Translations under genes and position numbers: made by a program
Assembly: GCF_000015205.1 (NCBI RefSeq)
Contig: NC_008701.1
Coordinates: 1,367,436-1,431,435, forward strand
DNA: 64,000 nt
Reading direction: 5' to 3'
DNA from: Pyrobaculum islandicum DSM 4184
Lineage (GTDB): Archaea > Thermoproteota > Thermoprotei > Thermoproteales > Thermoproteaceae
Notes under the pieces: model-generated
Told to the model about the DNA's origin: nothing
What the model saw: the letters and a program-made list of their open reading frames with translations, nothing else
The model's database searches: none
Shown here: piece after piece, positions 1 to 64,000 of the stretch
Layout: each line of letters begins with the position of its first letter
Numbering within the stretch: position 1 is the first letter of the stretch

Positions 1-2
1 AT

Positions 3-1001
3 TTAGGTGTTAAATATGTGTTATATCACAATGATTCACTAGATGTACAGCAGAGCGGTCGTATTTTAAAAGGTCTGAGGTCTAGCTTCTGCCTAAGACC
101 TGTGGCGTCTTTTGCCCAGACCGTTAAGGCTATAGATGTTTCTAATAGTCCACCGCCTAAGAACGGAACGTGGATTCTGGGTCTACCTGTTCAAACAGTG
201 GATGTTCCCCTAAAAATTATACGGTCAAATGACACATTGGTCCGTGGTGAAAACACCATCGTAGTGTATTACAGAATCCCGTCATTCGTAGTGAATCAAG
301 GTTACAAGGGTAGATTCTGGCCTGGATTCAGCGTTGCCCTCAACGTGTATAAAGCGGGTTCCCTAGATCTAAACGATAGATTAGTTATAGCGATTTTAGA
401 TAATGGCGGCCTCAAGAAACAGATCTTAATAAACGACACTTCTGGCTATATAATATTCAATGTTAACCTTACCAATTGCCCATATAACGCCGTAGATATC
501 TATGCAAATTTCTACGGCTGTTGTTTCAAGCCGTTAACGCCCTCTTATTATTTAGGAAGGTTTAGAGTAGAGCCGGACAGCGTCCCGATAGGCATAGAGG
601 TCTTCGAGAACACTGGGTACAGAGGCCCGGTCTTCGTCGCCAACGGCTCCGCCGAAGTCCTCAGTGTTGTGCAGTTGGATCCGATCCACTGGCGCGCTGT
701 GGTGAACGCAAGCGGGCCGTTCCTCCTCGTCTTCACGCAGCCCTTTGACAGGCTGTGGGAGATCGAGCTTCCGCCGGGATACACGGCGAGCCACTTCCAG
801 TGCTACATGGCCAACTGCTACCTGATAAACCCCAACGGCCGCAATGGCGTTGTAACAGTGGACTTCGTCTACGGCCTGCAAATATACCAGACGGCCGGCT
901 TCCTAGTGACCTTTTCGACCCTTGCGGCCTTGGCATACCTTGCGTTTTTCAGGGGATCTAACGCCTCTTTACGCAGTGTACTACGCCGGTTCCTCTCTTG
1001 A
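3..1001 (+). CDS. C-terminally anchored surface protein, 5' partial
   Basis: The reading frame is open to the window edge, so the true start probably lies upstream; a GTG at 18 is the first in-frame start visible. The protein has a long, beta-rich, hydrophilic body with several N-x-S/T sites. Near residues 296-316 there is one hydrophobic helix, followed by a short basic tail. This is the usual plan of archaeal extracellular proteins anchored by a C-terminal membrane helix. I do not recognise a family. It precedes a glycan-synthesis cluster on the same strand, which fits an envelope role, but the link is inferred. Confidence 0.7.
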   Translation, partial: LGVKYVLYHNDSLDVQQSGRILKGLRSSFCLRPVASFAQTVKAIDVSNSPPPKNGTWILGLPVQTVDVPLKIIRSNDTLVRGENTIVVYYRIPSFVVNQGYKGRFWPGFSVALNVYKAGSLDLNDRLVIAILDNGGLKKQILINDTSGYIIFNVNLTNCPYNAVDIYANFYGCCFKPLTPSYYLGRFRVEPDSVPIGIEVFENTGYRGPVFVANGSAEVLSVVQLDPIHWRAVVNASGPFLLVFTQPFDRLWEIELPPGYTASHFQCYMANCYLINPNGRNGVVTVDFVYGLQIYQTAGFLVTFSTLAALAYLAFFRGSNASLRSVLRRFLS

Positions 1002-1092
1002 CAATCTCAACCGTTCTGCAGATATAGAATCTATCTAGGGTTGAAAGTAGTGTGTACGAAAATTCATATTCTTATGGGTTTAATAATTTCCT

Positions 1093-2208
1093 ATGCGCAT
1101 TGTAGGGTTTAGGGCGAGTTCTTCTGGTATTGCCACATATACTGCCGAGCTGGCGAAGGCCTTGGCTCGTGTTGATAGGGTTGTTCTTGTGGCGTTTGGT
1201 ATAGATAGGAGCTTGAAGTCTGAGCTTGTCTCGAAGGGGGTGTCGGTGTTGGATTTGGGGCCTGATCCGGGGTGGAGGTTTGACGTGGGTGGGCCTTTTC
1301 TGGCTTATGGGCTTCTTCGGCGTCGGGTTCGTAGGGCTTTGGGGGAGGGCGGCTACGCTGTTTATACGATTCCTGGGTTTGCGTTGGGAGAGCGTAGACC
1401 GGGGATTGTGGTTGCGTGGGGGCATCTGGGGTTCTGGCAGCTTCTGGGGGTGGGGGCTAAGTGGCTTCCTCATCTGTTTAAGTTTGTTGGTGTGCCAAAT
1501 ACGTCGGCGTATTGGCTTCTTGATAACTGGGTTTTTCGGAGGGCGGAGACTATAGTGGCTTTGACAAGCTGGTCTTTTCGGCATTACAGCAGGCGTTATG
1601 GGGATAGGGTGGTGTGGATCCCTCCGCCTGTCGAGCCGGCTCCCTGTAGCTCTCCTGGGGATAGGTTGCGGCTGGTCTTCGTTTCTAGGGATCTCGGTTT
1701 GCCTAGGAAGAACCTTGCGCTTGTTGTGAGGGCTCTTTCTGGCTTGGGGCCTTATCTGAAGAAGATGTCTTTGACTCTGGTGGGGGAAGGCGGAGGGCGC
1801 CTCGCCGACCTGGTCAGCAGGTTGAGGGGGCGCGGTCTCGAGGTGAGGCTGACGGGGAGGCTTAGCAGGTCGGAGACTCGGCGGGTGCTCTGCTCTTCCG
1901 ACGTTTTGCTGTATCCCTCGTTTTACGAGGAGTTGGGTTATGCCGTGCTCGAGGCTATGGCGGCGGGTCTTGCCGTTGTGGCGTCTAACGTGCCGCCGTT
2001 TGACGACTTTGTTGCTGAGGGTATCAACGGCTTTCTCGTTGACCCCGTAGACCCCAAGCCTCTTTCGAGAGTTTTGGCGGAGCTGGTGGAGCACAGCGAT
2101 CTTCTCATTAAGTTGAAGGCCAACAGCTTGTCTATCGTGAAGAACAGGTTTAACCCGCTGGCTGTTGCAAGGCAGTTTCAAAAAATTATATTAGGTAAGG
2201 GTAGATAG
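1093..2208 (+). CDS. GT4-type glycosyltransferase
   Basis: A 371-residue protein with the two-Rossmann GT-B layout. The C-terminal half holds the donor-binding block SFYEELGYAVLEAMAAG followed by a VVASNVPPFDDF stretch, which marks GT4 (glycosyl transferases group 1). It should transfer a sugar from a nucleotide-sugar donor to a glycan acceptor at the cytosolic face of the membrane. The donor cannot be told from sequence. The ATG at 1093 lies about 25 nt after an AT-rich TATA-like stretch (near 1060-1070), so the message is probably leaderless. The next gene starts 4 nt downstream, indicating an operon. Confidence 0.85.
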   Translation: MRIVGFRASSSGIATYTAELAKALARVDRVVLVAFGIDRSLKSELVSKGVSVLDLGPDPGWRFDVGGPFLAYGLLRRRVRRALGEGGYAVYTIPGFALGERRPGIVVAWGHLGFWQLLGVGAKWLPHLFKFVGVPNTSAYWLLDNWVFRRAETIVALTSWSFRHYSRRYGDRVVWIPPPVEPAPCSSPGDRLRLVFVSRDLGLPRKNLALVVRALSGLGPYLKKMSLTLVGEGGGRLADLVSRLRGRGLEVRLTGRLSRSETRRVLCSSDVLLYPSFYEELGYAVLEAMAAGLAVVASNVPPFDDFVAEGINGFLVDPVDPKPLSRVLAELVEHSDLLIKLKANSLSIVKNRFNPLAVARQFQKIILGKGR

Positions 2209-2212
2209 CTAC

Positions 2213-2928
2213 ATGCCCATTTTCACACACGGAAGGCTAAGGATCGAGGTTCCTCGGGGCTACGAGTTCGTCTACTACGCCACATTCGTAGCTGGTGAGT
2301 GGGATTATCTCAAGGTGCGTAGGGGCGATAGAGTTCTCGACGCGGGGGCTTTTATCGGCGACTACACGCTTAAGTTGGCGAGGAGGGCCGGGGAGGTGGT
2401 GGCTGTTAACCGCTCCCCTGGGCCTTCGAGATCTTGAGGAGGAACGTGGAGCTTAACGAGCTCAAGAACGTGGTGTTGGTGAACAAGGCGCTGTGGGATG
2501 TCGACGGGGTGCGACTCAAGTTGATGGACAGGGGAACCGCCTCGGCTGTTGGGGAGGGCGATGTCGAGGTGGATACTGTCACAGTCGATTCTCTGGGCCG
2601 TTTTGATGTGGTGAAGATGGACATCGAGGGCGCCGAGGGGAGGGTCGTGGGTGGGGAGTGGCTCGGCCACGTGCGGGAGATCGGCGTAGAGCTACATGGG
2701 AGGGACAACATCGACGCGGTTCTGACGGCCCGCGGGTTCTCCGTGAGGTTTATAGGGAGGAGGGACCTCCTCTTGAACACCGCCAGAAATATCCTAGCCC
2801 ACCCGCTGGGTTTCCTCAAGGCGGAACTGCGTACGCACATCGCCATTGATACTTTGAGGGGGAAGTACTCGGTGCCCGCCCTAGAGAGCGATGAGGTCAA
2901 GATCGTCTACGCAAGGAGGAAAGTTTAA
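2213..2928 (+). pseudogene. FkbM-family methyltransferase, one-base frameshift
   Basis: The N-terminal part (2213-2437) has the SAM-binding motif VLDAGAFIGDYT. The C-terminal part continues in another frame with FDVVKMDIEGAEG and GVELHG, both typical of FkbM methyltransferases. The break can be placed: inserting one G between 2407 and 2408 restores V-E-P-L-P-W-A-F-E-I and joins the two halves without loss. FkbM enzymes O-methylate sugars or small molecules, which suits a neighbour of glycosyltransferases. It is either a recent pseudogene or a sequence error; nothing else in the gene is decayed. Confidence 0.8.
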
Positions 2929-2955
2929 AGCTTTTGGATAGCTTCTGTTTCTCCC

Positions 2956-3924
2956 GTGAAGGATGGCCGAGAAGCCGTCAAGCTTCTGCTGATCGGCGCG
3001 AAAAGGCGTTTCAACGCCGAATACTTCTACGCTAGAGCCTTCGCCGAGTTGGGCGCCTCTGTGGACGTCGTTGATCAGTACGTGGGTCTGAGGAGGGGCG
3101 ATTTGGCGCGTATTGTCCTTTCGAGAGTTGGCGTGGGGGGCGAGCTTTTCAGGCGCCGCCTGCCGGTTAATCGCCTCGTCAGAGGCCTCCGTTTGGGCGA
3201 GTACGATGCGGTGGTTGTCTTCAAGGGGGAGTTTCTGGATAGGCGCGTGCTTGAGCTTTTGTCTGAGTATAATGTCTGGCTTTTTTGGCCGGACACGCTT
3301 AGGTATCTGCCGCTTCTAAGGGGGCGTCTCCAGTTCTTCAGGGGGGTGTTCGTGGCCACTGACCGCCACGACTTCTTTTTCCGGCTGGGGGCGCGGAGGG
3401 TTGTCACGGTCAGGTGGGCGTGCGATCCGGAGGTGCATAGGCCTGTGCCGGCCGAGAAGGTGTATGACGTCTCTTTTGTTGGCACCTTTTACTGGCATAG
3501 GTGGCGTGTGTTGCGGCATCTCAGGAGGCGCCCTCACGTCTTTGGCGGCTTCTGGATTCTGAAGGCTGGGGTGCACCACCCGCCTGTGTATGGTGAGGAC
3601 TATGCCAAGGTGGTATCGGCTACGAGGGTTAACCTCAACATTCACCACCCGAGGGATCTTGTGGCTGATGCGCCCAACATGCGCACTTTCGAGGTTGCGT
3701 GTATGGGCGGCTTTCTGCTTACGGAGGACATGCCGAGCCTCAGGTCGCTGTTTAGCAGAGTGGCAACGTATAGAGGAATCGACGACCTGAACGAGAAGGT
3801 GGAGTACTACCTCTCAAACGACGCCGAGCGCGAGGAGGTGGCGGCGCGTATGCGGGAGGAGGCTCTGGCGAGACATACCTACCTCCACAGGGCGGAGGAG
3901 CTGATGGGAGTCATCTTGACCTGA
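2956..3924 (+). CDS. CgeB-like glycosyltransferase
   Basis: A 322-residue protein starting at GTG 2956. Its C-terminal half carries the arrangement seen in CgeB/Glyco_trans_1_2 proteins: a stretch beginning VNLNIHHPRD, then PNMRTFEVACMGGFLLTEDM and a terminal helical segment. These are GT-B enzymes that glycosylate surface or spore structures in other organisms. The substrate is unknown here. It follows the broken FkbM gene by 27 nt, on the same strand, and belongs to the same glycan cluster. Confidence 0.75.
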   Translation: MKDGREAVKLLLIGAKRRFNAEYFYARAFAELGASVDVVDQYVGLRRGDLARIVLSRVGVGGELFRRRLPVNRLVRGLRLGEYDAVVVFKGEFLDRRVLELLSEYNVWLFWPDTLRYLPLLRGRLQFFRGVFVATDRHDFFFRLGARRVVTVRWACDPEVHRPVPAEKVYDVSFVGTFYWHRWRVLRHLRRRPHVFGGFWILKAGVHHPPVYGEDYAKVVSATRVNLNIHHPRDLVADAPNMRTFEVACMGGFLLTEDMPSLRSLFSRVATYRGIDDLNEKVEYYLSNDAEREEVAARMREEALARHTYLHRAEELMGVILT

Positions 3925-3937
3925 AATATTCCTAAGA

Positions 3938-4001
3938 CGGATGATGTAGCAGTATACGAGACGTAATTAGGGTGTTAGGTGATCGACCGTCTGGCTGATT
4001 T
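3938..4001 (+). ncRNA. Candidate C/D box sRNA
   Basis: The gap between 3925 and 4102 has no gene, but contains a box C-like ATGATGT at 3941, a C'-like GGTGATC near 3979 and a box D CTGA at 3995-3998, spanning 58 nt. That is the usual size of Pyrobaculum C/D guide RNAs. The D' box is poor and box C has one mismatch, so this is only a candidate. If real it would guide 2'-O-methylation of rRNA or tRNA. Confidence 0.35.
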
Positions 4002-4102
4002 AGGTTGGCTGGTGCTCTCCGTACTACTGTGGCAAGTGGTGATGCCAGCAGGGACGGCTCCCCCCTCCTATCATACATTTAAACTTTGGTGTTTTGCGGA
4101 GT

Positions 4103-4921
4103 ATGCAGGCTGTTGTGGCGGCGGCTGGTCTTGGTACGCGTCTTCTGCCGGCTAGTAAGGAGGTGCCTAAGGAGATGTTTCCTGTTTTTGTGTGGGAGGG
4201 GGGTTCTCTGTTGGTTAAGCCTGTGTTGCAGGTGGTTTTTGAGCAGCTTTTTGACGCCGGCGTGAGGGAGTTTTGTTTTGTGGTGGGTAGGGGTAAGAGG
4301 GCTGTGGAGGACTACTTCACGCCCGACTGGGGGCTGGTGGAGTATCTGGAGAGGGCTGGCAAGGCCGAGGCGGCGGGGGCGCTGGCCCGCTTCTACGAGA
4401 GGGTTGAGGCCTCCGCTATTTTCTACGTCAACCAGCCCAAGCCTCTTGGGTTTGGCCACGCCGTCCTTACGGCTGAGCCGTTTATACACGGCGATTTCGT
4501 GGTGGCGGCTGGCGACACGTTCCTCATGGACGGGGCGCCTCTCGCCGCCCTAGTCTCCTCTCCCCCCATGGCCATTATGGTTAAGGAGGTGGAGGACCCG
4601 AGGCAGTATGGGGTGGCCGTGGTGGAGGGGGGGAGGGTCGTGAGAGTGGTGGAGAAGCCTAGGGATCCGCCCTCCCGCCTGGCTATACTCCCCTTCTACA
4701 AGCTCCCCAGCGACTTCTTTAGATATCTTAGGAGGGTTAGGCCGGGGGTCGGTGGAGAGATCCAGCTGACGGACGCAATACAATTGGCTATTGAGGAGGG
4801 GGTCGAGGCTAGGCCGGTCTTCTACGGGGGTGAGTACGTCGACGTGGGCACTCCGCAAACCTATTTAAAAGCCCTCGAGCTGGCTCTACATGTGGCGAGA
4901 AAAAACTCTAGAGTTGATTAA
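4103..4921 (+). CDS. galU: UTP-glucose-1-phosphate uridylyltransferase
   Basis: Makes UDP-glucose from UTP and glucose-1-phosphate in the cytosol. The N-terminus has the nucleotidyltransferase signature AAGLGTRLLPASKEVPKEM. VVAAGDTFLMDG and VEKPRDPPS follow, and GGEIQLTDAI lies near the C-terminus, all standard for GalU. I chose the ATG at 4103 over the TTG at 4094 because a TTTAAA box at 4078-4083 lies about 24 nt upstream, as in leaderless archaeal transcripts. Its product feeds UDP-glucose dehydrogenase encoded two genes downstream. Confidence 0.9.
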   Translation: MQAVVAAAGLGTRLLPASKEVPKEMFPVFVWEGGSLLVKPVLQVVFEQLFDAGVREFCFVVGRGKRAVEDYFTPDWGLVEYLERAGKAEAAGALARFYERVEASAIFYVNQPKPLGFGHAVLTAEPFIHGDFVVAAGDTFLMDGAPLAALVSSPPMAIMVKEVEDPRQYGVAVVEGGRVVRVVEKPRDPPSRLAILPFYKLPSDFFRYLRRVRPGVGGEIQLTDAIQLAIEEGVEARPVFYGGEYVDVGTPQTYLKALELALHVARKNSRVD

Positions 4922-5858
4922 GAGGCCTGGGGGGTCGGGGCGGGTCCTCATCACGGGCTGCGCGGGGTTTATCGGGAGTTGGCTGGCCGAGGCCTACTCG
5001 GGGGCTGGGTGGGAGGTGTACTGCGTGGACAACTTCTCGACTGGGCGTATGGAGAACATCTCCCACCTCCCCGTCCGCCTCCTTAGGGGGAACGTGGAGG
5101 AGGTGGAGCTGCCGAGGTTCGACTTGGCTTTCCACGGGGCTGCGCTTCCGGCGCCTGATTTCTACGTCAAGAGGCCTGTGGAGGCTATGTTGCCGGATAG
5201 CCTGGGCCTCCTTAGGGTTCTTAGGAGGGCGGCGGAGTCGGGGGGGCGGGTGGTGTTTCTCAGTAGCTCGGAGGTCTATGGAGACCCCGAGGTGGTGCCT
5301 ACGCCTGAGTCCTACTGGGGTAGGGTGAACCCGGTGGGGGTTAGGAGCCCATACGACGAGTCGAAGAGGTTTGGCGAGGCGTTGTGTATGGCCTTCCGTA
5401 GGGAGTACGGCGTTGATGTGAGGGTCGCCAGGATCTTCAACACCTACGGCCCCCGCCTCGACCCCGACAGCTCCTACGCCCGGGTTGTGACTAAGTTTCT
5501 CGTCCAGGCGCTGAGGGGCGAGCCTATTACTGTACATGGCGACGGCCTCCAGACTAGGAGTTTTGCCTATGTGAGCGACGTGGTAAACGGCTTGATTACC
5601 ATCGCCCACTGCGAGAGGTGCGCCGGGGAGGTGTACAACGTGGGTAGCGACGAGGAGGTGACTATCCTCGAGCTCGCCAAGCTAGTCAAGGAGGTGGCGG
5701 GCTCGGCCTCCCCCATTGTACACACGCCGCCGCGGCCCGACGACCCCAGGAGGAGGAGGCCGGATTTGTCTAAGCTGAGGGCTCTGGGGTGGGAGCCTGT
5801 GGTAAAGCTTAAAGAGGGTCTTTCCCTGACTCTGCTATGGCTTCGCTCTCTGTTCTAG
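4890..5858 (+). CDS. NAD-dependent sugar epimerase/decarboxylase, UDP-xylose-synthase-like
   Basis: An extended short-chain dehydrogenase of 322 residues. It has the NAD-binding GCAGFIGSWL motif, the SSSEVYGDPE substrate block and the catalytic YDESK. The stretch RIFNTYGPRLDPDSS, then VQALRGEPITVHGDG and TRSFAYVSDVV, is closest in my reading to UDP-glucuronate decarboxylases (UXS). UDP-glucuronate epimerases and dTDP-glucose dehydratases share much of it. The next gene supplies UDP-glucuronate, which supports UXS. The start at 4890 overlaps galU by 32 nt; a TTG at 4914 is the alternative. Confidence 0.8.
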   Translation: MWREKTLELIKRPGGSGRVLITGCAGFIGSWLAEAYSGAGWEVYCVDNFSTGRMENISHLPVRLLRGNVEEVELPRFDLAFHGAALPAPDFYVKRPVEAMLPDSLGLLRVLRRAAESGGRVVFLSSSEVYGDPEVVPTPESYWGRVNPVGVRSPYDESKRFGEALCMAFRREYGVDVRVARIFNTYGPRLDPDSSYARVVTKFLVQALRGEPITVHGDGLQTRSFAYVSDVVNGLITIAHCERCAGEVYNVGSDEEVTILELAKLVKEVAGSASPIVHTPPRPDDPRRRRPDLSKLRALGWEPVVKLKEGLSLTLLWLRSLF

Positions 5859-7111
5859 GGCTGGGCTACGTGGGGGTTGTCCACGCGGTGGGCTTCGCCC
5901 TGCTTGGCCACAGGGTGGTGGGGTACGACGTGAATCCCTCTATCGTGGAGAGGCTGAGGGCGGGGAGGCCCCACATATACGAGCCGGGGCTGGAGGAGGC
6001 GCTTGGGAGGGCTCTCTCCAGCGGGAGGCTGTCTTTTGCGGAGTCGGCGGAGGAGGCCGTGGCCGCGACTGATGCGACGTTTATCGCCGTGGGGACTCCG
6101 CCCGCCCCCGACGGCTCGGCCGACTTGCGGTATGTGGAAGCCGCCGCTAGGGCCGTGGGGAGGGGGATCAGGGCGAAGGGCCGTTGGCACCTCGTGGTGG
6201 TTAAGTCGACTGTGCCGCCTGGGACGACGGAGGGGCTTGTGGCTAGGGCTGTGGCTGAGGAGGCGGGGGGCGTGAAGTTCTCGGTGGCGTCGAATCCGGA
6301 GTTTCTTAGGGAGGGGTCGGCCCTGGAGGACTTCTTCAAGCCGGATAGGATCGTCATCGGCGCCGGCGACGAGAGGGCGGCCTCCTTCCTGCTTGACGTC
6401 TACAAGGCGGTGGATGCGCCTAAGCTCGTGATGAAGCCGAGGGAGGCCGAGTTGGTTAAGTACGCCTCCAACGTCTTTCTGGCGTTGAAGATAAGCTTTG
6501 CCAATGAGGTGGGGCTTTTGGCGAAGAGGCTGGGGGTCGACACATATAGGGTGTTCGAGGCCGTGGGCCTCGACAAGAGGATTGGGAGACACTACTTCGG
6601 GGCGGGGCTGGGCTTCGGGGGGTCCTGCTTCCCTAAGGACACCCTGGCCTTCATCCGCTTTGGGGAGTCTCTCGGCCTTGAGATGGCTATCTCCAAGGCC
6701 GTCCTTAGGGTTAACGAGTATATGCCGAGGTACGCCGTGCAGCTCCTCGAGGAGAGACTCGGGGGGCTGAGGGGGAGGCACGTGGGGGTTCTGGGCCTCG
6801 CGTTTAAGCCCAATACAGACGACGTGCGGGAGTCTAGGGGGGTGGAGGTGGCGAGGCTCCTCCTGGAGAGGGGGGCGAGGGTCTACGTCCACGACCCGAT
6901 GGCTATGGAGAAGGCGCGGGCCGTCTTGGGGGACTCGGTGACGTATGTGGAGGACCCCCAGGCCCTCCTCGACCAAGTGGAGGGGGTGATAATCGCCACA
7001 GCCTGGCCGCAGTACGAGGGCCTCGACTACCGGGGCAAGGTGGTGGTAGACGGCAGATACGTAAAGAAGGCCAGAGAGGCAAAGATATACGAAGGCGTGG
7101 CGTGGGCTTAG
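5837..7111 (+). CDS. ugd: UDP-glucose 6-dehydrogenase
   Basis: Oxidises UDP-glucose to UDP-glucuronate with two NAD+. All three domains are present in 424 residues. The N-terminus has the NAD-binding LGLGYVGVVHAVGFALLG. The central domain has the catalytic cysteine in GFGGSCFPKD, and the C-terminal UDP-binding domain starts at LGLAFKPNTDDVRES. It overlaps the epimerase gene by 22 nt, so translation is probably coupled. GalU, Ugd and the UXS-like enzyme form a consecutive path from glucose-1-phosphate to UDP-glucuronate and probably UDP-xylose. Confidence 0.92.
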   Translation: MASLSVLGLGYVGVVHAVGFALLGHRVVGYDVNPSIVERLRAGRPHIYEPGLEEALGRALSSGRLSFAESAEEAVAATDATFIAVGTPPAPDGSADLRYVEAAARAVGRGIRAKGRWHLVVVKSTVPPGTTEGLVARAVAEEAGGVKFSVASNPEFLREGSALEDFFKPDRIVIGAGDERAASFLLDVYKAVDAPKLVMKPREAELVKYASNVFLALKISFANEVGLLAKRLGVDTYRVFEAVGLDKRIGRHYFGAGLGFGGSCFPKDTLAFIRFGESLGLEMAISKAVLRVNEYMPRYAVQLLEERLGGLRGRHVGVLGLAFKPNTDDVRESRGVEVARLLLERGARVYVHDPMAMEKARAVLGDSVTYVEDPQALLDQVEGVIIATAWPQYEGLDYRGKVVVDGRYVKKAREAKIYEGVAWA

Positions 7112-7168
7112 TTTTGATTGTGTAGAGCATGGGTCATTAACTTTTTTATACTCTTTTTTTTTCGTCGT

Positions 7169-8476
7169 GTGAATGTTTTTCTGATTGTGGTGGATTCGCT
7201 TCGGCTGGATTTTGCGGGGGAGCTTTTGTCGGGTTTGAAGCGGCGTGGGTTTAGGGTGTATGAGAGGGCTGTGGCGGCTTCTAACTGGACCATTCCGTCT
7301 TTTGGGTCGATGCTTACGGGGCTTTACCCCTCTCTCCACGGGGGGCATGAGGAGGGCGATAGGGTTTTTCCCGTGAGGTGGGGGGATATGGTGTCTTGTA
7401 GGTTGGGTGAGCTTGGGTTTCACCCGGTTGTGCTTACTGAAAACCTGCTTCTCTCGCCGGCATATGGCTTTAAGTGTTTTGAGGTGTGGGAGTATTTCAA
7501 CTGGTGGTTTTTTGTGTTTAAGTTGAGCCGTGAGGAGTATGGAAGAGCGATTGGCGAGTTTGTTAGGAACGGCAATAACGCGGTTAGGGCTGGTCTGAGT
7601 TTACTGAGGCAGGGCCGTCTTGGTTTGCTTTCTAAGCTCTTTGTTAACTATTTGGCTTACAGGGCTGTGGCGCTGAGGCGTGGACCGGTGGATAGGTGTT
7701 CTCGGTGTATTATTAGGGATGTGACGAAGATAAAGACACCGGCCTTTGTGGTGGTGAATTTTATGGAGGCGCATGAGCCTTATACTTATACAGAGTTAGG
7801 CACCCCGTATTTACCTACCTACGACTTTGTGGAGATGTTTAGGGAGGGTCGTGCGCCGCGTGAGTTGGTGGATTTGTGGAGGAGGTGGTATCCGCGGGCG
7901 GTTGGGCTGGCGTCTCGTCGGGTTTTTGAGCTTTTGGATGTGTTGGAGGATGGGGGGCTCTTGGACGATAGTCTTGTGGTTGTGGCTAGTGACCATGGGC
8001 AGCTTCTTGGCGAGTTTGGGCTGGTGGGGCATCTGGCTCTTCTTTCTGATGAGCTTGTGCGGGTTCCGCTTGCGGTTAGGTTTCCGTCGGGGGTGGAGGT
8101 GGTTGGGGGTGGTGGGTCTGGCTGGGTTTCTAACACGGCTGTCAAGCGGCTTGTGTTGGAGGTGGCGCGTGGCGTGAGGAGGTTTGATGAGGGGGTTCTC
8201 TATTCGGATGTGGTGTTTTCTGAGACTTTTGGGCTTGGCTTCACGTCGTGGCCTCGGGTGTGTAGAGACGGGGGCTGTAGGCTTCTGCCTAAGCGTAGGG
8301 TGGCGGTGTATAAGGGGGATTTTAAGCTTGTGTATAACGTGACTGATGGGGTTGTGGAGGAGGTGAGGGGGTACGGGGGGCGGCCGGATGGGGATGTGGC
8401 TGGGGATCTTCTGAGGGAGGTGTTTGGGTTTTTAAAGGTAGCCGAGGGCCTCCAGTTTTCTCCTGAGGGCCTCTAG
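7169..8476 (+). CDS. Sulfatase-like AP-superfamily hydrolase
   Basis: An alkaline-phosphatase-superfamily protein of about 435 residues. VNVFLIVVDSLRLDF at the start supplies the first metal ligand, and FGSMLTGLYPSLHGG follows at the usual nucleophile region. VVVASDHGQLLGEFG carries the second metal site. This pattern is found in sulfatases and phosphoglycerol transferases. The nucleophile position reads S/T rather than a clear C-x-P-S-R sulfatase signature, so a phosphotransferase or phosphatase is equally possible. I chose GTG 7169 because a TTTTTATA box (7143-7150) sits about 24 nt upstream. The gene overlaps the 3' end of a converging small gene. Confidence 0.7.
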   Translation: MNVFLIVVDSLRLDFAGELLSGLKRRGFRVYERAVAASNWTIPSFGSMLTGLYPSLHGGHEEGDRVFPVRWGDMVSCRLGELGFHPVVLTENLLLSPAYGFKCFEVWEYFNWWFFVFKLSREEYGRAIGEFVRNGNNAVRAGLSLLRQGRLGLLSKLFVNYLAYRAVALRRGPVDRCSRCIIRDVTKIKTPAFVVVNFMEAHEPYTYTELGTPYLPTYDFVEMFREGRAPRELVDLWRRWYPRAVGLASRRVFELLDVLEDGGLLDDSLVVVASDHGQLLGEFGLVGHLALLSDELVRVPLAVRFPSGVEVVGGGGSGWVSNTAVKRLVLEVARGVRRFDEGVLYSDVVFSETFGLGFTSWPRVCRDGGCRLLPKRRVAVYKGDFKLVYNVTDGVVEEVRGYGGRPDGDVAGDLLREVFGFLKVAEGLQFSPEGL

Positions 8477-8644
8477 CTCTTCTGGGGTTAGGTGGGGGTT
8501 TTTTGTGTCTTGTTTTAGGGCTACGACTTCTCTGAGTATGTAGGTGACGTATTCGGAGACTGAGGTGAATCCTGTGTCTTTTATCATCTCCTGTAGGCGG
8601 CGGTATAGGGTGGTTGGGATGGAGACTGTGGTGTATCTGCCCAC
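8432..8644 (-). CDS. Ribbon-helix-helix protein (CopG-like)
   Basis: A 70-residue protein. It starts with the beta-strand RYTTVSIPTTLYRRL and continues as two helices (VSEYVTYILREVV), the ribbon-helix-helix DNA-binding fold. The tail LTPEELEALRRKLEALGYL is almost the same as that of the divergent neighbour at 8675, so the two are paralogues. It probably binds its own promoter as a dimer. Its 3' end overlaps the hydrolase gene by 45 nt tail to tail. Confidence 0.75.
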   Translation of the reverse strand: MGRYTTVSIPTTLYRRLQEMIKDTGFTSVSEYVTYILREVVALKQDTKNPHLTPEELEALRRKLEALGYL

Positions 8645-8674
8645 ACATTTATATTGGTCTCTTTTTTAAGTCTT
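8645..8674. promoter_or_regulatory. 30-bp overlapping divergent promoter
   Basis: Only 30 bp separate the two RHH start codons. TTTATATT (8648-8655) lies about 24 nt before the plus-strand ATG at 8675. On the minus strand, CTTAAAAA (about 8662-8670) lies at the same distance before the ATG at 8644. Each TATA box therefore lies in the start region of the other transcript, so the two leaderless promoters should exclude each other. Confidence 0.6.
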
Positions 8675-8860
8675 ATGCAAATAAACATTAGAGACGACTT
8701 GTATGCGAGGGTTGCTGAGTACGCCAAGAGACTTGGCTTGTCTGTGGAGGAGTTTGTAGAGGTTGTTTTGGAGCGTGTGGTTGGGGGTGGTGGGCGGCCG
8801 CTTTCGCCTGGGGAGGAGGCTGAGCTTAGGGAGAGGCTTAGGGCGCTTGGGTACGCCTAA
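8675..8860 (+). CDS. Ribbon-helix-helix protein (CopG-like)
   Basis: A 61-residue RHH protein starting MQINIRDDLYARVAEYAKR, then a second helix VEEFVEVVLERVV and a tail LSPGEEAELRERLRALGYA that matches the divergent neighbour. The ATG at 8675 is preferred to the TTG at 8654 because the shared promoter places transcription start there. It may be a repressor of the pair or of the downstream permease. No toxin partner is evident, so an antitoxin role is less likely. Confidence 0.75.
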   Translation: MQINIRDDLYARVAEYAKRLGLSVEEFVEVVLERVVGGGGRPLSPGEEAELRERLRALGYA

Positions 8861-8893
8861 TAACGTTTAATTAGTGGTTGTTTTTTGGGGGGT

Positions 8894-9613
8894 GTGTGGT
8901 TTCTGGTGGGGTCTTTTGTGGCTTCGGTGGTGAATGGGGGGCTGGGGTATGGGTATAGCTCTGTGTTGGTTCCTCTGCTTCTTCTTGTTGTGCCTGCGGC
9001 GTCTGTGGTTCCCTATGTGAATCTTGTGGAGTGTTTTCTTAACCCCTACGTCTTGTGGTCTAATAGGGGGTTTTTGCCGGGTGGGGTGTGGGGGGTGGCG
9101 TGGCGTATGTTGGTGGGGCTTGTGCCGGGGGTGTTGGTGGGGGGCCTCCTCTTGGGGGTTTTGGATGGGCGTGTCGTGAGGGGGGTTGTGTATGGGGTTT
9201 TGATTCCGCTTGGGGTTGCGCAGCTTTTGGGTTTTAGGTGGCCTGTCCGGGGGGCGTGGCTCTCTTTTGTGGGTTTTGTGGTTGGGGTTCTTTATGGCCT
9301 TACTACGATTTCTGGGCCTCTTCTCGCCTTGTTTTTTGTTAACCAGGGCTTGGCGAGGGGGGAGTTTAGGGCGGCTTTGGGGGTTGTGAGGACTGTGGAG
9401 TCTTGGCTTGCGGCTGTGTGGTACTGGTGGCTTGGGCTGTCGGGGCCGCATCTCTTTGATCTGAATCTTCTCTTTCTGTTGGCGCCTGTGGTGCCTGGGG
9501 TGTGGCTTGGGAGGCGTCTTGTGGATGGGGTTGGGGTGGAGGGGTTTAGGAGGGCTGTGTTGGGTTTCGACGTGGTTTTGGCGGGGGTTGGCCTTGTGAG
9601 GACAGTGTTGTGA
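8894..9613 (+). CDS. TSUP (TauE/SafE) family permease
   Basis: About 239 residues and strongly hydrophobic, with roughly seven to eight membrane segments and the duplicated TauE/SafE plan. A glycine-rich first helix GGLGYGYSSVLVPLLLL is followed by a second half with VVGVLYGLTTISGPLLA. Members move sulfite, sulfoacetate or other organosulfur anions. Its place next to APS kinase and ATP sulfurylase supports sulfur traffic, though the substrate is inferred. GTG 8894 is chosen because TTTAATTA at 8866-8873 lies about 25 nt upstream. Confidence 0.75.
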   Translation: MWFLVGSFVASVVNGGLGYGYSSVLVPLLLLVVPAASVVPYVNLVECFLNPYVLWSNRGFLPGGVWGVAWRMLVGLVPGVLVGGLLLGVLDGRVVRGVVYGVLIPLGVAQLLGFRWPVRGAWLSFVGFVVGVLYGLTTISGPLLALFFVNQGLARGEFRAALGVVRTVESWLAAVWYWWLGLSGPHLFDLNLLFLLAPVVPGVWLGRRLVDGVGVEGFRRAVLGFDVVLAGVGLVRTVL

Positions 9614-10136
9614 GTATTAGGTGGGCTAGCTCTTGGGCGTTTTTCTCGGGGGGTTGTGCCGCGGTGTCGAGGACGATGTCTGGGTTTTGGGGTTCTTCGA
9701 AGGGGTCGTCTATCCCGGTGAAGTTTTTTATCTCTCCTCTGAGGGCTTTGGCGTAGAGGCCTTTTGGGTCTCTCTTTATTAGCAGGTCTAGGGGGGCTTT
9801 GGTGTATACCAGGAGGAGGGGGGCCTCCTCCTCTACTATCCTCCGGACTGTCTGCCTTGCTTCTTCGTAGGGGGTTATGAAGGCGGCGAGTACCACTATG
9901 CCGTTTCTTGCGAGTAGCCTGGCTATCCAGGCCGCCCTGGTGAGGTGTCTGATTCTGTCTTGGCGGGTGTAGCCTAGGTCTGTGTTTATGGTCTGGCGTA
10001 GTTGGTCGCCGTCGAGGACCTCGGCCTTAATGCCTTGTCCTCTTAGGATTTGGGCTGTCAGTTTGGCTATGGTGGTTTTTCCCGACGCCGGTAGCCCTGT
10101 GAACCAAGCGACGAGGCCTTTGTCTAGGCACTCCAT
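9546..10136 (-). CDS. cysC: Adenylylsulfate (APS) kinase
   Basis: Phosphorylates APS to PAPS, the universal sulfate donor. The 196-residue protein has the P-loop GLPASGKTT near residue 14, the LDGDQLRQTINTDLGY segment, then RIRHLTRAAWIARLLARNG and FITPYEEARQ. All of these are APS kinase hallmarks. It overlaps the upstream phosphodiesterase-like gene by 13 nt. Its 3' end runs 68 nt into the converging permease gene. With ATP sulfurylase nearby the full sulfate-to-PAPS route is encoded. Confidence 0.92.
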   Translation of the reverse strand: MECLDKGLVAWFTGLPASGKTTIAKLTAQILRGQGIKAEVLDGDQLRQTINTDLGYTRQDRIRHLTRAAWIARLLARNGIVVLAAFITPYEEARQTVRRIVEEEAPLLLVYTKAPLDLLIKRDPKGLYAKALRGEIKNFTGIDDPFEEPQNPDIVLDTAAQPPEKNAQELAHLILTTLSSQGQPPPKPRRNPTQPS

Positions 10137-11398
10137 AGGGCTTCTATGTATTGCGCTACGTCTAGGGCGTGGATGTCTTTTTTCTTGGCGTCTCCCCAGG
10201 TGGCTGCGTAGAAGCCGTTGAAGCTGTGTAGGGAGTCGTCTGGGCCCCTGTCGTTTTCTGGGAGCCAGGGGTCTGGGTGTCCGATGGTCTGGACTGGCCG
10301 GACGCGCACCTCGTCGAGGTACACCACCAGGTCTGGGTAGTCGCCTGTGGCTTTTCGGTATAGCTGACGCGGCTCATATATCTGGTTTTCTATGTAGCCC
10401 CAGGGGGCCTTGAGAGTCCTTAGCTTCTTTTTTAGTTCTTTCTTTATGTCTTCTGCCTCTTCTGGATCCACCGTCCCCTGGGGTCTGTCTCTGGTGTTTA
10501 TGTATATCCTGGCGTAGTAGCCGCCCCACGCCACGGCTTTTGTCCTCCGCCAGTTGACTACCTTCTCTATGTCTTCTCCTGGCTTCTCTTCGTATTCTAC
10601 GAGGCCCCACTCCCTCAGTAGCTGGTTTATCGCTAGGACTCCGCGTTGTGCTTGGTTTCCGTGGTCTGATATGGCTAGTATCTGGGTGTCTGGGGGTAGC
10701 CTCTTTATTAGCTGGCCGGCTAGCTGGTCTACGAGCTGGTAGTACGTGGGTATTTTGTCGGCGTGGGGGCTGTCTGGGGCGTATTTGGGGTGTTGGGGGT
10801 CCCAGTACTTCTGGAAGAGGTGGTGGGCTCTGTCTGTGCCTATTTCGTGGAGGACGAAGACGTCCCACTCCTTTTCCAGTAGCTTTTGGGCTACTCTGAA
10901 CCTGGCGTGGGTCATCTCGGCTAGCTGTCTGTAGGCCTCCTCTTTTCTATCTGTGCGGTATTCTATGTCGAAGATGTAGTGGCCGATTTCTTCGGCTAGT
11001 TGCGGTGGATGTGTCCAGGGGCGGCCCTTTGGGGTTAGGAAGTCGCTTATCCAAATGCCGTATTGTCTCGGCGGGTAGCCCGGCGGCAGGCCTATCACAA
11101 CTGACCTAAGCCCCCTCCTTTCCCATACATATTTCTCTCTTAGGTCGACCGACGTTACTATGTACGTGTCGTAGGAGTGGCGTCTCATGTGTCTAAAGCC
11201 GTATATGCCGAGTTCCCCGGGGTCTTTTCCCGTGAACATGGAGGCCCACGCCGGCACTGTGATTGGCGGGTCGACTGCCCTCATTACGCCCCAGCTACCT
11301 CTGTCTGCAATTTCTGCGAGGTTTGGTAGTTGGTCTCTCAGTTTTATAAAGGCCTCGTAGGGCACTCCGTCTAGGGCTAGTATGAACAGCTTATCCAC
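10124..11398 (-). CDS. Type I phosphodiesterase/nucleotide pyrophosphatase-like protein
   Basis: A 424-residue AP-superfamily protein. The start FILALDGVPYEAF gives the first metal Asp. ITVPAWASMFTGKDPGELG holds the nucleophile Ser/Thr region, GTDRAHHLFQKYWDP the D-x-x-x-H site and AISDHGNQ the D-H pair. This is the layout of archaeal nucleotide pyrophosphatase/phosphodiesterases. It could hydrolyse nucleotide phosphodiesters such as PAP or APS, given its operon with cysC, but that is inferred. It fires from a divergent promoter shared with the ATP sulfurylase gene. Confidence 0.8.
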   Translation of the reverse strand: MDKLFILALDGVPYEAFIKLRDQLPNLAEIADRGSWGVMRAVDPPITVPAWASMFTGKDPGELGIYGFRHMRRHSYDTYIVTSVDLREKYVWERRGLRSVVIGLPPGYPPRQYGIWISDFLTPKGRPWTHPPQLAEEIGHYIFDIEYRTDRKEEAYRQLAEMTHARFRVAQKLLEKEWDVFVLHEIGTDRAHHLFQKYWDPQHPKYAPDSPHADKIPTYYQLVDQLAGQLIKRLPPDTQILAISDHGNQAQRGVLAINQLLREWGLVEYEEKPGEDIEKVVNWRRTKAVAWGGYYARIYINTRDRPQGTVDPEEAEDIKKELKKKLRTLKAPWGYIENQIYEPRQLYRKATGDYPDLVVYLDEVRVRPVQTIGHPDPWLPENDRGPDDSLHSFNGFYAATWGDAKKKDIHALDVAQYIEALWSA

Positions 11399-11414
11399 TA
11401 GGCGGCATACTCCT

Positions 11415-11450
11415 CCCTTTATATTTGTTGCGGGCGTCAGATTAATAAAG
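11415..11450. promoter_or_regulatory. Divergent promoters for sat and the phosphodiesterase operon
   Basis: A 71-bp gap separates the two start codons. On the plus strand ATTAATAAA (11441-11449) sits about 25 nt before GTG 11470. On the minus strand AATATAAA (11418-11426) sits about 24 nt before the ATG at 11398. Both fit leaderless transcription. The shared region suggests the two halves of the sulfate-activation cluster are regulated together. Confidence 0.6.
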
Positions 11451-11469
11451 GTTAATTAGTCGATGGGCT

Positions 11470-12798
11470 GTGGTTGAACCACATGGGGGGAGGCTTGTCT
11501 ATAACGTGGTTGAGCCGGAGAGGGGGGCTGGTCTGCCGGGGCTTGAGATTAAGCCGACTTTGGGGCCTGACGGCGCCCCTATTAGAAATCCCTACCGCGA
11601 GGTTGTGTCTATAGCTATGGGCTTCTTCAGCCCGGTGGAGGGCTTTATGACTAGGAACGAGGTGGATAGCGTTCTTAGGGAGAGGAGACTTCTCAGCGGC
11701 TGGCTCTTTCCCTTCCCCCTCATATTTGACGTAGATGAGGAGGATCTGAAAAAAGCCGGCATAAAAGAGGGGGATGCAGTGGCGCTTACGTTGAAGGGCA
11801 GGCCTTTCGCCATTCTACAGGTGGAGGAGGTGTATAAGCTAGGCGATAGGAAGGAGCTGGCCGACGCGGTCTTCGGCACGCCGGAGAAAAACGGGGAGGT
11901 GGTGAAGAGGAGGTTTGACGAGAAGCACCCCGGCTGGCTGATATACCGCTCCCTAAGGCAAGTGGCGCTCGCGGGGAAGGTCTGGCTACTGGGCCAGCCT
12001 AAGTTTAGAGAGCCCTACTCCCGCTTCTGGATGCCGCCCGCCGCCTCCCGCAAATACATAGAGGAGAGGGGGTGGAAGATCGTGGTTGCCCACCAGACGA
12101 GGAATGTCCCCCACGTGGGCCACGAGATGTTGATGAAGGCGGCGTTGTTCTCCGCGGGCTGTGGGAGGCCTGGCGACGCCGTGTTGGTTAACGCCATTAT
12201 TGGCGCTAAGAGACCCGGCGATTATGTAGACGAGGCCATCTTGGAGGGTCACGAGGCTTTAAACAAAGCCGGCTACTTCCACCCCAGCCGCCACGTGGTG
12301 ACCATGACTCTCTGGGATATGAGGTATGGGGGCCCGCTTGAGTCTATCCTCCACGGCATTATTAGGCAGAACATGGGGGCGACCCACCACATGTTTGGCC
12401 GCGACCACGCATCGGTGGGGGACTACTACGACCCCTACGCCACCCAGTACCTCTGGACGCACGGCCTCCCGAGCTACGGCTTAAACGAGCCGCCCCATTT
12501 GACAGATAAGGGGCTTAGGATTAGGCCGGTGGTGCTTGGGGAGTTTGCCTACTGTCCTACCTGCGGCGGCTATACTTACCTTGGGGGACCGGGGGAGCTT
12601 CCGCTTTGTGGCCACGAGGTGGAGCGGCTGTCGGGGAGCCTCCTAAGGGGGGTCGTGCTAGAGGGTCTGCGGCCGCCCAGGGTGGTGATGAGGCTTGAGG
12701 TATACGACGTGATAGTCAAGTGGTGGCGTGTCTACGGCTATCCGTTTGTAAACGAGAGGTATCTGAGGCTGAAGGAGGAGCAGCTGGAGGTGGTATGA
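11470..12798 (+). CDS. sat: Sulfate adenylyltransferase (ATP sulfurylase)
   Basis: Forms APS from sulfate and ATP. The 442-residue protein has the N-terminal PUA-like domain and the catalytic QTRNVPHVGHE motif (contains HxGH). GRDHASVGDYYDPY and a C-terminal zinc-like cluster (CPTCG, LPLCGHEVE) follow, as in archaeal and bacterial dissimilatory-type Sat. GTG 11470 fits the TATA box. With APS kinase on the other side of the promoter it supplies PAPS. No APS or sulfite reductase is in the window, so sulfate respiration is not indicated here. Confidence 0.93.
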   Translation: MVEPHGGRLVYNVVEPERGAGLPGLEIKPTLGPDGAPIRNPYREVVSIAMGFFSPVEGFMTRNEVDSVLRERRLLSGWLFPFPLIFDVDEEDLKKAGIKEGDAVALTLKGRPFAILQVEEVYKLGDRKELADAVFGTPEKNGEVVKRRFDEKHPGWLIYRSLRQVALAGKVWLLGQPKFREPYSRFWMPPAASRKYIEERGWKIVVAHQTRNVPHVGHEMLMKAALFSAGCGRPGDAVLVNAIIGAKRPGDYVDEAILEGHEALNKAGYFHPSRHVVTMTLWDMRYGGPLESILHGIIRQNMGATHHMFGRDHASVGDYYDPYATQYLWTHGLPSYGLNEPPHLTDKGLRIRPVVLGEFAYCPTCGGYTYLGGPGELPLCGHEVERLSGSLLRGVVLEGLRPPRVVMRLEVYDVIVKWWRVYGYPFVNERYLRLKEEQLEVV

Positions 12799-13136
12799 GG
12801 TATAAAATTGGGCTTCTACTGGACGAGAGGCGGTATGAGGCTGTTAAGGGCCTGCCGCTTGCAGAAAAGCTGAGATCTCTATTTGGCGGAGAGCTTAAAA
12901 TCTTGGAGCTAGAAGTCGACGAGGAGGTTGCCAAGAGGATTCTCGCCGAGTTTCCATCGGCGAGGGTAGACGCCAGAGGCTACCTGGAGGATCTCCCCGT
13001 GGCTTTCAAAAGGGCGCTGTTTGAGGCTTTGGTTGCAAGAGGTTCGCCTGCGGAGGCCCTAGCCGAGGTTTTTAGACGCATCGAAGAGGTGAAGGAGGCC
13101 GCCTCGCGGGAAAGCGACTATCTCCCGCCGCCGTAA
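12795..13136 (+). CDS. Uncharacterised protein coupled to sat
   Basis: The ATG at 12795 overlaps the sat stop codon (ATGA), which implies translational coupling. The 113-residue protein is charged and looks alpha/beta. A first half runs LPLAEKLRSLFGGELKILELEVDEE, with a helical C-terminus ending in SDYLPPP. I do not recognise a family. Position suggests an accessory role in sulfate activation or its control, but nothing in the sequence proves it. Confidence 0.7.
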   Translation: MRYKIGLLLDERRYEAVKGLPLAEKLRSLFGGELKILELEVDEEVAKRILAEFPSARVDARGYLEDLPVAFKRALFEALVARGSPAEALAEVFRRIEEVKEAASRESDYLPPP

Positions 13137-13471
13137 GGCGACGTCTATGTACTACGCCACGTCTCAGCTAGAGACTTTGAGACAAAGGGAGCGAGGCGTT
13201 ACAGTCGCTGACTACCGCGAAGACGGCGTCAAGGGCGTCGCCCGGGGCCTACAAATCGTGCAGGCGAGGTTGTCGGCTCTGTGCCACATGCGTGCTCCTG
13301 GGCCAGTCTCCTGGCGCCCGCGTCGGCCGCTCGCCCCTTCCTGGGCCTCGCGCTTGGCTCTTCCGGCTTCCGCGCTAGCCCGGTCCTACAGCGGCTTATA
13401 AAGGCGGCCTCCCGCCTCTTCCTCCTCTTCGCCGGCCACCTCGGCGTTATGTTTATATTTTTGTGTGGGCT
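13137..13471. other. Gap without recognised gene
   Basis: Between the sat-coupled gene and the coiled-coil gene I find no convincing coding sequence. Possible reading frames are Ala/Ser/Pro-rich with no domain pattern. A TATA-like GTTTATATT at about 13449-13458 serves the next gene. Confidence 0.5.
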
Positions 13472-13810
13472 GTGGATACTGTGGCGCAGGAGGCTCTTAG
13501 AATAGCTGTGGATAGGGTGGTGGAGAAGCTTAGGGAGGGCAAAAAGCTCTCCACGGAGGACATCTTCCTCCTATACCTCGGCGCCATAGTAAACGAGCTG
13601 GGGGGGATAAGAGGCGAGATCGCGCGGCTAGAGCAGAGGATAGACCAGATAAGCCAGAGGATTGACGCGCTGGCAGACAGCCTAAGCAGGAGAATTGATG
13701 AGACAAACAAGCGGATTGACGCACTCAGCGCCCGTATAGACGACGTGCAGAAGACTCTGCTGGAGATACAGCGCCTCTTGGTGGAGTTGTTGAAGGCGGG
13801 GCGGGCTTAG
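13472..13810 (+). CDS. Small coiled-coil protein
   Basis: About 112 residues. After a helical, charged N-terminus (ALRIAVDRVVEKLREGKK, LYLGAIVNELGGI), heptad-like repeats dominate: QRIDQISQRIDALADSLSRR, then RIDETNKRIDALSARIDDV. These predict a long parallel coiled coil. GTG 13472 is preferred to GTG 13463 because the GTTTATATT box lies about 20 nt upstream. Similar short coiled-coil proteins are common in Thermoproteales with no known function. Confidence 0.65.
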   Translation: MDTVAQEALRIAVDRVVEKLREGKKLSTEDIFLLYLGAIVNELGGIRGEIARLEQRIDQISQRIDALADSLSRRIDETNKRIDALSARIDDVQKTLLEIQRLLVELLKAGRA

Positions 13811-13935
13811 TCAGAAGTGGGTGGTTTAGATAGGCTAGTCTCGTCCTAGGGCGGGGCTTTCAGTTCCCGACTTGTGCGTGGATGAGGTAGATGGCCGAGC
13901 TCTAAAGTTTTTTAAAAACTGTGTATCTTTTTGTG

Positions 13936-14487
13936 GTGTCCACCGAGTTTTTAGAGAGGCCTCTGCCTAAGCCCACCGGCGAGGGGTACATTACGGCGCG
14001 TCTTCTGGAGGCTCTTGTGGAGACTGGGCTTGCGCTGGAGTTCCTACGGCGCGGTCTTGTGAGGAATGCGGCGGGGAAGGCCTTCCAGGCTTGGAGGGCA
14101 TACATGGCGGCTCTCATGAGGCTAGAGCTCGAGAAGCTCAAGGCCGCCGCCAAGAGCGAAGAGGAGAGGCGCTGGCTGGAGTCCACAGCCGTCCCCCGCC
14201 TCCCCACAACCAAGATGAAAAGACTCTCACAGATGCTTGAAGAGGTGGGGCACGCTGGCGTTTTGCCTTATACGGCTGTAGCCCTCGATCTCCACGACTA
14301 CCAGTACCACGGGCCGGACCCGGACGCCGCCCTCTCAAAATACACGTCTAGGGAGGAGGCGGCGAGAGACGTTGTGGCGCTGTTGCGCGAGCTAGCCAGA
14401 CGTGTGGAGGCTGTGAGGGCGAGGGTGAAGTGGACGGGGGAGCTAGAGAGGGCTTTGGCTGAGGTGAGGGGGGTTCTTGGGGGGTAG
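13936..14487 (+). CDS. PaREP1-family protein
   Basis: Helical protein of about 183 residues. The segment ARLLEALVETGLALEFLRRG, then VRNAAGKAFQAWRAYMAAL, is the hallmark of the PaREP1/PaREP8 family, which is multicopy in Pyrobaculum and related to HEPN-like helical domains. Function is unknown. GTG 13936 (or 13933) fits a TTTTTTAAAA box at 13907-13916. A second, broken member lies just downstream on the other strand. Confidence 0.75.
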   Translation: MSTEFLERPLPKPTGEGYITARLLEALVETGLALEFLRRGLVRNAAGKAFQAWRAYMAALMRLELEKLKAAAKSEEERRWLESTAVPRLPTTKMKRLSQMLEEVGHAGVLPYTAVALDLHDYQYHGPDPDAALSKYTSREEAARDVVALLRELARRVEAVRARVKWTGELERALAEVRGVLGG

Positions 14488-14727
14488 GGCCTTCGGGGGG
14501 TGGCGTTGGGTAGCTCCGGGTGGTTGCGTGTTGGGGTTCTGTAGGGCGGTGGCCTTGTCGTCTCGGTGGCTTCTGTATCTCGGCGGTTGGGGGTCTGGGC
14601 GGCGGTTGCGGTGGCTGAGGGGGGCCTCTGGGGGGCTCCGCCGTTTCTGTAGCTGGGTTTGTTGTTTGTGGCGGCCGCCGCCGGTGGCTGGGGTCTGCCT
14701 TCGGGTGAGGGGCGGGGGTGCCTGGCG
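14488..14727. other. Gap without recognised gene
   Basis: GC-rich stretch, strongly G/T-biased on the plus strand, between two PaREP1 genes pointing at each other. No coding pattern or RNA structure that I can support. Confidence 0.4.
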
Positions 14728-15210
14728 CTACTGCGTCTGGCCGGTCTTGATTCTGGTTTCTACTTCTCTTACCAGCTTCCCCACCTCCTCCATGGCGTCC
14801 TCCACGTGCTCCTTCCTGCACCAGCCCTCGTAGAGGCACGTGTGCATGGCGTTTCCGGCGTTCCACGCGTCGGTGGCACATCTGCCGAGGTCTCTGCGGA
14901 GGACTGTGCCGTATTCCCACAGCTCGCCGTGGCTGGCGAGCCTCCTCCCCTCTCTCTCCACGCCGTGTAGGCCTTCACGGCTAGGGCGGCGGCGCCCCAC
15001 AGCTTCTCAGCGGCCTGTCTCACATCGCCTCTCTCCAGCTCCTCCCTGGCCTGCTCTAGGAGGTTCCTCGCCGCGTTGATGTACTCCTCAGCGCGGGACC
15101 TGGGGTCGAGGCCCTGGGTGAGCAAGTCGACGAGGTACTCCTCAACGCTCATCCCAAGCCTCCTCCCTGACGCGCTCGGCGATGCTGCGCGGGAGGGTCA
15201 GGGCTGACAT
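14728..15210 (-). pseudogene. PaREP1-family gene with two frameshifts
   Basis: Three pieces in different frames line up as one PaREP1 protein. From the ATG at 15210, ALTLPRSIAERVREEA forms an RHH-like N-terminus. A second frame (from 15152) reads MSVEEYLVDLLTQGLDP, EEYINAARNLLEQAREELER and AAEKLWGAAALAVKAYTAW. A third frame ends with RRLASHGELWEYG and CLYEGWCRKEHVEDAMEEV. The breaks are near 15160 (in a GGAGGAGG run) and near 14957 (one extra AG in an AGAGAG run). Two separate indels argue for a real pseudogene. Confidence 0.7.
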
Positions 15211-15504
15211 CAGACTTCCCCACGCTACACATATTAATATCTTTGCAGTTTTCTGAGGGCGATTCGCCGGCTCACGGACAGCGGAGCCCAGGCCCATTAT
15301 AAAGGCTTCGTTCTTTAGGGCGGGGACTACACGGCATCTGTATAGAGAGCATTCCTGCGCTGAGGCGCGGGGCCGGAGGTGAGGAGAATCGGCATATGGC
15401 CTGGCGGCAAGCTCCGGAGGCCGGAGGTTACGCGGCATTCCGGTTGTGAAGGTGGATCCGAGACGCTCCTCCTCTCCAGTGCGAGAAGAAACTAATGAGA
15501 GGCG
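15211..15504. other. Gap without recognised gene
   Basis: About 290 bp between the broken PaREP1 gene and the TnpB relic. One long minus-strand frame crosses it, but its composition is not protein-like. I see no RNA gene. Confidence 0.4.
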
Positions 15505-15665
15505 ATGTGCCTGAGGCACATCTTGTGCCGGCATTGCGGGTGGGAGGGGGTAGAGACGTGGCGAAACATCGAAAGGAGGGCACTCGAGGAGGGCCGCGTG
15601 CCGCCCGGCCCACGTCAGAGGTTTCACAGATGCCAATGAAGGCGCAGGCATAGCGTTAGGCGGCA
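15505..15665 (+). pseudogene. Relic of a TnpB C-terminus
   Basis: Translates as MCLRHILCRHCGWEG, then NIERRALEEGRVPPGP, and in a shifted frame PTSEVSQMPMKAQA. The relic at 18113-18322 encodes the same tail. At the DNA level the two share a run of about 25 identical bases inside the segment encoding EGRVPPGP. The C-x-x-C zinc ribbon followed by N-I-E-R-R-x-L is the end of a TnpB (OrfB) RuvC-III domain. Only the last 50 or so codons survive. I first took it for a 44-residue zinc-finger gene; the match to the second relic makes decay more likely. Confidence 0.6.
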
Positions 15666-15714
15666 AATGGCAGTGGAGAATACATATATAGTGTTGTAGT
15701 GCTATAGCTCCTAT

Positions 15715-17430
15715 GTGGTGTTTTTTAGTTCGGGAGAGCAATTGGGATTGGGTGTGGCTATGAGGGTGTTGATGAGGGATTTGGGCCCGGTGAGGGAGGG
15801 GGAGGTGGAGCTTGGGGATGTCACGTTGTTTATGGGCCCGCCCAACACGGGGAAGAGCTACGCTCTGCGGGCTATCTATGCGAAGTTGTCGCCTCTTGAC
15901 AGATACGCCGCTGGGCGTGTGGAGGGGAGGCTGTCGACTAGGATTGCGGAGTATCTAAAGCGGGGGTTCCGGGCGGAGATGTCGGCAAGCGTCCGCAGGT
16001 TGGTTTCTGGGGTGGTTGAGCTGGTTGCGACTTTGAGGTCGGGTGGACGTGAAGAAGCTCGTACCGTTTTGGGGCGGATGGGCGAGGTGGGTCTTCAAGT
16101 GGCTGAGGCCGGGGGCTCTGTTGTCGTTAGAGGTCCGCCGATGGAGTGGGCGGTGGACGTGGGTGTCTTGAGGAAGATGGCTGCGGACGCGTTTTACGGC
16201 TTTATGGCCGAGCTTGTGCCTGTGAGGGGGGTGGACGCGGTGCGGCTTGAGCCGCTCGAGCCGCTTGATGTTGTGGGTGCGCTGAGGCGCAGTGTTGAGG
16301 CGGAGCGCCGGTATCCGTTGAGGTGGTTTGGGCAGGCAGGTGAAGTACTTAGGAGGTTGGGTTGTGGGGGTGATGAGTTGGAGCGTCTGCTGTTCTCGTC
16401 CTCGGTGAGTCTTCACTTTGATGTTTGGGTGGGTGGGAGGTCGAGTGTATGGCTTGAGTTCCGCATAGATACGCGGGCTTTCTCGCCGGGGGGCGCTGGC
16501 CACGTGGAGAAAACCGATGGGGGTTTGTCCAAGGCGTTGGACAAGTATGTGGAGGAGTTGGTGTCTGAGGTTGTGCACTGGTCGGCTACCTATCTTTCTA
16601 GTGCTGTGGTGGAGGGCGTCCGCGACGCTTTGAGAAGCCGCCTTGGTTTTGAGGGGCTGCGTTTTGTTCCTTTTGGCAGAAGTGTGCTCGTCTTGGCGCT
16701 GGAGAGCGCTTCTAGGGAGCCGTATGCCAGGCCTGTGTACCTGCGTAGGTTTGTTGGGGGGTTCTATCCAAGCGTGTTGGCGAGCTATGTCTACTGGGCG
16801 AGCGAGGGGCGGAGACGTCTGTTGGAGGGGCTCGACGAGGCGGGGGCGAGGGTTCTCGACGCCGCCACGCCTTTGCTAGAGGGCAGGTTGGTGCCGGGCG
16901 CCGCCGGGAACGTGCTATATAGGGACTGGCGGGGGTCGCTTGTCGAGTTTCGACTCTCTTCTGCTCTTGTAGGCGAGGTCTCCGGCCTTCTCTTCCCCCT
17001 GCTGAGCGCGGGCGGTAGATCTCTGGTGCTTGTCGAGGAGCCCGAGGCCCAGTTGCACCCCGGGGCGCAGATAGCGATGGCGCTCTTCTTGGCCTCGCTG
17101 CCGGCTCTATGCGGGTGTAGGGTCGTGGCTACCACACACAGCGACTTGCTGGCCATCACCATGAGCCAGCTGGCGGTGCAGAGGCCGGACAGGCAGTGGG
17201 TTGTGGAGTTGCTGGCGAGGGTTCTGCCCCATGTGAAGGAGGGCGTTGACGTGTTGGCTGGGGCCGTGGCAGAGGCCGCCGTAGACTTGAGGATTTACGA
17301 ATTCACCAGAGAGGGCAAGGTGGCGCCTGTGAGGCCGGAGGACGTGCTCGGCAAGGAGGTGCCTGGGATAAGCAGGGTAATCGACGAGCTCACCGATTGG
17401 GCCTTCCGCCTTGCGAGCCGCCGGGAGTGA
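15715..17430 (+). CDS. AAA/ABC-type ATPase (AAA_15/OLD-like)
   Basis: A 571-residue ATPase. The P-loop GPPNTGKSYALRAIYAKL is near residue 42. A long helical insertion follows, and the C-terminal ABC-like part has LVLVEEPEAQLHPGAQIA (Walker B, D-loop) and VVATTHSDLLAITMSQL (switch His). This is the layout of AAA_15/AAA_21 and OLD-family ATPases, common in phage defence. The GTG at 15715 lies about 25 nt after a TACATATATAG box. A small nuclease-like gene follows 6 nt downstream, so the two form an operon. Substrate and trigger are unknown. Confidence 0.8.
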   Translation: MVFFSSGEQLGLGVAMRVLMRDLGPVREGEVELGDVTLFMGPPNTGKSYALRAIYAKLSPLDRYAAGRVEGRLSTRIAEYLKRGFRAEMSASVRRLVSGVVELVATLRSGGREEARTVLGRMGEVGLQVAEAGGSVVVRGPPMEWAVDVGVLRKMAADAFYGFMAELVPVRGVDAVRLEPLEPLDVVGALRRSVEAERRYPLRWFGQAGEVLRRLGCGGDELERLLFSSSVSLHFDVWVGGRSSVWLEFRIDTRAFSPGGAGHVEKTDGGLSKALDKYVEELVSEVVHWSATYLSSAVVEGVRDALRSRLGFEGLRFVPFGRSVLVLALESASREPYARPVYLRRFVGGFYPSVLASYVYWASEGRRRLLEGLDEAGARVLDAATPLLEGRLVPGAAGNVLYRDWRGSLVEFRLSSALVGEVSGLLFPLLSAGGRSLVLVEEPEAQLHPGAQIAMALFLASLPALCGCRVVATTHSDLLAITMSQLAVQRPDRQWVVELLARVLPHVKEGVDVLAGAVAEAAVDLRIYEFTREGKVAPVRPEDVLGKEVPGISRVIDELTDWAFRLASRRE

Positions 17431-17436
17431 ACAAAT

Positions 17437-17976
17437 ATGCCGGGTCTGCGGCCTGAATGTCTTCAGACGCCCAACGTGGGGAGGCGCTGTTGTATCTGTG
17501 GGGAAAACGAATGCTTTGTGGCGTTGTCGGATAGGGGCTTCACGATTCTGTTTGCCGACGGCGAGGAGGCAGTAGCTGAGGGGCCGCGTTGCGACTGCAT
17601 CGTTGTCCTTAGAAGAGACAACTATGTGGAGATTTACTCAGTTGAGCTCAAAAGAATAGCTGTCGGTGAGAGTAAAGCAGATGACGCGCAGGATCTTGGT
17701 AAGTATAAAGCCGATGATGCGCTGAACCCCGATACGCTTAGGCAGAAGTGCCAGAGATGTCTCAAGTGGGCCGAGGAGGTGGTAAACAAGTTTAACTCGC
17801 CTAGTAGGAGGGGGGTGGAGGTTGTCAAGAACTGCGTAATAGCGATCCCGATGGAGGTATTCCAGAAGGTCGCTACGCTCGTGCGTAGAGAGCGGTTTAG
17901 ATACAAGCCAAGTGGCGCACAGCTACGAATACTATATTGCAACGATTCTATAACCGGCCATGCAGAAGTTCTCTGA
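17437..17976 (+). CDS. PD-(D/E)XK-like nuclease partner of the ATPase
   Basis: A 179-residue protein with an N-terminal CCICGENEC cysteine cluster. A strand carrying CDCIVVLRRDN is followed by EIYSVELKRIAVGES and, later, LRQKCQRCLKWAEEVV. The spacing D, then E-x-K, then a helix with Q-K matches the PD-(D/E)XK nuclease core. The family cannot be named from sequence alone. It starts 6 nt after the ATPase stop. The pair resembles two-gene defence modules in which an ATPase controls a nuclease, which is an inference. Confidence 0.55.
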   Translation: MPGLRPECLQTPNVGRRCCICGENECFVALSDRGFTILFADGEEAVAEGPRCDCIVVLRRDNYVEIYSVELKRIAVGESKADDAQDLGKYKADDALNPDTLRQKCQRCLKWAEEVVNKFNSPSRRGVEVVKNCVIAIPMEVFQKVATLVRRERFRYKPSGAQLRILYCNDSITGHAEVL

Positions 17977-18112
17977 AGTTCAAAACTGGGCGTTCAGATG
18001 GCGCCGGCCCTTGTTGGAGTGCTTAATGGCGTGTCGCCAGCCCGTGAGTCTCAAGCCGTGGCTGAGCGTGCCGTTTGTCCCTAGGCGATCATTATTGACA
18101 GTTCTTGACTAA
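17977..18112. other. Short gap
   Basis: No gene seen. It separates the nuclease-like gene from the second TnpB relic and may include decayed element sequence. Confidence 0.4.
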
Positions 18113-18330
18113 TCACGCTAGGGACTTTCTCCTAGCCCACGCCTTCATGGGTATCCAAGATACCTCGGGCGTGGGGTCATTGGGCATGGGGCCGGGCGGC
18201 ACGCGGCCCTCCTTGAGTACACGCCTTTCGATGTTTACCACCGCGGCAACATCCCTTCCCTACTGCCGCCCGCAGCGTGGACACGGCGGTCGCCAAATCC
18301 GCGTGCGTGTCCCGAGCTGGGGGTGGCGAA
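18113..18330 (-). pseudogene. Relic of a TnpB C-terminus (second copy)
   Basis: On the minus strand the sequence reads QLGTRTRIW, then PCPRCGRQ, a stop codon, and GRDVAAVVNIERRVLKEG, RVPPGPMPNDPTPEVSWIP and MKAWARRKSLA before a stop at 18113-18115. The C-x-x-C pair and R-D-V-A-A-x-x-N-I are the zinc ribbon and RuvC-III motif of TnpB. An internal stop and the missing upstream domains show it is dead. It is inverted with respect to the 15505 relic, and both tails point at the ATPase-nuclease pair. Confidence 0.65.
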
Positions 18331-18373
18331 ACAAGGGGGGCTAAGCCGCTTTTTTATAACTGCCTTCCTGTTG

Positions 18374-19006
18374 TCATTGCGGTGCTCCTCTACCAGGGGC
18401 GTGGGGGCGGGCCTTCCCTGTGATTAAATAATACACGTGGTTGGTTATATAGACGGCGTGGTCTGACGCTCTTTCAAGTAGTCTGAGGATTACCGTCTCC
18501 ATAACTTTACACCTATCTGCGCCTTTTAGCACCTCCATAAGTGCCTCTTCGTAGCTTTTATCTACTACCTCGTCGTCTAATTTCACTACCTCTTCTAGTT
18601 TTGAAATGTCGCGGTTGAGGAACATATCTACCGCTGTGGTGACCATATGTATAACCACGTTGCCCACCTCTTGGACTTTTTTAGACTGACATCCGCCGCC
18701 GAGTTTTTCAACTACTATAGCTATGTCGTAGGCGTAGCGCGCTATTCTATATAAGTCGTAGGAAATAAAAAGCGCGCTTTTTAAAAAACGTAAGTCTATA
18801 GCCACGGGGTTGTAACGGGCGACTGTCTCCATAACTAGGTCGGAGACTTCGTCATGTATGTTGTGTAATCTAGAGGCGACCTCTCTAATTTTTTCTGCAC
18901 TTACACCTCCTGACAACGCCGTAGATAAAGCCTCTACGGCAAGCTTAGCGCCTTCTCTAAGTCTCTTAGAAATCTCCTCTTCTGCCAGATCTAGAAGTCT
19001 CCGCAT
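18374..19006 (-). CDS. phoU: PhoU-like phosphate regulator
   Basis: A 210-residue all-helical protein with two PhoU repeats. Conserved-type segments include LHNIHDEVSDLVMETVARY, LRFLKSALFISYDLYRIAR and LDDEVVDKSYEEALMEVL. PhoU restrains Pst-mediated phosphate uptake and signals phosphate status. It lies 22 nt after livF on the same strand, far from the pst genes, which begin beyond the liv operon. Function is well supported, the operon partner less so. Confidence 0.85.
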   Translation of the reverse strand: MRRLLDLAEEEISKRLREGAKLAVEALSTALSGGVSAEKIREVASRLHNIHDEVSDLVMETVARYNPVAIDLRFLKSALFISYDLYRIARYAYDIAIVVEKLGGGCQSKKVQEVGNVVIHMVTTAVDMFLNRDISKLEEVVKLDDEVVDKSYEEALMEVLKGADRCKVMETVILRLLERASDHAVYITNHVYYLITGKARPHAPGRGAPQ

Positions 19007-19028
19007 GAGATATATAAGCCAGATATTT

Positions 19029-19733
19029 TTAAACTCCTAGGTAGGCCTTTTTTATATGTTCATTTTCTACAACTTCTCTGGGGTCTCCCTGGAGTACTAT
19101 TCTGCCATTTTCAAGCACATATACATAGTCGCTTATCTCTAGTGATGCCGCCACGTTTTGCTCAACTAACAATATGGCCATATCTTCCCTCAGCTGTCTT
19201 ATAGTTTGGAATAAGTCGTTTACGACCTTTGGCGCAAGTCCGGCGCTTGGCTCGTCAATAAGTAGGACCTTCGGTCTAGACATCAACGCGCGGGCGAGGG
19301 CCAACATCTGTTGTTCGCCTCCGCTCATTGTGCCCGCCTTTTGACGTCTACGCTCTTTTAGCCTTGGGAAGAGCGTATATACAAACTCCAACGTGTCGTA
19401 CATCTTCTCTCTAGCCCTCCTCGTGTAGGCCCCCATTAGTAAATTCTCCTCTACTGTCATCTCTATAAACAAGCGCCGCCCCTCAGGCACAAGCGCCAGC
19501 CCCATCTCCACCTTTTCGTATGGCGGCGCCTTAGTTATATCTCTGCCGTTAAAAACTACACTACCGCCCCAAGGCTTTACAACCCCCATTATTGACAAAA
19601 GAGTTGTAGTTTTGCCAGCGCCGTTGGGACCTATGAGAGAGACAATAGACCTCTCGGGCACCTCGAGACTTATGCCAAACAACACTTGTAGCCTCCCGTA
19701 TCCAGACGCCAGTTGGGAAACTGTCAACGCCAT
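19029..19733 (-). CDS. livF: Branched-chain amino acid ABC transporter ATPase LivF
   Basis: A 234-residue ABC ATPase with Walker A GPNGAGKTTTLLS, signature MSGGEQQMLALARAL and Walker B VLLIDEPSAGLAPK. The start LTVSQLASGYGRLQVLFGIS is LivF-like. It overlaps livG by 10 nt and is the fifth gene of a livK-livH-livM-livG-livF series read on the minus strand. It powers uptake of hydrophobic amino acids or related ligands, such as urea or amides. Confidence 0.9.
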   Translation of the reverse strand: MALTVSQLASGYGRLQVLFGISLEVPERSIVSLIGPNGAGKTTTLLSIMGVVKPWGGSVVFNGRDITKAPPYEKVEMGLALVPEGRRLFIEMTVEENLLMGAYTRRAREKMYDTLEFVYTLFPRLKERRRQKAGTMSGGEQQMLALARALMSRPKVLLIDEPSAGLAPKVVNDLFQTIRQLREDMAILLVEQNVAASLEISDYVYVLENGRIVLQGDPREVVENEHIKKAYLGV

Positions 19734-20461
19734 GGCCTCCCCAGATATATTTCAACTACCTTCGGATCGCTTAGGGCTTTTTCAGGCGGCCCTTCGGCTA
19801 TTATCTTGCCCTGGTGCATTACGACGACTCTATGGGCAAGTTTAGCAACTGCCCGCATCCTGTGCTCCACTAGTGATATAGCCGCTATCCCCCTCTCCTC
19901 CGCCAGTCTCTTGAGTAAGTGCGTCATGGCGTCTATCTCGCCGGGGTTTAAGCCGGCCATAACTTCGTCGAGAAGTAAAAGCTTTGGGTTGGCGGCAAGC
20001 GCCCTAGCTAGCTCTAAAAGCCTCAGCTCGTTAAACGTAAGCCTGCCGGCTAATACATCCCTCTTCTCGTAGAGACCTACATACTTCAAAACCTCTTCAG
20101 CCACCTCCCTGGCCTTCGCCTTGTCGTAGCCCCCGTTGAATATAGCGCCTACGACAACGTTGTCAAGAACTGTCAGCTCTGGAAATGGCCTAGGCACTTG
20201 AAACGCCCTGGCGATGCCCAGCCTAGCCCTCTTATAGGGGGGCATATTTGTTATGTCTCTACCTTCGAAATATATCCTGCCCCCGTCTGGCTTGTAGACC
20301 CCGTTGATTAAATTGAGGAGGGTGGTCTTCCCAGACCCGTTGGGCCCAACCACGGCGAGGAACTCGCCCTTTTCTAAAGACAGCGAGACGCCGTCTACAG
20401 CCCGAAGCCCCCCGAACCTCTTTACTACGTTTTCTAACTTTAACAACGTCATGGCAACCAC
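19724..20461 (-). CDS. livG: Branched-chain amino acid ABC transporter ATPase LivG
   Basis: A 245-residue ABC ATPase with Walker A GPNGSGKTTLLNLI and Walker B LLLLDEVMAGLNPGEID. The signature reads LTFNELRLLELARAL rather than LSGGQ, a shape often seen in LivG. The C-terminal extension VEIYLG is typical of the family. Starts are possible at 20461 or at the ATG at 20452, which leads directly into LLKLENVVKRFGG. It overlaps livM by 13 nt and livF by 10 nt. Confidence 0.9.
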   Translation of the reverse strand: MVAMTLLKLENVVKRFGGLRAVDGVSLSLEKGEFLAVVGPNGSGKTTLLNLINGVYKPDGGRIYFEGRDITNMPPYKRARLGIARAFQVPRPFPELTVLDNVVVGAIFNGGYDKAKAREVAEEVLKYVGLYEKRDVLAGRLTFNELRLLELARALAANPKLLLLDEVMAGLNPGEIDAMTHLLKRLAEERGIAAISLVEHRMRAVAKLAHRVVVMHQGKIIAEGPPEKALSDPKVVEIYLGRPWR

Positions 20462-21414
20462 TCTCTCAATCTAGGCGGCATGTATATTCTCAATGTGCCT
20501 ATAATACCGCGTGGCATAGCCACAACTACCAGAAAGACTAAGAGAGCAGTGACTAAGGCTTGATAGCCTGGTAGATATACGCCTATTATGCTCCTGAGGT
20601 AGAAATAGATCAAGCCGCCCACTATAGGCCCTGTAACTGTGCCAGCTCCACCTAAAAACATCACCGCAAGGCCGTCTAGGATATATTCTATGAAGAACAC
20701 ATTCTCTGGAAATACTTGCATATTACCCAGGGGGTAGTACGCGGCGCCTAGCAGACCCGACAGCGATGCGCTTGTGGTAAACGCCAAGAGCTTGTACTTC
20801 GTCGGGTTTATGCCCATGGCCTTTGCGGCGTCTTCGTCTTGTCTAATCGCCGCGAGGGCATATCCAGATTTCCCAGCCTGAATGAGGTACATAGCTACGA
20901 CGGCTAAAAACCCCGTGGCTATTATGAGGAGGGGCGACCCCACGTTGGCCAACGTTAGAGCTAGGTCTCGGCCGAAGGCGCTGAACATCTTCGTGCCCAA
21001 GATCAAGCCGGCGCCGCCGCCCCAGATGTTGGCCCCAATTATAAGGTGTTTAACCCCCTCGTTGACGCCTATAGTCGCTATGGCGAAGTAGGCCCCCCTC
21101 AGCCTCAACGCAATGGCCCCCACGACGGCCGCCAGTAGAGCTGCCATCGCCACCCCCAGGGCGAGGCCGACCGGCAACGCCAGGAGGCCCAGCTGCGGCC
21201 AATAGTAGATCGTGACGCCTAGGCCGTAGGCCCCCATGGCTAGAAAAGCCACGTAGCCGAAGTCTACATATCCCGTCAGCCCCACGAAGACGTTTACCGC
21301 CTGCCCCAGCGCCATGAAAAACGCCACTGAGGCGATAGTCTTAGCATACTCTGGGTTTAGAAGCGCCGCCGCAGCCAACAGGGCGTATATCCCGAGGGGT
21401 AGGTAGGGCTTCAT
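20449..21414 (-). CDS. livM: Branched-chain amino acid ABC permease LivM
   Basis: A 321-residue membrane protein with about nine hydrophobic helices. The LivM landmarks are present: VFVGLTGYVDFGYVAFLAMG near residue 45 and LRLRGAYFAIATIGVNEG near 105. It forms the transmembrane pore with LivH. It overlaps livH by 4 nt (ATGA), so translation is coupled. Confidence 0.9.
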   Translation of the reverse strand: MKPYLPLGIYALLAAAALLNPEYAKTIASVAFFMALGQAVNVFVGLTGYVDFGYVAFLAMGAYGLGVTIYYWPQLGLLALPVGLALGVAMAALLAAVVGAIALRLRGAYFAIATIGVNEGVKHLIIGANIWGGGAGLILGTKMFSAFGRDLALTLANVGSPLLIIATGFLAVVAMYLIQAGKSGYALAAIRQDEDAAKAMGINPTKYKLLAFTTSASLSGLLGAAYYPLGNMQVFPENVFFIEYILDGLAVMFLGGAGTVTGPIVGGLIYFYLRSIIGVYLPGYQALVTALLVFLVVVAMPRGIIGTLRIYMPPRLREWLP

Positions 21415-22286
21415 AACCTAAAGAGGCCGGTGGGCCTAAAGAGGAGGAGCAACAGCAATACCACGAAGGCTGTGAACAAGGCCATTTGCGAGGGCTCGGC
21501 GAAGCCGGCGAGGGAGAAGAGGTAGTAACCCACCGACTCAATGACGCCGAATATCAACCCGGCCACGTAGGCGCCCATAATCGAGCCCAAGCCCCCCATT
21601 ACAGCAATTACGAAGCCGATCAAGGTGTAGGGCCCGCCCATGTAGGGATTTATGCCTACTGGGATAAAGAGAGTGAGTAAGACGCCGCCCAATGTCGTGA
21701 TCCCTATCCCCAAGGCGGCGCTGAAGGCGTATACATTTTCGACCTTTACCCCGACGAGTTGCGCCCCCAAAGGCTCTTGCACCACCGCCCTGACGGCTCT
21801 GCCAAAAAAAGTCTTGCGAAATAGAAACTCCAGGGCCACCGCTATGGCCAACGCCAAGATAGCGCCTAGTAATTTGCTGACCTCTACCTCAAGCCCAAAC
21901 AGCGGTATTGAGCCAAGACGCCACGTGTAGCCGACGAAATCGGGCCCCCAGAGCAACCTCGCCACCTCTGCCACGGCTATCCCAAGGGCAAACAAGGCGA
22001 CTAACATATGGAGCTCTCCCGCCTTCTTAAGCGGCTTAATTGCAACGAGATAGACTAGATACCCAAGCGCCATGCCCACCGCCATAGCCAACACCGCAGT
22101 GGCGAGGGGAGGCCACTTCCAGAGCGTAAAGGCGAAGAACGCCATGTACGCCCCAATCATAATAAAAGAGCCGTGAGCGACGTTTGCCACTCTCAACACG
22201 CCAAAGATAAGACTAAGTCCCAGAGTAGTAAGACCATATATAGACCCAATTATAACACCAGTTATAAAAAAGGGGATTATATCCAT
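21411..22286 (-). CDS. livH: Branched-chain amino acid ABC permease LivH
   Basis: A 291-residue integral membrane protein. IYGLTTLGLSLIFGVLRVA and NVAHGSFIMIGAYMAFF at the N-terminus, and VIAVMGGLGSIMGAYVAGL near the C-terminus, are LivH signatures. Its first base is the last base of livK. It pairs with LivM as the channel. Confidence 0.9.
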   Translation of the reverse strand: MDIIPFFITGVIIGSIYGLTTLGLSLIFGVLRVANVAHGSFIMIGAYMAFFAFTLWKWPPLATAVLAMAVGMALGYLVYLVAIKPLKKAGELHMLVALFALGIAVAEVARLLWGPDFVGYTWRLGSIPLFGLEVEVSKLLGAILALAIAVALEFLFRKTFFGRAVRAVVQEPLGAQLVGVKVENVYAFSAALGIGITTLGGVLLTLFIPVGINPYMGGPYTLIGFVIAVMGGLGSIMGAYVAGLIFGVIESVGYYLFSLAGFAEPSQMALFTAFVVLLLLLLFRPTGLFRL

Positions 22287-23710
22287 TATCTACAGAGTTG
22301 GCCGGCGGCTTTCTGATCCCACGTCAGAGAGGGGTAGACCAGCTTCCCCTCGGCGACGTCGGCAGGCCAGACGACGACCCTCTGGCCGCCCTGCCACTGG
22401 ATGACGACCATTGTATGTGCCACGTTTAAATTCGTAGCCGGGTCGAGCTTAAACTCGCCGAAGAAGGTCATAAACCTGGAGTTCCTCAACGCGTTGAGCA
22501 CCTTGTCTGAATCCGCCGAGGCGGCCTTCTGCACCCCGTATAGTATGGCCAAGACCCCCTCGGCGGCCCAAGCGGCGTGGTAGCCCGGCTCCACCTCCTT
22601 GCCGCCCATCTCCTTAGCCACCTTCTTGAAATATGTTATGAACTCCTCCTTCGTGGGGCCAAACCAATCCTCGCCTCTCTGCTTGGCGAGCTGCGGGCTG
22701 TAGGTGACGCCGGGCTCCCAGTGCGACGGGCCGACGACGCACTCGGCCTTTGTCTCCAGCGCCTTGTAGAAGTCCGGCACCAGAGGCGCCACAGACAGAG
22801 CGATGAGTTTGGCGTCGACCTTCTGCTCAGCCAACTGCCTAACCACAAGCTGGCCGTCGGCGAAGTGAGAGGCAACTATTATGACGTCTGGCGCCGCCTG
22901 CTTAACCTTCAGAATTTGTGGCGTTAGATCCTTGGGAGAGGCAGGGTATACCTCGTAGACCACCACCTGGAGGCCTAGCTTCTCCGCATAGGCCTTCGCC
23001 CCCTCCGCCACCTGTCTGTTAAACTCGCTGTCTCTGTATAAGATGGCCACCTTCTTCGCCGTGGGGTCCCGCTTCACTACCATGTCCAACACGGGGACCA
23101 TATATTGACTCGCCGGCGCGGCCACGCCCACGACGTACTTAAAGCCCTGCTGGAAGATACGGTCTGAAGAGGCGCCGACCACCGCCATCAACACGCCGTA
23201 TTTCTCTGCAATTGGCGAAACGCCAAGGGCTAGGTCGGAGCCGTATGGGCTGAGCAAGAAGTTGACCTTGTCTTGCGTCACGAGAGACTCGGTTATGCTC
23301 TGGGCCAGCTCTAGCTTAGACTCACTATCTCTATATATAAGCCGCACCTTTACCTTCTTGCCGCCGCAGTCAACGCCGCCTCTGTCGTTGATCCAGTTTA
23401 CGACGGCCAGCGCGCCCCAAAGAGAGTACTGACCCTCGGCGGCGTATCTGCCTGAGATCGGCATCGCGGTGCCTATGACAATTTCGTCGGGACATTTAGC
23501 CACAGAGGGGGGCTGGGTAGTTGTTTGAGGTGGCGTAGAGGTGGTAGGCGATGGCGTTGGAGAAGTTACGGGAGAAGACGTAGTTGGAGATTGTTTAGCT
23601 GGAGAAGTAGTGGGGGGCGCCGAAGGCTGGGTAGAAATCCAAGCTAGAGCGCCTAGGACAGCCACTACCGCGACAACAACAATAGCCCAGAGGGCCTTAG
23701 AGCCTACCAT
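22286..23710 (-). CDS. livK: Substrate-binding protein of the Liv transporter
   Basis: A 474-residue exported protein. Residues 5-27 form a signal/anchor helix, followed by a Pro/Thr/Ser-rich linker of about 45 residues, a typical glycosylated stalk in crenarchaeal binding proteins. The body starts EIVIGTAMPISGRYAAEG and continues as a type I periplasmic binding fold (Peripla_BP_6). It captures the ligand outside the cell for LivHM-GF. The promoter has TTTAAATA about 25 nt upstream of the ATG at 23710. Confidence 0.88.
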   Translation of the reverse strand: MVGSKALWAIVVVAVVAVLGALAWISTQPSAPPTTSPAKQSPTTSSPVTSPTPSPTTSTPPQTTTQPPSVAKCPDEIVIGTAMPISGRYAAEGQYSLWGALAVVNWINDRGGVDCGGKKVKVRLIYRDSESKLELAQSITESLVTQDKVNFLLSPYGSDLALGVSPIAEKYGVLMAVVGASSDRIFQQGFKYVVGVAAPASQYMVPVLDMVVKRDPTAKKVAILYRDSEFNRQVAEGAKAYAEKLGLQVVVYEVYPASPKDLTPQILKVKQAAPDVIIVASHFADGQLVVRQLAEQKVDAKLIALSVAPLVPDFYKALETKAECVVGPSHWEPGVTYSPQLAKQRGEDWFGPTKEEFITYFKKVAKEMGGKEVEPGYHAAWAAEGVLAILYGVQKAASADSDKVLNALRNSRFMTFFGEFKLDPATNLNVAHTMVVIQWQGGQRVVVWPADVAEGKLVYPSLTWDQKAAGQLCR

Positions 23711-23836
23711 ATGGCTTTAGATGAGAACATTATTTAAACATAATCATTAATTATATATAATTGTAGATCTCTAAACACAAAAACCGACGAATATATCCAA
23801 GATACTAATACGCCCGCTGTCTATGATATGACAACG
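23711..23836 (-). promoter_or_regulatory. livK promoter region and pst/liv boundary
   Basis: This 126-bp AT-rich gap separates pstB from livK. A minus-strand TTTAAATAAT box lies about 25 nt before the livK start codon, so liv has its own promoter and is not just read through from pst. ATTATATATAATT at about 23751-23763 is a near-palindrome that could bind a regulator. Confidence 0.5.
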
Positions 23837-24589
23837 TCAATATAGTCTGCCTGTTACATATTTTTCTGTAAGCTGGTGTCTGGGCTTTGTAAATATATCT
23901 CTTGTAGCACCCCACTCCACGATCTGCCCCTTGTACAAGAAGGCGACGTAGTCGCTAATTCTCGCCGCCTGCTGCGGGAAGTGAGTCACCATAACGATGG
24001 CCATGTCCTTCTTCAGCTCTAGAAAGAGCGCCTCTATCTTCGCCGTGTTCTCCGGGTCTAGATTCGCGGTTGGCTCGTCGGCGAGGAGGACCTCAGGCTG
24101 GAACGCCAGCGCCCGCGCTATGCAGAGTCTCTGTTGCTGGCCGCCCGACAGCTTGCCCGCGGGGGCGCCCAGCCTGTCCCTCACCTCGTCCCACAGCTGG
24201 GCTTTCTCAAGGGCCCACCTAACCCTCTCCTGGAGCTCCCTCTTGCTCTTCGCCAGCCGGTTTAGCTTAAGGCCGAGGGCGACGTTTTCAAAGATAGAGA
24301 GATTGGGGATGGGGTTGGGGATCTGGAAGACCATCTGGACTCTCCGCCTGAGTTCCACCACATCCATCTTGAATATGTCCCTCCCGTCTAGATACACCTC
24401 CCCCGACACCTTCGCCTCGGGGTACAGCTCGATCAGCCTGTTGAACACCCTCAGGAGAGTCGACTTGCCGCTCCCCGACGGGCCCATAAGCGCCGTGATG
24501 CTCTTGTCTGGTATGGAGAGGTCGACTCCCACAATTACTTGCGTCTGACCGAAAGACACCCTCAGCCCCCTCGTCTCTATCTTCGACAT
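23837..24589 (-). CDS. pstB: Phosphate ABC transporter ATPase PstB
   Basis: A 250-residue ATPase with Walker [18 protein letters not shown], signature [15 protein letters not shown] and Walker [37 protein letters not shown] is a PstB-type Q-loop. It provides ATP hydrolysis for phosphate import. The gene starts 4 nt after pstA and is the last gene of the pst series before the liv promoter. Confidence 0.93.
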
Positions 24590-24593
24590 GGTA

Positions 24594-25484
24594 TCACCTC
24601 AAGACCCTCGCCAATATAAATATAACGAGAACTATGGTGAGCAACACGGCGGCTGCCCCATAGGCAGACAATATCTGCACCTCGTAGGGGCTTTGGGCGG
24701 CGTACCAAATCCAGAGCGACACAGCGCCGGTGGGGCCGGTGAAGGGGCTGTAGTAGGCGTTTCCAAAAGCCGTGAAGAGAAGCGGCGCTGTCTCTCCCGC
24801 CACCTTCGCCGTGCCGATGAGAGCTGCCGTAAGCACAGCCCTGGAGACCACCTTTCTCAACACGATAAACACGGCGTTGAACTCCCGGCCGCCCACTCCA
24901 TATGCCGCCTCCCGCAGAGGCCGCTCTATTGAGGCGTAGGCACTCGCGGTGGCGAGAGCCACATAGGGAATCATGACTATGGCTAAAGCAACCGCGCCTG
25001 CGTATGCATTGAACCCCTCCAGCGGCCCCAAAAACCAGCCCCCGGGCAATTTACTAAGGATATATCTATTTAAGTCGTCTACCGCCAGGCTCATAACGGC
25101 GTAGACAAAGAGGCCGATGGCCACTGTGGGGAACTCCACCAGGATGTTTACGCCAGCTCTCGCAATTTGGGCTAGGCGCTCCCTCCCCATCTCGCCTATG
25201 TATACGCCTAGGGGAAACCCCACGGCAAAGCCGGCGAGAGCCCCAAGCGCCGTCATATATAGCGTGCCCACGAGCATAGGCCCAACCCCGCCCTCTTTGT
25301 CGAAGGGTGTCGGCGGGGGGCACAGGAGGAAGGTCCAGAGGCCCCCCAGTTTGGCGATGGCGGCGGCGCCCTTAATGTAGACGTCTGCGATAAGCCAGAA
25401 GAGGGGGGCCACCGCCAGCGCGGCTAGGGCCACGAAGAGGGCCATCCCCAGTTTGTCCAGAGCCCTCCTCAGCCTCATTGCCAC
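24594..25484 (-). CDS. pstA: Phosphate ABC transporter permease PstA
   Basis: A 296-residue membrane protein with six hydrophobic segments and the binding-protein-dependent transport loop around [38 protein letters not shown] is diagnostic of PstA. It overlaps pstC by 10 nt. It partners PstC as the phosphate channel. Confidence 0.92.
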
Positions 25485-26398
25485 CTCCTGATGAGGTATA
25501 GGGCAGCGGCGTTTATCGCTATGCCTAACACCGCCAGCGCGAGCGCCCCGGCGAAGAGCGCCGCCGTCATATACTTATAGGCGGCGGCGTTGGGGAACTG
25601 GAGGGCGATTAGCGAAGAGATGGTAATCCCCCCGTCGAAAAGGCTGGCGGGGAGAGAGCCGAGCTTGCCCCCCACCACCATGGCCACCGCCACGGTCTCG
25701 CCCATCGCTCGTCCAAGCGCCAGGAAGACGCCTCCCACCACGTAGTTCCGTATGTGCCTAAGCTTGACGAGAACTGTCTCCAGCCTGGTGGCTCCCAGGG
25801 CGTAGACGGCCTCCTCCACGGCCTTAGGCACCGCGGCGTAGCCCTCCCTAATCACAGCCGCGGCGTAGGGCGTCACCATGACGGCCAGGAGGATCCCCGC
25901 AGTGAGGAGAGAATACTGCGACGGCATAGCGCCGGGCCCAAAGACGGCGTTTACAGCCGACTGGAGGAGAGGCCCCAGGGCGAAGATCCCCCAGAGGCCG
26001 TAGAGAACGGTGGGCATAGTCGCCGTGAGATCTACAAGAGAGGCGAAGAGGGGCCTCAGCCTAGGCGGCAGAACCTCGTTAATTGTCACGGCCACCCCAA
26101 CCGCCATGGGGAAGGCAAGCGAGATGGCTATAGCCGACGTAATGAGAGTTCCCACCAAGGCGGGCAACACGCCGTATTCCTCCCGCGCAGGGTCCCAAAC
26201 TGTTGAAGTAAACACGGCGAGGCCCTCCCGCTCTAAGATGGGATATGCGTAGACGAGAAACATGGCGATGAGGAGGGCCACGGCGACTAGCGCAGAAATG
26301 CCAAACATCCTAAGCCCCCACCTCATCTTGATAAACAGAAGGGCAAGAGCCGCCGCTAGATAGGGCAGGACGAGAACCGCGAGGATAAACCCTAGCAT
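25475..26398 (-). CDS. pstC: Phosphate ABC transporter permease PstC
   Basis: A 307-residue membrane protein with about six helices. EEYGVLPALVGTLITSAIAI, then AVPKAVEEAVYALGATRLET (the EAA loop) and LALGRAMGETVAVAMVVGG, are PstC signatures. It lies 83 nt after pstS and overlaps pstA. Confidence 0.92.
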   Translation of the reverse strand: MLGFILAVLVLPYLAAALALLFIKMRWGLRMFGISALVAVALLIAMFLVYAYPILEREGLAVFTSTVWDPAREEYGVLPALVGTLITSAIAISLAFPMAVGVAVTINEVLPPRLRPLFASLVDLTATMPTVLYGLWGIFALGPLLQSAVNAVFGPGAMPSQYSLLTAGILLAVMVTPYAAAVIREGYAAVPKAVEEAVYALGATRLETVLVKLRHIRNYVVGGVFLALGRAMGETVAVAMVVGGKLGSLPASLFDGGITISSLIALQFPNAAAYKYMTAALFAGALALAVLGIAINAAALYLIRRWQ

Positions 26399-26481
26399 AG
26401 GCTACAATACCTACAATTTTTATGGTTTTCCCCCGCGCATCTGACGGTTATCAAACAACGGCTCTCTGACAGATAGCCGAC

Positions 26482-27666
26482 CTACGGCTTCACCACCTCC
26501 ACAGCTCTAAGACCCACCTCAGCTACCTCTCGGGGGAGGGCGATGTAGCCATCCACAAGCCTCCTCTGACCCTCAGTAAGAACCCACCTAAAGAACTCCC
26601 TAAGGATCTTGGCTTTAACACCAGCGTTGCCGTATCCCTCCGCTACATAGTCCCGCCAGAGGATTATATATGTAAAAGACACAATGGGATAGCCCCGCGG
26701 CGGGTTAGAAAACTCCATAGACACGGGGTTCCAGTCGTCGCCAGGGCCAGGAGGCGCGCCGTATTTCGCCAAATACCTCTCAAGGCCGGCCGACACCGCC
26801 TCCGACACAGACTCGGCCGTGGGGAAGTAGAACCTCCCGTCGTTGTCATTCCGCACATACGCCACGCCCCCCACTTCGTCGAACTTCCCCCGGTTCTTCA
26901 CCCAGTAGGCGTACTCCACATAGCCGATAGAGTAGGCGTTCTGCAAGACGGCTTGGGCAACCCCCTCGTTCCCCTTCGCCCCCACCCCCCTCCCCACTGC
27001 GTCCACAGGCCACCTAACCACGAGCCCCCACCCCACCGTGTTATTCCACGGCGGGTAGGCCCTGGAGAGGAAGAGGGTAAACGCCGCAGTTGTCCCAGAC
27101 CCGTCGCTCCTGTGCACCGCCACGATGTCTCTACACGGCAGCCTATCCGCAAGCCCCGGGTTAAGCTCCCTAATCCTAACGTCGCACCACTGTCTAACAA
27201 CCCCCATGTAGATCAACGCCAGCACCTCCGCCGTCAGGTTTAGATACCTCCCCGTCACCCCATACGCCACCTCGGGGACGTTGTAGACAACCACGATAGA
27301 GCCCACAGCCACGGGGAACTGGAAAACCCGCCCGCCGACGGCGGCGTACCTATCCCGCGGCAGAGGCACGTCGGAGGCGGCGAAGTCAAGCCTCCTCTCC
27401 AAAAGTTGCGCAACCCCAGCCCCAGACCCCACAGACTGGTAGTTAACCACCGCCGCCCCGCCGCTTAGCCTATAGAACTCCCTAGACCAGACAAACATCT
27501 GTGGAGCTATAAAAGACGAGCCGCCCCCCACTAGAGAACCCCTAACCCCCAGCGCCACCCCGCCGCCACCGCCAGACGCCGCCAGACACTTCGGCGGGAA
27601 AAACAAAACCCCCACCGCCAAGAGGGCCAACACCGCCGCCAAGACAGCCAGAGCCACAGCCCTCAT
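26482..27666 (-). CDS. pstS: Phosphate-binding protein PstS
   Basis: Exported phosphate-binding protein of about 394 residues. I chose the ATG at 27666 because it opens straight into a hydrophobic signal helix (MRAVALAVLAAVLALLAVGV). The upstream in-frame start at 27726 would add 20 non-signal residues. Ligand loops GGGSSFIAPQ and HRSDGSGTTAAF are present, as is FAASDVPLPRD. It delivers phosphate to PstCA. Expression under phosphate limitation is likely but no operator is visible. Confidence 0.9.
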   Translation of the reverse strand: MRAVALAVLAAVLALLAVGVLFFPPKCLAASGGGGGVALGVRGSLVGGGSSFIAPQMFVWSREFYRLSGGAAVVNYQSVGSGAGVAQLLERRLDFAASDVPLPRDRYAAVGGRVFQFPVAVGSIVVVYNVPEVAYGVTGRYLNLTAEVLALIYMGVVRQWCDVRIRELNPGLADRLPCRDIVAVHRSDGSGTTAAFTLFLSRAYPPWNNTVGWGLVVRWPVDAVGRGVGAKGNEGVAQAVLQNAYSIGYVEYAYWVKNRGKFDEVGGVAYVRNDNDGRFYFPTAESVSEAVSAGLERYLAKYGAPPGPGDDWNPVSMEFSNPPRGYPIVSFTYIILWRDYVAEGYGNAGVKAKILREFFRWVLTEGQRRLVDGYIALPREVAEVGLRAVEVVKP

Positions 27667-27739
27667 AAGCCTACGAAAAACATAGAAACAAAAATATTGA
27701 AGAGAAAAACATATAAACCCAAGCATTGAAAAGAAATGA

Positions 27740-27856
27740 CGGCCCGTAGCTCAGCGGTCGAGAGCGCCCGGCTGTAGACAGCCCCTGGGGGGACAGCCAC
27801 AGAAAACCCCCCAGGCCTATAACGGGCGGTCCCGGGTTCAAATCCCGGCGGGCCGA
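27740..27856 (+). tRNA. tRNA-Tyr (GTA) with 43-nt intron
   Basis: The acceptor stem CGGCCCG (27740-27746) pairs with CGGGCCG (27849-27855), with A73 at 27856. The D arm, the T arm with loop TTCAAAT and the anticodon GTA (27774-27776) are all present. The intron is 27780-27822. Joining C27779 to C27823 gives a perfect 5-bp anticodon stem, so the intron sits after nucleotide 39, not the usual 37. The junctions form a bulge-helix-bulge: helix GTAG/CTAT, bulges ACA and AAC, each cut after the second base. The mature tRNA is 74 nt. CCA is not encoded. Confidence 0.9.
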
Positions 27857-27888
27857 TAGTTCTATATACCCCCACGCCCCCAGCCCAT

Positions 27889-28686
27889 ATGACAAAAACA
27901 GCGCTAATTACAGGCGCCTCCTCTGGCATAGGCAGAGCACTCGCCGAGGAGCTCGCCGCGAGGAGATACAACCTCATACTAGTGGCTAGGAGGGCAGACG
28001 CCCTAGAGAGCCTCGCCCGCGGCCTCACGGCGAGATACGGGGTACAGGCCGTGTATTACGTAAAAGACCTCTCCCAGCTGGAGGAGATAGACGCCCTGGC
28101 GCGCGACGTAAGACAAGAGCTCTACGCCCTAGTGAACAACGCGGGGGCGGGGGTATACGGCCCCCTCCACGAGCTAGACGACAGAGACATAGTCTCCACA
28201 ATCGCCCTCAACCTAATAGCCCCAGTGTTACTCACCAAGAAGCTACTCCCCAGGCTAGTCAGGGGAGGGTGTGTGGTAAACGTGTCGAGCTTAGCTGCAT
28301 ACATCCCAATCCCATGGCTCGGCATATACACATCGACAAAAGCAGCCATAGCCAACTTCACAGACGCCCTCAGAATAGAGCTGAAGCCCCACGGGATTAG
28401 GGTCATAGGCGTATACCCAGGCTACGTCCAGACAGAATTCCACAAAAGGCTAAAGACCACCCCCAGCGCAACCAAGGTAAACACCCCAAAAGGCCCAGCA
28501 CTCGACCCCCACGCCCCCTTTCAAAGAGCGGCGCCCGGCCCTCTCCCGGGGGCTCGGGGCCCGTCTCCGCCAGACGCCCTCGGCGGGCGGGGCGGAGGCG
28601 AGAGGGGCACGGCCGTGCCCGGGCGTACGGGCACGGCTGATCGGCCGTGCCCCCAGGGCCGGGGGATGTGGTTCATAAACACATGA
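27889..28686 (+). CDS. Short-chain dehydrogenase with element-derived C-terminus
   Basis: Residues 1 to about 200 are a normal classical SDR: ITGASSGIGRALAEELAAR binds NAD(P), followed by VNNAGAGVYGPL, VVNVSSLAAY and the catalytic YTSTK. After about residue 205 the frame runs through the GC-rich right end of the adjacent TnpB element. There it encodes a Gly/Pro/Arg-rich tail unlike any SDR. The native C-terminus has therefore been replaced. The catalytic core is intact, but the lost substrate-loop region makes activity doubtful. Confidence 0.7.
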   Translation: MTKTALITGASSGIGRALAEELAARRYNLILVARRADALESLARGLTARYGVQAVYYVKDLSQLEEIDALARDVRQELYALVNNAGAGVYGPLHELDDRDIVSTIALNLIAPVLLTKKLLPRLVRGGCVVNVSSLAAYIPIPWLGIYTSTKAAIANFTDALRIELKPHGIRVIGVYPGYVQTEFHKRLKTTPSATKVNTPKGPALDPHAPFQRAAPGPLPGARGPSPPDALGGRGGGERGTAVPGRTGTADRPCPQGRGMWFINT

Positions 28687-28695
28687 AACTTACGA
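28528..28695 (-). ncRNA. Predicted omega-RNA/right end of the TnpB element
   Basis: TnpB nucleases use a guide RNA made from the right end of their element, overlapping the 3' end of tnpB. This stretch is very GC-rich with nested inverted repeats (GGGGCACGGCCGTGCCC, then GGGCACGGCTGATCGGCC). It directly follows the tnpB stop codon. It is conserved with the copy at 57668-57860, including the last codons of tnpB. The guide would be the adjoining SDR sequence below 28528. Transcription is not shown by sequence. Confidence 0.5.
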
Positions 28696-29931
28696 GGTTA
28701 AAAGTGTGATTGCCGAAAAAGCGGGTTGTTTCTGGAGGATTTCCCAGTACCTCCTCTTGGCCCACAACAACGGGATGTTGTCGCGTGTATCGCTGAATCC
28801 GCAAGAGGGACAGCGCATTATGCGTTTCTTATCCTTAACCATTTTTGCTCCGCAACGGGGGCAGATGGTTGAATACAGCCGCACCTCCATATACGGCAAT
28901 CCGTACCACTGGGCGAGGTCTTTCAACCTCCTCCTCAGTTGGCCTAATCCATCGTAGAGATGTTTCCTGTCGCCGCTTTCGCCGCTCTGCTTTCTCGCCG
29001 AATACGTCTTCTCTTCCATTGCGTCAACTACGACGGTGGCGTTGTTCTGTCTGGCGAGCTCGATTATCTCCTTTGCGACTCGCGTCGCGATGTCGCGGAT
29101 CTTCCTATACCGTTTGGACTTGAGACGATTAACTTTGTCCTCAAGCTGACCCCTTCTAGCGGGATCCGCCTCTTTGGCGGCCCGCCTTTCAAGGTCGCTT
29201 ATCCTCTCGTGGAGTCTCCTCAACTTTTTGACCGCGCACTCGTCGGGAAGCCTCATCCGCCTGACAATCTTGCCGTCTACAACGAGCCCCACCACGACGC
29301 CGTGGTCAAGACGGTTAACGTCGACAACGACAATAGCCCTGGGCTCCACCGGCGTCACCTCCCTAGCGAACACCAGGGCGATATACAGGCCGCCGTAAGT
29401 GGGATCCTTGCCCCTCCTCACGTCAATGCCGACGAATGCCAACTTGAGTCTGGCGCCCTCTTCCAACCGCTTTTTAATCCAAGTGACGTTGCTCTTTTTC
29501 AGCTTGACGGCGAAAGGCGGTATGCCGGTCTTCCGCACTCTGACGACACCGCTCTTTAAGTCGACGAAGACGGCTCTGCTCACGTCTTTTTCGCTTTCAA
29601 CTCTAAGCTGGGCGTCAAGCGGAACCGCCCGGTGGAACGCCACGTCGCGCCAAAACACCCTGGCTTTATCCACGAAGTACTTCTTGAGGCTGTACTTGGG
29701 GAATACCTCATCTATTATCTTGACAGCCAACTCCTGTCTGTCTGGCGTGAGGAGTCTGTCCAGATCCTCTGGCGTCAGCTTGGGCTCCTCCTGTCCCGTC
29801 AATTCCTTCAGTAGCCTTCTGACGTACTCCTCCACCGCTAGGTGCATACGCGTCACTAGGTCTAGGACGTCTGGCCGTTCTTCGACGAGGCGCCAAGGTA
29901 TCTCCACCCTCAGCGTTCTGTATGCGTACAT
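28690..29931 (-). CDS. tnpB: TnpB RNA-guided nuclease
   Basis: About 413 residues from the ATG at 29931 (MYAYRTLRVEIPWRLVEE); a longer start at 29994 lacks support. All RuvC pieces are present: AIVVVDVNRLDHG (RuvC-I Asp, near residue 204), VVVDAMEEKTY (RuvC-II Glu, near 305) and SDTRDNIPLLWAKRRYW (RuvC-III Asp, near 383). A zinc ribbon with CPRCGAKM and RCPSCGF precedes the last motif. It appears catalytically intact. TnpB cuts DNA next to a short TAM, guided by its omega-RNA, and helps keep the element in place. Confidence 0.88.
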   Translation of the reverse strand: MYAYRTLRVEIPWRLVEERPDVLDLVTRMHLAVEEYVRRLLKELTGQEEPKLTPEDLDRLLTPDRQELAVKIIDEVFPKYSLKKYFVDKARVFWRDVAFHRAVPLDAQLRVESEKDVSRAVFVDLKSGVVRVRKTGIPPFAVKLKKSNVTWIKKRLEEGARLKLAFVGIDVRRGKDPTYGGLYIALVFAREVTPVEPRAIVVVDVNRLDHGVVVGLVVDGKIVRRMRLPDECAVKKLRRLHERISDLERRAAKEADPARRGQLEDKVNRLKSKRYRKIRDIATRVAKEIIELARQNNATVVVDAMEEKTYSARKQSGESGDRKHLYDGLGQLRRRLKDLAQWYGLPYMEVRLYSTICPRCGAKMVKDKKRIMRCPSCGFSDTRDNIPLLWAKRRYWEILQKQPAFSAITLLTS

Positions 29932-30013
29932 GGCCTTGTATGTGGATGGGCTGAAATATCTGTTGGTTATGGAAGGCGCATGGGGGCAGGCCAAAAGTTT
30001 TACAAGACAAACC

Positions 30014-30039
30014 CACGCGTCGTCGTTGAGAGACGCGTG
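30014..30039. repeat. 8-bp hairpin upstream of tnpB
   Basis: CACGCGTC (30014-30021) and GACGCGTG (30032-30039) form a perfect inverted repeat around a 10-nt loop. It is about 80 nt upstream of the tnpB ATG at 29931, where IS605-group elements carry a left-end hairpin. Confidence 0.45.
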
Positions 30040-30249
30040 CCGGCCATGTTGCTAATCTTCGCCGCCACAAGAACAACTGTTGCCATAAGCAATGTATTGA
30101 TACCCGCCGGCGTCATACGCCGCCGTTGCCACCCCTCGCGTTGTTCATACCAGTGCCGATAATTGCAATGTTGGCGGCGCTTATGGTGAAAACCGCCGTA
30201 AACTCGTTTTTAACCCATCCACACCTCTAAACAATGCAACCACACACCA

Positions 30250-30318
30250 CTTTCAACTCCCTTGGCTCACCTGCCTGACGTCGTTGCTGTCAGGCAGGTG
30301 AGTCGGGAGAGCTGAAAG
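30250..30318. repeat. Long hairpin between the two tnpB genes
   Basis: The core is CTCACCTGCCTGAC (30266-30279) against GTCAGGCAGGTGAG (30289-30302), 14 perfect base pairs around a 9-nt loop. The stem extends outward imperfectly: CTTTCAACTCCC pairs with GGGAGAGCTGAAAG. The whole structure covers about 69 nt and ends 40 nt before the ATG of the second tnpB. It is probably the left-end transposase site of that element; a transcript-based hairpin is the alternative. Confidence 0.65.
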
Positions 30319-30358
30319 AATGTTTCAAAATTTTTTCTCCCCCACGCCAGGCATACAC

Positions 30359-31105
30359 ATGAACCAAGCATACAGGACGTTGAAGATCAGAATCCCATGG
30401 CGGTTGGTCGAGGAACGCCCCGACGTCCTTGATCTCGTCACGAGGATGCACTTGGCCGTTGAGGAGTACGTTAAAACGTTATTGAAGGAAGTCACAGGAC
30501 AGGAGGAGTCCAGACTCGCGCCGGAGGAGCTTGACCGTCTCCTCGCACCGGACAGGCGGGAGTTGCCACACAGGATTATCGAGGAGGTGTTCCCCAAGTA
30601 CGGTCTTGGGAGAGCTCTTGTGAGATATGCCAAGTTCCTCTGGCACGATACAGTGTTCCAACAGGCAATTCCGTTGAGCACCCAACTTAGGGTTGAAAAC
30701 GAGAGAGACATGAGCAGAGCCGTCTTCGTCGACTTAAAGAGCGGTGTCGTCAGAGTGCGGAAGACCGGCATACCGCCTTTCGCCGTCAAGCTGAAAAAGA
30801 GCAACGTCACTTGGATAAGGGAGAGACTACAGGAGGGCGCTAAATTGAAGTTGGCACTCCTAGGCATAGAAAGGCGGAGGGGCGAGGAGCCGGCCTATGA
30901 CAAGTTGTATGTTGCCCGCGCCGTCGCCAGAGAGGTGGCAAAGGCCATAGACAATCCCAGGTACAACGGCGACGTCGTCCCCGGCCTAGCCTACAAAATC
31001 GTAGCCACATTCGCAAGACACCTCTACCCCCTCGCCAAGGCCTACGTCGAGAGGCAGCATCTGAAACGCACTACGGATCGCCCACAGCCCCCAAAATCTT
31101 CATAG
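30359..31105 (+). pseudogene. tnpB: Truncated tnpB, N-terminal half
   Basis: From ATG 30359 the protein closely follows the first ~190 residues of the minus-strand TnpB (PWRLVEERPDVLDLVTRMHL, SGVVRVRKTGIPPFAVKLKK). At AVAREV, just before RuvC-I, it departs. The last ~55 residues (NPRYNGDVVPGLAYKIVATF and so on) are unrelated, so the nuclease domain is missing. The tail overlaps the converging HEPN gene. This is a deletion or recombination product, probably inactive. The foreign tail may be a scrap of another gene. Confidence 0.8.
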
Positions 31106-31478
31106 CGAGATCCACAAGTCTCCTATACTCCCTCCTGGCCAAAATCCCGGCGACGCGGCCTACGTCCACCTCCAGATAGCCATGCACCACCACGTTCCTA
31201 AACCCAACTACAGCTCTATAGAACTTAAGATCTTCCTGCGAAAATACACCCCGCCGCGCCAACACTACGCCAGCCAACACGTAGCTATTGGTGGGCTCCC
31301 CAAGGAGAGCCGCAGCCCTCTGCGCCATGTCGATAAGAGCCTTTGACTGCATCTGCAGAACATGTAGAAACTTAAGAAGTTGGGAAAAGTCGCTAAGGTC
31401 AAATCCTCTGGAGACCTCCTGGTCTAGATACTCCGCCAACTTGGCGATATACTCAGCAAGCGTCCTCAGCCGCGCCAT
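31071..31478 (-). CDS. hepT: HEPN-domain toxin (HepT-like, DUF86)
   Basis: A 135-residue helical protein with RNVVVHGY near residue 99, the R-x4-H motif of HEPN ribonucleases. LIDMAQRAAALLGEPTNSY is a typical DUF86 segment. It overlaps the nucleotidyltransferase gene by 13 nt. HepT/MntA pairs are toxin-antitoxin systems in which MntA modifies the Tyr of R-x4-H-x-Y. The HGY here keeps that tyrosine. The 3' end overlaps the truncated tnpB. Confidence 0.85.
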   Translation of the reverse strand: MARLRTLAEYIAKLAEYLDQEVSRGFDLSDFSQLLKFLHVLQMQSKALIDMAQRAAALLGEPTNSYVLAGVVLARRGVFSQEDLKFYRAVVGFRNVVVHGYLEVDVGRVAGILARREYRRLVDLAMKILGAVGDP

Positions 31479-31879
31479 CTCCCCAACAGAATCTCGTGGA
31501 TCTGGAGCTTCCTCGCGTCGATTTCCCAGTCCTGGCAGACGTTGAAAAACCTAAACACCAGATCCCAATCCTCCACGTAGAGGGGGACTCCCCGGAGCGC
31601 CTCAAGCACAATGGGACAGGGCGTCTCCTCCCAAATCTCCACAAGGTCGAGGAAGTCCTCATTGACGTCGAGCCAAACCGCCAGGTCCCCCAGCAACTCC
31701 GAATACCTCTCCAGGTCAAGCCTCGGGATGGCTATGTCCAAATCCCCCGCCGGCCCCCCAGACGCCGCCGATCCAAACAAAAAGGCAAACTTGACGTAAC
31801 GCCCCCACGGAAACGCCTTAAGCCTATCCAGCGACACCCTATAGCACCTCCCCACCAAGATCTCCACATAAACCAACAT
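31466..31879 (-). CDS. mntA: MntA-like minimal nucleotidyltransferase
   Basis: A nucleotidyltransferase of about 137 residues with FLFGSAASGGPAGDLDIAI, the G-S-x(n)-D-x-D motif, and LVEIWEETPCPIVLEALRG. I chose the ATG at 31879; longer starts add a stretch unlike the family. It is upstream of and overlaps the HEPN gene. The family transfers AMP to the HEPN toxin and neutralises it. Both partners look intact. Confidence 0.82.
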   Translation of the reverse strand: MLVYVEILVGRCYRVSLDRLKAFPWGRYVKFAFLFGSAASGGPAGDLDIAIPRLDLERYSELLGDLAVWLDVNEDFLDLVEIWEETPCPIVLEALRGVPLYVEDWDLVFRFFNVCQDWEIDARKLQIHEILLGRWRG

Positions 31880-31984
31880 TTCCCACCTTATAAACCAACC
31901 TGCCGTTAATACACGTCGGAAAACAGCGCTGGTCCAACTCTCCCACGTAAACAAACTCAGAGACATATAGAAATCCGACAAAAC

Positions 31985-32215
31985 CTGAGACTCCTCTACA
32001 CGCTCGAGGCGCCGCTAGACGCGGTATACAGCCCAGCCGTAGAGGGGGGCCGCATCTACGTAGCGGGACAGAAAGCCGTGAGGTACACAACCGCGGCGCT
32101 TGACGGCGGCGGCGCGGCTGAACTACCACTACCAGCCGCCTCCGCGGTACTAGCCACAGCCCTTCTCCTCAAGAAGCGCCGAAAAAGCCAGCCACAGAGA
32201 AAAACAGCCCTCTGA
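31985..32215 (+). pseudogene. C-terminal fragment of a membrane-anchored surface protein
   Basis: The frame from 31985 encodes LLYTLEAPLDAVYSPAVEGG, RIYVAGQKAVRYTTAALDGG and then a hydrophobic helix PLPAASAVLATALLL with the basic tail KKRRKSQPQRKTAL. This is the usual end of an archaeal surface protein. No start codon or upstream domain is attached; the sequence to the left belongs to the mntA promoter side. I take it as a remnant left by rearrangement. Confidence 0.45.
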
Positions 32216-32371
32216 AGGCCCCAAACAAATGCCGGTTTTGCCCAGGTCGACTTGGCGATCCGTGCCCGGATAGCTTGGGTGTTGCGCAGTGCTTCCCGTA
32301 GAGAAGTGGGAGGCGCAGATGTCCTCCCGCCTCGCCTAGGCTTCTATTTAAACCGGGAGAGGAGCTTCCAT

Positions 32372-32754
32372 ATGCGTCTGTTGGAACAGCTTGATAGGGT
32401 GAAGAGGTATCTGGATCTGCTGAGGGAGAGGTTGGAGGAGGCGGGGACTTGTTTGCCCTCGAGCGACTCGCGGAGCTCGTGGCCCAGTCTGTTCTTGACC
32501 TGGCGGCTATGTGGGCGGCGGCTGAAGGGGGCGAGAAGCCGGCTACCTATAGGGATCTGGCGGCGTTCTTGGCCCGGAGGATCGGGGGCTATGGGGAGTT
32601 CCTGAGGCGCCTCGCCTCTTTTAGGAACATAATCGTGCACGGATACCACCAGCTGGACGAGGCTAGCGAGCTGGAGGCCTTCCACGAGATCGTCTCCACG
32701 ATGCCGCAGATAGTGAAGGTCCTTGAGGCGAAGTTGCCGGCGATACCTGTATAG
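32372..32754 (+). pseudogene. HEPN (DUF86) gene, frameshift in a G run
   Basis: The first part, from ATG 32372, reads LLEQLDRVKRYLDLLRERLE. The rest continues in another frame as LFALERLAELVAQSVLDLAA and ends with SFRNIIVHGYHQLDE, the HEPN R-x4-H-x-Y motif. Adding one G to the four-G run at about 32443-32446 restores E-A-G-D-L-F-A-L-E-R-L. Everything else is intact, so it may be a recent mutation, phase variation or a read error. Confidence 0.75.
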
Positions 32755-32777
32755 ACGACGTCAAGAGGCTGAGAGAG

Positions 32778-33122
32778 GTGTTCGAGAGGCACGGCGTGGT
32801 GTACGCCGTCGTCTTCGGCTCCGTCGCCAAGAGGGGGTGCGGCCGCGATCTGGACCTAGCCGTCAAGTTCGCGAGGTCGATAGGTCTGTGGGATCTTACG
32901 GGCTTCGTGGCCGACGTGGCTGAAGCACTGGACCTCGACTACGGACAAGTGGACGTGGTGGACGTAGACGCGGCGCCCCCCGGCATCCTCCTATCTATCC
33001 TAGAGGGAATCCCTGTGTACAACGAGGAGAGGGCAAGAGAGGACTTGGCGCGGAGGCACGTAGAGCTTCTGGACGTCGGCGAGGCTTGGCGCGCCGCACA
33101 GCGAAGACTCGCGAGACAGTGA
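32778..33122 (+). CDS. Nucleotidyltransferase partner of the second HEPN gene
   Basis: A 114-residue MNT-type protein with VVFGSVAKRGCGRDLDLAV (G-S...D-L-D) and LDYGQVDVVDVDAAPPGI. It begins at GTG 32778, 23 nt after the HEPN stop. No earlier start exists in frame. It is the antitoxin-type partner. Gene order here is HEPN first, opposite to the pair at 31071-31879, and the two pairs point away from each other. Confidence 0.75.
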   Translation: MFERHGVVYAVVFGSVAKRGCGRDLDLAVKFARSIGLWDLTGFVADVAEALDLDYGQVDVVDVDAAPPGILLSILEGIPVYNEERAREDLARRHVELLDVGEAWRAAQRRLARQ

Positions 33123-33424
33123 GGACGCGCACAGACAGATTCAGCCCCGACGCCCCACTCTTGATTAATCCGCCCCTAGCTCATCCACTATGTTTCCTCA
33201 GAGTAAGCCGGACGCCACATAGGTCCCTGCCGAGCTCGCCTGTGTGTCCGCACCGAGCCGGTGGTTGTGTGAATTCGCCGGCCCGCCGGACCTCTTGGCG
33301 GCGTACGTGACCCCCACTGCGTCGGGGGCAGGCTTGGAGGCGGCGAGGAGGGCGTGCTCCATATGTCTCCGACGCGAATTGGCTAGCCTCGTCTGGCGTT
33401 TTCCAGCGGCCTCTCTGAACCCCT
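33123..33424. other. Gap without recognised gene
   Basis: About 300 bp between converging TA genes. Frames on both strands are open but Arg/Ala/Pro-rich with no domain pattern. It could be a decayed gene, but I cannot name one. Confidence 0.4.
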
Positions 33425-33838
33425 TCAACTACGGTTCTCAAAGGGGGTGACTACCTTTACGCCGATTTTTGAGGCGATTTCTGCTTGTGTTTTGTCTAAC
33501 GTGAGGAGCGGCACGCCCTTCCGCATGGCGAGGGATATGTAGAGCGCATCGTATATAGCGATGCCGTGCGTCAAGGCGATATCGAAGGCGTAGCCGAGAT
33601 ACGCCAACTCCGGCTCTAGCTTAATGTTCTTCTCTAGCAGGCTCAACAAGATTTGAAATAGCTTATAAGCCGTCTCTCTAGAGATTAGTCCCCTTCTATA
33701 GGCTTTCCATATTGTGTTGGCCGCCTCTTTCGCGGCCAAATCTATCGAGACAGATTGCCGTATGTACGCGGCTAGTTTTTCCCAGCTTGGCTCTTTTAGT
33801 AAAAACGCCGCGAGGACGGAGGCGTCAATCGCGATCAC
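33425..33838 (-). CDS. vapC: VapC-family PIN-domain toxin
   Basis: A 137-residue PIN ribonuclease. The acidic residues are in place: D in IAIDASVLAAFLLKE near residue 5, E in DLAAKEAANTIWKAY, D in GIAIYDALYISLAM near 99 and D in LLTLDKTQAEIA. It degrades RNA when freed from its antitoxin. It overlaps the upstream antitoxin gene by 14 nt. Confidence 0.85.
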   Translation of the reverse strand: MIAIDASVLAAFLLKEPSWEKLAAYIRQSVSIDLAAKEAANTIWKAYRRGLISRETAYKLFQILLSLLEKNIKLEPELAYLGYAFDIALTHGIAIYDALYISLAMRKGVPLLTLDKTQAEIASKIGVKVVTPFENRS

Positions 33839-34055
33839 GATCCTCCCTGATGGAGGTCTGGGAAAACCCCGCTGGGACTTCTACGTCGAGGCTCTCCAAC
33901 TCCTTGACAACTTTCTCCATATTCTCCTCGGCTTCTAGCTCTCTAATCTTCTCCTCTACAAATTTTCTCAACTCCTCTCCCCAATTCACCTTGTCTTTAT
34001 ACTTCTCCATCTTCTCTTTCAACTCGCGCCCAACTTCGAAACTCACGACGGCCAC
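33825..34055 (-). CDS. vapB: VapB-like antitoxin
   Basis: A 76-residue protein with an N-terminal VVSFEVGRELKEKMEKYKDK strand-helix, like the VapB/RHH antitoxins of Crenarchaea. A highly charged helical middle and a short C-terminal segment probably wrap the toxin. It is the first gene of the vapBC operon, with the toxin ORF overlapping its end. Confidence 0.75.
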   Translation of the reverse strand: MAVVSFEVGRELKEKMEKYKDKVNWGEELRKFVEEKIRELEAEENMEKVVKELESLDVEVPAGFSQTSIREDRDRD

Positions 34056-34636
34056 GGCTTAAGAGGCATACCTATTTATAACCTTTTTGGTCTACCCTCA
34101 CCGCGCTTCCAACCCCAGACTTTGGTCTGCGCCCTCGAGCCGCCGTCTGCGCTTGGCAGCTACAACGCATCCGCGTCGCTGTAACGCCTGCGCGCTCACG
34201 CGGACGAAGTCGTCTAACCGGCGGCTTCGTGGTGGAGGGGCCGCCATAGCCCGCGTAGTCGGCCGAGATGTGCGGCAGGCTACGTCTGTCCTACAGCCGT
34301 CTGGCGGCAAGATCGGCGTTTGCCTGTGTTTTTCTCTAGCCCCCAGGCGGGGGTATGCGAAGCCGTGGAGGAGAGCCGCGTAGAGATCCACAGGGGCAAA
34401 ACTGTGAGCCGCATACGCGCCAACTGCGTCCGCATCTACTACCGCTTTATACCGCCTCTGACGAACCACACTCACCTGGCATTGGACTAAGCCCTGACGA
34501 TACCAACATAGAAGAGGCTAGACACACCGCCGAGAGGCAAGCGCCATACGCTAAATCACCTGGTCAATATTCTATTCCGCGGTGATGCCCCCAGCCGCCC
34601 TGGAAACTATTTAAAACACCGACACGGGTAGCTGAC
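34056..34636. other. Gap with no gene I can support
   Basis: About 580 bp. A frame on the plus strand ending near 34490 (VEESRVEIHRGKTVSRIR and onwards) and an overlapping minus-strand frame both look weakly protein-like, but neither shows a domain or a proper start. The TATA-like CTATTTAAAAC near 34606-34616 serves the next gene. Confidence 0.4.
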
Positions 34637-34936
34637 ATGGAGTTTTTGACGTACGACGAGAGGAACATCCTCACAATGTTGGTGACTGAGAGCTGTGCCA
34701 GCTCCATTGCGAAGAGGCTCGGCGAGCCCCAGCAACCGGCCTGGTACACGCCTAGCAGGCTGAGGGAGGCGAGAGCCGCCGGCGAGCCCATGCACTACGT
34801 CAGGCCAGACCACGCCGGGCTTCACTACGCCTTTTTCCAAAGCCCCACAGAGCCGGGCGACGGCGCCGTCCCGAAGTTCGAGACACTGGAGGGGACATAC
34901 ATCTTCGCCATGCCGTTTAGAACTGAGGAGAGATGA
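34637..34936 (+). CDS. Small uncharacterised protein
   Basis: A 99-residue soluble protein starting at ATG 34637, about 25 nt after a TATTTAAAAC box, so the start is well supported. It has a charged helical N-terminus (FLTYDERNILTMLVTESC) and a C-terminal part rich in Pro and aromatic residues. No family recognised. It overlaps the next gene by 4 nt (ATGA), so it is probably a functional partner of that membrane protein. Confidence 0.65.
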   Translation: MEFLTYDERNILTMLVTESCASSIAKRLGEPQQPAWYTPSRLREARAAGEPMHYVRPDHAGLHYAFFQSPTEPGDGAVPKFETLEGTYIFAMPFRTEER

Positions 34937-35370
34937 TCCTGCTTTTTTTATTAGTTTTATTTTTTTCCCTTATTGCTTTGGACAATGTGTTGTTTGCGTG
35001 GCGGATCTGCGGTGGACGAGGCGGCTTGGTCAGGGGGCACCTCCTCTTTGGCGTTCTCACCCTAGTGGTAAACTACGAGTTCGTTCTTATACTTATGTCT
35101 ACTGGCATACTGCTCTACATGCCGCTCTCCCCAGAGGATTCCATCACCTACATCATGGTATATCTCGTTCCGCCGTCTCTCGCGCTTCTGCAGTCGGCAA
35201 TTTCTATCGCCAGCTGGATATACGCCAGCAAATGTGTGGAGAAAGCCAAGCGATACGCCTATATAGCTTTAACTATCGCCAACATACCTGCAGTTTTAAT
35301 TTACTACACTGCAGTTTTATTTTACTACATAGTATTCTCCAACTCTATCGAACCACTCGCCGTTTTCTGA
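34933..35370 (+). CDS. Small four-helix membrane protein
   Basis: A 145-residue hydrophobic protein with about four membrane segments: residues 1-20, 39-60, 73-95 and 110-140. The ATG at 34933 overlaps the upstream stop. No recognised family. A soluble protein plus a small membrane protein in a coupled pair beside toxin-antitoxin and CRISPR genes could be a small defence or stress module; this is a guess from position. Confidence 0.65.
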   Translation: MILLFLLVLFFSLIALDNVLFAWRICGGRGGLVRGHLLFGVLTLVVNYEFVLILMSTGILLYMPLSPEDSITYIMVYLVPPSLALLQSAISIASWIYASKCVEKAKRYAYIALTIANIPAVLIYYTAVLFYYIVFSNSIEPLAVF

Positions 35371-35734
35371 AAGAGGCACTGTTAGGTGCTACTGCGCGAG
35401 GCACAGCTGTATAACAGTCGCCGTGCCTATAGCGTTGAAACTCGCCAGCGCCGTGTTCTGGACGTCTACGTAGAGGCTGATTAGCAACCAACTGAGAGCT
35501 GAATACCAACATCGCCTCTACATATGAACTAACCTCAAAAGTTGCCAGTGTTGATGGCCAGGGGCCTTCCGGCGGCGCCGTAGTTACGGTTTTAACACAC
35601 GGCAGGTTCACGCCGATGTTTCTACTCTCCCGCATTAGCGCTCCACAGGACAGTTGAAATATTCTCTGTTAACGTCGCATTTCAACACACGCCGGGGATT
35701 CCCGCGGTGTTAGCTGGCACGAGCTAACACGCTC
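35371..35734. other. Gap with a palindrome
   Basis: No gene found in this stretch. It ends with the perfect 9-bp hairpin GTGTTAGCT (35707-35715) and AGCTAACAC (35722-35730) around a 6-nt loop, which could be an operator or part of an RNA. Confidence 0.45.
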
Positions 35735-35948
35735 TACAAACACAAAAACACCCCCAGACAAATAAAAAACCACAAAAAACACATCCCACAACAACACAAC
35801 ACACAACCCACAAAAACCCAAAAACCAATAATACACAAAAAACACAAAACAACGACAAGGAAAAACAGACACAACACAGACAAAACAACCCAAAAAACAC
35901 AGCAAAAACACTGACACAAAAACAAGAAACTCTAATTACACACCAAGA
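35735..35948. repeat. A/C-only low-complexity tract
   Basis: About 210 nt in which the plus strand is almost entirely A and C, with runs such as CAAAAACACCCCCAGACAAA and ACAACACAACACACAACCCA. No proper repeat unit is seen. The minus-strand frames through it encode only Phe/Val/Cys-rich nonsense. It separates the upstream palindrome from the gene beside the CRISPR leader. Confidence 0.7.
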
Positions 35949-35956
35949 AAAACTCC

Positions 35957-36331
35957 CTAGCCGCCGTCTAGTATCTTTTTGGCGGCGCTTGGCCAGTACA
36001 TTGCGAGGGCGGTGGCGGCGTACTCAATGGCTATTGCCGCCTCCCAGGCGCGTATCTTCCAACGCGGCGAGTCCCGGCAGCGGCTGGCGACGTAGTAGGC
36101 CTTCCTGAGGGCGTCCACCAACGCAGCCACGAGTTGCCTAACGGGGAGGGGCCTCGGGACGAGCCGCCTAACCCTCACGGCGACGCCAAGAAGATCGTCC
36201 ACAGAGCCGAGGTAGACAGTGTCCCGAGGGCGCCAACTACGCTTCAGATAAAGCCGCCTGCCCAAAAGCCACAGGTACCCCACGAGAGGCCCAACCCTCA
36301 CACGGCCGAAGTAGAGATACACACCAGCCAC
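35957..36331 (-). CDS. Uncharacterised protein next to the CRISPR leader
   Basis: A 124-residue basic protein starting at GTG 36331 (MAGVYLYFGRVRVGPLVG). Helical parts LVAALVDALRKAYYVASRC and AWEAAIAIEYAATALAMYW dominate the second half. It resembles the helical PaREP/HEPN-type proteins in feel, but I cannot assign it. It is transcribed away from array 1. Its promoter lies inside the CRISPR leader, and its first ~8 codons are duplicated beside the other leader at about 46858-46880. Confidence 0.6.
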   Translation of the reverse strand: MAGVYLYFGRVRVGPLVGYLWLLGRRLYLKRSWRPRDTVYLGSVDDLLGVAVRVRRLVPRPLPVRQLVAALVDALRKAYYVASRCRDSPRWKIRAWEAAIAIEYAATALAMYWPSAAKKILDGG

Positions 36332-36621
36332 GAAACCACCCCATTAAAACATTCCCATATATGTCAGTAAAGGATGTAATATACTTTAGACAAGGGGCTA
36401 GACAGCCAAACGCGAAGAATGGCGCTGGGTTACGCAGTCTCTAAGGCGTGTGTATGATGGTAAAGGCGAAGAATGGCGCACGCCGGAACCCAGACAGGAG
36501 AATGTGTGAATGTAAAGGGGCGTTTGAAAGCGACCCCCGAGGGAACAAAAAACCACGAAAAAACTTAAAAACCCAAAAGATCCATAGACACAAGCCCCAG
36601 AAATCAAAAGATAGTAGAAAC
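36309..36621 (+). repeat. Inverted repeat, left copy: CRISPR leader 1 and first repeat
   Basis: Closely matches the reverse complement of 46568-46880 over about 310 bp. It covers the start of the neighbouring gene, the whole leader (36332-36596) and the first CRISPR repeat. Inside it, GCGAAGAATGGCGC occurs twice, at 36412-36425 and 36466-36479. A TATA-like ACTTAAAAAC lies about 30 nt before the first repeat and should drive array transcription on the plus strand. Confidence 0.85.
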
Positions 36622-36757
36622 CAGAACACGTCTGGGAATATCATGATGTCCTCCAGTTCCCAACCAGAAATCAAAAGATAGTAGAAACTCAAAAAAGACG
36701 TGCTTGTCAGAGTACCCAACTATCCCCCTCCTCCAGAAATCAAAAGATAGTAGAAAC
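36597..36757 (+). CRISPR. CRISPR array 1: three repeats
   Basis: Repeat CCAGAAATCAAAAGATAGTAGAAAC (25 nt; split here as CCAGAAATCAAAAG + ATAGTAGAAAC) at 36597-36621, 36664-36688 and 36733-36757, all identical. Spacers are 42 and 44 nt. The leader is on the low-coordinate side, so transcription is rightward, toward the cas genes. The end GTAGAAAC resembles the 8-nt 5' handle of mature crRNAs. The array is very short, which implies low adaptation activity or recent reset. Confidence 0.95.
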
Positions 36758-36940
36758 ATCATGTGCATAATCCACCTTAAGTTTGTCTTTGTTGTCAGAA
36801 TAGTAGAACTGTGCGGTGGCAGTTTCTCAATTGGTGGTGGTTTAGCGCGGGGTGGTGTGTGGTTGTGCGTTGGGGGTGTTGGGCGTTTTTGTGTTGTGGG
36901 GTTGGGTGTATTGTTTTTATATGTGTTTCTTTGTTTGTAT

Positions 36941-37758
36941 ATGCGGGTTTGGTTTAGGGGGGTGCATAGGCTGCTGGATTCTTCGCTTCATTTTCGGGAT
37001 CTGAGGGGGAGGAACGTCTTGCTTAATGTGGCTAGGTGGCTTGTGGCCGCGGCTTGTGGCGGCCGGGCCCACGTTCATGTTGACTGTGGGCGGGAGCCGC
37101 CGGGGGAGCTCCTCAGGGCTGTGTCGTACCTCATATATCCCGCGAGGCTGGAGCCGGGCGTGCCGTTTGACGGCTCGCCGGCGGAGGGTGGCGTATGTTC
37201 TCTCTGCGGCAGGGGGCCGGCGGCTGTGTTGACTGGAGGCCTGAGCTGTTTTCCGACGTGAAGGTGCTGGATTTCCCCTGCTATGCGGCTAGGTTGCTGG
37301 GGGAGAAGGCTAACAAGAAGGCCCTCCTCTTCGCCGTGGCCAACCGGCGCTGGGCGCGCAGGCTGGGGGGGAGGGTGGTCGGCGTCTACGGGGGGCTGGA
37401 GCTCGTGGAGGTGAAGGACGACATCCGCGACGCGGCGCTCCTGTGTTGGGAGTGCGCGTGCGCGGGGGTGGTGGCTGCGGCTGGGGAGAAAGAGGAGGGG
37501 CTGTCCTCCGAGGTGGAAAAGGAGGCTCGGTTCTACGTCGGAAGGGTTGGGGATCTCTTAAGGGACAACATAGGGCGGTGGGACATCTATGCTGTGCCTG
37601 GCGTCAGGAAGGAGTTCTTGAGATGGCCCGCGGTGGGCGACGACTCGTCCGTCCTTGCCTATCTCCCAGCTAAGGCGTTTCTGTCTCCAGTGGCTGAACC
37701 GTATCTTTACGCCTTATTGCAAGCAGAACTAAGTCTAGGTACGGCTTGGCTACACTGA
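36941..37758 (+). pseudogene. Zinc-finger protein beside cas10, one frameshift
   Basis: From ATG 36941, preceded by TTTTTATAT at the correct distance, the frame reads VHRLLDSSLHFRDLRGRNVL and reaches CSLCGRGPAAVLTGG. It then continues in another frame as PELFSDVKVLDFPCYAARLL, with LLCWECAC later, and ends at 37758. Adding one G near 37233 joins the halves into about 272 residues with paired C-x-x-C motifs. The 3' end overlaps cas10 by 89 nt tail to tail. Zn-finger large-subunit-type Cas proteins such as Cas8a/Csa4 are a possibility; I cannot confirm it. Confidence 0.5.
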
Positions 37759-40700
37759 GCAGTTTCAGTGCCTTATCCAGCTCTCTAGAACTGGGGTACA
37801 GCAAGATGGGGTCTTCACCGATGCCGAGCCGCTTCATTGTATCTATCAGCTTTTCCAGCTCGTCTTTTCTCCTTACACACACGTAGGCGTAATAAACCTT
37901 GAGCTGTAGACTTCGCTCACGTAGCCTGGTCGCCGGTGCCCTATGTTGCTTGATCTCAAGCGTCTCATATCTAGCCGCCAGCGAGGACAGAATATAGAGC
38001 TCCCTAGTCCACTCCTCAAGTTTCACGTAGGGCATCGTAAATGGATCCAACACCTTCTCAAAGATTTGGAAGTTCCAAGCGCTATATAGGTTCTTGAGAT
38101 CAACCTGTGCGCCTCCGCACTCAGGAGGCTCAAGCGCGACGACGTCTGATTCTATAGCGCCAGCTGCTCTATACCTTTTCGCATGTAGCTCCAAGCCCTC
38201 TACTGCCCTTCTGTATAGATATAGGAGAGGCACGTGGTCGCGGTCTATAGCGGCAGATAGGGAAAGCGTAAGTGGGTAGAGAGCGGCCCTAAGAGAGCGG
38301 TGTAGCTTGGCAAGGTAGTAGAGCAGATGGCTCCACTTGCCATACAAGCTCAAGTCGTCCCCCCCTGCGTACAGGGGAATCACGTCGAGGAGCCTAAATC
38401 TCTTCGCGTTTTCGTTACGCCTCTTCACTTCATCGACAACGGTGAGGTACCCCTTGCCCATCAATACCATGTTGACGTAGTCCGACAGGGTAACCAACCT
38501 AGACGGAGAGAATGCATACATAAGCCTTACGTCGCCAAATCTATCAACATCCATCTTGGCAAGGCCAATTATCTCATATTCGTCGATCGTTACCAACTCG
38601 TATCTCCCCCTTTCCGCGTTGTAGACGGCGGGGTGATAATATGCAAAAAAGTCGAACCCAATCTCCACATCTGCAGAGCCCAGCAGATCCCTAATCTTTG
38701 CACTAAGCTCCTCAAATGCGTTCTTGACGTCAACGTCTTCTGCCTTGGTCAGAATAAAGGCGTGCGGGGCATTCACAATCTTTATGTCAATATACGTCCC
38801 CCAACCCCTCCTACCATCGGTAGCGGGGTTCCCATTCTCTCTAAGGAGCTGCGTAAGTTCATCAAGCAATTTGGCGATGCCCCTATAGGCGGCGGCCAAC
38901 TGTTTTGGATCTCTTACGTCGTAGACAGGGCTGTTTCTCACGGACAGCAATAAATAGACCGACCTAACCGGCAACAGAGGGACAACGGCCACCTCAAACT
39001 CATCTACGTAGCCGTGAAGACACGTGTGACGACAGTTGCCGAACAGCTTACTGCTCAATTTCTTTACAAAACTTTCGACGTCATCCTCGGAGGCGCTTCC
39101 GAACAGGTGAATCCCGATAACTCCAGCGAGACCACGACCAGCAGAGCCGGCAGCTAGACTCATATGGGTAACACCGGCTAACACATCGCCAACCTGGAGC
39201 TTGCCGGGGCCCGCAACGCCGTCGAAATAATCACTATCCTCCTCGCCCACCTTGACGGAGAATTTATCGCCGTCAAGAATCGCCTCCTTAGTCAACGAAT
39301 CATAGCCACCTACCTTCTTCCACCAACTCTCAGACCTCCTCAGAACTGCCTTCTTTTTGGCAAGCTCCCTCTCAAGCTCCGTCAAAACACTCATTATGCC
39401 ATAGGTTCTCCTCCCGCGAGTTTTTCCCCCCTCCATGGCCCCGTAAAAACTAAGCCATGCCTTAAGGTATGTTATATGATTAAGGCCACGGGGTTTGGTA
39501 TATGCGACAATGAATCGAATGTCGCTACCCAAGAAGTCAGAAAGCTTCGCTGCCACCTCCTCAAGGGTATTCAACCTCTCCCTGTCCTCCTTTGAAATGC
39601 TGTCTTTTCTCCTCCTTTTCTTTTTTGAGTTGTCGTCCTCCATCCTCCTTACCGGCAGAATCAGATCAACAGCACCGCCCTTTTCCACAAGCACATTTGT
39701 CTTTGGTACCTCGAAAAGATGAAGGGCATACTTCGTTAAGGCGTCGAGCGCCAGAATAACGATGAGACTACGCCCCCTCAAGATGCGGGATGCGGCGGCC
39801 GGCTCTCTCGGCGAGGCCACAAACCTCTGGACCCCCATCGTGTCTATAGTGAGCATAATAAACGAGTCTCTCATTTCACACACTGTACTAAACGCCGCCG
39901 TCAGTCTGCTGTGGCTATAGAGACTGATGTCCGGAACCAAAGCCGCCCAATGCGCAGATGGCACAAACATCGTAGTCGCCTTGAGGATGTTAAGTACCGT
40001 ATTTATCAATCCATAGGAAACCCTTCTATTATAGACATTTCCAGCCCAGACAAGCATAGAAATCAGCCTCCTAGCCACCTCAGGATAGTCACTTCCATTA
40101 AGGGCCTCCTTGTAAGTCATACCTCTGAGGTTGATAATAAACTCCGGATCAAGAGGCTTCACAGGAACCCAGATCTCTTTATCAAATAAATAACATAATA
40201 ATTCTTTATATTTTTCTAAGAATTTATCTTTATTAGACTTATTAAGATCTTTTAAGATCTCAAAGATATCTTTCAGGTTTTCTATGAATTCCTTTCTTCC
40301 CATTTCGTAGTTCCAGGACTTCTGTGAACTACATAGACCAACGCTGTTCAAATACTTCGTTTTCAAGAGCATCCACTGGGGTAGCAACATAGGAGTAGTT
40401 TCACCGTACTTAAAGCCAGATTCTTGCAGTTGCTTTTTCAATTCATCCATTACATCCCCAGACCCCACTCTTTCCATCGCGGCTTTCCGATCGGCCTTCT
40501 TAGTGCAATCCTTTTCAGGTTTTATTCTACTTGCCTCCTCTGGCGGAAGTAGCAAGTTCAATATTAGTTGTGTGAACTCTGTATGTGCAACAGATCTCTT
40601 TCCGATTTTACTTGCTGTATCATGTAAATTTCTAAGTTCAATATTTTGTGATTTTTCAATTTCTTTTATGTTTTCCAATAGCTTGTCTCTGTCTGCTAAG

Positions 40701-40768
40701 CCAGCTCTCCTTATTGGCTTACCTACGTCGTGAAGGAGCGCCCCCAATACCTTTTTTAGGTCAGGCAT
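37670..40768 (-). CDS. cas10: Cas10, type III signature protein (Csm1-like)
   Basis: A 1032-residue protein. The N-terminal HD domain starts ALLHDVGKP (H13-D14), so the DNase site is kept. A second palm domain has KMDVDRFGD near residue 739 and YAGGDDLSLYG near 802; the intact GGDD predicts cyclic oligoadenylate synthesis. The C-terminus is helical. It is the scaffold that binds the crRNA-Csm complex and is activated by target RNA. Here it is the last gene of the operon, overlapping csm5 by 13 nt, whereas cas10 usually comes first. Confidence 0.9.
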   Translation of the reverse strand: MPDLKKVLGALLHDVGKPIRRAGLADRDKLLENIKEIEKSQNIELRNLHDTASKIGKRSVAHTEFTQLILNLLLPPEEASRIKPEKDCTKKADRKAAMERVGSGDVMDELKKQLQESGFKYGETTPMLLPQWMLLKTKYLNSVGLCSSQKSWNYEMGRKEFIENLKDIFEILKDLNKSNKDKFLEKYKELLCYLFDKEIWVPVKPLDPEFIINLRGMTYKEALNGSDYPEVARRLISMLVWAGNVYNRRVSYGLINTVLNILKATTMFVPSAHWAALVPDISLYSHSRLTAAFSTVCEMRDSFIMLTIDTMGVQRFVASPREPAAASRILRGRSLIVILALDALTKYALHLFEVPKTNVLVEKGGAVDLILPVRRMEDDNSKKKRRRKDSISKEDRERLNTLEEVAAKLSDFLGSDIRFIVAYTKPRGLNHITYLKAWLSFYGAMEGGKTRGRRTYGIMSVLTELERELAKKKAVLRRSESWWKKVGGYDSLTKEAILDGDKFSVKVGEEDSDYFDGVAGPGKLQVGDVLAGVTHMSLAAGSAGRGLAGVIGIHLFGSASEDDVESFVKKLSSKLFGNCRHTCLHGYVDEFEVAVVPLLPVRSVYLLLSVRNSPVYDVRDPKQLAAAYRGIAKLLDELTQLLRENGNPATDGRRGWGTYIDIKIVNAPHAFILTKAEDVDVKNAFEELSAKIRDLLGSADVEIGFDFFAYYHPAVYNAERGRYELVTIDEYEIIGLAKMDVDRFGDVRLMYAFSPSRLVTLSDYVNMVLMGKGYLTVVDEVKRRNENAKRFRLLDVIPLYAGGDDLSLYGKWSHLLYYLAKLHRSLRAALYPLTLSLSAAIDRDHVPLLYLYRRAVEGLELHAKRYRAAGAIESDVVALEPPECGGAQVDLKNLYSAWNFQIFEKVLDPFTMPYVKLEEWTRELYILSSLAARYETLEIKQHRAPATRLRERSLQLKVYYAYVCVRRKDELEKLIDTMKRLGIGEDPILLYPSSRELDKALKLLSVAKPYLDLVLLAIRRKDTVQPLETETP

Positions 40769-41784
40769 ATTTCACACCAGCCAACTCCCAACTGTCTTCC
40801 ATCTATTTCCACAAGCTTTAGGGTATTAAAGTCATGCCTCTTGTGAAAATGTTTCTCCAACAGCATCTCGTAGACATCCGGCATCTTCTCCCTTATGATT
40901 GATATAACCGTCTTAGAGTATATTCCGGTCATCCGCCCCATCCTCGCGATTACACACGCCTCGTCTGCTTTGCAGTATTTACTCCTCCACTTCTCCAGCG
41001 CCTCAACATAGGGGGCCAATTTCTTATGTCTCTTAGCCTGCTCTATTTCGTTTTCCAGCAACCTACAGCCGAACTGCCTAAGCGCCTCTCGGATGTGGTC
41101 TACGCCGAGATGAGGCAACTTTTCCAACAGCTTGATTGCGTTGGCAAGCTCTTCCGTTTGGCCTCTGACTTTAGGTCTAAAGGGCGTCAACTCTATGCCG
41201 TATCTCAGCTCGCCCCCCACTAAGGCAACCGCCGACACCTTTGCCACAGAGGAAAGGGAGGGCAACCTTTTCACGTGGATATCTACTATCGCGGTCTCCG
41301 CCTTGGCTTTAGTCTCCCAAATCCTCAAGCTTTGCATTACATCAACTCTTGGGCTTCGCATCCTCATAAGCCTATCCTCAAGTAGCGACCCGATCGGCCT
41401 CCGGTCTTGTTTCACCGCCTGTTCTATGAGCCTCATAGCGTCTTGCCGCTCGCCTAGCCATTTGTACAAGAGGGCGGTGCGGATGTAGCCCTTCAGCGTG
41501 GAGGCGGGGACGTACCACGGGCTGATGTCGTAAACTAATTTGCTCGACAAATCCGAGCGGAGCTTCAAGACACGGCTACATTTCACCTTGTCCGCGTATC
41601 TATCCAACGGAGCTAGGTCATCTGCCACTTTCTCGATAACCTCGGTGGGCAGTTGGTTTACGTCTACTATACACGCATCGCCATCCTTCACCACTATGTC
41701 GTATCCCACCACCAACACATCTCCGCTCCACACATGGACAGGCGTCAGGGGAGAGAGCTTAATCTCCATGCCTCTAAATGCCAT
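40756..41784 (-). CDS. csm5: Csm5-like RAMP protein
   Basis: A 342-residue RAMP/Cas7-type protein with LSPLTPVHVWSGDVLVVGYD at the start. YVPASTLKGYIRTALLYKWL and a C-terminal LGVGWCEICL turn follow. The order 'L-T-P-V-H, then S-T-L-K-G-x-I-R' is typical of Csm5, which caps the crRNA 3' end of the complex. It overlaps csm4 by 11 nt and cas10 by 13 nt. Confidence 0.75.
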   Translation of the reverse strand: MAFRGMEIKLSPLTPVHVWSGDVLVVGYDIVVKDGDACIVDVNQLPTEVIEKVADDLAPLDRYADKVKCSRVLKLRSDLSSKLVYDISPWYVPASTLKGYIRTALLYKWLGERQDAMRLIEQAVKQDRRPIGSLLEDRLMRMRSPRVDVMQSLRIWETKAKAETAIVDIHVKRLPSLSSVAKVSAVALVGGELRYGIELTPFRPKVRGQTEELANAIKLLEKLPHLGVDHIREALRQFGCRLLENEIEQAKRHKKLAPYVEALEKWRSKYCKADEACVIARMGRMTGIYSKTVISIIREKMPDVYEMLLEKHFHKRHDFNTLKLVEIDGRQLGVGWCEICLT

Positions 41785-42727
41785 ACGTCAGCGGGTTAAA
41801 AACCACCGTTGCGCTTGACTCGGCCTTCTCCTCCCTCCACTCATCTCTGACGTAGCTCAAGACAACGCCATCGCACTTTTCCTTAGCTTTGACAACGCCT
41901 CCGGGCGATATGGCGCGTATCCGCGGTAGCATATAGCTGTTGTAGGGAGGCCCCGAGTACCCCTCAATCCACACCTCTCTCCCATAGGCCTTTTCTATAC
42001 AGCCAAGGAAGGGGTATGAGCCCAGGAGGTACCTCCACCCCCCGTCGAGGCCCTCGAGACGGTATGTGCTGTCCAACCTCTCCACACTGAACCTTCCCCA
42101 CCCCCTACTCCTCATGCCCCCCAGCCCCACCTCCCCCAACACCCCCAGGAGGGCATCTGCGTTATCGAGCCCCTCTATTGCGAGCCAGAGCTTAGTCCTA
42201 GGTCTCACCCACTCTACTATAAAGACGTCTGAAGCCGGGGTTGCCCGATCCAGTCTATTCCTGTACTCAACAACCACCTCGTAGAGTTCTCCGCTTACCT
42301 CGATATGCACGTCTTCGTCGTATACTACGGGGCCGGTTCGTTTCAATTCCAGCGTCTTCCTCTTTCCCAGATTCCTCACCTTAACCTTATCATCTGTGGT
42401 CTCTTTGACAAAGCAATCTTCGCTACCTGAGCACACCCTAAGCACCTTCTCGACAGCTCCCAGCGTAGCCCACAGATACCTCACCTCTTTGGACTTAGAC
42501 GGTATATGGGGAAACGGGACAAGGGGCAGATTTTCTCCCACGACAGGAAAAAGACCCGTCGCCCTAACCTGACCCTCTTCGATTTTCTTCGCGGCGTCTA
42601 GATCGCCGATCATATGCGCCACATAGATAAGCGCCCTGAGAATCGACGTGTGATCCACAACCGGAGTAACCTCCCTCCACCCAACGTGATAACCCTTAAA
42701 GAACTCCACCAAGAAAAAGTCAGTCAT
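41774..42727 (-). CDS. csm4: Csm4-like RAMP protein (Cas5 group)
   Basis: A 317-residue RAMP protein with FKGYHVGWREVTPVVDHTSI at the start, GLFPVVGENLPLVPFPHIPS and a glycine-rich loop GLGGMRSRGWGRF in the second half. Csm4 binds the 5' handle of the crRNA and contacts Cas10. Overlaps are 4 nt with csm3 and 11 nt with csm5, so the whole series is translationally coupled. Confidence 0.8.
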   Translation of the reverse strand: MTDFFLVEFFKGYHVGWREVTPVVDHTSILRALIYVAHMIGDLDAAKKIEEGQVRATGLFPVVGENLPLVPFPHIPSKSKEVRYLWATLGAVEKVLRVCSGSEDCFVKETTDDKVKVRNLGKRKTLELKRTGPVVYDEDVHIEVSGELYEVVVEYRNRLDRATPASDVFIVEWVRPRTKLWLAIEGLDNADALLGVLGEVGLGGMRSRGWGRFSVERLDSTYRLEGLDGGWRYLLGSYPFLGCIEKAYGREVWIEGYSGPPYNSYMLPRIRAISPGGVVKAKEKCDGVVLSYVRDEWREEKAESSATVVFNPLTYGI

Positions 42728-43713
42728 AAACTACCTCGCTCAAAGACGCGCATAACAGCTTTAACTACTTTTTCTTCATCGTCGATACGATCCGTCTTAA
42801 TAGGCTCCCCCTCCTTTTTTATCTTGCACTCACTTGGTTTTTGTTTCGTATCCTTTACCTCGCACTCACTTTTTAGTATCACAACATTAAAGTTTTTGAA
42901 GGCAACACGGCCGTATCCGCGGCTTCCCGAGGCGCCTAGATACGTGTTTTCAATCAATTCTATGCCGGCTTGCAGTGTCTGGAGATACTTTTTGACCATG
43001 TCTCTGTCGTTGTCGAACAGCAACATCCTGATGTACCCATAGAAAACTACGCCAGGCTTAACTCTGACAACGTTCCGCGGGTCAGCCGTAGCTGTCACTC
43101 TATCAATCCTATTCTCGGATTTGTCCTCTAAGAAGTCAGAAATTCCTACGAACCTGCCCCCCAGCTTATTAATCGTTTCACACGTTGGGAAGAAGTCGTC
43201 GAAAAGAAGACGTGTAATGCCGGCGTTTTTCCACGCGTTTTCAAATTTTTTACGGATATCCTCTTTTTTTACTTCTTTTATTTTTTCATCTACCTGTTTA
43301 TAGCTGGTCGCCGCCCATCCAAAGAGCTCGTCAATTAGGCACCGGTTTTCTAGATCATCCAGAAAGTCTTCTAGCTGCATTGCGCTGAGCGACCTGACGT
43401 GTTGCCAGATTTTGTTATCTGTCGTGTAGAGAGGTAGCCCGTGGGCAAGCTCAAGTAGCGACCTCATCCTACCCTTGAGACTAGAGCCAGGTATGTACGG
43501 AACCTCTAACTCAACCTCCTCGCTCCCCTCGACGTTACATGCATCTTGGTTAAATCTGTATTTTTTCCTTGTCACCATTGGGTATATGTCGGCGCCGCCG
43601 ACTCTGTAGCTCTGGGCGTGTATTGGCGTTCTGATAAGAAGACCGCTCAACGTCTCGATCTCTGCGTAGATAAGCACTATACCCTGAAGTTTCCTTATTA
43701 TCTTACTCTGCAT
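42724..43713 (-). CDS. csm3: Csm3-like RAMP ribonuclease (Cas7 group)
   Basis: A 329-residue protein with VPYIPGSSLKGRMRSLLELA near residue 75 and GASGSRGYGRVAF near residue 275, the Cas7-type RNA-binding motif and glycine loop. GGAD near D42 aligns with the catalytic Asp region that cuts target RNA every 6 nt in Csm3. An extra lysine/glutamate-rich stretch (120-165) and a charged tail make it longer than most Csm3 (about 220-250 residues). Confidence 0.8.
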   Translation of the reverse strand: MQSKIIRKLQGIVLIYAEIETLSGLLIRTPIHAQSYRVGGADIYPMVTRKKYRFNQDACNVEGSEEVELEVPYIPGSSLKGRMRSLLELAHGLPLYTTDNKIWQHVRSLSAMQLEDFLDDLENRCLIDELFGWAATSYKQVDEKIKEVKKEDIRKKFENAWKNAGITRLLFDDFFPTCETINKLGGRFVGISDFLEDKSENRIDRVTATADPRNVVRVKPGVVFYGYIRMLLFDNDRDMVKKYLQTLQAGIELIENTYLGASGSRGYGRVAFKNFNVVILKSECEVKDTKQKPSECKIKKEGEPIKTDRIDDEEKVVKAVMRVFERGSL

Positions 43714-44185
43714 ATTGATACACTACTACGGCCACCGCGTCAATTATAGTACGAGCGTTATCCAGAGCGCGCTTCGTAGCTACTTTATCCCACGCGCCCT
43801 GCTTTGCAGATTCTGCATTTTGTGACGTACGCTTTATTATGCTAATGAGTTCGTCCACAAGTGAAAGGAGATAGTTACCAAGTGCATGAGAAATTTGCTT
43901 TCTTCCCATTTGATACTTAATAAGTATCTTCACCTTTACCAAGTCCATGATATATCTATTTGAAGATACACTGAGTTTCTCTATATTCTCCATAGCTGAA
44001 TCTATGATAGATGCAAGACGTTCATGTAATCTCCTATATGCAGTTTTCGTAGTATTACCTATAAAATTTTTTGATTGATCTTTATCTATATTTAAAATTT
44101 GTATAATGATATCCTGAACTTTATCGTCATTTGTGAGGTCGGGCACTTGTAATTGAAAAGTTCCCGAAATACTTCTTCCCACCAT
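43703..44185 (-). CDS. csm2: Csm2-like small subunit
   Basis: A helical protein of about 160 residues. I place the start at the ATG at 44185 (MVGRSISGTFQLQVPDL), since the 55 residues before it are foreign and a minus-strand AATTTAAAATTT lies 20-29 nt upstream. Helices YIMDLVKVKILIKYQMGRKQ and LGNYLLSLVDELISIIKRT fit the Csm2/Cas11 small subunit that lines the target RNA. It is the first gene of the operon and overlaps csm3 by 11 nt. Confidence 0.7.
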   Translation of the reverse strand: MVGRSISGTFQLQVPDLTNDDKVQDIIIQILNIDKDQSKNFIGNTTKTAYRRLHERLASIIDSAMENIEKLSVSSNRYIMDLVKVKILIKYQMGRKQISHALGNYLLSLVDELISIIKRTSQNAESAKQGAWDKVATKRALDNARTIIDAVAVVVYQYAE

Positions 44186-44216
44186 TATGTTTATAACAGT
44201 GGAAAATTTAAAATTT
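44186..44216. promoter_or_regulatory. 31-bp overlapping divergent promoter of the csm operon
   Basis: Between the csm2 ATG (44185, minus) and the GTG at 44217 (plus) are 31 bp. TTTATAA (44190-44196) is 24 nt before the GTG. AATTTAAAATTT, centred near 44209, is 24 nt before csm2. The two promoters interlock as in the RHH pair at 8645-8674, so csm transcription and the divergent pair likely compete. Confidence 0.55.
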
Positions 44217-44528
44217 GTGCTACTTAAAACGCCGGAAGCTGAAGGAAGATCTGCAACCACAGCGCAATTTCTTTGGCATAAGGCGCCCGCCGCTTCTCTA
44301 GATCGGTGGTTAAAAGTCGCCATTGATAGCACATCCATGGACGAGTCCACCCCAGGTACGCTTGGATCAATTACTTACTGGAGTGGAAGTGGCTTGAGGA
44401 ATGTCAAGGCAGACGGCATGAGGGTAGTGCCATATCCAATAGATGCCGTAATAACTGGCTTAGGTGATATACCTGTTTACAATGGAGGAATGAGGGTTCT
44501 GAAGCCGATACACTGGGCTGAGTCGTGA
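44217..44528 (+). CDS. Uncharacterised protein divergent from csm2
   Basis: About 103 residues. The GTG at 44217 is preferred to the ATG at 44187 because of the TATA box at 44190-44196. The sequence looks like a single alpha/beta domain (AQFLWHKAPAASLDRWLKVA, then DSTSMDESTPGTLGSITYWS and DAVITGLGDIPVYNGGMRVL). No family recognised. It overlaps the next gene by 4 nt, so the pair forms a small operon facing away from csm2. Confidence 0.6.
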   Translation: MLLKTPEAEGRSATTAQFLWHKAPAASLDRWLKVAIDSTSMDESTPGTLGSITYWSGSGLRNVKADGMRVVPYPIDAVITGLGDIPVYNGGMRVLKPIHWAES

Positions 44529-44965
44529 CGATCAGGGCAGCGGTCAGGGTGATATCGGTAGGTGGCGGCTCAGCTACCGGCCCGTGCCAGGTGGTGGCGT
44601 TGCCGCCGGGAGAGATATGGCTCAGATGCGACTCTGTGGACGAGCTACTGCTCCACCTCGACGCCCTCCTGGAGGCAGGTCACGTCCCCATGGTCATAGC
44701 CTTCCTAGACGGTAGAAGGCTTCCAGTAACTGCAGTGTCGTCAGACATACTGGAGACACACGGAACATACGACGAAGAGCTCCAGCAAATCATCAAGGTA
44801 AAATTCTACACCCCGCCCTCGAGCTGGATCCCACACTTCCAACGCTCTAAGATGCGGCTAAATCCTCAAAAAAAGACGGCCGTGATACATCTAACTACGC
44901 CGATAAGACTTACACAGCTCTACGACTTAGGCTTGAGACTGCTCCAGCCCAAGAAAGCGCCATAG
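44525..44965 (+). CDS. Uncharacterised protein, second gene of the pair beside csm2
   Basis: A 146-residue alpha/beta protein starting at 44525 within the upstream stop. Landmarks are VRVISVGGGSATGPCQVVA, WLRCDSVDELLLHLDALLEA and AVIHLTTPIRLTQLYDLGLR. I do not recognise it and see no catalytic motif. Because it shares a promoter region with the csm operon it may regulate or assist the type III system. That is inferred only from position. Confidence 0.6.
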   Translation: MTIRAAVRVISVGGGSATGPCQVVALPPGEIWLRCDSVDELLLHLDALLEAGHVPMVIAFLDGRRLPVTAVSSDILETHGTYDEELQQIIKVKFYTPPSSWIPHFQRSKMRLNPQKKTAVIHLTTPIRLTQLYDLGLRLLQPKKAP

Positions 44966-45262
44966 CCACGCCACGTGAGCGCGGGGGACAAAAACGGAAA
45001 TCACGGGGCACACGAGGGCGCACCTTTAAGCCCCGTCGGCGGCGGAACTGGAGGATAGCCGACCCGTATCACTGCGCCGGAACACGCCAGCACATAACCC
45101 AACACCAGATGCAAGCAGACCGGCCAGCCCATGAGATGTACATAGTCCAACGGCCCAAGGCCCCGCGATGCGTCAAGCAGTCACAAACCCCCAGCGCCGT
45201 AACCGCAGGTAGCCCCCATCACTAGCCCCAAGTTGCGCACGCAAGTAAAGGAAGCCGACTAA
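44966..45262. other. Gap without recognised gene
   Basis: About 300 bp, A/C-rich on the plus strand. No coding frame or RNA motif that I can support. Confidence 0.4.
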
Positions 45263-46265
45263 ATGGCGGGGAAAAAGAGGAGTCCCGCCGACGTAGTGGT
45301 GGACACCCTCGTGACGCGCAGCGGCGTGGAGACTGGAGGCTTCAGACTCCACCTCGTCTACGATGAGGCCGGCCGTCAGTGGTACCTCCACATTCACTTC
45401 GAGCGGTACTGGGGCGAGGCGCACGAGCTCTTGTCTATGCTATCGCTCGCCTTCCCCCGCGTCCACACCTCCTTCGGGGAGGGGACCAAGAGGCTGCACG
45501 AGTTCAAGACGGGGCTTGCGCACCTGCTCCTCACGAGGGCAGTGGTGGAGGGCGAGGAGCCTGAGGAGTGCGGCAGGGCGGATCCTCTGGCGCTGCTCCC
45601 AGTACACGCCGGGGCGACCAGGTTCGCCTACTCGTGGGCTAGCCGCGTCTACCCACAGATACCTGCGAGACAAGGGGGCTGGCGTGCTGGCGTTTACCAC
45701 CGCCCTCATTGCGGAGTACGTCGAGCGGCTGGACGTACTCATGCCGGAGCTGAGAGAGACCGTGAAGCACCTCGACGCGGAGCTCAGCTCGGCCATCTGG
45801 CTTCAAGAGGGGGGCGCCGGAAACACGTGTAGGTGGTTCTTCGGGGCGTACGACGAGGCGTGCAGGAGCCTAAGCCGCTCCCCCGACGTCGACAGCTGTG
45901 AAGACCTCAAGAAGAAGGGGGTTAAGCTCGACGGCTGCCTGGTGCTGGTGGCCACCGAGACGTTCTCCCCGTATCTGTTCGGCGCGATCCCAGCCGACGA
46001 GTACCTGGTGGCGTACACCCCCAACTTCTACAGACAGGTGAAGTTCGCCCTAGACATATACAGGGCCTTCGGCGACGGCAAGGCGGTGAGGCGCGCCTTA
46101 GTCAGCAGAGACAACCCATACATAAGCTACCTATCGCTCAGGAAGGCCCTAGAAGAGAGGGGAGGCCAAGACCACTGCTACTACATACCAAAGCTCTCCG
46201 GGACAGGCGCCATATACCTAGCACTGAAAAAGCTAGAACGCGAAGGCCTACTCAAAAAACCCTAA
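45263..46265 (+). pseudogene. Uncharacterised protein beside array 2, one frameshift
   Basis: Starts at ATG 45263 (MAGKKRSPADVVVDTLVTRS) and runs in frame to FAYSWASRVY. It continues in another frame as HRYLRDKGAGVLAFTTALIA, with DGCLVLVATETFSPYLFGA, ending GTGAIYLALKKLEREGLLKK. Removing one C from the CCC at about 45655-45657 restores Y-H-R-Y and gives some 333 residues. The last segment resembles a winged-helix wing. Function unknown; its position between csm and array 2 suggests a CRISPR accessory or regulator. Confidence 0.5.
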
Positions 46266-46294
46266 AACCCCCAAGCCGAGTTGGATATGATCAT

Positions 46295-46592
46295 GTTTCT
46301 ACTATGCTTGATTTCTGAGTGGCAAACCCCCTCCGCTTGCTTGGGCCATATGACAGATCCGGTTTCTACTATCTTTTGATTTCTGGCCGCGATGGCCGGC
46401 TTCGCCCTCCTCCAGGCCTGGAAGGCGAGGTTTCTACTATCTTTTGATTTCTGGAGGGCGTAATCGTCTCTCTCGAACAGATGGCCTTTATGACGTCGTT
46501 TCTACTATCTTTTGATTTCTGACGCGGTCTTCAACGCGGTTCAGTCCGGCCAACTCCCAGCCTTGCTGTTTCTACTATCTTTTGATTTCTGG
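46295..46592 (-). CRISPR. CRISPR array 2: five repeats
   Basis: Repeats, read on the minus strand as in array 1, lie at 46568-46592, 46498-46522, 46430-46454, 46362-46386 and 46295-46319. The 46498 copy has one end change, and the distal 46295 copy has several, as is usual for a terminal repeat. Spacers are 45, 43, 43 and 42 nt. The leader is on the high-coordinate side, so transcription is leftward, toward the cas genes and toward array 1. Confidence 0.95.
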
Positions 46593-46880
46593 GGCTCGTA
46601 TTTTCGGATCTTTTGGGTTTTTAAGTTTTTTCATGGTTTTTTGTTAGTCCGGCGGTCGCTTTCAAACGCCCCTTTACATTCATACATTCCTCTGTCTGGG
46701 TTCCGGCGTGCGCCGTTCTTCGCCTTACGATCGCAACCCCGCCTCAGAGAGGGCGTGGTAAAGCGCCGTTCTTCGCCTTCGGCCTTCTAAACCATTGTCT
46801 AAAGTATATTGTGTCCTTTACCGACATATATTGGAATGTTTTAATGGGGTGGTTTCGTGGCTGGTGTGTATCTCTACTTT
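46568..46880 (-). repeat. Inverted repeat, right copy: CRISPR leader 2 and first repeat
   Basis: Mirror of 36309-36621. It contains the first repeat of array 2, the leader (46593-46857) with GCGAAGAACGGCGC twice (46710-46723 and 46763-46776, minus strand), and a broken copy of the start of the 36331 gene (reading AGVYLYF before it stops). The match extends past the leader into coding sequence, so it arose by duplication rather than convergence. Confidence 0.85.
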
Positions 46881-46931
46881 CTACTTCGTGCTTAATCTCG
46901 ATCCAGATAACTTATGCGTAAGCGTTGATGA

Positions 46932-47273
46932 GAGAAGCGATTACATATTCGTGAAGGCACCACTGCCATTACTACTACTTTTATTTTAAAAGGGGCTTGC
47001 GCTCGTGCATTATCGAGCCGGCCTCAGCGATTTAGAGAGCACCTCAGCCCAATCTATGGGTGGCGCGGCGGCTTTGCACGTGGTGAGGATACTTGCGATG
47101 TTAGGTACGATGGTAAGTACTTCCAACTCTACGTAAGCGGTAGATACGTAGGCAAGGTCGGGAAGCCCAAATCCCTAAAGAACATCCTCATACACTCCCT
47201 CGGCATTAGTAAAGAAGAGACCGAGCGCATAGTCAATGAGGCGCTTGAGAAGCTCAGTCAAATAAGGCATTGA
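46932..47273 (+). pseudogene. C-terminal fragment of a small protein
   Basis: An open frame without a start codon ends at TGA 47271. Its last part is protein-like: PIYGWRGGFARGEDTCDVRY, DGKYFQLYVSGRYVGKVGK, then SLGISKEETERIVNEALEKL. No ATG, GTG or TTG exists in frame after the upstream stop. It is either a truncated gene or one with a frameshifted 5' end. Family unknown. Confidence 0.4.
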
Positions 47274-47395
47274 TAAAGCGAAAAACCAACGCTCTGACTC
47301 TACCTCCTGGATGAGCTCAAGAGCCTCGGGGGCTTGGCGTGGGCTTCGTTGGACTTGCTAGGCTGATCGAAAGTGAGTCTCTGGGGCTTTCGTAA

Positions 47396-47700
47396 TCACA
47401 GCTTGGGTTTGGCCTCTATCGGTGGTTGAGGTATTTCGCCAGTGCTAAGCCTAGTGAGAATGCTAGTGTGGTGAAGGCTATGGTTTGCTCTGGTAACTGC
47501 GGATTGGGCGTAGCTCGTGCTTATGCTCCACCTCGTGTGCTCATCGCACCTCGGTATATACGCGATGCGCGGCTTGACGTTGCTTAATTCGCCGCTGAAT
47601 GCGTTTCCGTGGTGGGGAGCCACCTCGACGATCACTCTCTTCTCGCCACCTCCGTAGTAGTTCCTCACGCCTTGCTAAGCTCGTCACCGTCTAAATCTCC
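47396..47700 (-). pseudogene. Decayed surface-protein C-terminus
   Basis: On the minus strand one frame reads RNYYGGGEKRVIVEVAPHHG and NAFSGELSNVKPRIAYIPRC. A second frame ends NPQLPEQTIAFTTLAFSLGL, then ALAKYLNHR and a stop, a typical C-terminal membrane anchor. The two must be joined by a frameshift near 47520-47550. Start and upstream domains are missing. Confidence 0.4.
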
Positions 47701-47829
47701 TAGGTAAATCCCTCGCCTTACTCCATCAAGACACGAGCGCACCACCGTCAGTGACGACGCAGTACTCACTCCAAACATACACACCCATGAACCCCCAACC
47801 AACGGGTACTAGCGAAATCCGCGACATCG

Positions 47830-47973
47830 ATAATCGCGCTTGCTCGTTTTTATTTACGCATTTCCTTCAGCAGGTTTAAGCTTAGTGGGTTAAGGCCTGG
47901 CGAGCATTTTAGGAAAGCTCTCAATAGGCTTAGGAACGCGAGGGATTGCATGGTGAGAAAACTGCTTGAGTAA
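47830..47973 (+). pseudogene. Small coding remnant
   Basis: A frame ending at TAA 47971 reads FYLRISFSRFKLSGLRPGEH, then FRKALNRLRNARDCMVRKLL. It is charged and helical, but no start codon fits. It probably belongs to a decayed gene at the edge of the AT-richer island. Low confidence. Confidence 0.25.
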
Positions 47974-48026
47974 GTACCGAAAGGCGCAACAATAAGACAT
48001 ATATATTGGTATAAAAAGCGAGGAAA

Positions 48027-50429
48027 ATGGTCATCAACGACTTGGAGAAGTGCGTTGAGAGGGAGGACTTTGGCGAGTTTAAGCTTGAGGAGACGTGTTT
48101 GTACCAGGTCTTGAGAAATAGTAAAAAGAGCTACTACGCCGATGTGCTTAAGAGCGTTTTCGACGAGGTTGCCGATGCCCTCAACTCAATCAGTAGGTAC
48201 TTCCCCAACTACACCAGGCACGACACATCGCACTGTCTCCACGTGATTAGGAATTATGGGCTACTTCTCACGCTCGATGGGCTTAGGAGGTTGAGCGAGG
48301 AGGAGCTCCTCATCCTCGGGCTTTCGGCAATCCTACACGACATCGGGATGCTACCACAGAGCGAGGAGGAAGTAGAAACACTCACCAAAGGTGGTGCTGA
48401 GGGGAGGAGGGTTAGGGAGGAGATTAGGAAAAAACACCACATTAGATCAGCGAGGGCTATACTGGGCTTGGCGAGCGTGTACTGGCAAAGCGGCTCAAGC
48501 GCAGGAGCGAGTGAGCTGAACATCGGCAAAGTGCTTGATGATGCGTTGAATAGGTTAGACACATCCACAGCTCGCTACGTTAAGTACTTAACAGCCTTCG
48601 TCTCGGCTAAGCATAGGGAGAGCGGGGATAAGCTCTTTGAGAGCATTGACTCAGACAGAATCGAGCTGAGCGAAGATCCGGATTTACAAAAGAAGCTAAT
48701 GGAAGCCCTTCCTAGGATGAGCGGTGGTGAGATTTCATGGGCCACAGGCAAAGCCAGGCCCTGGCTCCTAGCCCTATTACTGGCTTTGGCCGATGAGTTC
48801 GACATTCGCAACACAAGGAGCTTTATAGCAATCGAGGACATGGGGCTTGAGTCCCTCGTACAAGCCTACATTGGATACTTACTAAGCAATGAGAGCGATA
48901 AGCAATCACCAATCCATCACATACTCAATCAATCACTCAACAAACCACGCCGTGAGGAAACCACCATTAGAATCGCCGGTTCATTAAGCGCGGAGAGCAG
49001 CGGAGTCGAAATCGAGGATGTTCTACGCTTAATGCAGAGAGTCGCCGAGAAAATCGACAACACACTAAACGTGGTGATGCACGGCCTGCATTATAAAGGC
49101 TCAAGCATTAAGGAGGTGCTCAGGAGCTTACCAGCTAGGCTTGTAATAAACATAGACGTTACGGTTGGAGATAAAATCTATAGATTATCATCAGACATGA
49201 GGATTGAGGCTGATCCGCACCTCTTTAAAGAGCTCCTCTCCAAGTACCTCTATGGTAGTGATGTTATGTATGTGCTTAGGGAGCTTGTGAGCAATGGTAT
49301 CGATGCTTGTAAGGGGAGGTTTTGGGAGTTTTGGTGGAGGAGTGGTAGGCTGCCTGAGCCTCGTGAGTACGAGCCCAAGCTCTGGATTAGGCTTTACGAG
49401 GAGGGTGATCACTACGTGCTTGAGGTTGGCGACAATGGCTCTGGCATGGATGAGTTCGAGATAAGGAACTACCTGCTCAAGGCTGGCGCGAGCATGTACA
49501 GGGATAGGCTTGGCGAGATAAAGCCAATCTCGATGCACGGCATAGGCTTCCTATCAGTCTGGATGGTGGCCGACAAGGTCGTTGTCGAGACAACACCGGT
49601 GAATGGAGAGCTTAGCTACGTCGTAGAGCTCATAAGCCCATCAGCACCAGCACTAATAACGCACAAACCAAGGCAAGGCAGCGAGCCAGGCACAAAAGTC
49701 AAAGCCTACATAAGCAGGGACAAGAGAGAAATCGTAAACGAGATAGACCGAATACTCAGGTGGGTGGCTGAGAGTGGTCTATGGCCTATCGGCATAGCCC
49801 ACACATACATACCAAAACCACCAAACCACGAATACGACAGCAACCACTACGTGAGGATTTACGTAAAGCCACTAGGCCAAAGCGAGGAAAAGGAGATTAG
49901 CAAGGAAAAACTTACGCCAGAGATAATTGGGCGCTTTGATGAAGTCAATGAGGGAATAAAGCTACCAGCATACTTAGTTAAGGCGGCGAGAGAAGAAATG
50001 CCTATTGAATTATTATTGATGAAATTGATGAAGATGAAATTATATCATATAGCGCCATCATTTCGCGGATTAATCATGTTTGAGACACCTATTAAAGGCC
50101 TGCGTTTTGAGCCGGAGGTTTTTATCGATTTTATCGAGCTACCCCAAAAGTGGTCTTTAGATCTAAAGAAGACCAAAATAACGTGGCGAGAAGACAAGCC
50201 CAAGCTCTATCAAACCATAGCTAGAGCTATCGATGCATTCCTCACCGGATGTGAGGGGCGTAAAGAAATATGCGGTGAGAATTATCACGTAATTCTTGAT
50301 AGCGAGCTCCTACATGAGTGGTACGTAGTCGGTAGAAAGAGCTATGAGGAGTTCTTCAGCAACATCATTAAAAGTGATTTAACAAAGTGTAATAAAATAA
50401 AAATCTTATATAAAAATCTTTATGTTTAA
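48027..50429 (+). CDS. HD hydrolase fused to a GHKL (Hsp90-like) ATPase
   Basis: An 800-residue protein. The N-terminal HD domain has RHDTSHCLHVIRN, then LSAILHDIGMLPQ (H-D near residue 104) and later LALADEFDIRNTR, which completes the H-HD-D set. The second half is a GHKL ATPase: N-box RELVSNGIDACKGR near 418, G1 VGDNGSGMDEFEIR near 468 and G2 HGIGFLSVWM near 505. Such HD/Hsp90-like fusions are known from prokaryotic conflict systems. Codon use is AT-richer than in flanking genes. It overlaps the next gene by 8 nt. Its ligand is unknown. Confidence 0.85.
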   Translation: MVINDLEKCVEREDFGEFKLEETCLYQVLRNSKKSYYADVLKSVFDEVADALNSISRYFPNYTRHDTSHCLHVIRNYGLLLTLDGLRRLSEEELLILGLSAILHDIGMLPQSEEEVETLTKGGAEGRRVREEIRKKHHIRSARAILGLASVYWQSGSSAGASELNIGKVLDDALNRLDTSTARYVKYLTAFVSAKHRESGDKLFESIDSDRIELSEDPDLQKKLMEALPRMSGGEISWATGKARPWLLALLLALADEFDIRNTRSFIAIEDMGLESLVQAYIGYLLSNESDKQSPIHHILNQSLNKPRREETTIRIAGSLSAESSGVEIEDVLRLMQRVAEKIDNTLNVVMHGLHYKGSSIKEVLRSLPARLVINIDVTVGDKIYRLSSDMRIEADPHLFKELLSKYLYGSDVMYVLRELVSNGIDACKGRFWEFWWRSGRLPEPREYEPKLWIRLYEEGDHYVLEVGDNGSGMDEFEIRNYLLKAGASMYRDRLGEIKPISMHGIGFLSVWMVADKVVVETTPVNGELSYVVELISPSAPALITHKPRQGSEPGTKVKAYISRDKREIVNEIDRILRWVAESGLWPIGIAHTYIPKPPNHEYDSNHYVRIYVKPLGQSEEKEISKEKLTPEIIGRFDEVNEGIKLPAYLVKAAREEMPIELLLMKLMKMKLYHIAPSFRGLIMFETPIKGLRFEPEVFIDFIELPQKWSLDLKKTKITWREDKPKLYQTIARAIDAFLTGCEGRKEICGENYHVILDSELLHEWYVVGRKSYEEFFSNIIKSDLTKCNKIKILYKNLYV

Positions 50430-51150
50430 GAGACTAATAGAAGCACAGATAAAAGTGAGCAGTATTGTTAAAATCGCTACTCAAGCGTCGAGAATCATCA
50501 GGATTGTTGGTGAGAATTGCAACATTCCCTTTATTGACTGGGTCTTTATTAAAGCCAAAGATGCTCAGGGAAGCATTAGAATTCTCACATCTGACGGAAT
50601 GGGCTTTAAGTTCGTTGATTACATCGTGGCTCCGCGTAGATCGCATGATGGGGTTATCGATTTCGACGTTTGCAAGTTAGGCATCGGATTCGTAGCTAAG
50701 GCCAAAAAGAACACCAAAATTGGTTTTCTCGAGACAACTATTAGGCCATCGCGCAGAATATTGTTAACACGGAGTATATTTGCAACTAAGCCTAATTTGT
50801 TAGAGGAGTTTGGGCACGAAATTCGTAAGTTAGTTACGAACTATGATCTAAGTATTCCCGTGCTCATATGGCGTGAGGGTGATAAGAAAATTTTAAATGA
50901 GCCAGATGCTTGGAGGCAACACGTTGATCCTAGTGTTGCTAGTGAGGTTGAAGAAGTTATTAAGGAGGTTAGGGCTTATGTTGAGAGGAGGCTCAACGAT
51001 GATATGGTTAGGAGTGAATTTGAACGGTTTAGGAATGAGCTTAAAAGCCTTGGTGTTTTTGAGTGGGTTGAGCCCGCCCTAGCAGTTGATATTGACGGTG
51101 TGGTTGTTTTCGTTACTTTAGATTCAAGTAAGCAATTGGTTTTAATATAG
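50422..51150 (+). CDS. Uncharacterised partner of the HD-GHKL protein
   Basis: A 242-residue protein whose ATG lies inside the 3' end of the HD-GHKL gene. It looks alpha/beta in the first two thirds (NIPFIDWVFIKAKDAQGSIR, LGIGFVAKAKKNTKIGFLE) and helical near residue 170 (SEVEEVIKEVRAYVERRLN). No recognised motif. The tight overlap and shared AT-rich composition mark it as a dedicated partner, perhaps effector or adaptor. Confidence 0.75.
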   Translation: MFKRLIEAQIKVSSIVKIATQASRIIRIVGENCNIPFIDWVFIKAKDAQGSIRILTSDGMGFKFVDYIVAPRRSHDGVIDFDVCKLGIGFVAKAKKNTKIGFLETTIRPSRRILLTRSIFATKPNLLEEFGHEIRKLVTNYDLSIPVLIWREGDKKILNEPDAWRQHVDPSVASEVEEVIKEVRAYVERRLNDDMVRSEFERFRNELKSLGVFEWVEPALAVDIDGVVVFVTLDSSKQLVLI

Positions 51151-51384
51151 AAAGAAGTTTTCAGTTTTAGCTTAGTTCGTCGTCTTTGATAGTATTGCGC
51201 ATTTCTGTGTCTGTAACAAACATCGCACAGCACTGACTCCCTACTCTATCGCAGACTATCGATAATGCTGAGGTTTACGTCAAGAGCCTAAAGCCTGACT
51301 TTCTACTCTATTGTGGATTATCGCGAGTGTTTATTGGGGTTTTGTAAATAAGCTTTGCCTGGGGTTTCTGTGCTTCGGTGGGGG
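51151..51384. other. Short gap
   Basis: About 230 bp with no supported gene. ACTCTATCGCAGACTATCG (51243-51261) recurs as ACTCTATTGTGGATTATCG near 51305-51323, an imperfect direct repeat about 62 nt apart. Confidence 0.35.
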
Positions 51385-51624
51385 CTATGGTGGTGTTTTT
51401 GCCTGTGTTTGTTGTGTTAGGCATTTTCTATCTACTGTTATTTTTCTGACTATCCAAGCTCTTTGGCTTATCTTTATTGGTTGTATTTCTTCGTTTATTA
51501 CCGTTAGTGGGTCGTAGTCTCTCGTTAGGACTGTGCACCTGCCCTTCTCTAGGCACTGTTTGGCTGCTTTGATCTCGGCTGGCTCGTTTTGGGCTAGTGC
51601 GTAGTCTAGGGCTAGCTCCCTCAT
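51385..51624 (-). CDS. Small uncharacterised protein
   Basis: 79 residues from the ATG at 51624: RELALDYALAQNEPAEIKAA, then KQCLEKGRCTVLTRDYDPLT. It has a helical start and a polar C-terminus. No family and no clear promoter. It sits in the AT-rich island downstream of the membrane protein genes on the same strand. It may be a short intact gene or a fragment. Confidence 0.4.
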   Translation of the reverse strand: MRELALDYALAQNEPAEIKAAKQCLEKGRCTVLTRDYDPLTVINEEIQPIKISQRAWIVRKITVDRKCLTQQTQAKTPP

Positions 51625-51697
51625 GATCGAAACCCACCTATAGCCACGGCTCTGTGCTCAGGCCTTGAGAAGTCAAGCACAAAAACAACGCCAACCC

Positions 51698-51877
51698 TCA
51701 AAAAGCCATAGTCAAGAGCGAGGCGAAAACTATACAGCAAAGCCCTAGCATCCCAACGCCAATACTCCCAAAATCAACCATCAAGAAATCGTAAAAACCA
51801 TTAACCAAGTCAGGAAGAGGCTCACGAGTCAACTCCCTAACACACCTAGCGTAGGCTCTGCGTAGTTTGGGGTTCAT
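51698..51877 (-). CDS. Small single-pass membrane protein
   Basis: A 59-residue protein starting at the ATG at 51877, overlapping the upstream stop by 4 nt. After a basic N-terminal half (NPKLRRAYARCVRELTREP) comes a hydrophobic segment GIGVGMLGLCCIVFASLLTM at the C-terminus. Its coupling to the upstream membrane gene suggests one complex. Function unknown. Confidence 0.5.
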   Translation of the reverse strand: MNPKLRRAYARCVRELTREPLPDLVNGFYDFLMVDFGSIGVGMLGLCCIVFASLLTMAF

Positions 51878-52432
51878 GGTGCTATTGCTTGGTATGTCTT
51901 TGATATTGCGTATGCAAGCCCTGCGGCTATTGCTGTTGTTAGGGCTAGTACTATTGCGGTGTGTATGCAGAAGCTTTGTAGTGTGGCTGCTGTGTCGAAG
52001 CATCCTGTGAGTGTGTTTCCAAGTGTTGGCAGTGCTTTTGCTATGTCCTGTGGTATTGAGCATTTTATGTTCGGCATCACGGTGTTCTCTACGTACTTCG
52101 CGAGTGCCACTAGTGTTATTGGGTATGTGAGCGCTATTGAAACTACGGCTGAGCCTATTGCTCTTGTTTTGTCTAGGATTAGCAGTGTTGCTCCGAGTCC
52201 CGCTATACGTTACTGCGTAGGTCATTACCTCTGTCAGTACTTTGAGTGTGTATGCTTCGAAGAGTGCTGTGTTTGCTACCCATTGGTAGTACTGTGTTGC
52301 TTGCATTAGGTATATGCCCAGTGGTGCTGTTACTGGTATTGCCTGTGCTATGAGCATGGCTGCGTATATCGACTTCATGCCGTCTGCCACTCTGTGCCAG
52401 AGTGTGTTGAATGTCTCAGTTGCTTTTAGCAA
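51874..52432 (-). pseudogene. Membrane protein, one frameshift
   Basis: The first frame (TTG at 52432) reads FNTLWHRVADGMKSIYAAML, then IPVTAPLGIYLMQATQYYQW and LFEAYTLKVLTEVMTYAVT. The second frame takes over near 52205 with AGLGATLLILDKTRAIGSAV, ALTYPITLVALAKYVEN and the helix IAAGLAYAISKTYQAIAP. Together they give about four membrane helices. It overlaps the CARF-like gene upstream and the small membrane gene downstream, so three genes form one operon. Confidence 0.55.
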
Positions 52433-53082
52433 ATCCCCTCGTGAACGGCTCTCACAATTTTTTCCTGGGGGCTTGTATAGTTTGGCTCGCTGATGTCTAT
52501 TACGTCGACTGTGGCGAGCCTCTCAAGCCCCCTTCTGAGGTGCTCGATGATTTTCGTCGGTGATGTGCCTGGTGGAACTCTCATGTCAAGCTCTGGCTCC
52601 GCGTAGTCAAGTACTACGTTTATCTTAGAGCCTCCTCTTATGACACCTGAGCCGATTTCGTGGGCTTTAGTCATCCTCATGTACACCTCGGCTGAGTTCT
52701 TAATGGCCGTGGATAGCTCGCTTGGGGTTTCCAACCTCTTGTTTAACTCCTCGATTAGGATTCTTCTTCTGGCGTTTGCGTTGGAGCGTGTGAGTAGGTT
52801 GACGTAGAGTATTGGCAGGTCTATCTGGACTATCCTCTCGGCGTGTTCTGCCGTGGTGTAGACTGCCTCTATTTTGGTGTTCCACAGCCTGACTGCCAGT
52901 AGCGCGGCGGTGTAGAGGCAGAGGGAGAGCGCTCTTACCTCTCCGCCTATGTCGAGGCAGTACTCGCCGTCTCTTTCGCTGAACAGCTCGGCGGCGTCGC
53001 CGACGCACTTCCAGAAGTCTTCGGGGTTTAGGGGGGCCTCCTCCAGCGCCGCCCTCCTCGCGTAGAGCCGCACTTCCTCCAC
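52426..53082 (-). CDS. CARF-like/winged-helix regulator or sensor, N-terminus truncated
   Basis: A 218-residue protein from GTG 53082. CLDIGGEVRALSLCLYTAAL followed by IEAVYTTAEHAERIVQIDLP matches the ligand-binding half of CARF domains as in Csa3. The segment RRRILIEELNKRLETPSELS, then VYMRMTKAHEIGSG, looks like a winged helix. The usual first strand (KIVLVTG) is found just upstream in another frame, near 53110-53125, so the true N-terminus is lost or a one-base shift near 53098 breaks it. CARF domains bind cyclic oligoadenylates, which the Cas10 here could make. Confidence 0.5.
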   Translation of the reverse strand: MEEVRLYARRAALEEAPLNPEDFWKCVGDAAELFSERDGEYCLDIGGEVRALSLCLYTAALLAVRLWNTKIEAVYTTAEHAERIVQIDLPILYVNLLTRSNANARRRILIEELNKRLETPSELSTAIKNSAEVYMRMTKAHEIGSGVIRGGSKINVVLDYAEPELDMRVPPGTSPTKIIEHLRRGLERLATVDVIDISEPNYTSPQEKIVRAVHEGIC

Positions 53083-53129
53083 GGCGTTTTTGTCCTCTAG
53101 TTTCCTGTCCAGTGACCAGGACGATTTTG

Positions 53130-53166
53130 TTTGTGATGCTGGCTAACGCGTTTGTGATGCTTGCTA
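53130..53166. repeat. 21-bp tandem duplication
   Basis: TTTGTGATGCTGGCTA (53130-53145) and TTTGTGATGCTTGCTA (53151-53166) match at 15 of 16 positions with a 21-nt period. It lies where the lost N-terminus of the CARF-like gene should be. Confidence 0.6.
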
Positions 53167-53317
53167 GGGAGCGTGTGGGAGGATGTGTCCGCCGGTGGTG
53201 AGGTTTGTCGGGAACCTTCTTTCTTTGTAACGCTCTGGGCGGTCCTGGCCGGCGGCCGTACCGCCTCACGGCGCCACCTGCTCCTGTGAAAATTGTTGAT
53301 TGTAAGTTATTATAACT

Positions 53318-54644
53318 GTGGATCAATTTTTTGATCGGGAGAGGGAGCTGGAGTGGCTTGAGGGGCTGTACCGTAGGCCGGAGGCTCAGCTGGTTGTTGT
53401 ATATGGGAGGCGGAGGATTGGGAAGACTGAGCTTTTGAGGCGGTTTGCGGCTGGGAAGAGGGCGGTGTATTTCTACTGCGAAAGGACGTCTGTGCGGGAG
53501 AACTTGGCTAGGCTGAGGGATGCCTTGGCGGCGGGGCTGGGGGCGTCTTATCTGCGGGGGGCGGCTTTTGAGGGGGGCGCTTTTTAGGGCTGTGGAGCCG
53601 CTTCTGAGGGGAAGCGGACGGTGCTGATCTTCGACGAGTTTCCCTACCTGGTTGACGTGGATCCGTCCGTGTTGAGCAGGTTTCAGCGTCTGTGGGACGA
53701 GGTTCTTTCTAGGACTGATTTCTGGTGCTCTGCGGCTCCAGCGTGTCTGTGATGGAGGGGGAGGTGCTGGGGTACAGGTCGCCTCTGTATGGGAGGAGGA
53801 CGGCCAGCTGGAAGCTGGGGGAGCTTCCCCTCTCCGCTGTGAAGTTCTTCTACCCGCGGCCGTGAGGGGCTCTACGTCTACGGCGTGGCGGGGGGCGTGC
53901 CGATGTATCTCAGGAGGTTCGACGCCTCTCTGCCCTTCTGGGAAAACGTCAGGAGGGAGTTCTTCACCAAGGGGGGCTTCCTCTACGAGGAGGCGGAGTT
54001 TCTCCTGCGGCAGGAGCTTAGGGAGCCGCGGAACTACTTCCTGGTCTTGAGGGCTATTGCAGACGGGAGGAGGAGGCTGGGGGAGATAGCCAGCGAGGCG
54101 GGGCTCGACAAGGCGGCTGCCTCCCGGTATCTGGCCACCCTGGAGCTCTTGGATCTTGTGGGGCACGAGGTTCCTGTGTTGGAGCCGCCCAAGGCGAGGA
54201 GGAGGCTCTACTTTATCCGGGATAACTACCTTGCCTTCTGGTTTGCCCACGTCCAGCCGCGTAGGGGGAGCAGGGGGCGGGCGAGGCGGCGCTTGAGGAG
54301 GCCTGGGGGCGGTTCCACCTCTACATGTCGCGGGTGTATGAGGAGGTGGCGCGGCGGGTGGTGCAGGCGCTTCACCCGGGCCGGCGGGTGGGGCGGCAGT
54401 GGGGGAGGGTGGGTAGGAGGACGTACGAGATCGATATTTTGGCCGTGGGGGAGGGGGATGCCTTCTACGGCGAGGTGAAGTGGTCTGACGGCGTGGACTG
54501 CCCCGGCGTCAAGAGGGAGCTGAGGGAGAGGGAGCTGGAGGGGGTCAGGGCAGAGGGGTTCTACGTCTTCGCGTTCGCGAGAAGGAGGCCGGCTACTTCG
54601 ACCTGGGGGATGTGGAGCGCCTCGTGGAGATGTACAGCATCTAG
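53318..54644 (+). pseudogene. Archaeal ATPase (DUF234 type), many frameshifts
   Basis: The N-terminus reads FFDRERELEWLEGLYRRPEA and VVVYGRRRIGKTELLRRFAA (P-loop). Further on, in other frames, come TVLIFDEFPYLVDVDPS (Walker B), a winged-helix part (RLGEIASEAGLDKAAASRYL) and the C-terminal nuclease-like DUF234 part (YEIDILAVGEGDAFYGEVKW). The piece ends at TAG 54642-54644. At least four indels separate these blocks, so the gene is dead. Relatives are abundant in Thermoproteales, with roles in mobile elements or TA-like modules. Confidence 0.75.
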
Positions 54645-55081
54645 GCCAGCTCCGGCGTTAGATACCATCTTATCCTCCAGGGCGGCCCGGCGAGGCAGAG
54701 GGCGGCTGAGTAGCGGAATTCCACGACGTCGGCCCCTAGGAGGAGGGCGGCGAGGCGGGCTAGGTGGGGGAGGTGGCCCACTATCATTGTGTCTTCGGCT
54801 ATGGCGTTTATACGCTGCGCCCAGGGGGCCGGGTCGTCGTTGGGGTTTAGGCCCTGTGCCTCCTCCAGCCTGGCGGGCTTGAGGGCCTCTGCGAAGATCT
54901 CGGCTGTCTGCCTCGCCCTCTTCTTCCCGCTGTGGTATATCGCGGCGATTTTCACGCCGGCTCTCGCCAGCGCCGCGGCCACTCTCCTCGTCTCGTCGGC
55001 CCCCTCGGGCGTCAAGCTCCTCTCGGGGTCTACGCTCTCGGGGTAGGCCTTGCCGTGTTGGACTAGGCAGAGGAGGGGCAT
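54641..55081 (-). CDS. SixA-like histidine phosphatase
   Basis: About 146 residues from the ATG at 55081 (PLLCLVQHGKAYPE). The phosphatase superfamily motif R-H-G appears as Q-H-G; the second His is in DTMIVGHLPHLARLAALLL. SLTPEGADETRRVAAALARA and IYHSGKKRARQTAEIFAEAL fit SixA-type phosphohistidine phosphatases, in which the first motif is often L-R-H-G. The Arg-to-Gln change may weaken activity, or reflect the subfamily. It overlaps the end of the ATPase pseudogene by 4 nt. Confidence 0.75.
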   Translation of the reverse strand: MPLLCLVQHGKAYPESVDPERSLTPEGADETRRVAAALARAGVKIAAIYHSGKKRARQTAEIFAEALKPARLEEAQGLNPNDDPAPWAQRINAIAEDTMIVGHLPHLARLAALLLGADVVEFRYSAALCLAGPPWRIRWYLTPELA

Positions 55082-55292
55082 GTCACTCCCCACTCCCTCC
55101 TTTTAATTCTTTTTCGGCGTCTCGCCGCCCCCTTCCCGGGGGGCGTCTGGTAGACGCGGCGGCTGTCTAGTCATGTGTTACCGGCGCCGATGGAGCCGTG
55201 GGCTGAGGCCCCGCGTCTTTGTGGCCTTCCGCTGGGCTTTGATTCTACAACGGCGGTGTGGGGTCCGGCGGCGTCTCTCGCGTGCCTGCCTT
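55082..55292. other. Short gap
   Basis: About 210 bp. No gene supported; plus-strand frames are Arg-rich without pattern. Confidence 0.4.
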
Positions 55293-55970
55293 CTAGGGCT
55301 TAGGCAGGGCGTGTCTCAGTTGTGGGGTCTTGTGCGCCTCTATGAGGCATATGTGGTCTAGGGGGGTTGTTGTGCAGGCTTTTATCTTTGGGGTGAGGCC
55401 GTGTTGGGCTAGTATTTTGGCGGCCTGCTTCATGTCGGTGAGTGTTGAGGCTGTGATGTAGAGTGTTCCCCCTGGCTTGAGTATGTGGGTTGCTTGGGCT
55501 GTGATTTCTCTTATGGCCTCTAGGTGGCGGCCGGCGCACCAGTTTTTGTCTTTTTCGTCTCTTGGGTCTAGGGGGAGGTAGGGTGGGTTTGCCGTAACTA
55601 CGTCGTAGGGGGCCGCGGCTAGTAGGGCTTTTCTTGTTGGGCAGATTGCGACTTTGTGCGCCACTCTGTTTATCTCTGCGTTGACTCTTGCCGTGGCGAG
55701 GGCTAGGGGGCTTATGTCGTAGGCGCACACTGTCTCTACCTGGGGGCTTTTGGCTAGGGCTATGGCTATGGCGCCTGAGCCTGTGCCTAAGTCGGCTACT
55801 CTGCCTCTGGCGTCTATGTGGCTTATGGCGAGGGCTGTTGATACGGCGAAGACGGGGTTGAAGACGCCGCGTGGGATGTAGAGCGCCATGTCTCTAAATC
55901 TATACACCGCGGCTGGCGATGCGGCGTGTAAAATACGGAGGGCGGCTCTGGCTATCTCTGCGCGTAGCAC
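55293..55970 (-). CDS. HemK/PrmC-like N5-glutamine methyltransferase
   Basis: A 225-residue Rossmann methyltransferase with VADLGTGSGAIAIALAKSP (SAM motif I), VCAYDISPLALATARVNAE (motif II) and VTANPPYLPLDP. NPPY is the catalytic motif that methylates glutamine, in archaea probably the GGQ glutamine of release factor aRF1. LKPGGTLYITAST closes the core. The start is the ATG at 55970. It is monocistronic as far as can be seen. Confidence 0.85.
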   Translation of the reverse strand: MLRAEIARAALRILHAASPAAVYRFRDMALYIPRGVFNPVFAVSTALAISHIDARGRVADLGTGSGAIAIALAKSPQVETVCAYDISPLALATARVNAEINRVAHKVAICPTRKALLAAAPYDVVTANPPYLPLDPRDEKDKNWCAGRHLEAIREITAQATHILKPGGTLYITASTLTDMKQAAKILAQHGLTPKIKACTTTPLDHICLIEAHKTPQLRHALPKP

Positions 55971-56015
55971 ATATATCTACCACTTCTTATATTTGTGGCT
56001 TGTGGCGAGGCGGAG

Positions 56016-56330
56016 GTGGTCAATACGCTGAGGGTTAGGCTCGGCTGCTCTGGGGGGTCTCCCATCGACCTGGGGTTTGCGAAGGTGGTGCCCGACTTGG
56101 TGTGTGGGGGTGTGCCGGTGGAGGTGGAGTGCCTCTCTAGCTTCTACTGTGGGGTGGGGCAGGCCCTGGCATATCTCTACGGGGTGGGGAGGGCGGCTCT
56201 TGTCCTCATCGCAGACGAGCCGCGGCCTGGCCTTAGGGATTTCCTGGGGTGGCTTTCGCAGCTCTTGGACGTATATCTCTACGTGGGGGGTGAGCTTATT
56301 CCACTTGGTAGGGCGCGTTGGCTTTTATGA
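56016..56330 (+). CDS. Small PD-(D/E)XK-like protein of unknown function
   Basis: About 104 residues starting at GTG 56016, with TTATATTT at 55988-55995 the correct distance upstream; GTG 55995 is the longer alternative. VVPDLVCGGVPVEVECLSSF, then YCGVGQALAYLYGVGRAALV and LIADEPRPGLRDFLGWLS, resembles the core of the restriction-like fold (P-D...E-x-E with a helix carrying Q). The usual Lys is absent, so nuclease activity is doubtful. The gene overlaps the converging ParA-like gene. Confidence 0.55.
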   Translation: MVNTLRVRLGCSGGSPIDLGFAKVVPDLVCGGVPVEVECLSSFYCGVGQALAYLYGVGRAALVLIADEPRPGLRDFLGWLSQLLDVYLYVGGELIPLGRARWLL

Positions 56331-57210
56331 ACTCCGTTAGGCTCTCCATATACGCCGTGAACTGGGCCTTTATCGCCTTGTTGTTACTTTTCAGGGGGTG
56401 TCCGCTCTTTTGGTACTCCTCGGCGCCTAGGTCGTTTCTGAGCTTAAAGCCGTAGAAGGGGGTTTGGACTTCCCCGTAGTAGTAGTCGGCTTTGTCGTTG
56501 CGTATTACTGTGATGCCCGGGTACCTCTCGGCGAGGGTCTTGTAGAGGGTGTTCCACTCCCGTTCTATGTCTGCTACTTTGGTTGTCCTTATCTGGTTTA
56601 GGAGCACGGCGACGTATTTCTCTGGCTCTGGGATGGAGAAGTGGCGTTTGAGCATGGCGAATATCCTGTCTAGGAGTAGGGCTGTCTTCTCCCTCTCGGG
56701 CCCTCCGGGCCTCGTGAGGGCTATGTAGAAGGGGGTGAACATCACGACCATGGGGAAGTGCGGATACAGCCAGTTGGGGGAGTCTACGATTATGTAGTCG
56801 AAGTCCTCTTTTATCGGAGCTATTAACTCGTCGAGTAATATTTCCCACTTGGGCGTCGAAAATATCTCCATTGTTAAATCGTTGAGATTTCCGCCTGGCA
56901 GTATGTAAAACACGGCGTCTAGCCCCCTCACTTTATGTTTATGTAGACACTGTTTGACGTCTCTTATGTTGCGCGTCCTCCCGAGTCTATAGTCTAGGAG
57001 TTCTTTCATCAACGTCTTGATGTCGCAGTTCTCCTCTACGTTTTTGACTGTCCAGAGAGTTGCTGTGGCTGAAGAGTCTAGGTCTATTAGAAGCACTCTC
57101 TTCCCCCGCGCCGCTAGAGCGCCGGCTGTTAATATGGCAAAGGTTGTTTTTCCAACGCCTCCTGAGGCAGAGATAAAACTTAACGTGTGCATAATAATAT
57201 TTTTAGCCAT
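56296..57210 (-). CDS. ParA/MinD-like ATPase
   Basis: A 304-residue ATPase with ISASGGVGKTTFAILTAGAL. The deviant Walker A normally reads K-G-G-V-G-K-T, but the signature lysine is replaced by Ser here. LIDLDSSATATLWTVKN (A') and DFDYIIVDSPNWLYPHFPM (Walker B) follow. ParA proteins dimerise on ATP to move DNA or protein cargo. No ParB is visible. Start at the ATG at 57210 or the one at 57192. Its 3' end overlaps the small gene at 56016-56330 by 35 nt. Confidence 0.78.
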   Translation of the reverse strand: MAKNIIMHTLSFISASGGVGKTTFAILTAGALAARGKRVLLIDLDSSATATLWTVKNVEENCDIKTLMKELLDYRLGRTRNIRDVKQCLHKHKVRGLDAVFYILPGGNLNDLTMEIFSTPKWEILLDELIAPIKEDFDYIIVDSPNWLYPHFPMVVMFTPFYIALTRPGGPEREKTALLLDRIFAMLKRHFSIPEPEKYVAVLLNQIRTTKVADIEREWNTLYKTLAERYPGITVIRNDKADYYYGEVQTPFYGFKLRNDLGAEEYQKSGHPLKSNNKAIKAQFTAYMESLTEFIKANAPYQVE

Positions 57211-57545
57211 TATTTAATATTTTTACCTCTAGTCATTCTAAGCCCGCCTTAGTTCTTTTTAGGTGGCGTGGGTTTTCTCAAGAGCCGTGGAGTCTCTGCA
57301 GAGTGGCTTGGCTTCCGCCTCCGGCGGTCCTCGGCGTCTGGGTGGCGCGTCTGGACGTAGTGCTCATCTCCTCACGTCCTCCTCTGTGGGGGCGCCTGTG
57401 GCTTTTTCCAACAGCGATAGGAGCTCTGACGTGGAGTGCGTTGTCGGCTTGGAGCCGGTTGGCTTTACCGACGGAGGGGGGCTCCGTGGTAACGACTTTT
57501 GAAGTCTCTGTAAAGTTTATAAAACGGAAAAATTCAGAAGACCAA
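57211..57545. other. Gap without recognised gene
   Basis: About 335 bp between the ParA-like gene and tRNA-Arg. Plus-strand frames are Ser/Gly-rich without domain pattern. TTTATAAA near 57518-57525 lies about 25 nt upstream of the tRNA and is probably its promoter. Confidence 0.45.
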
Positions 57546-57643
57546 GGGCCCGTAGCTCAGCCTGGATAGAGCGGCGGAGGACCACAGGTCCGCCGAACCT
57601 TCTAAGCCGTAGGTCGTGGGTTCAAATCCCATCGGGCCCGCCA
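57546..57643 (+). tRNA. tRNA-Arg (TCT) with 20-nt intron, CCA encoded
   Basis: The acceptor GGGCCCG (57546-57552) pairs with CGGGCCC (57633-57639), G73 at 57640 and CCA at 57641-57643. D arm and T arm (loop TTCAAAT) are complete. The intron is 57578-57597, between positions 30 and 31 inside the anticodon stem. Splicing restores the stem GCGGC/GCCGT around loop CTTCTAA with anticodon TCT (57601-57603). The junction forms a clean bulge-helix-bulge: helix CGGC/GCCG with bulges GGA and AAC, cut after the second base. Confidence 0.92.
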
Positions 57644-57667
57644 CAAGTCTTGATAGAAAAGACTAAA

Positions 57668-57860
57668 CAACCCGTTTTCCGATAACCATCACACTTTAAC
57701 CTCGTAAGTTTCTTCACTTATGAACCCATCGGCCTTGGGGACCCGGCCGATTGCTACATTTGCCGAGCCCATCCGCCTGGGCACGGCCGGGCCCCCCGCC
57801 CCGCCCACCAGGGCGTCTGGCGGAGGCGAGTCCCGAGTCCCCGGGGAAGGCCGGCACCGT
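57668..57860 (+). mobile_element. Orphan right end/omega-RNA copy of the TnpB element
   Basis: Read on the plus strand it begins with the last codons of the tnpB at 28690 (the stretch ending ACCTCGTAAG is shared). It then continues through the same GC-rich structured right end as 28525-28690: CCGCCAGACGCCCT, GGGCGGGGCGG and CGGCCGTGCCC in reverse complement. No tnpB body or left end remains. It starts about 25 nt after tRNA-Arg. It could still be transcribed from the tRNA side and load into the intact TnpB elsewhere in the window. Confidence 0.65.
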
Positions 57861-57914
57861 GAGGGGACACAATATACACCGTATATTTTTAAATACTGGA
57901 CGTTTCTTTGTGCT

Positions 57915-58019
57915 ATGGAAGAGAAGACTGAAGAGAAGACGAAAGAAGAGAAGAAGGGTATGAAGGTGATAAAGACGTACGAAACTACGAGAATAATGGT
58001 TAAGGTAGGTATTTTCTAA
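57915..58019 (+). CDS. Small lysine/glutamate-rich protein
   Basis: 34 residues from ATG 57915: EEKTEEKTKEEKKGMKVIKT, then YETTRIMVKVGIF. An ATATTTTTAAATA box at about 57882-57894 lies about 25 nt upstream, giving good promoter support for such a short gene. It lies just beyond the TnpB right-end copy. Function unknown; the first half is disordered and highly charged. Confidence 0.45.
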   Translation: MEEKTEEKTKEEKKGMKVIKTYETTRIMVKVGIF

Positions 58020-58030
58020 ATTAAAGTTTT

Positions 58031-58384
58031 TTAGAAGTTGTTGGGTTTTGCCGTCGGGATTTCTACTATATAGTCTATCTCGGCGCCGTCTATGACGATT
58101 TTTATATGTCTCTTTCTAGTCTTGAGTTCTCTTTTTGGCTTGAATATGACTGTGTAGCTTCCGTCGGGGTTCTGTTGGTATGACTCGACTGTCCACTCCT
58201 CTCCGACGCATTCGCTGTACATACTGGCGAAGTCTTCGAAGTAGTCTATGGTGCCGCAGGTGTAGCACATGTTTCCGTGGAATCTCGCCGTTATGACTCC
58301 CTGTTCTGTCTGTAGTATGTCTACTAGAGCCTCTGTTCCAAATACTGTTCTAAACTTCTCTATGGTTTCTTTTAGACAGTCCAT
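58031..58384 (-). CDS. Uncharacterised protein with a C-x-x-C motif
   Basis: A 117-residue protein. The centre has HGNMCYTCGTIDYFEDFASM, a possible metal site. The second half looks like beta strands (SYTVIFKPKRELKTRKRHIK, IVIDGAEIDYIVEIPTAK). A helical start KETIEKFRTVFGTEALVDIL precedes it. Not recognised. It lies just downstream of the winged-helix gene on the same strand and may share its transcript. Confidence 0.65.
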   Translation of the reverse strand: MDCLKETIEKFRTVFGTEALVDILQTEQGVITARFHGNMCYTCGTIDYFEDFASMYSECVGEEWTVESYQQNPDGSYTVIFKPKRELKTRKRHIKIVIDGAEIDYIVEIPTAKPNNF

Positions 58385-58414
58385 GGAGGCAAATCTATTT
58401 CTGTTTTTATGTCT

Positions 58415-58708
58415 TTATTGCTCTGTGACGTACGGCATTAGACATTCGACGAGTTTTCTGCCTTTGTCTGTGATTCTGACGAAAGTCTTTATGTCTAGGC
58501 GTTTTCTCTGGACGAGGCCTAGTTTTTCTAGTCTGAGCGCCGCCATGTAGAAGGAGGAGCCTAGGTAGCCGTAGTCGAGGGTGTCTATGAAGTCTGCCCA
58601 TTTTATCCTCTGGTTTACGAAGTAGAGGACGAAGAGGACGCGGAAGCCGTCGTACCTCACTGTGTGTAGGAATTTGTCTAGTTTTTCAAGTACGGCGCGT
58701 TCGTCCAT
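58415..58708 (-). CDS. Winged-helix DNA-binding protein
   Basis: A 97-residue protein with a wHTH pattern: FRVLFVLYFVNQRIKWADFI, then LGSSFYMAALRLEKLGLVQR (recognition helix) and the wing RLDIKTFVRITDKGRKLVE. Similar to archaeal MarR/PadR-type single-domain regulators. It is the first gene of a possible two-gene unit with the C-x-x-C protein. Targets unknown. Confidence 0.75.
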   Translation of the reverse strand: MDERAVLEKLDKFLHTVRYDGFRVLFVLYFVNQRIKWADFIDTLDYGYLGSSFYMAALRLEKLGLVQRKRLDIKTFVRITDKGRKLVECLMPYVTEQ

Positions 58709-58748
58709 ATCTATATCTACGTCTCTTTTTTATAGGCTTTGTATATTT

Positions 58749-59282
58749 TCACCACTTGTGTGGCTCCGCCTCGCCGGTTGCCGCAACTCTCAGTCTCTCG
58801 ACGCCGCCTATGGCCTTTATTATCTGGGCTACTGACTTGGGGACGAGCTCCTCCCACTGGGGGTCCCCCCTTATGATAAGCTCTCTCACTCTGGTGGAGC
58901 TGTACCTCTCCCTCTGGTACATGGGCTGTTGTCTCACCTCGTACCCCGCCTCTCTGAAGAGGAGTGCGACGTATGGATTTCCGGTGTACACCACTTGGAA
59001 GGGGGGCGCGTATGATTTCACCCTCCCCAGCCACTCGAGGTTGTTTTCGACGTTTGGTATGGGGATTGTACAGACGCGGGATAGGTCTACGCCGGCCTCT
59101 CTGAGGGCCTCTCTGAGCATCCATATCCTCTCGCCGGCTGTGAAGGGGTCTTTTGCTATGTAGTTAAACTGGGCCGAGCCCACTGTTATAACTACCTCGT
59201 CTACCTCTTTCAATATCTCTCTTATGGCATATATGTGGCCCCAGTGCGGCGGCTGGAAGCGGCCGGGAAAGAGGGCTCTCAT
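58749..59282 (-). CDS. nadM: Nicotinamide-nucleotide adenylyltransferase
   Basis: Joins ATP and NMN to make NAD+. The 177-residue protein has GRFQPPHWGHIYAIREIL (the H-x-G-H nucleotidyl transfer motif) and YSSTRVRELI near residue 130 (S-T-x-x-R). Both are diagnostic of the archaeal NMNAT. Its first codon overlaps the pheS stop by 4 nt, so the two genes are coupled. Confidence 0.93.
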   Translation of the reverse strand: MRALFPGRFQPPHWGHIYAIREILKEVDEVVITVGSAQFNYIAKDPFTAGERIWMLREALREAGVDLSRVCTIPIPNVENNLEWLGRVKSYAPPFQVVYTGNPYVALLFREAGYEVRQQPMYQRERYSSTRVRELIIRGDPQWEELVPKSVAQIIKAIGGVERLRVAATGEAEPHKW

Positions 59283-60742
59283 ATTGTATACCGTATGCCT
59301 CTACTGCCGATGTTTCTTCTGTATTTAACCCAACGGCTGTAGTACTCCTGTAGCTTCTCTAGGTCTTTTGTAAATAGCTCTCTGATGTCGTCTATGCCGA
59401 GGATTATCATAGCTATTCTATCTAGTCCCCAGCCCCAGGCCAGCACTCTGCTCTTCCTCACGCCGAGGGGCTCAGTGACCTCGGGCCTAAATATGCCGGC
59501 TCCGCCGAACTCTACCCAGCCCAGCTTGGGATGCTCTGCGTATACCTCCACCGAGGGGGAGGTGAAGGGGAAGTAGGCCGGCCTGAACTTGACTCTGTCC
59601 ATGCCCAGGGCTTTGGCTATCTGCTCCAGCTGGCCCAGGAGGTGTTTAAAGGTTAGGCCCGGCCCCACCACTATGCCGTCTAATTGGTGGAACTCCATGC
59701 TGTGTTTGGGGTCCAGCTTCTCTGGGCGGAAGACTCTGCCTATTGTAAAGACCTTGTACTCCCCGTCGCCTCTCTCTGCCAGCGCCCTTATCGTAGTGGC
59801 GGTGGTCTGTGTCCTTAGGACTAGGTTTAGGGCTTTTTTGGGGTCCCATTTGTATTGCCACTTTTCTTCATGTACTTTTTTCACAGCCTCCATGAGTTCG
59901 GCGGGCGGTTGCTCCACGGGGCCGTCCCACTCTACGTAGAAAGTGTCGTGTATTTCTCTGGCCGGGTGGTCTTGGGCTTGGAATAACGCGTCGAAGTTCC
60001 AAAACTCCACCTCTAGTATGGGCCCCCTTACCTCTTCAAAGCCAAGCCCCACCATGACCTCTCTCACGTAGTTTAGAAACTCGTTGAAAAAGTGGGGGAC
60101 TGGGGCTGGATACTCCGGGGGCTCTATGGAGAGGTCGAAGGGTTTTAGAATATAGTCGCGCCATCTGCCGCTTGTGATATCTTCACTTGTGAGAGCTGTT
60201 TTTACTTCTGCAGGCCGTACGGCGTCTATAGGCACGGCCGCTTTGATAAATATCTGTGTTTTTTCAACCCGTTTTACAAGCTTCCGCCTGAGGAACTCTT
60301 GTAGAATTTCACGTGGCGCAGAGTCTAGAGCTGTTAAAAACCTCTGTCTCTCCTCTACTATCGCAAGCGCCTTCTTATATGTCTCTTCGTCTATTTCTAA
60401 GACGCGGCCCTTCGGCCTTATGCCTATTTTCGCAAGATTTGCAAGTGCTATCTCTACCTCAGGCTGCGAAAGGTCTATTACACACCTCCCGCCTTCGCAA
60501 ACTGCGCTCTTCAACAGTCTATACTCCGGAAGCCCCTCTGCAACACGCCGCTGCCCCTCTTCCGTCAGTATAAAACTCTCTACGACTCTCCTATCTACAT
60601 ACAAAACGCCTCGCGCCCTCCCCTCCTCTATATACCTCATCAAACTCTCTGGCGGCGTCCCAAGCTCGCGTGCTATATCGTCTAAAAGTCGCCAGTCTTG
60701 CGCCCTTTTTAAAATCTCGTATATTATAGGGAGGACAAACAT
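59279..60742 (-). CDS. pheS: Phenylalanyl-tRNA synthetase alpha subunit
   Basis: The 487-residue catalytic subunit charges tRNA-Phe. The N-terminal DNA/tRNA-binding helical domains are followed by the class II core: FWNFDALFQAQDHPAREIHD (motif 2 region), TTATTIRALAERG, FHQLDGIVVGPGLTF and motif 3 in VLAWGWGLDRIAMIILGIDD. This is the archaeal-type length. The pheT beta subunit is not in the window. It forms an operon with nadM. Confidence 0.95.
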   Translation of the reverse strand: MFVLPIIYEILKRAQDWRLLDDIARELGTPPESLMRYIEEGRARGVLYVDRRVVESFILTEEGQRRVAEGLPEYRLLKSAVCEGGRCVIDLSQPEVEIALANLAKIGIRPKGRVLEIDEETYKKALAIVEERQRFLTALDSAPREILQEFLRRKLVKRVEKTQIFIKAAVPIDAVRPAEVKTALTSEDITSGRWRDYILKPFDLSIEPPEYPAPVPHFFNEFLNYVREVMVGLGFEEVRGPILEVEFWNFDALFQAQDHPAREIHDTFYVEWDGPVEQPPAELMEAVKKVHEEKWQYKWDPKKALNLVLRTQTTATTIRALAERGDGEYKVFTIGRVFRPEKLDPKHSMEFHQLDGIVVGPGLTFKHLLGQLEQIAKALGMDRVKFRPAYFPFTSPSVEVYAEHPKLGWVEFGGAGIFRPEVTEPLGVRKSRVLAWGWGLDRIAMIILGIDDIRELFTKDLEKLQEYYSRWVKYRRNIGSRGIRYTI

Positions 60743-60793
60743 AGGCAGATTAAAAGCTGTGTATTAATATTTAGAATTGGGAGGGGGGTATGG

Positions 60794-61024
60794 CTATCTG
60801 CCTTTTATAAAAGGTATCTGAAGCTCTTCTTCTTTCTCCTCCTCTCTAGGCGCCCTTGCTTTAAAAACCTCTTTGTATAACAAGTCGCGGAGGGCGGCTC
60901 TTATAGCCTCGCTTCTATTGGGGAATATGCCCCGTCTCACTAACTCGTCGAGTTCCTCCAACATCTTCTTGGGCACGTGTACAGATATTAGCGACATCTT
61001 ATCCTGGCTCTTGCTCCTCGGCAT
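60794..61024 (-). CDS. Ribbon-helix-helix regulator
   Basis: A 76-residue protein with SLISVHVPKKMLEELDELVR and GIFPNRSEAIRAALRDLLY, a clear RHH/MetJ-Arc fold. A charged tail with an EEEKEEE run follows, ending IPFIKGR. It probably regulates transcription as a dimer. It stands alone between pheS and an unknown gene. Confidence 0.8.
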   Translation of the reverse strand: MPRSKSQDKMSLISVHVPKKMLEELDELVRRGIFPNRSEAIRAALRDLLYKEVFKARAPREEEKEEELQIPFIKGR

Positions 61025-61076
61025 GGATATTGTAAATACCTGCGTTAATAAAGGTCTTCTCCAGGTATTATGGCCG

Positions 61077-61394
61077 TCATATCTCGGCCTCGGCCTTTAT
61101 TGAAGAAAGCGCCTTGACCAATAAGTCGAGCACATAGTATTTAGGCAATGTCGAGAGTTTTTTCGCCAGTTTTCTCAACTTCTCCGCCTCTTGGGGTGTT
61201 ATAGCCTTGGGTTTACCCTCGCCGTCGTATGATTGCCACCTGCCTTTTTCATATATATAGCCAATGTCGTCCATATATATCTCTGCGTAGAGCCCCTTCT
61301 TCCCAGCTTCTGCAAAAATCACCACGTCTTTCATTTCCAACTCCATGTAACTATTCCGTAGGATCATTCTGAGGAATGGCGCTTTTAACCTCAC
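61077..61394 (-). CDS. Uncharacterised protein
   Basis: 105 residues. A beta-rich first half (VVIFAEAGKKGLYAEIYMDD, IGYIYEKGRWQSYDG) precedes a helical second half (QEAEKLRKLAKKLSTLPKYY, VLDLLVKALSS). Starts are possible at 61394 or at internal ATGs (61367, 61346). No family recognised. It is 35 nt downstream of the DUF1512 gene on the same strand. Confidence 0.65.
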   Translation of the reverse strand: MRLKAPFLRMILRNSYMELEMKDVVIFAEAGKKGLYAEIYMDDIGYIYEKGRWQSYDGEGKPKAITPQEAEKLRKLAKKLSTLPKYYVLDLLVKALSSIKAEAEI

Positions 61395-61429
61395 AGCTTA
61401 TCTAAGCCACGTTTTTAAATAGATAACTA

Positions 61430-62563
61430 TCAAGCTGCCACAAGCTCAGGCGGTTGGCCTACGCCGACTGTGTTGCCCACGCCTATTAATAACACAGAGT
61501 CGCCTATCTGTGTCTGTGTAACTATAAAGTCTAGCACACGTTTTGTAGTGTATTGAACCGCGTTGTAAATATCGCTAGTCATTATAGTTAACGCCTCAGA
61601 CTGGCGCATCTTTATGAGAAATGCGTAGAGGGGCACTCCGTATTTTGTGGCGTAGGTCTCGATGTTAAATTTCTCCACCCCCACTCCGCCCATGGCCACG
61701 CCTATGCCCTCAGCTACCTCCCCAGTTTTCTCACCCTCTAGTCTAAGGGCGGCGTCTACAGTTATTATATATTTAGGCGCCGCCTTGAGTTTTTCAAATA
61801 CATATTCAACCGCCTCGTCTAACCTCCCCACAGTGCTACCCGGCCCCTCGGCCTTAATTATATAAAGCCTCCGCCCCTCGTATTCACACTCGGCGATAAC
61901 TGTGTCTTTTACCACGTGGTGATATCTACGTGGTTGACATCGGCTAAGTACGTTATATGCCACTAGGGGGCCTGCGCTATCGCCGATGGGCATACCCTTA
62001 ATAAAAGAGTTGACTGCCTCGTTTACTGTATCTGTAAGTTCTTTAAGTAGTGGAAGTAACATCGTTAGTTGGATAACTAAGTAGAAGGCCTTGTACTTCT
62101 TGGCGGTTTTATAATAATGGTCTACTACTTTGTATATGAAGTTCATATATCTAAGGGCCTCTACTGCTGTGGCCATGTTTTTGACTGTGACGCCGTCTTC
62201 TACCAACCGGCGTATCTCCTGTTCGTAAGTCTCTACATATGTAGACAAAATGTGTTTATACTTTGGCACAATTCCGCTGGGGTCTAGCGACGTAGGTTCG
62301 ATAACTGCAAAATCTACCATCTTTCTAAGGGTTTTCTCAAGGTCTTGTCTCTGGACCTCTCTTTTCTTGGATTTTTCAAGAGCTGCGAGCACGTTTGCAG
62401 ACGCTGTGTTGAGGAGTTGGCCTAGGTATGATAAAAAGCCACTTACTTGACTTAGATATCTCCACATCTGGAGGTCTTGCAACATGAAAATTAACGCAAA
62501 CCATATCAACATAGATAGTATATACCACATTGGGTCGTATCCCGTGGCTTGGATATACATCAC
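61430..62563 (-). CDS. DUF1512-family membrane protein
   Basis: A 377-residue protein with one N-terminal membrane helix (YILSMLIWFALIFMLQDLQM), then a helical region (ATAVEALRYMNFIYKVVDHY). The C-terminal domain holds SRCQPRRYHHVVKDTVIAEC, IIKAEGPGSTVGRLDEAVEY and GIGVAMGGVGVEKFNIE. This matches my recollection of the crenarchaeal DUF1512 family. Function unknown. ATG 62563 or 62560 are both possible. Confidence 0.75.
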   Translation of the reverse strand: MMYIQATGYDPMWYILSMLIWFALIFMLQDLQMWRYLSQVSGFLSYLGQLLNTASANVLAALEKSKKREVQRQDLEKTLRKMVDFAVIEPTSLDPSGIVPKYKHILSTYVETYEQEIRRLVEDGVTVKNMATAVEALRYMNFIYKVVDHYYKTAKKYKAFYLVIQLTMLLPLLKELTDTVNEAVNSFIKGMPIGDSAGPLVAYNVLSRCQPRRYHHVVKDTVIAECEYEGRRLYIIKAEGPGSTVGRLDEAVEYVFEKLKAAPKYIITVDAALRLEGEKTGEVAEGIGVAMGGVGVEKFNIETYATKYGVPLYAFLIKMRQSEALTIMTSDIYNAVQYTTKRVLDFIVTQTQIGDSVLLIGVGNTVGVGQPPELVAA

Positions 62564-62637
62564 AGTACAGTCCTTTTAGACTTAAAAAAGTTCGCCCCGG
62601 CTCGGCTACCGTGGGCAATGCGCTTGCAGTGTCTACA

Positions 62638-62702
62638 GAGTCAGCGATCGAGGACTTGCTCACTAATCGCAAATACATCCCCTCATCACGTCGGTATTAT
62701 GC
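62638..62702 (-). ncRNA. Candidate C/D box sRNA
   Basis: The gap 62564-62717 has no gene. On the minus strand a perfect box C GTGATGA (62693-62699) is followed by a guide-like segment, a C'-like TAGTGAG and a box D CTGA (62641-62644). The total is 59 nt. The D' box is weak. AATAATA just upstream may be a promoter element. A candidate only. Confidence 0.4.
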
Positions 62703-62717
62703 CTGTGGAGTTAAAAG

Positions 62718-64000
62718 CTAAACTTCTACTACATCGCGTTCTATTTTCTCTCTTGTAGCCCGGGGCTCTTTTCTCCTTAGGGCAAACGCTGTGGTTACTC
62801 CCACTGTCGTAGCCGCAGCGGCTATTTTTAGAAAGCTCTCTTGCGTAAGTGTCGGCACTTTTATCTCAGGCCGTATCTGGGCTAGATATCTAACGCCGTT
62901 TATCTCTACTGCCGCTCTCTCCTCTACGGGTATTATCTCCGCCACGCCGTTGTGTCCATAGAACTTGAGACTCCCGACGTATATTGTAAATGTGGTCAAG
63001 GGAGAGCCAAGCGCATCTACTACTTTTATCTTGTGAAATAGCGAAGAGACGTTTATCACTATTATTGGAGACGCCTTTTTTATAAACTCTGCTACAAAAG
63101 TGCCGTTGTAATATAGCCTAACTGTGACGTTAGAGCCTGTTTTTACCACGTCTGGCTCTACTGTGGCGTTAAAGCCGGGCGCTATGACTCTCGGCTTTAC
63201 TAGATCGGTGAAGGCTTCTACAACGCCGTTTTTAACCTCGGCGGGGTATCGATATGTTGTACTATTTGTCTTTACGTAGACAAAATACGACACCCCCTCT
63301 ACAACACATAGCCCAACTGACGCTCCGTCGTCTGTTGTTACTAGGTAGACGGGCAGGTTTTGTCCATCTATTGTTCTTGCTACTACTTCGCGAAGTCTCC
63401 ACGTAGTTATATTATCGGGCAGATAATAGAAAGAGAGGGCGTATTCCTCTCCAGTCTCAAGTTTTACATAGACTCTAAGCGGTCTCTCCAACGGATTTAC
63501 TACCGTGGCTACTCCTCTGCATTCGCCCAACACAGGTATTTTTATCTGTTCAACTACGAGGCGGGGTCTGCCGACTACTGTAGTTTGGTTAGGCGCGAAG
63601 TAAAGCTGAAAATCTGGGGCCCAGGGCTTTACGCCCTCTATCTTAACGCCTCTCGTTGGTATTTCCACATAGTAATCTGGCTTGTCGTCGGAAAGACTGA
63701 TGTATGTAATATTGGCTATTCCGTAGGCTAGTACCTGTGCCGTGTCGTAGACGATGTACTTCTCGATGTATACTCCAAATGCTGATGTCGAGCCTACTTT
63801 GTATACATACCTCCCCTCAACGAGGGGGGGCGTGAAAGATTTTATTTTTATAACTGCCGTGCCATTTATCACATAGGGCACGCCTTGGTATAAATAGGCG
63901 GAGTCCTCCCCTTTTATAGATATGGGGACGAGGGGGGCTAGGCTCCTCCATCTGTCTACTTTAACTGTCACAAAGTCGCCGCAGATCCTCCCCCTTAAGT
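62718..64000 (-). CDS. C-terminally anchored surface protein, 5' partial
   Basis: The frame continues through the window end (codons for RGRICGDFV precede the GTG at 63971), so the start is outside. The body is beta-rich with repeated immunoglobulin-like strands and many N-x-S/T sites (NGTA, NITY, NITT, NATV, NVTV, NGTF). Near the C-terminus FLKIAAAATTVGVTTAFALR forms a membrane helix followed by a basic tail. It is an extracellular protein of unknown role, similar in plan to the protein at the left edge. Confidence 0.7.
   Translation of the reverse strand, partial: LRGRICGDFVTVKVDRWRSLAPLVPISIKGEDSAYLYQGVPYVINGTAVIKIKSFTPPLVEGRYVYKVGSTSAFGVYIEKYIVYDTAQVLAYGIANITYISLSDDKPDYYVEIPTRGVKIEGVKPWAPDFQLYFAPNQTTVVGRPRLVVEQIKIPVLGECRGVATVVNPLERPLRVYVKLETGEEYALSFYYLPDNITTWRLREVVARTIDGQNLPVYLVTTDDGASVGLCVVEGVSYFVYVKTNSTTYRYPAEVKNGVVEAFTDLVKPRVIAPGFNATVEPDVVKTGSNVTVRLYYNGTFVAEFIKKASPIIVINVSSLFHKIKVVDALGSPLTTFTIYVGSLKFYGHNGVAEIIPVEERAAVEINGVRYLAQIRPEIKVPTLTQESFLKIAAAATTVGVTTAFALRRKEPRATREKIERDVVEV

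Follow-up and report, generated by a model that had tools for sequence, protein, structure and literature searches.

An SMC-like ATPase and a PD-(D/E)XK-like partner as a probable archaeal defence pair amid scattered TnpB relics in Pyrobaculum islandicum

Results

The window, i.e. the whole stretch of 64,000 nucleotides of Pyrobaculum islandicum DSM 4184 that was analysed, carries an ATPase gene that is followed after 6 nt by an ORF for a 179-aa protein, and the two lie between two relics of the TnpB 3' end (Table 1), an arrangement that the initial annotation had described correctly. The ATPase ORF could also start at GTG 15715, but ATG 15760 is the likelier start since homologues begin at the residue encoded there. 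Two CRISPR arrays (Rfam CRISPR-DR26) are located 19–30 kb from the pair, at 36597–36757 on the minus and 46362–46592 on the plus strand.

Table 1. Features at and around the gene pair (window positions).
Feature	Position	Strand	Remark
Left part of shared block	13210..15307	.	Collinear in P. neutrophilum
Coiled-coil ORF	13463..13810	+	Left part of shared block
PaREP1	13921..14487	+	Left part of shared block
PaREP1/HEPN-like ORF	14769..15152	-	Left part of shared block
Segment absent from P. neutrophilum	15308..15859	.	Takes in left relic, promoter region and initial ~33-34 codons of the ATPase with Walker A
Left TnpB 3'-end relic	15505..15665	+	Frame-shifted, 3' hairpin lost
SMC/ABC-type AAA_15 ATPase (OLD/AriA/PtuA-like)	15760..17430	+	556 aa from ATG 15760
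179-aa PD-(D/E)XK-like partner	17437..17976	+	Motif E43...C52-D53...E70-L-K72
Right TnpB 3'-end relic	18071..18330	-	In-frame stop in TnpB frame
phoU	18374..19006	-	Start of phoU-ABC transporter flank; outside module

The ATPase matches Pfam AAA_15 (E=1e-10) and has intact motifs (Walker A GPPNTGKS, Walker B VEEPEAQLHP, TTHSD), and Pfam gave no match to a TOPRIM domain in this protein, which ends at 556 aa. Its predicted fold is a head with a coiled-coil insertion, for which the top structural matches were PtuA of Septu and retrons (Z 18.6); SMC heads and Rad50 (Z 14–16.5) as well as AriA of PARIS (Z 15.4) were also matched. The best PADLOC family was PD-T4-4_A (2e-16), followed by PDC-M47A (2e-15), with the PD-T4-4_A match consisting of two stretches and not covering the full length. 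PD-T4-4_A was likewise matched by all seven aligned members of the ATPase family (up to 5e-32), and the ATPase of genome G079 matched it with 6e-52. In the tree, the window ATPase belongs to an archaeal clade of seven ATPases (support 100/100), from which the bacterial PD-T4-4/M47 clade is separate.

For the 179-aa protein, Pfam returned only a sub-threshold match to PDDEXK_9 (E=0.1). An alignment of the partner family from 11 archaeal loci revealed an invariant CD...(E/D)xK core preceded by an acidic residue, mostly corresponding to E43, which is the arrangement seen in PD-(D/E)XK enzymes. Across archaeal and bacterial partners, the Asp of CD and the (D/E) position are each conserved in 15/15 sequences and the Lys in 14/15, with an Arg in L100. 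In the model (pLDDT 75, pTM 0.74), D53 immediately precedes a strand, and E70/K72 close the strand that follows. Matches of this model in Foldseek and VIA-align were mostly PD-(D/E)XK proteins, among them FokI, BspD6I, PaqCI, Shedu, EndoMS and HamA, each of them weak (Foldseek best E 0.083, Z 5–7) and accompanied by acetyl-CoA carboxylase. PADLOC models, the B-subunit models included, did not match the protein up to E=5, the partner profile found no match among PDB sequences, and neither tblastn against plasmids and phages nor a search of viral contigs yielded a relative. Taken together, the motif, the predicted fold and the evidence from the family argue for a PD-(D/E)XK-like partner. The nuclease fold proposed in the initial annotation is favoured by the motif and by the prevailing class of the matches, and weakened by their low individual scores.

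At 11 or more archaeal loci, the ATPase and its partner recur as a unit, in most cases as a tight tandem. In the tandem loci that were measured, the partner lies directly downstream of the ATPase or overlaps it (gaps of -23 to +20 nt), and the genes are convergent in one genome. The partner was found in 2/11 Pyrobaculum genomes and in 7/81 genomes of the class searched. The small ORF of Thermocladium (L102/G044), which is devoid of the D and the K, was left out of the family. The second Pyrobaculum species with the pair, P. neutrophilum, has it at another locus.

Related archaeal ATPases at five further loci (L009, L010, L021, L022 and L025) are accompanied by small downstream ORFs with a degenerate motif (ADY...EE or EVT), which are possibly inactive or different nuclease-like partners, and at L015, L017 and L020 related ATPases are followed by TOPRIM-like ORFs (IILCEGKHDYEFIKELI). 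Moreover, the gene after NsnB-like ATPases from bacteria and one methanogen (L104–L125) mostly codes for a PIN-like protein (VIDASVARAAG); of these partners, the one that was scanned, from L104, had no match among the PADLOC models.

A closer connection to known systems emerged from other members of the partner family. The partner in G079 gives matches to PD-T4-4_B (3.7e-4) and PDC-M47B (0.006) that span the CD...ELK motif. Through the archaeal ATPase of L103, relatives on bacterial plasmids were found, among them one clear PD-T4-4 (A 3e-260, B 6e-108), and the plasmid-borne partners also carry the CD...(D/E)xK motif. When the profile of the archaeal partners was compared with that of four plasmid-borne ones assigned by PADLOC to PD-T4-4_B/PDC-M47B, the two groups aligned on this motif (E=5.4e-5, probability 67%). 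A scan of 398 Thermoproteota genomes with PD-T4-4_B was uninformative, as it gave no match but left the controls silent too.

In P. neutrophilum, the block is collinear with the left part given in Table 1 and with 15860–18072. It thus begins 2.3 kb outside the left relic, which speaks against a block bounded by the relics. The ATPase of this species (L056, 9886–11499) has suffered a 552-bp deletion with short microhomology that took the left relic, the promoter region and Walker A, and beside it the nuclease ORF is intact; the ATPase is broken in P. neutrophilum and probably also in G032. With regard to the promoter region, a sigma-70 promoter scan is unsuited to archaea.

The phoU-ABC flank on the right is present in nearly all Pyrobaculum genomes and lies ~70 kb from the block in P. 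neutrophilum, where the block adjoins hydantoinase-like genes whose P. islandicum counterparts are found at 120.5–124.4 kb. At this hydantoinase locus of P. islandicum, a PaREP1 fragment is fused in frame to another TnpB relic (L085 ~4052–4355; ~120.05–120.36 kb), and the corresponding site in P. neutrophilum holds a PaREP1 copy beside the nuclease. The fusion makes it plausible that copies of PaREP1 and TnpB took part in a repeat-mediated rearrangement, and the break of homology at the 3' end of the right relic suggests that a repeat-mediated rearrangement might have happened there as well.

Between the two species, the ATPase has a dS of 0.107 and the nuclease one of 0.20, as compared with 0.53 and 0.39 for hydantoinase A and B, 1.31 for a flippase, 3.1 and 1.3 for two ABC genes (ABC1, ABC2) and 0.69 for a permease, with phoU being saturated. 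Elsewhere in the block, values were 0.43 for PaREP1, 0.44 for the coiled-coil ORF and 0.22 for the PaREP1/HEPN-like ORF (67 codons). From the low dS of the pair, as judged against this small comparison set, the pair was probably exchanged more recently than the two species split.

Both relics are degraded TnpB C-termini, and the same peptide terminates two full-length TnpB ORFs of P. islandicum (L036, L039). The 3' ends of both relics face the gene pair, the left on the plus and the right on the minus strand. The relics agree at 44/48 bases (92%), 25 of them in an uninterrupted run, and share a weaker second segment, a similarity far above chance; the inward orientation and the roughly 25 identical bases of the initial annotation are therefore accurate. 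The extent it gave for the left relic was kept, and the right relic is best extended beyond 18113 as far as 18071, the point at which copies with the longer type of 3' end stop. The right relic keeps the full omegaRNA-like 3' stem (GTCCCTAG...CTAGGGAC), followed by ACGG.

With the right relic as query, 37 matches were obtained in P. islandicum (a single contig of 1,826,402 bases), and the genomes of P. neutrophilum and Thermoproteus tenax yielded 15 and 16. For 37 copies placed at random, one would expect 1.93 neighbouring pairs at a distance of up to 2.7 kb; the observed number is 2, and with so many dispersed copies the 2.5 kb between the two relics thus represents chance-level proximity. 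No TnpA ORF was recognised between or beside the relics, both of their reading frames are broken, no left end was found, and there is no tRNA that might mark an integration site between 8000 and 24000.

The right relic and about 36 further copies in P. islandicum make up a dispersed family of TnpB 3' ends. An alignment of 39 relic cores contains two helices in which 94.1% of the cells are paired, as opposed to 35–42% in slid controls, and 29 double-changed cells compared with 12 in shuffles, with 0/500 shuffles reaching the covariation score; this is a result for the family as a whole rather than for the left relic. The terminal hairpins are interchangeable and occur in distinct self-complementary versions (GTCCCTAGGC/GCCTAGGGAC and CCCCGCCC/GGGCGGGG) and is followed by a CGG-type motif and then variable sequence. 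Rfam at the gathering threshold gave no match in the window relics or in 11 other copies. These features are consistent with the TnpB 3' ends being candidate solo omegaRNA scaffolds. Among the loci compared, no solo relic was conserved in position between species and matches were confined to TnpB, from which it follows that the covariation may stem from active elements rather than from a present solo function.

Discussion

From our point of view, the two genes probably constitute one functional unit of a sensor ATPase and a small PD-(D/E)XK nuclease with an antiviral role, a reading for which the computed support comes from the conserved pairing, the ATPase and nuclease motifs, the predicted fold, the patchy distribution and the low dS. 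In such a unit, the SMC-like ATPase would act as sensor and regulator of the nuclease: an oligomer of the ATPase would bind the nuclease and perceive a virus- or plasmid-derived cue, upon which an ATP-driven rearrangement could free or activate the nuclease, and the latter would cut nucleic acid and thereby halt either the invader or the cell. The formation of a complex, the cue, the substrate and the antiviral role are what we infer here from sequences and models. The proposal in the initial annotation of a defence-type ATPase with a regulated nuclease gains from family conservation, motif, fold, PADLOC results, patchiness and low dS and loses from the missing match to the B-subunit models; on balance, a defence role of the pair appears likely.

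Two other functions have to be weighed against this. One could imagine that the ATPase mainly restrains a lethal nuclease and that the module, as a toxin-antitoxin or abortive system, serves its own maintenance, since in PARIS the AriB toxin is sequestered by AriA (PMC11455837) and the window ATPase is AriA-like. As P. neutrophilum retains an intact nuclease ORF next to an ATPase without Walker A, the nuclease is not obviously lethal once the ATPase is impaired. The truncated ATPase may well retain its hold on the partner, but we regard this explanation as unlikely; the same configuration is rather a hint, with the same proviso, at a nuclease whose action depends on the ATPase. A role in housekeeping or genome maintenance, i.e. 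SMC/Rad50-like DNA processing or a function in the cell cycle, is suggested by the likeness of the ATPase head to SMC and Rad50 and by the precedent of Cran1 from Saccharolobus, an archaeal OLD ATPase that acts in the cell cycle and not in defence (PMC12796447). A housekeeping gene would, however, be inherited vertically and conserved, whereas the pair is patchy within both Pyrobaculum and the class, has decayed in P. neutrophilum and has a lower dS than the six other genes, which makes such a role quite unlikely.

As to how the pair came to its place, the initial annotation had envisaged a composite module, moved or trapped as cargo by two TnpB elements. Two related copies do lie on either side of the pair, the block occupies different loci in the two species, and its right homology break coincides with the 3' end of the right relic. 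IS200/IS605 elements have asymmetric ends and move as a unit from left end to right end, so that two right ends cannot bound a mobile unit; the relic termini are of the wrong type, and TnpA and a left end are both missing. Given also that their proximity is at chance level, that both ends are 3' and inward and that the shared block extends past the relics, with its right edge in P. neutrophilum being free of a relic, the composite transposon was rejected and we hold it to be extremely improbable: the flanking 3' ends are independent, scattered debris and not the vehicle of the pair. In a further scenario, the dispersed 3' ends would function as solo omegaRNAs and guide both intact TnpB proteins, and RNA-guided cutting would help to keep or relocate the defence block. 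This scenario could draw on the 'guide' region of the copy beside the pair, 26 nt of which recur without mismatch at the edge of the P. neutrophilum block that has no relic; we consider it very improbable.

To our knowledge, hyperthermophilic archaea are a group in which few defence systems other than CRISPR have been put to the test. The PIN-like partners in bacteria and the TOPRIM-like ORFs in other archaea indicate that one ATPase class is reused with different effectors, in what appears to be one sensor chassis with interchangeable cutters. In addition, thermostable proteins would be well suited to structural work on how such an ATPase turns a nuclease on.

Among the known systems, PARIS (AriA-AriB) shares the ATPase class and the combination of an ATPase with a separate nuclease. 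AriB, however, is a TOPRIM nuclease, whereas motif and predicted fold of the window partner point to PD-(D/E)XK, and AriB was not among the PADLOC matches of the pair. PtuA of Septu and retrons is the nearest solved ATPase fold, but PtuB is an HNH nuclease with a different motif and is likewise missing from the PADLOC matches, and the window locus has no retron. With the OLD family, including Cran1, the window ATPase has the OLD-type ABC ATPase in common; in these proteins a TOPRIM nuclease is fused to the C-terminus of the ATPase, a domain for which Pfam gave no match in the window protein, and Cran1 is vertically inherited and essential in Sulfolobales. The relics resemble IS200/IS605 TnpB elements in their TnpB 3' ends and omegaRNA-like fold and differ from them in being solo 3' ends that lack both TnpA and a left end and have no functional tie to the pair.

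The closest likeness is to PD-T4-4/PDC-M47 of bacterial anti-phage defence. The PD-T4-4 entry combines PF13175 with a PD(D/E)XK nuclease (PMC10952713) and goes back, according to the citation given there, to Vassallo et al. (2022). In common with it, the window pair has adjacent genes for an AAA_15 ATPase and then a small, putative PD-(D/E)XK protein, the motif C-D-x-h...(D/E)-x-K, and PD-T4-4_A as the top match of the ATPase. On the other hand, the sequences are very distant, the archaeal hyperthermophile clade stands apart from the bacterial one, and the archaeal partners have a K in place of Q after the core motif and often start with MPxL and a conserved Cys. Membership is not claimed because the window partner goes undetected by the B-subunit models. 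Nevertheless, as far as sequences and models allow, we favour the view that the pair is a divergent archaeal variant of the two-gene PD-T4-4/PDC-M47 architecture, which, if true, would reach deep into the hyperthermophilic archaea.

Follow-up and report, generated by a model that had tools for sequence, protein, structure and literature searches.

A dispersed CRISPR leader unit and an adjoining small gene at the csm locus of Pyrobaculum islandicum

Introduction

IHF-dependent CRISPR leaders of type I-E and I-F systems contain elements at a fixed distance from the first repeat, which position the accessory DNA-bending factor. In Sulfolobus islandicus REY15A, a leader-distal element of locus 1 and locus 2, located at -143 to -94, is bound by the accessory factor Csa3a (PMC9456107). 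For Pyrobaculum islandicum, Bernick et al. (2012, PMC3396285) reported that cas1 and cas2 are missing and noted the CRISPR promoter element AAAAACTTAAAAA. Their annotation (Table A1) places two arrays, Crispr3 (+) and Crispr4 (-), around Pisl_1541-1545, which correspond to cas10/csm5/csm4/csm3/csm2, with 1213 and 1010 crRNA reads, respectively. We analyzed this locus in a window of 64,000 nucleotides of strain DSM 4184 (NC_008701.1, positions 1,367,436 to 1,431,435), to which all coordinates below refer.

The csm locus and its mirrored leaders

The left array (Crispr3, 36597-36757, + strand) has three repeats and two spacers, and the right array (Crispr4, 46362-46592, - strand) has four repeats and three spacers; both were located by BLAST and agree with PMC3396285. 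Their regular CCAGAAATCAAAAGATAGTAGAAAC repeats, unique spacers and upstream AAAAACTTAAAAA promoter identify them as leader-bearing arrays of the type III family of Pyrobaculum. Between them, on the - strand, profile matches and the published annotation (PMC3396285) define cas10/csm1 (Pisl_1541, 37670-40768), csm5 (40756-41784), csm4 (41774-42727) and csm3 (42724-43713), as well as csm2 (43703-44350), whose profile match is weak. This is the gene set of a type III-A (Csm) system. Adaptation genes of its own, cas1 and cas2, which are common in type III-A but not strictly defining, are lacking in P. islandicum according to PMC3396285, and a profile search of the genome for Cas1 (PF01867) gave no match. 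No ortholog of this csm arrangement beside these leaders was found among relatives, whose Csm3 proteins are at most 49% identical and encoded elsewhere.

The original prediction described a repeat of ~310 bp mirrored around these genes. Self-BLAST of the window recovered this repeat at the predicted coordinates. Leader I with the first repeat of the left array (left arm, 36309-36621, + strand; BLAST/MAFFT) matches the reverse complement of leader II with the first repeat of the right array (right arm, 46568-46880, - strand) with 86.3% identity over 315 columns (E = 3.5e-93), the match ending at 46879 or 46880. In a repeat search of the window, the 313-bp arms are 91% identical in the array-side half and 83% in the outer half. 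Repeat positions and strands confirm that the two arrays converge on each other and on the csm genes, with the leaders on the outer sides.

On its inner side the match ends with the first CRISPR repeat, and the spacers of the two arrays share no similarity. The outer end does not coincide with the leader border. The alignment extends, as had been claimed, into the first ~8 codons of the gene starting at 36331 (here gene X; 35957-36331, - strand), which is directed away from leader I and encodes 124 residues from the GTG at 36331 or 121 from the GTG at 36322. On the right side only a stub is present (46866-46895, + strand), in which the promoter and first codons can be read before a stop after nine codons. 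An assembly artefact is an unlikely source of the inverted repeat, given the published array positions and crRNA reads (PMC3396285).

A genome search revealed that P. islandicum has five arrays, all with the 313-bp leader unit, and that each copy ends at a CRISPR repeat. Three of the five copies lie elsewhere in the genome, at unrelated sites. In four copies the homology covers X in full, stop codon included, and the same number of leaders have a divergent, complete 121-residue X gene, the right csm copy having lost it. The inverted repeat very likely consists of two copies of this dispersed, multi-copy leader module, which by chance face in opposite directions around csm.

Gene X and the phased leader elements

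X is a basic protein (pI 10.2-11.5, net charge +10 to +15). Beside leader I, a TTTTAA box lies ~24-29 bp ahead of the GTG at 36322, a position that suggests a leaderless X mRNA; for the P. islandicum copies, leaderless starts are predicted at codon four, GTG or ATG. No family match to X was found in Pfam, NCBIfam, PADLOC or PHROG, and these libraries likewise lend no support to a PaREP1/HEPN-type protein, a guess from its C-terminal helices. Csa3/CARF profiles did not match either, and the CARF plus winged-helix combination of a Csa3 regulator was not found. The predicted fold comprises a β-sheet and helices (AlphaFold pLDDT 83); fold searches with this model returned nothing meaningful from the PDB (best E 0.94) or from viral structures (best E 0.064). 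A literature search for X (PAE0078 and its neighbourhood) found nothing in open-licence papers, which is weak evidence of absence, and Table A1 of PMC3396285 has no entry between PAE0077 and PAE0079. The family is absent from the libraries and literature searched and is, in this sense, undescribed.

The leaders contain rigidly phased elements at about -185, -131, -91 and -38 from the first repeat. In leader I (+ strand), element A (GCGAAGAATGGCGC) occurs twice, as A1 at -185 (36412-36425) and A2 at -131 (36466-36479), followed by element B (GTGAATGTAAAG) at -91 (36506-36517) and the promoter element AAAAACTTAAAAA, described in PMC3396285, at -38 (36559-36571). The equivalents in leader II (- strand) are A1 at -184 (46763-46776), A2 at -131 (46710-46723), element B in the form ATGAATGTAAAG at -91 (46672-46683), and the promoter element at -38 (46618-46630). 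When GCGAAGAAYGGCGC was searched with at most one mismatch, all ten matches in the P. islandicum genome fell in the leaders, two per leader and 53-55 bp apart. In Pyrobaculum and Thermoproteus this register does not vary, and a third genus approximately retains it; it is missing from the single type I leader checked. Genomes with X tend also to carry the motif pair (Fisher p = 2e-9 across all 81 genomes and 0.005 when restricted to the family). Two genomes (G012 and G014) have the pair without X. The co-occurrence may result solely from both belonging to this type of array.

X probably acts on the leader. As a small basic protein encoded at the leader, it is a candidate binder of the GCGAAGAAYGGCGC pair and would modulate array transcription and/or spacer integration. 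Since the fold prediction matches nothing informative, its charge and location are the grounds for its putative DNA binding, and we assign the GCGAAGAAYGGCGC pair to X only tentatively. Somewhat less likely is that a Csa3-like CARF protein binds the pair, as Csa3a does at -143 to -94 in S. islandicus (PMC9456107), while X does something else; each of the 12 genomes that carry the pair has such a gene, whole or as a remnant. However, the P. islandicum gene (52426-53082) is broken at both ends: its first ~39 residues are missing, and an M20 peptidase fragment stands in place of the C-terminal part. Broken versions also occur in G006, G014 and G015; PAE0077 of P. aerophilum is an example of an intact Csa3-like protein. 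Ten of ten GCGAAGAAYGGCGC sites and X nevertheless remain intact in P. islandicum, despite this broken gene and the lack of Cas1. The case for a Csa3-like protein as the sole binder is weakened accordingly, because its gene is broken in this species.

Distribution of gene X

Among the genomes surveyed, X is present in 10 of 19 Thermoproteaceae and in none of 62 others of the class. All 17 intact X genes in Thermoproteaceae adjoin CRISPR arrays: 13 are divergent from the leader and less than 400 bp from the first repeat, two lie inside a cas operon divergent from the leader, and two are at the distal ends of arrays. X is not found beside several other leaders of this kind. Leaders were surveyed by sequence pattern and by loci fetched; because X loci seeded the survey, it overstates the proportion of leaders that have X. 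In the X gene tree, the four P. islandicum copies cluster, without starred support (62/99.9).

In P. aerophilum and another species (G003), X follows csa1-cas1-cas2-cas4 as the final gene of the operon; in the corresponding operon of P. oguniense it is truncated, and P. islandicum, with no Cas1, has no such operon. X might be a passenger: once the final gene of the adaptation operon, it would have been left trapped at the leader by a deletion of csa1-cas1-cas2-cas4 and duplicated only as part of a copied block. Two G003 copies are indeed directly preceded by cas4-tail remnants, and X is degraded in places, both T. tenax copies being frame-broken in addition to the P. oguniense truncation. We consider this origin unlikely. 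Strong purifying selection acts on several X copies, in P. islandicum as well as in P. neutrophilum; for the P. islandicum copies, dN/dS is 0.05-0.16, with changes concentrated at third codon positions. Moreover, the position of its own promoter is conserved, and X adjoins a leader in a third genus (G018). We consider it likely that the link of X to CRISPR is genuine and that the gene serves a CRISPR function.

Origin of the mirrored repeat

The original prediction attributed the inverted repeat to one array end copied in inverted form. In this scenario, the array end and X were copied across csm, X was then lost on the right, and the other three copies are older or later. Some tracts of leaders I and II are indeed linked, with 98% identity at 36309-36360 and 92-93% at 36463-36540, and the two share two bases that are missing from eight other leaders. 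They also group together in the proximal-half leader tree, with support (91/88) that is not starred and not significant. However, identity drops to 69% at 36411-36462, and over its whole length leader I is 89% identical to copy III, which lies ~356 kb from it, against 86% for its mirror partner. The I+II clade is missing from the distal-half tree, although enforcing it is not rejected (p-AU 0.165). In the nine leaders tested, both the near-pair incompatibility test and the Sawyer runs test indicate recombinational mosaicism (0 of 2000 permutations in either), so that local conversion tracts suffice to explain the shared segments. With five copies and mosaic leaders, we reject local inverted duplication as the main explanation and retain it as an improbable rival. 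Given the linked tracts and the two private bases, the likeness of leaders I and II may be due to local gene conversion or be partly local in origin.

A functional switch, in which recombination between the arms flips the csm locus, is geometrically permitted by two inverted 313-bp arms ~10 kb apart but highly improbable and was set aside, as the arms are too diverged for a dedicated switch (86% identity, longest identical run 47 bp), no recombinase was found among the scanned proteins encoded between them, copies occur equally at three unrelated sites, flipping would leave both arrays and leaders essentially as before, and we found no evidence of inversion, the published orientation being the only one known.

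The dispersed-module reading accounts for the repeat as follows. The full module would comprise gene X, the common intergenic leader and the first repeat; the arrays would have multiplied by copying of the whole module, and gene conversion would afterwards have reshuffled the leaders, with copy II having lost X after ~8 codons. Taken as a whole, a dispersed module with a CRISPR-linked X acting on the leader is, in our judgment, rather likely the best explanation. Slightly more tentative than the binding assignment above is the fullest form of this proposal, that X is an undescribed Thermoproteaceae CRISPR protein that, bound to the GCGAAGAAYGGCGC pair, governs transcription and/or integration at the leader in place of IHF or Csa3, with four leader-side copies maintained without Cas1.

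Comparison with known leader systems

The mirrored repeat is itself ordinary, being a multi-copy CRISPR leader. What it draws attention to is a small gene family, within one archaeal family, that is tied to CRISPR leaders with fixed-distance elements and to the cas1-cas2-cas4 operon. X persists with the leader unit across Thermoproteaceae, archaea of hot springs, even where the spacer-adding Cas1 has been lost. As in the IHF leaders of types I-E and I-F, the P. islandicum elements keep a fixed distance from the first repeat. In contrast to those systems, no IHF is involved, and X, the candidate factor, has no detectable similarity to known families. X and the phased sites provide specific protein and DNA candidates for IHF-free recognition of archaeal leaders.

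The arrays and csm genes are those already described, with crRNA expression, as Crispr3, Crispr4 and Pisl_1541-1545 (PMC3396285); we did not find gene X, its duplication together with the leader, its position after cas4, or the elements at -185, -131 and -91 described there. The leaders resemble those of S. islandicus REY15A (PMC9456107) in the pairing of a leader-distal element with an accessory factor, here a putative one. They differ in the elements and their spacing, and the S. islandicus system is of type I-A and uses Csa3a, a CARF-wHTH protein, instead of X. Unlike S. islandicus, P. islandicum has neither Cas1 nor an intact Csa3-like protein, and with X and its sites intact it helps to distinguish a role in adaptation only from one in leader transcription or maintenance.

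The inverted repeat around the csm locus

Alignment of the window with itself matched positions 36309–36621 to the reverse complement of 46568–46879 at 86.3% identity over 315 columns (E 3.5e-93), as the original prediction had proposed; the similarity of the two arms is far beyond chance, and their longest identical run is 47 bp. On the inner side the inverted repeat finishes with the first CRISPR repeat, beyond which the spacers of the two arrays are unlike. On the outer side it reaches about eight codons into a small ORF divergent from the leader (35957–36331, minus strand; gene X). On the right side the same ~8 codons are kept and then a stop follows, so that the predicted extension into this gene and its broken right-hand stub were also borne out.

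The array coordinates agree with those of Crispr3 (plus strand, 1404032–1404192) and Crispr4 (minus strand, 1413797–1414026), between which lie cas10, csm5, csm4, csm3 and csm2 (Pisl_1541–1545; Bernick et al. 2012, PMC3396285 Table A1). Both arrays yielded crRNA reads, 1213 from Crispr3 and 1010 from Crispr4 (PMC3396285).

Several other features were noted in this part of the window. Low-complexity, strongly strand-biased stretches flank gene X and the left array (A/C-rich at 35745–35935, G/T-rich at 36835–36950). The right array has a degenerate extra repeat at its distal end (~46295–46318), and the gene beside it (45264–46265, plus strand) lies in two overlapping frames, as if frame-shifted (ORFs of 189 aa and 300 aa, the latter without a family match). 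Just outside the right leader, 48027–50429 (plus strand) encodes a protein of 800 aa that combines HD-CE and HSP90-like ATPase domains. A second inverted repeat of 525 bp occupies 29402–30891 (29405–29925 against 30368–30888, 78% identity).

A dispersed leader module as the probable origin

The P. islandicum genome (one contig of 1,826,402 bp, on which the window spans 1,367,436–1,431,435) has five copies of the 313-bp arm, one per array, and every copy ends at the first repeat of its array. Relative to copy I, the left arm, identity is 89% for copy III (at 1759744), 87% for copy IV (1505), 86% for copy II, the mirrored right arm, and 82% for copy V (38578). Homology among copies I, III, IV and V runs on through the complete divergent 121-codon ORF of gene X to its stop codon; copy II alone has lost the gene. 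On its outer side the inverted repeat therefore ends where copy II lost X, and not at the edge of the duplicated unit, which consists of gene X, the intergenic leader and the repeat. The inverted repeat is best accounted for by a dispersed CRISPR leader module together with its linked gene.

The original prediction had envisaged one array end duplicated in inverted form around csm. Its homology past the leader stands, but a two-copy local origin is not supported in that form, with five copies present and copy I nearer to III than to II. A partly local component between I and II may still have contributed: the two group weakly in the proximal-half leader tree (91/88, not starred), but not in the distal-half tree, and p-AU for forcing them together is 0.165. 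No sign of inversion was found in the analyses of the arms and copies.

Identity between copies I and II falls into blocks of 98% (36309–36360), 69% (36411–36462) and 92–93% (36463–36540), and the closest partner of a leader switches from block to block, also across species. Among nine leaders of P. islandicum and P. neutrophilum, the observed values of the near-pair incompatibility test and Sawyer's runs test were each reached by none of 2000 permutations, and the proximal-half and distal-half trees conflict. Gene conversion among the dispersed module copies would explain both the block pattern and the tree conflict.

Phased elements in the leader

Leaders of this family carry two copies of GCGAAGAAYGGCGC, one near -185 and one near -131 from the first repeat, a spacing of ~54 bp. 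ATGAATGTAAAG follows at -91, and the known promoter lies at -38. This register is all but base-exact throughout Pyrobaculum and Thermoproteus and approximate in a third genus; the one P. neutrophilum type I leader checked has only the promoter. All ten matches to GCGAAGAAYGGCGC in the P. islandicum genome with at most one mismatch are the ten leader sites. A search for the strict pair pattern gave 29 matches in 11 genomes, with none outside Thermoproteaceae in the 81-genome survey and none for a reversed-pattern control. X and the motif pair co-occur (Fisher 2e-9 among the 81 genomes, 0.005 within Thermoproteaceae), which is not proof of interaction, both belonging to one array type.

Genomic linkage and properties of gene X

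Among the 81 genomes of the class searched, 10 of the 19 from Thermoproteaceae have gene X, and the remaining 62 gave no match. In 13 of 17 intact copies, X and a leader are divergent and the X start is less than 400 bp from the first repeat. Two copies, one in P. aerophilum and one in genome G003, form the end of a csa1-cas1-cas2-cas4-X operon, an operon divergent from a leader, and two (G006, G007) lie at array distal ends. P. oguniense has the same operon with X truncated. Two G003 copies have a cas4-end remnant directly before X, the pattern expected from deletion of cas genes that once separated the leader from X. One P. neutrophilum leader has the cas operon in place of X, and the adjoining leader has X. 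Adaptation operons elsewhere in the surveyed genomes, placed by Cas1, had no X match nearby.

Broken copies were also seen. In G015, presumably T. tenax, L084 (346128–346474) and L085 (316478–316806) are both disrupted at nearly one place, ~residue 82, with the remainder in another frame, reflecting either shared decay or something odd. Lone fragments (L097, G000:C1:395697–395913; L098, G004:C1:1512067–1512180; L099, G001:C1:861483–861688; L087, G006:C1:1904012–1904266) had no array in the flanks examined and are possibly traces of vanished CRISPR loci. Going by Table A1 of PMC3396285, genome G001 is P. aerophilum, G002 P. calidifontis, G004 P. neutrophilum and G005 P. oguniense.

No family in Pfam, NCBIfam or PADLOC matches X; in a few members there were weak matches to one PHROG and one DUF, below any useful score. 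The predicted structure (mean pLDDT 83) has four strands followed by four helices, with no meaningful match in PDB or viral structure libraries. The protein is strongly basic (pI 10.2–11.5). dN/dS among the P. islandicum copies is 0.05–0.16, with changes mainly at third codon positions, and is also low within P. neutrophilum and between the two species. In copies from both species a TTTTAA box precedes the fourth codon (GTG or ATG) by 24–29 bp, which fits a leaderless X mRNA. We infer that X may act on the leader.

Comparison with known systems

By analogy with S. islandicus, in which Csa3a binds the leader (PMC9456107), the Csa3-like protein would be the obvious alternative to X as candidate binder of the leader. 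In P. islandicum its gene is broken: the ORF at 52426–53082 (minus strand), a Csa3-like CARF gene relic, lacks the N-terminal part, its start corresponding to ~residue 40 in the P. aerophilum protein, and ends in a fused fragment similar to an M20 peptidase dimerisation domain. No Cas1 was found in the genome, and cas2 is likewise missing (PMC3396285). Four copies of X and every leader site remain intact despite these Cas1 and Csa3-like losses. The losses may be recent; if they are not, X and the sites have some role other than Cas1-dependent adaptation, for example in array transcription.

The literature searched gave no description of gene X or the phased leader elements. The mirrored geometry itself is not new, since S. 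islandicus REY15A carries mirrored, identical leaders (PMC9456107).
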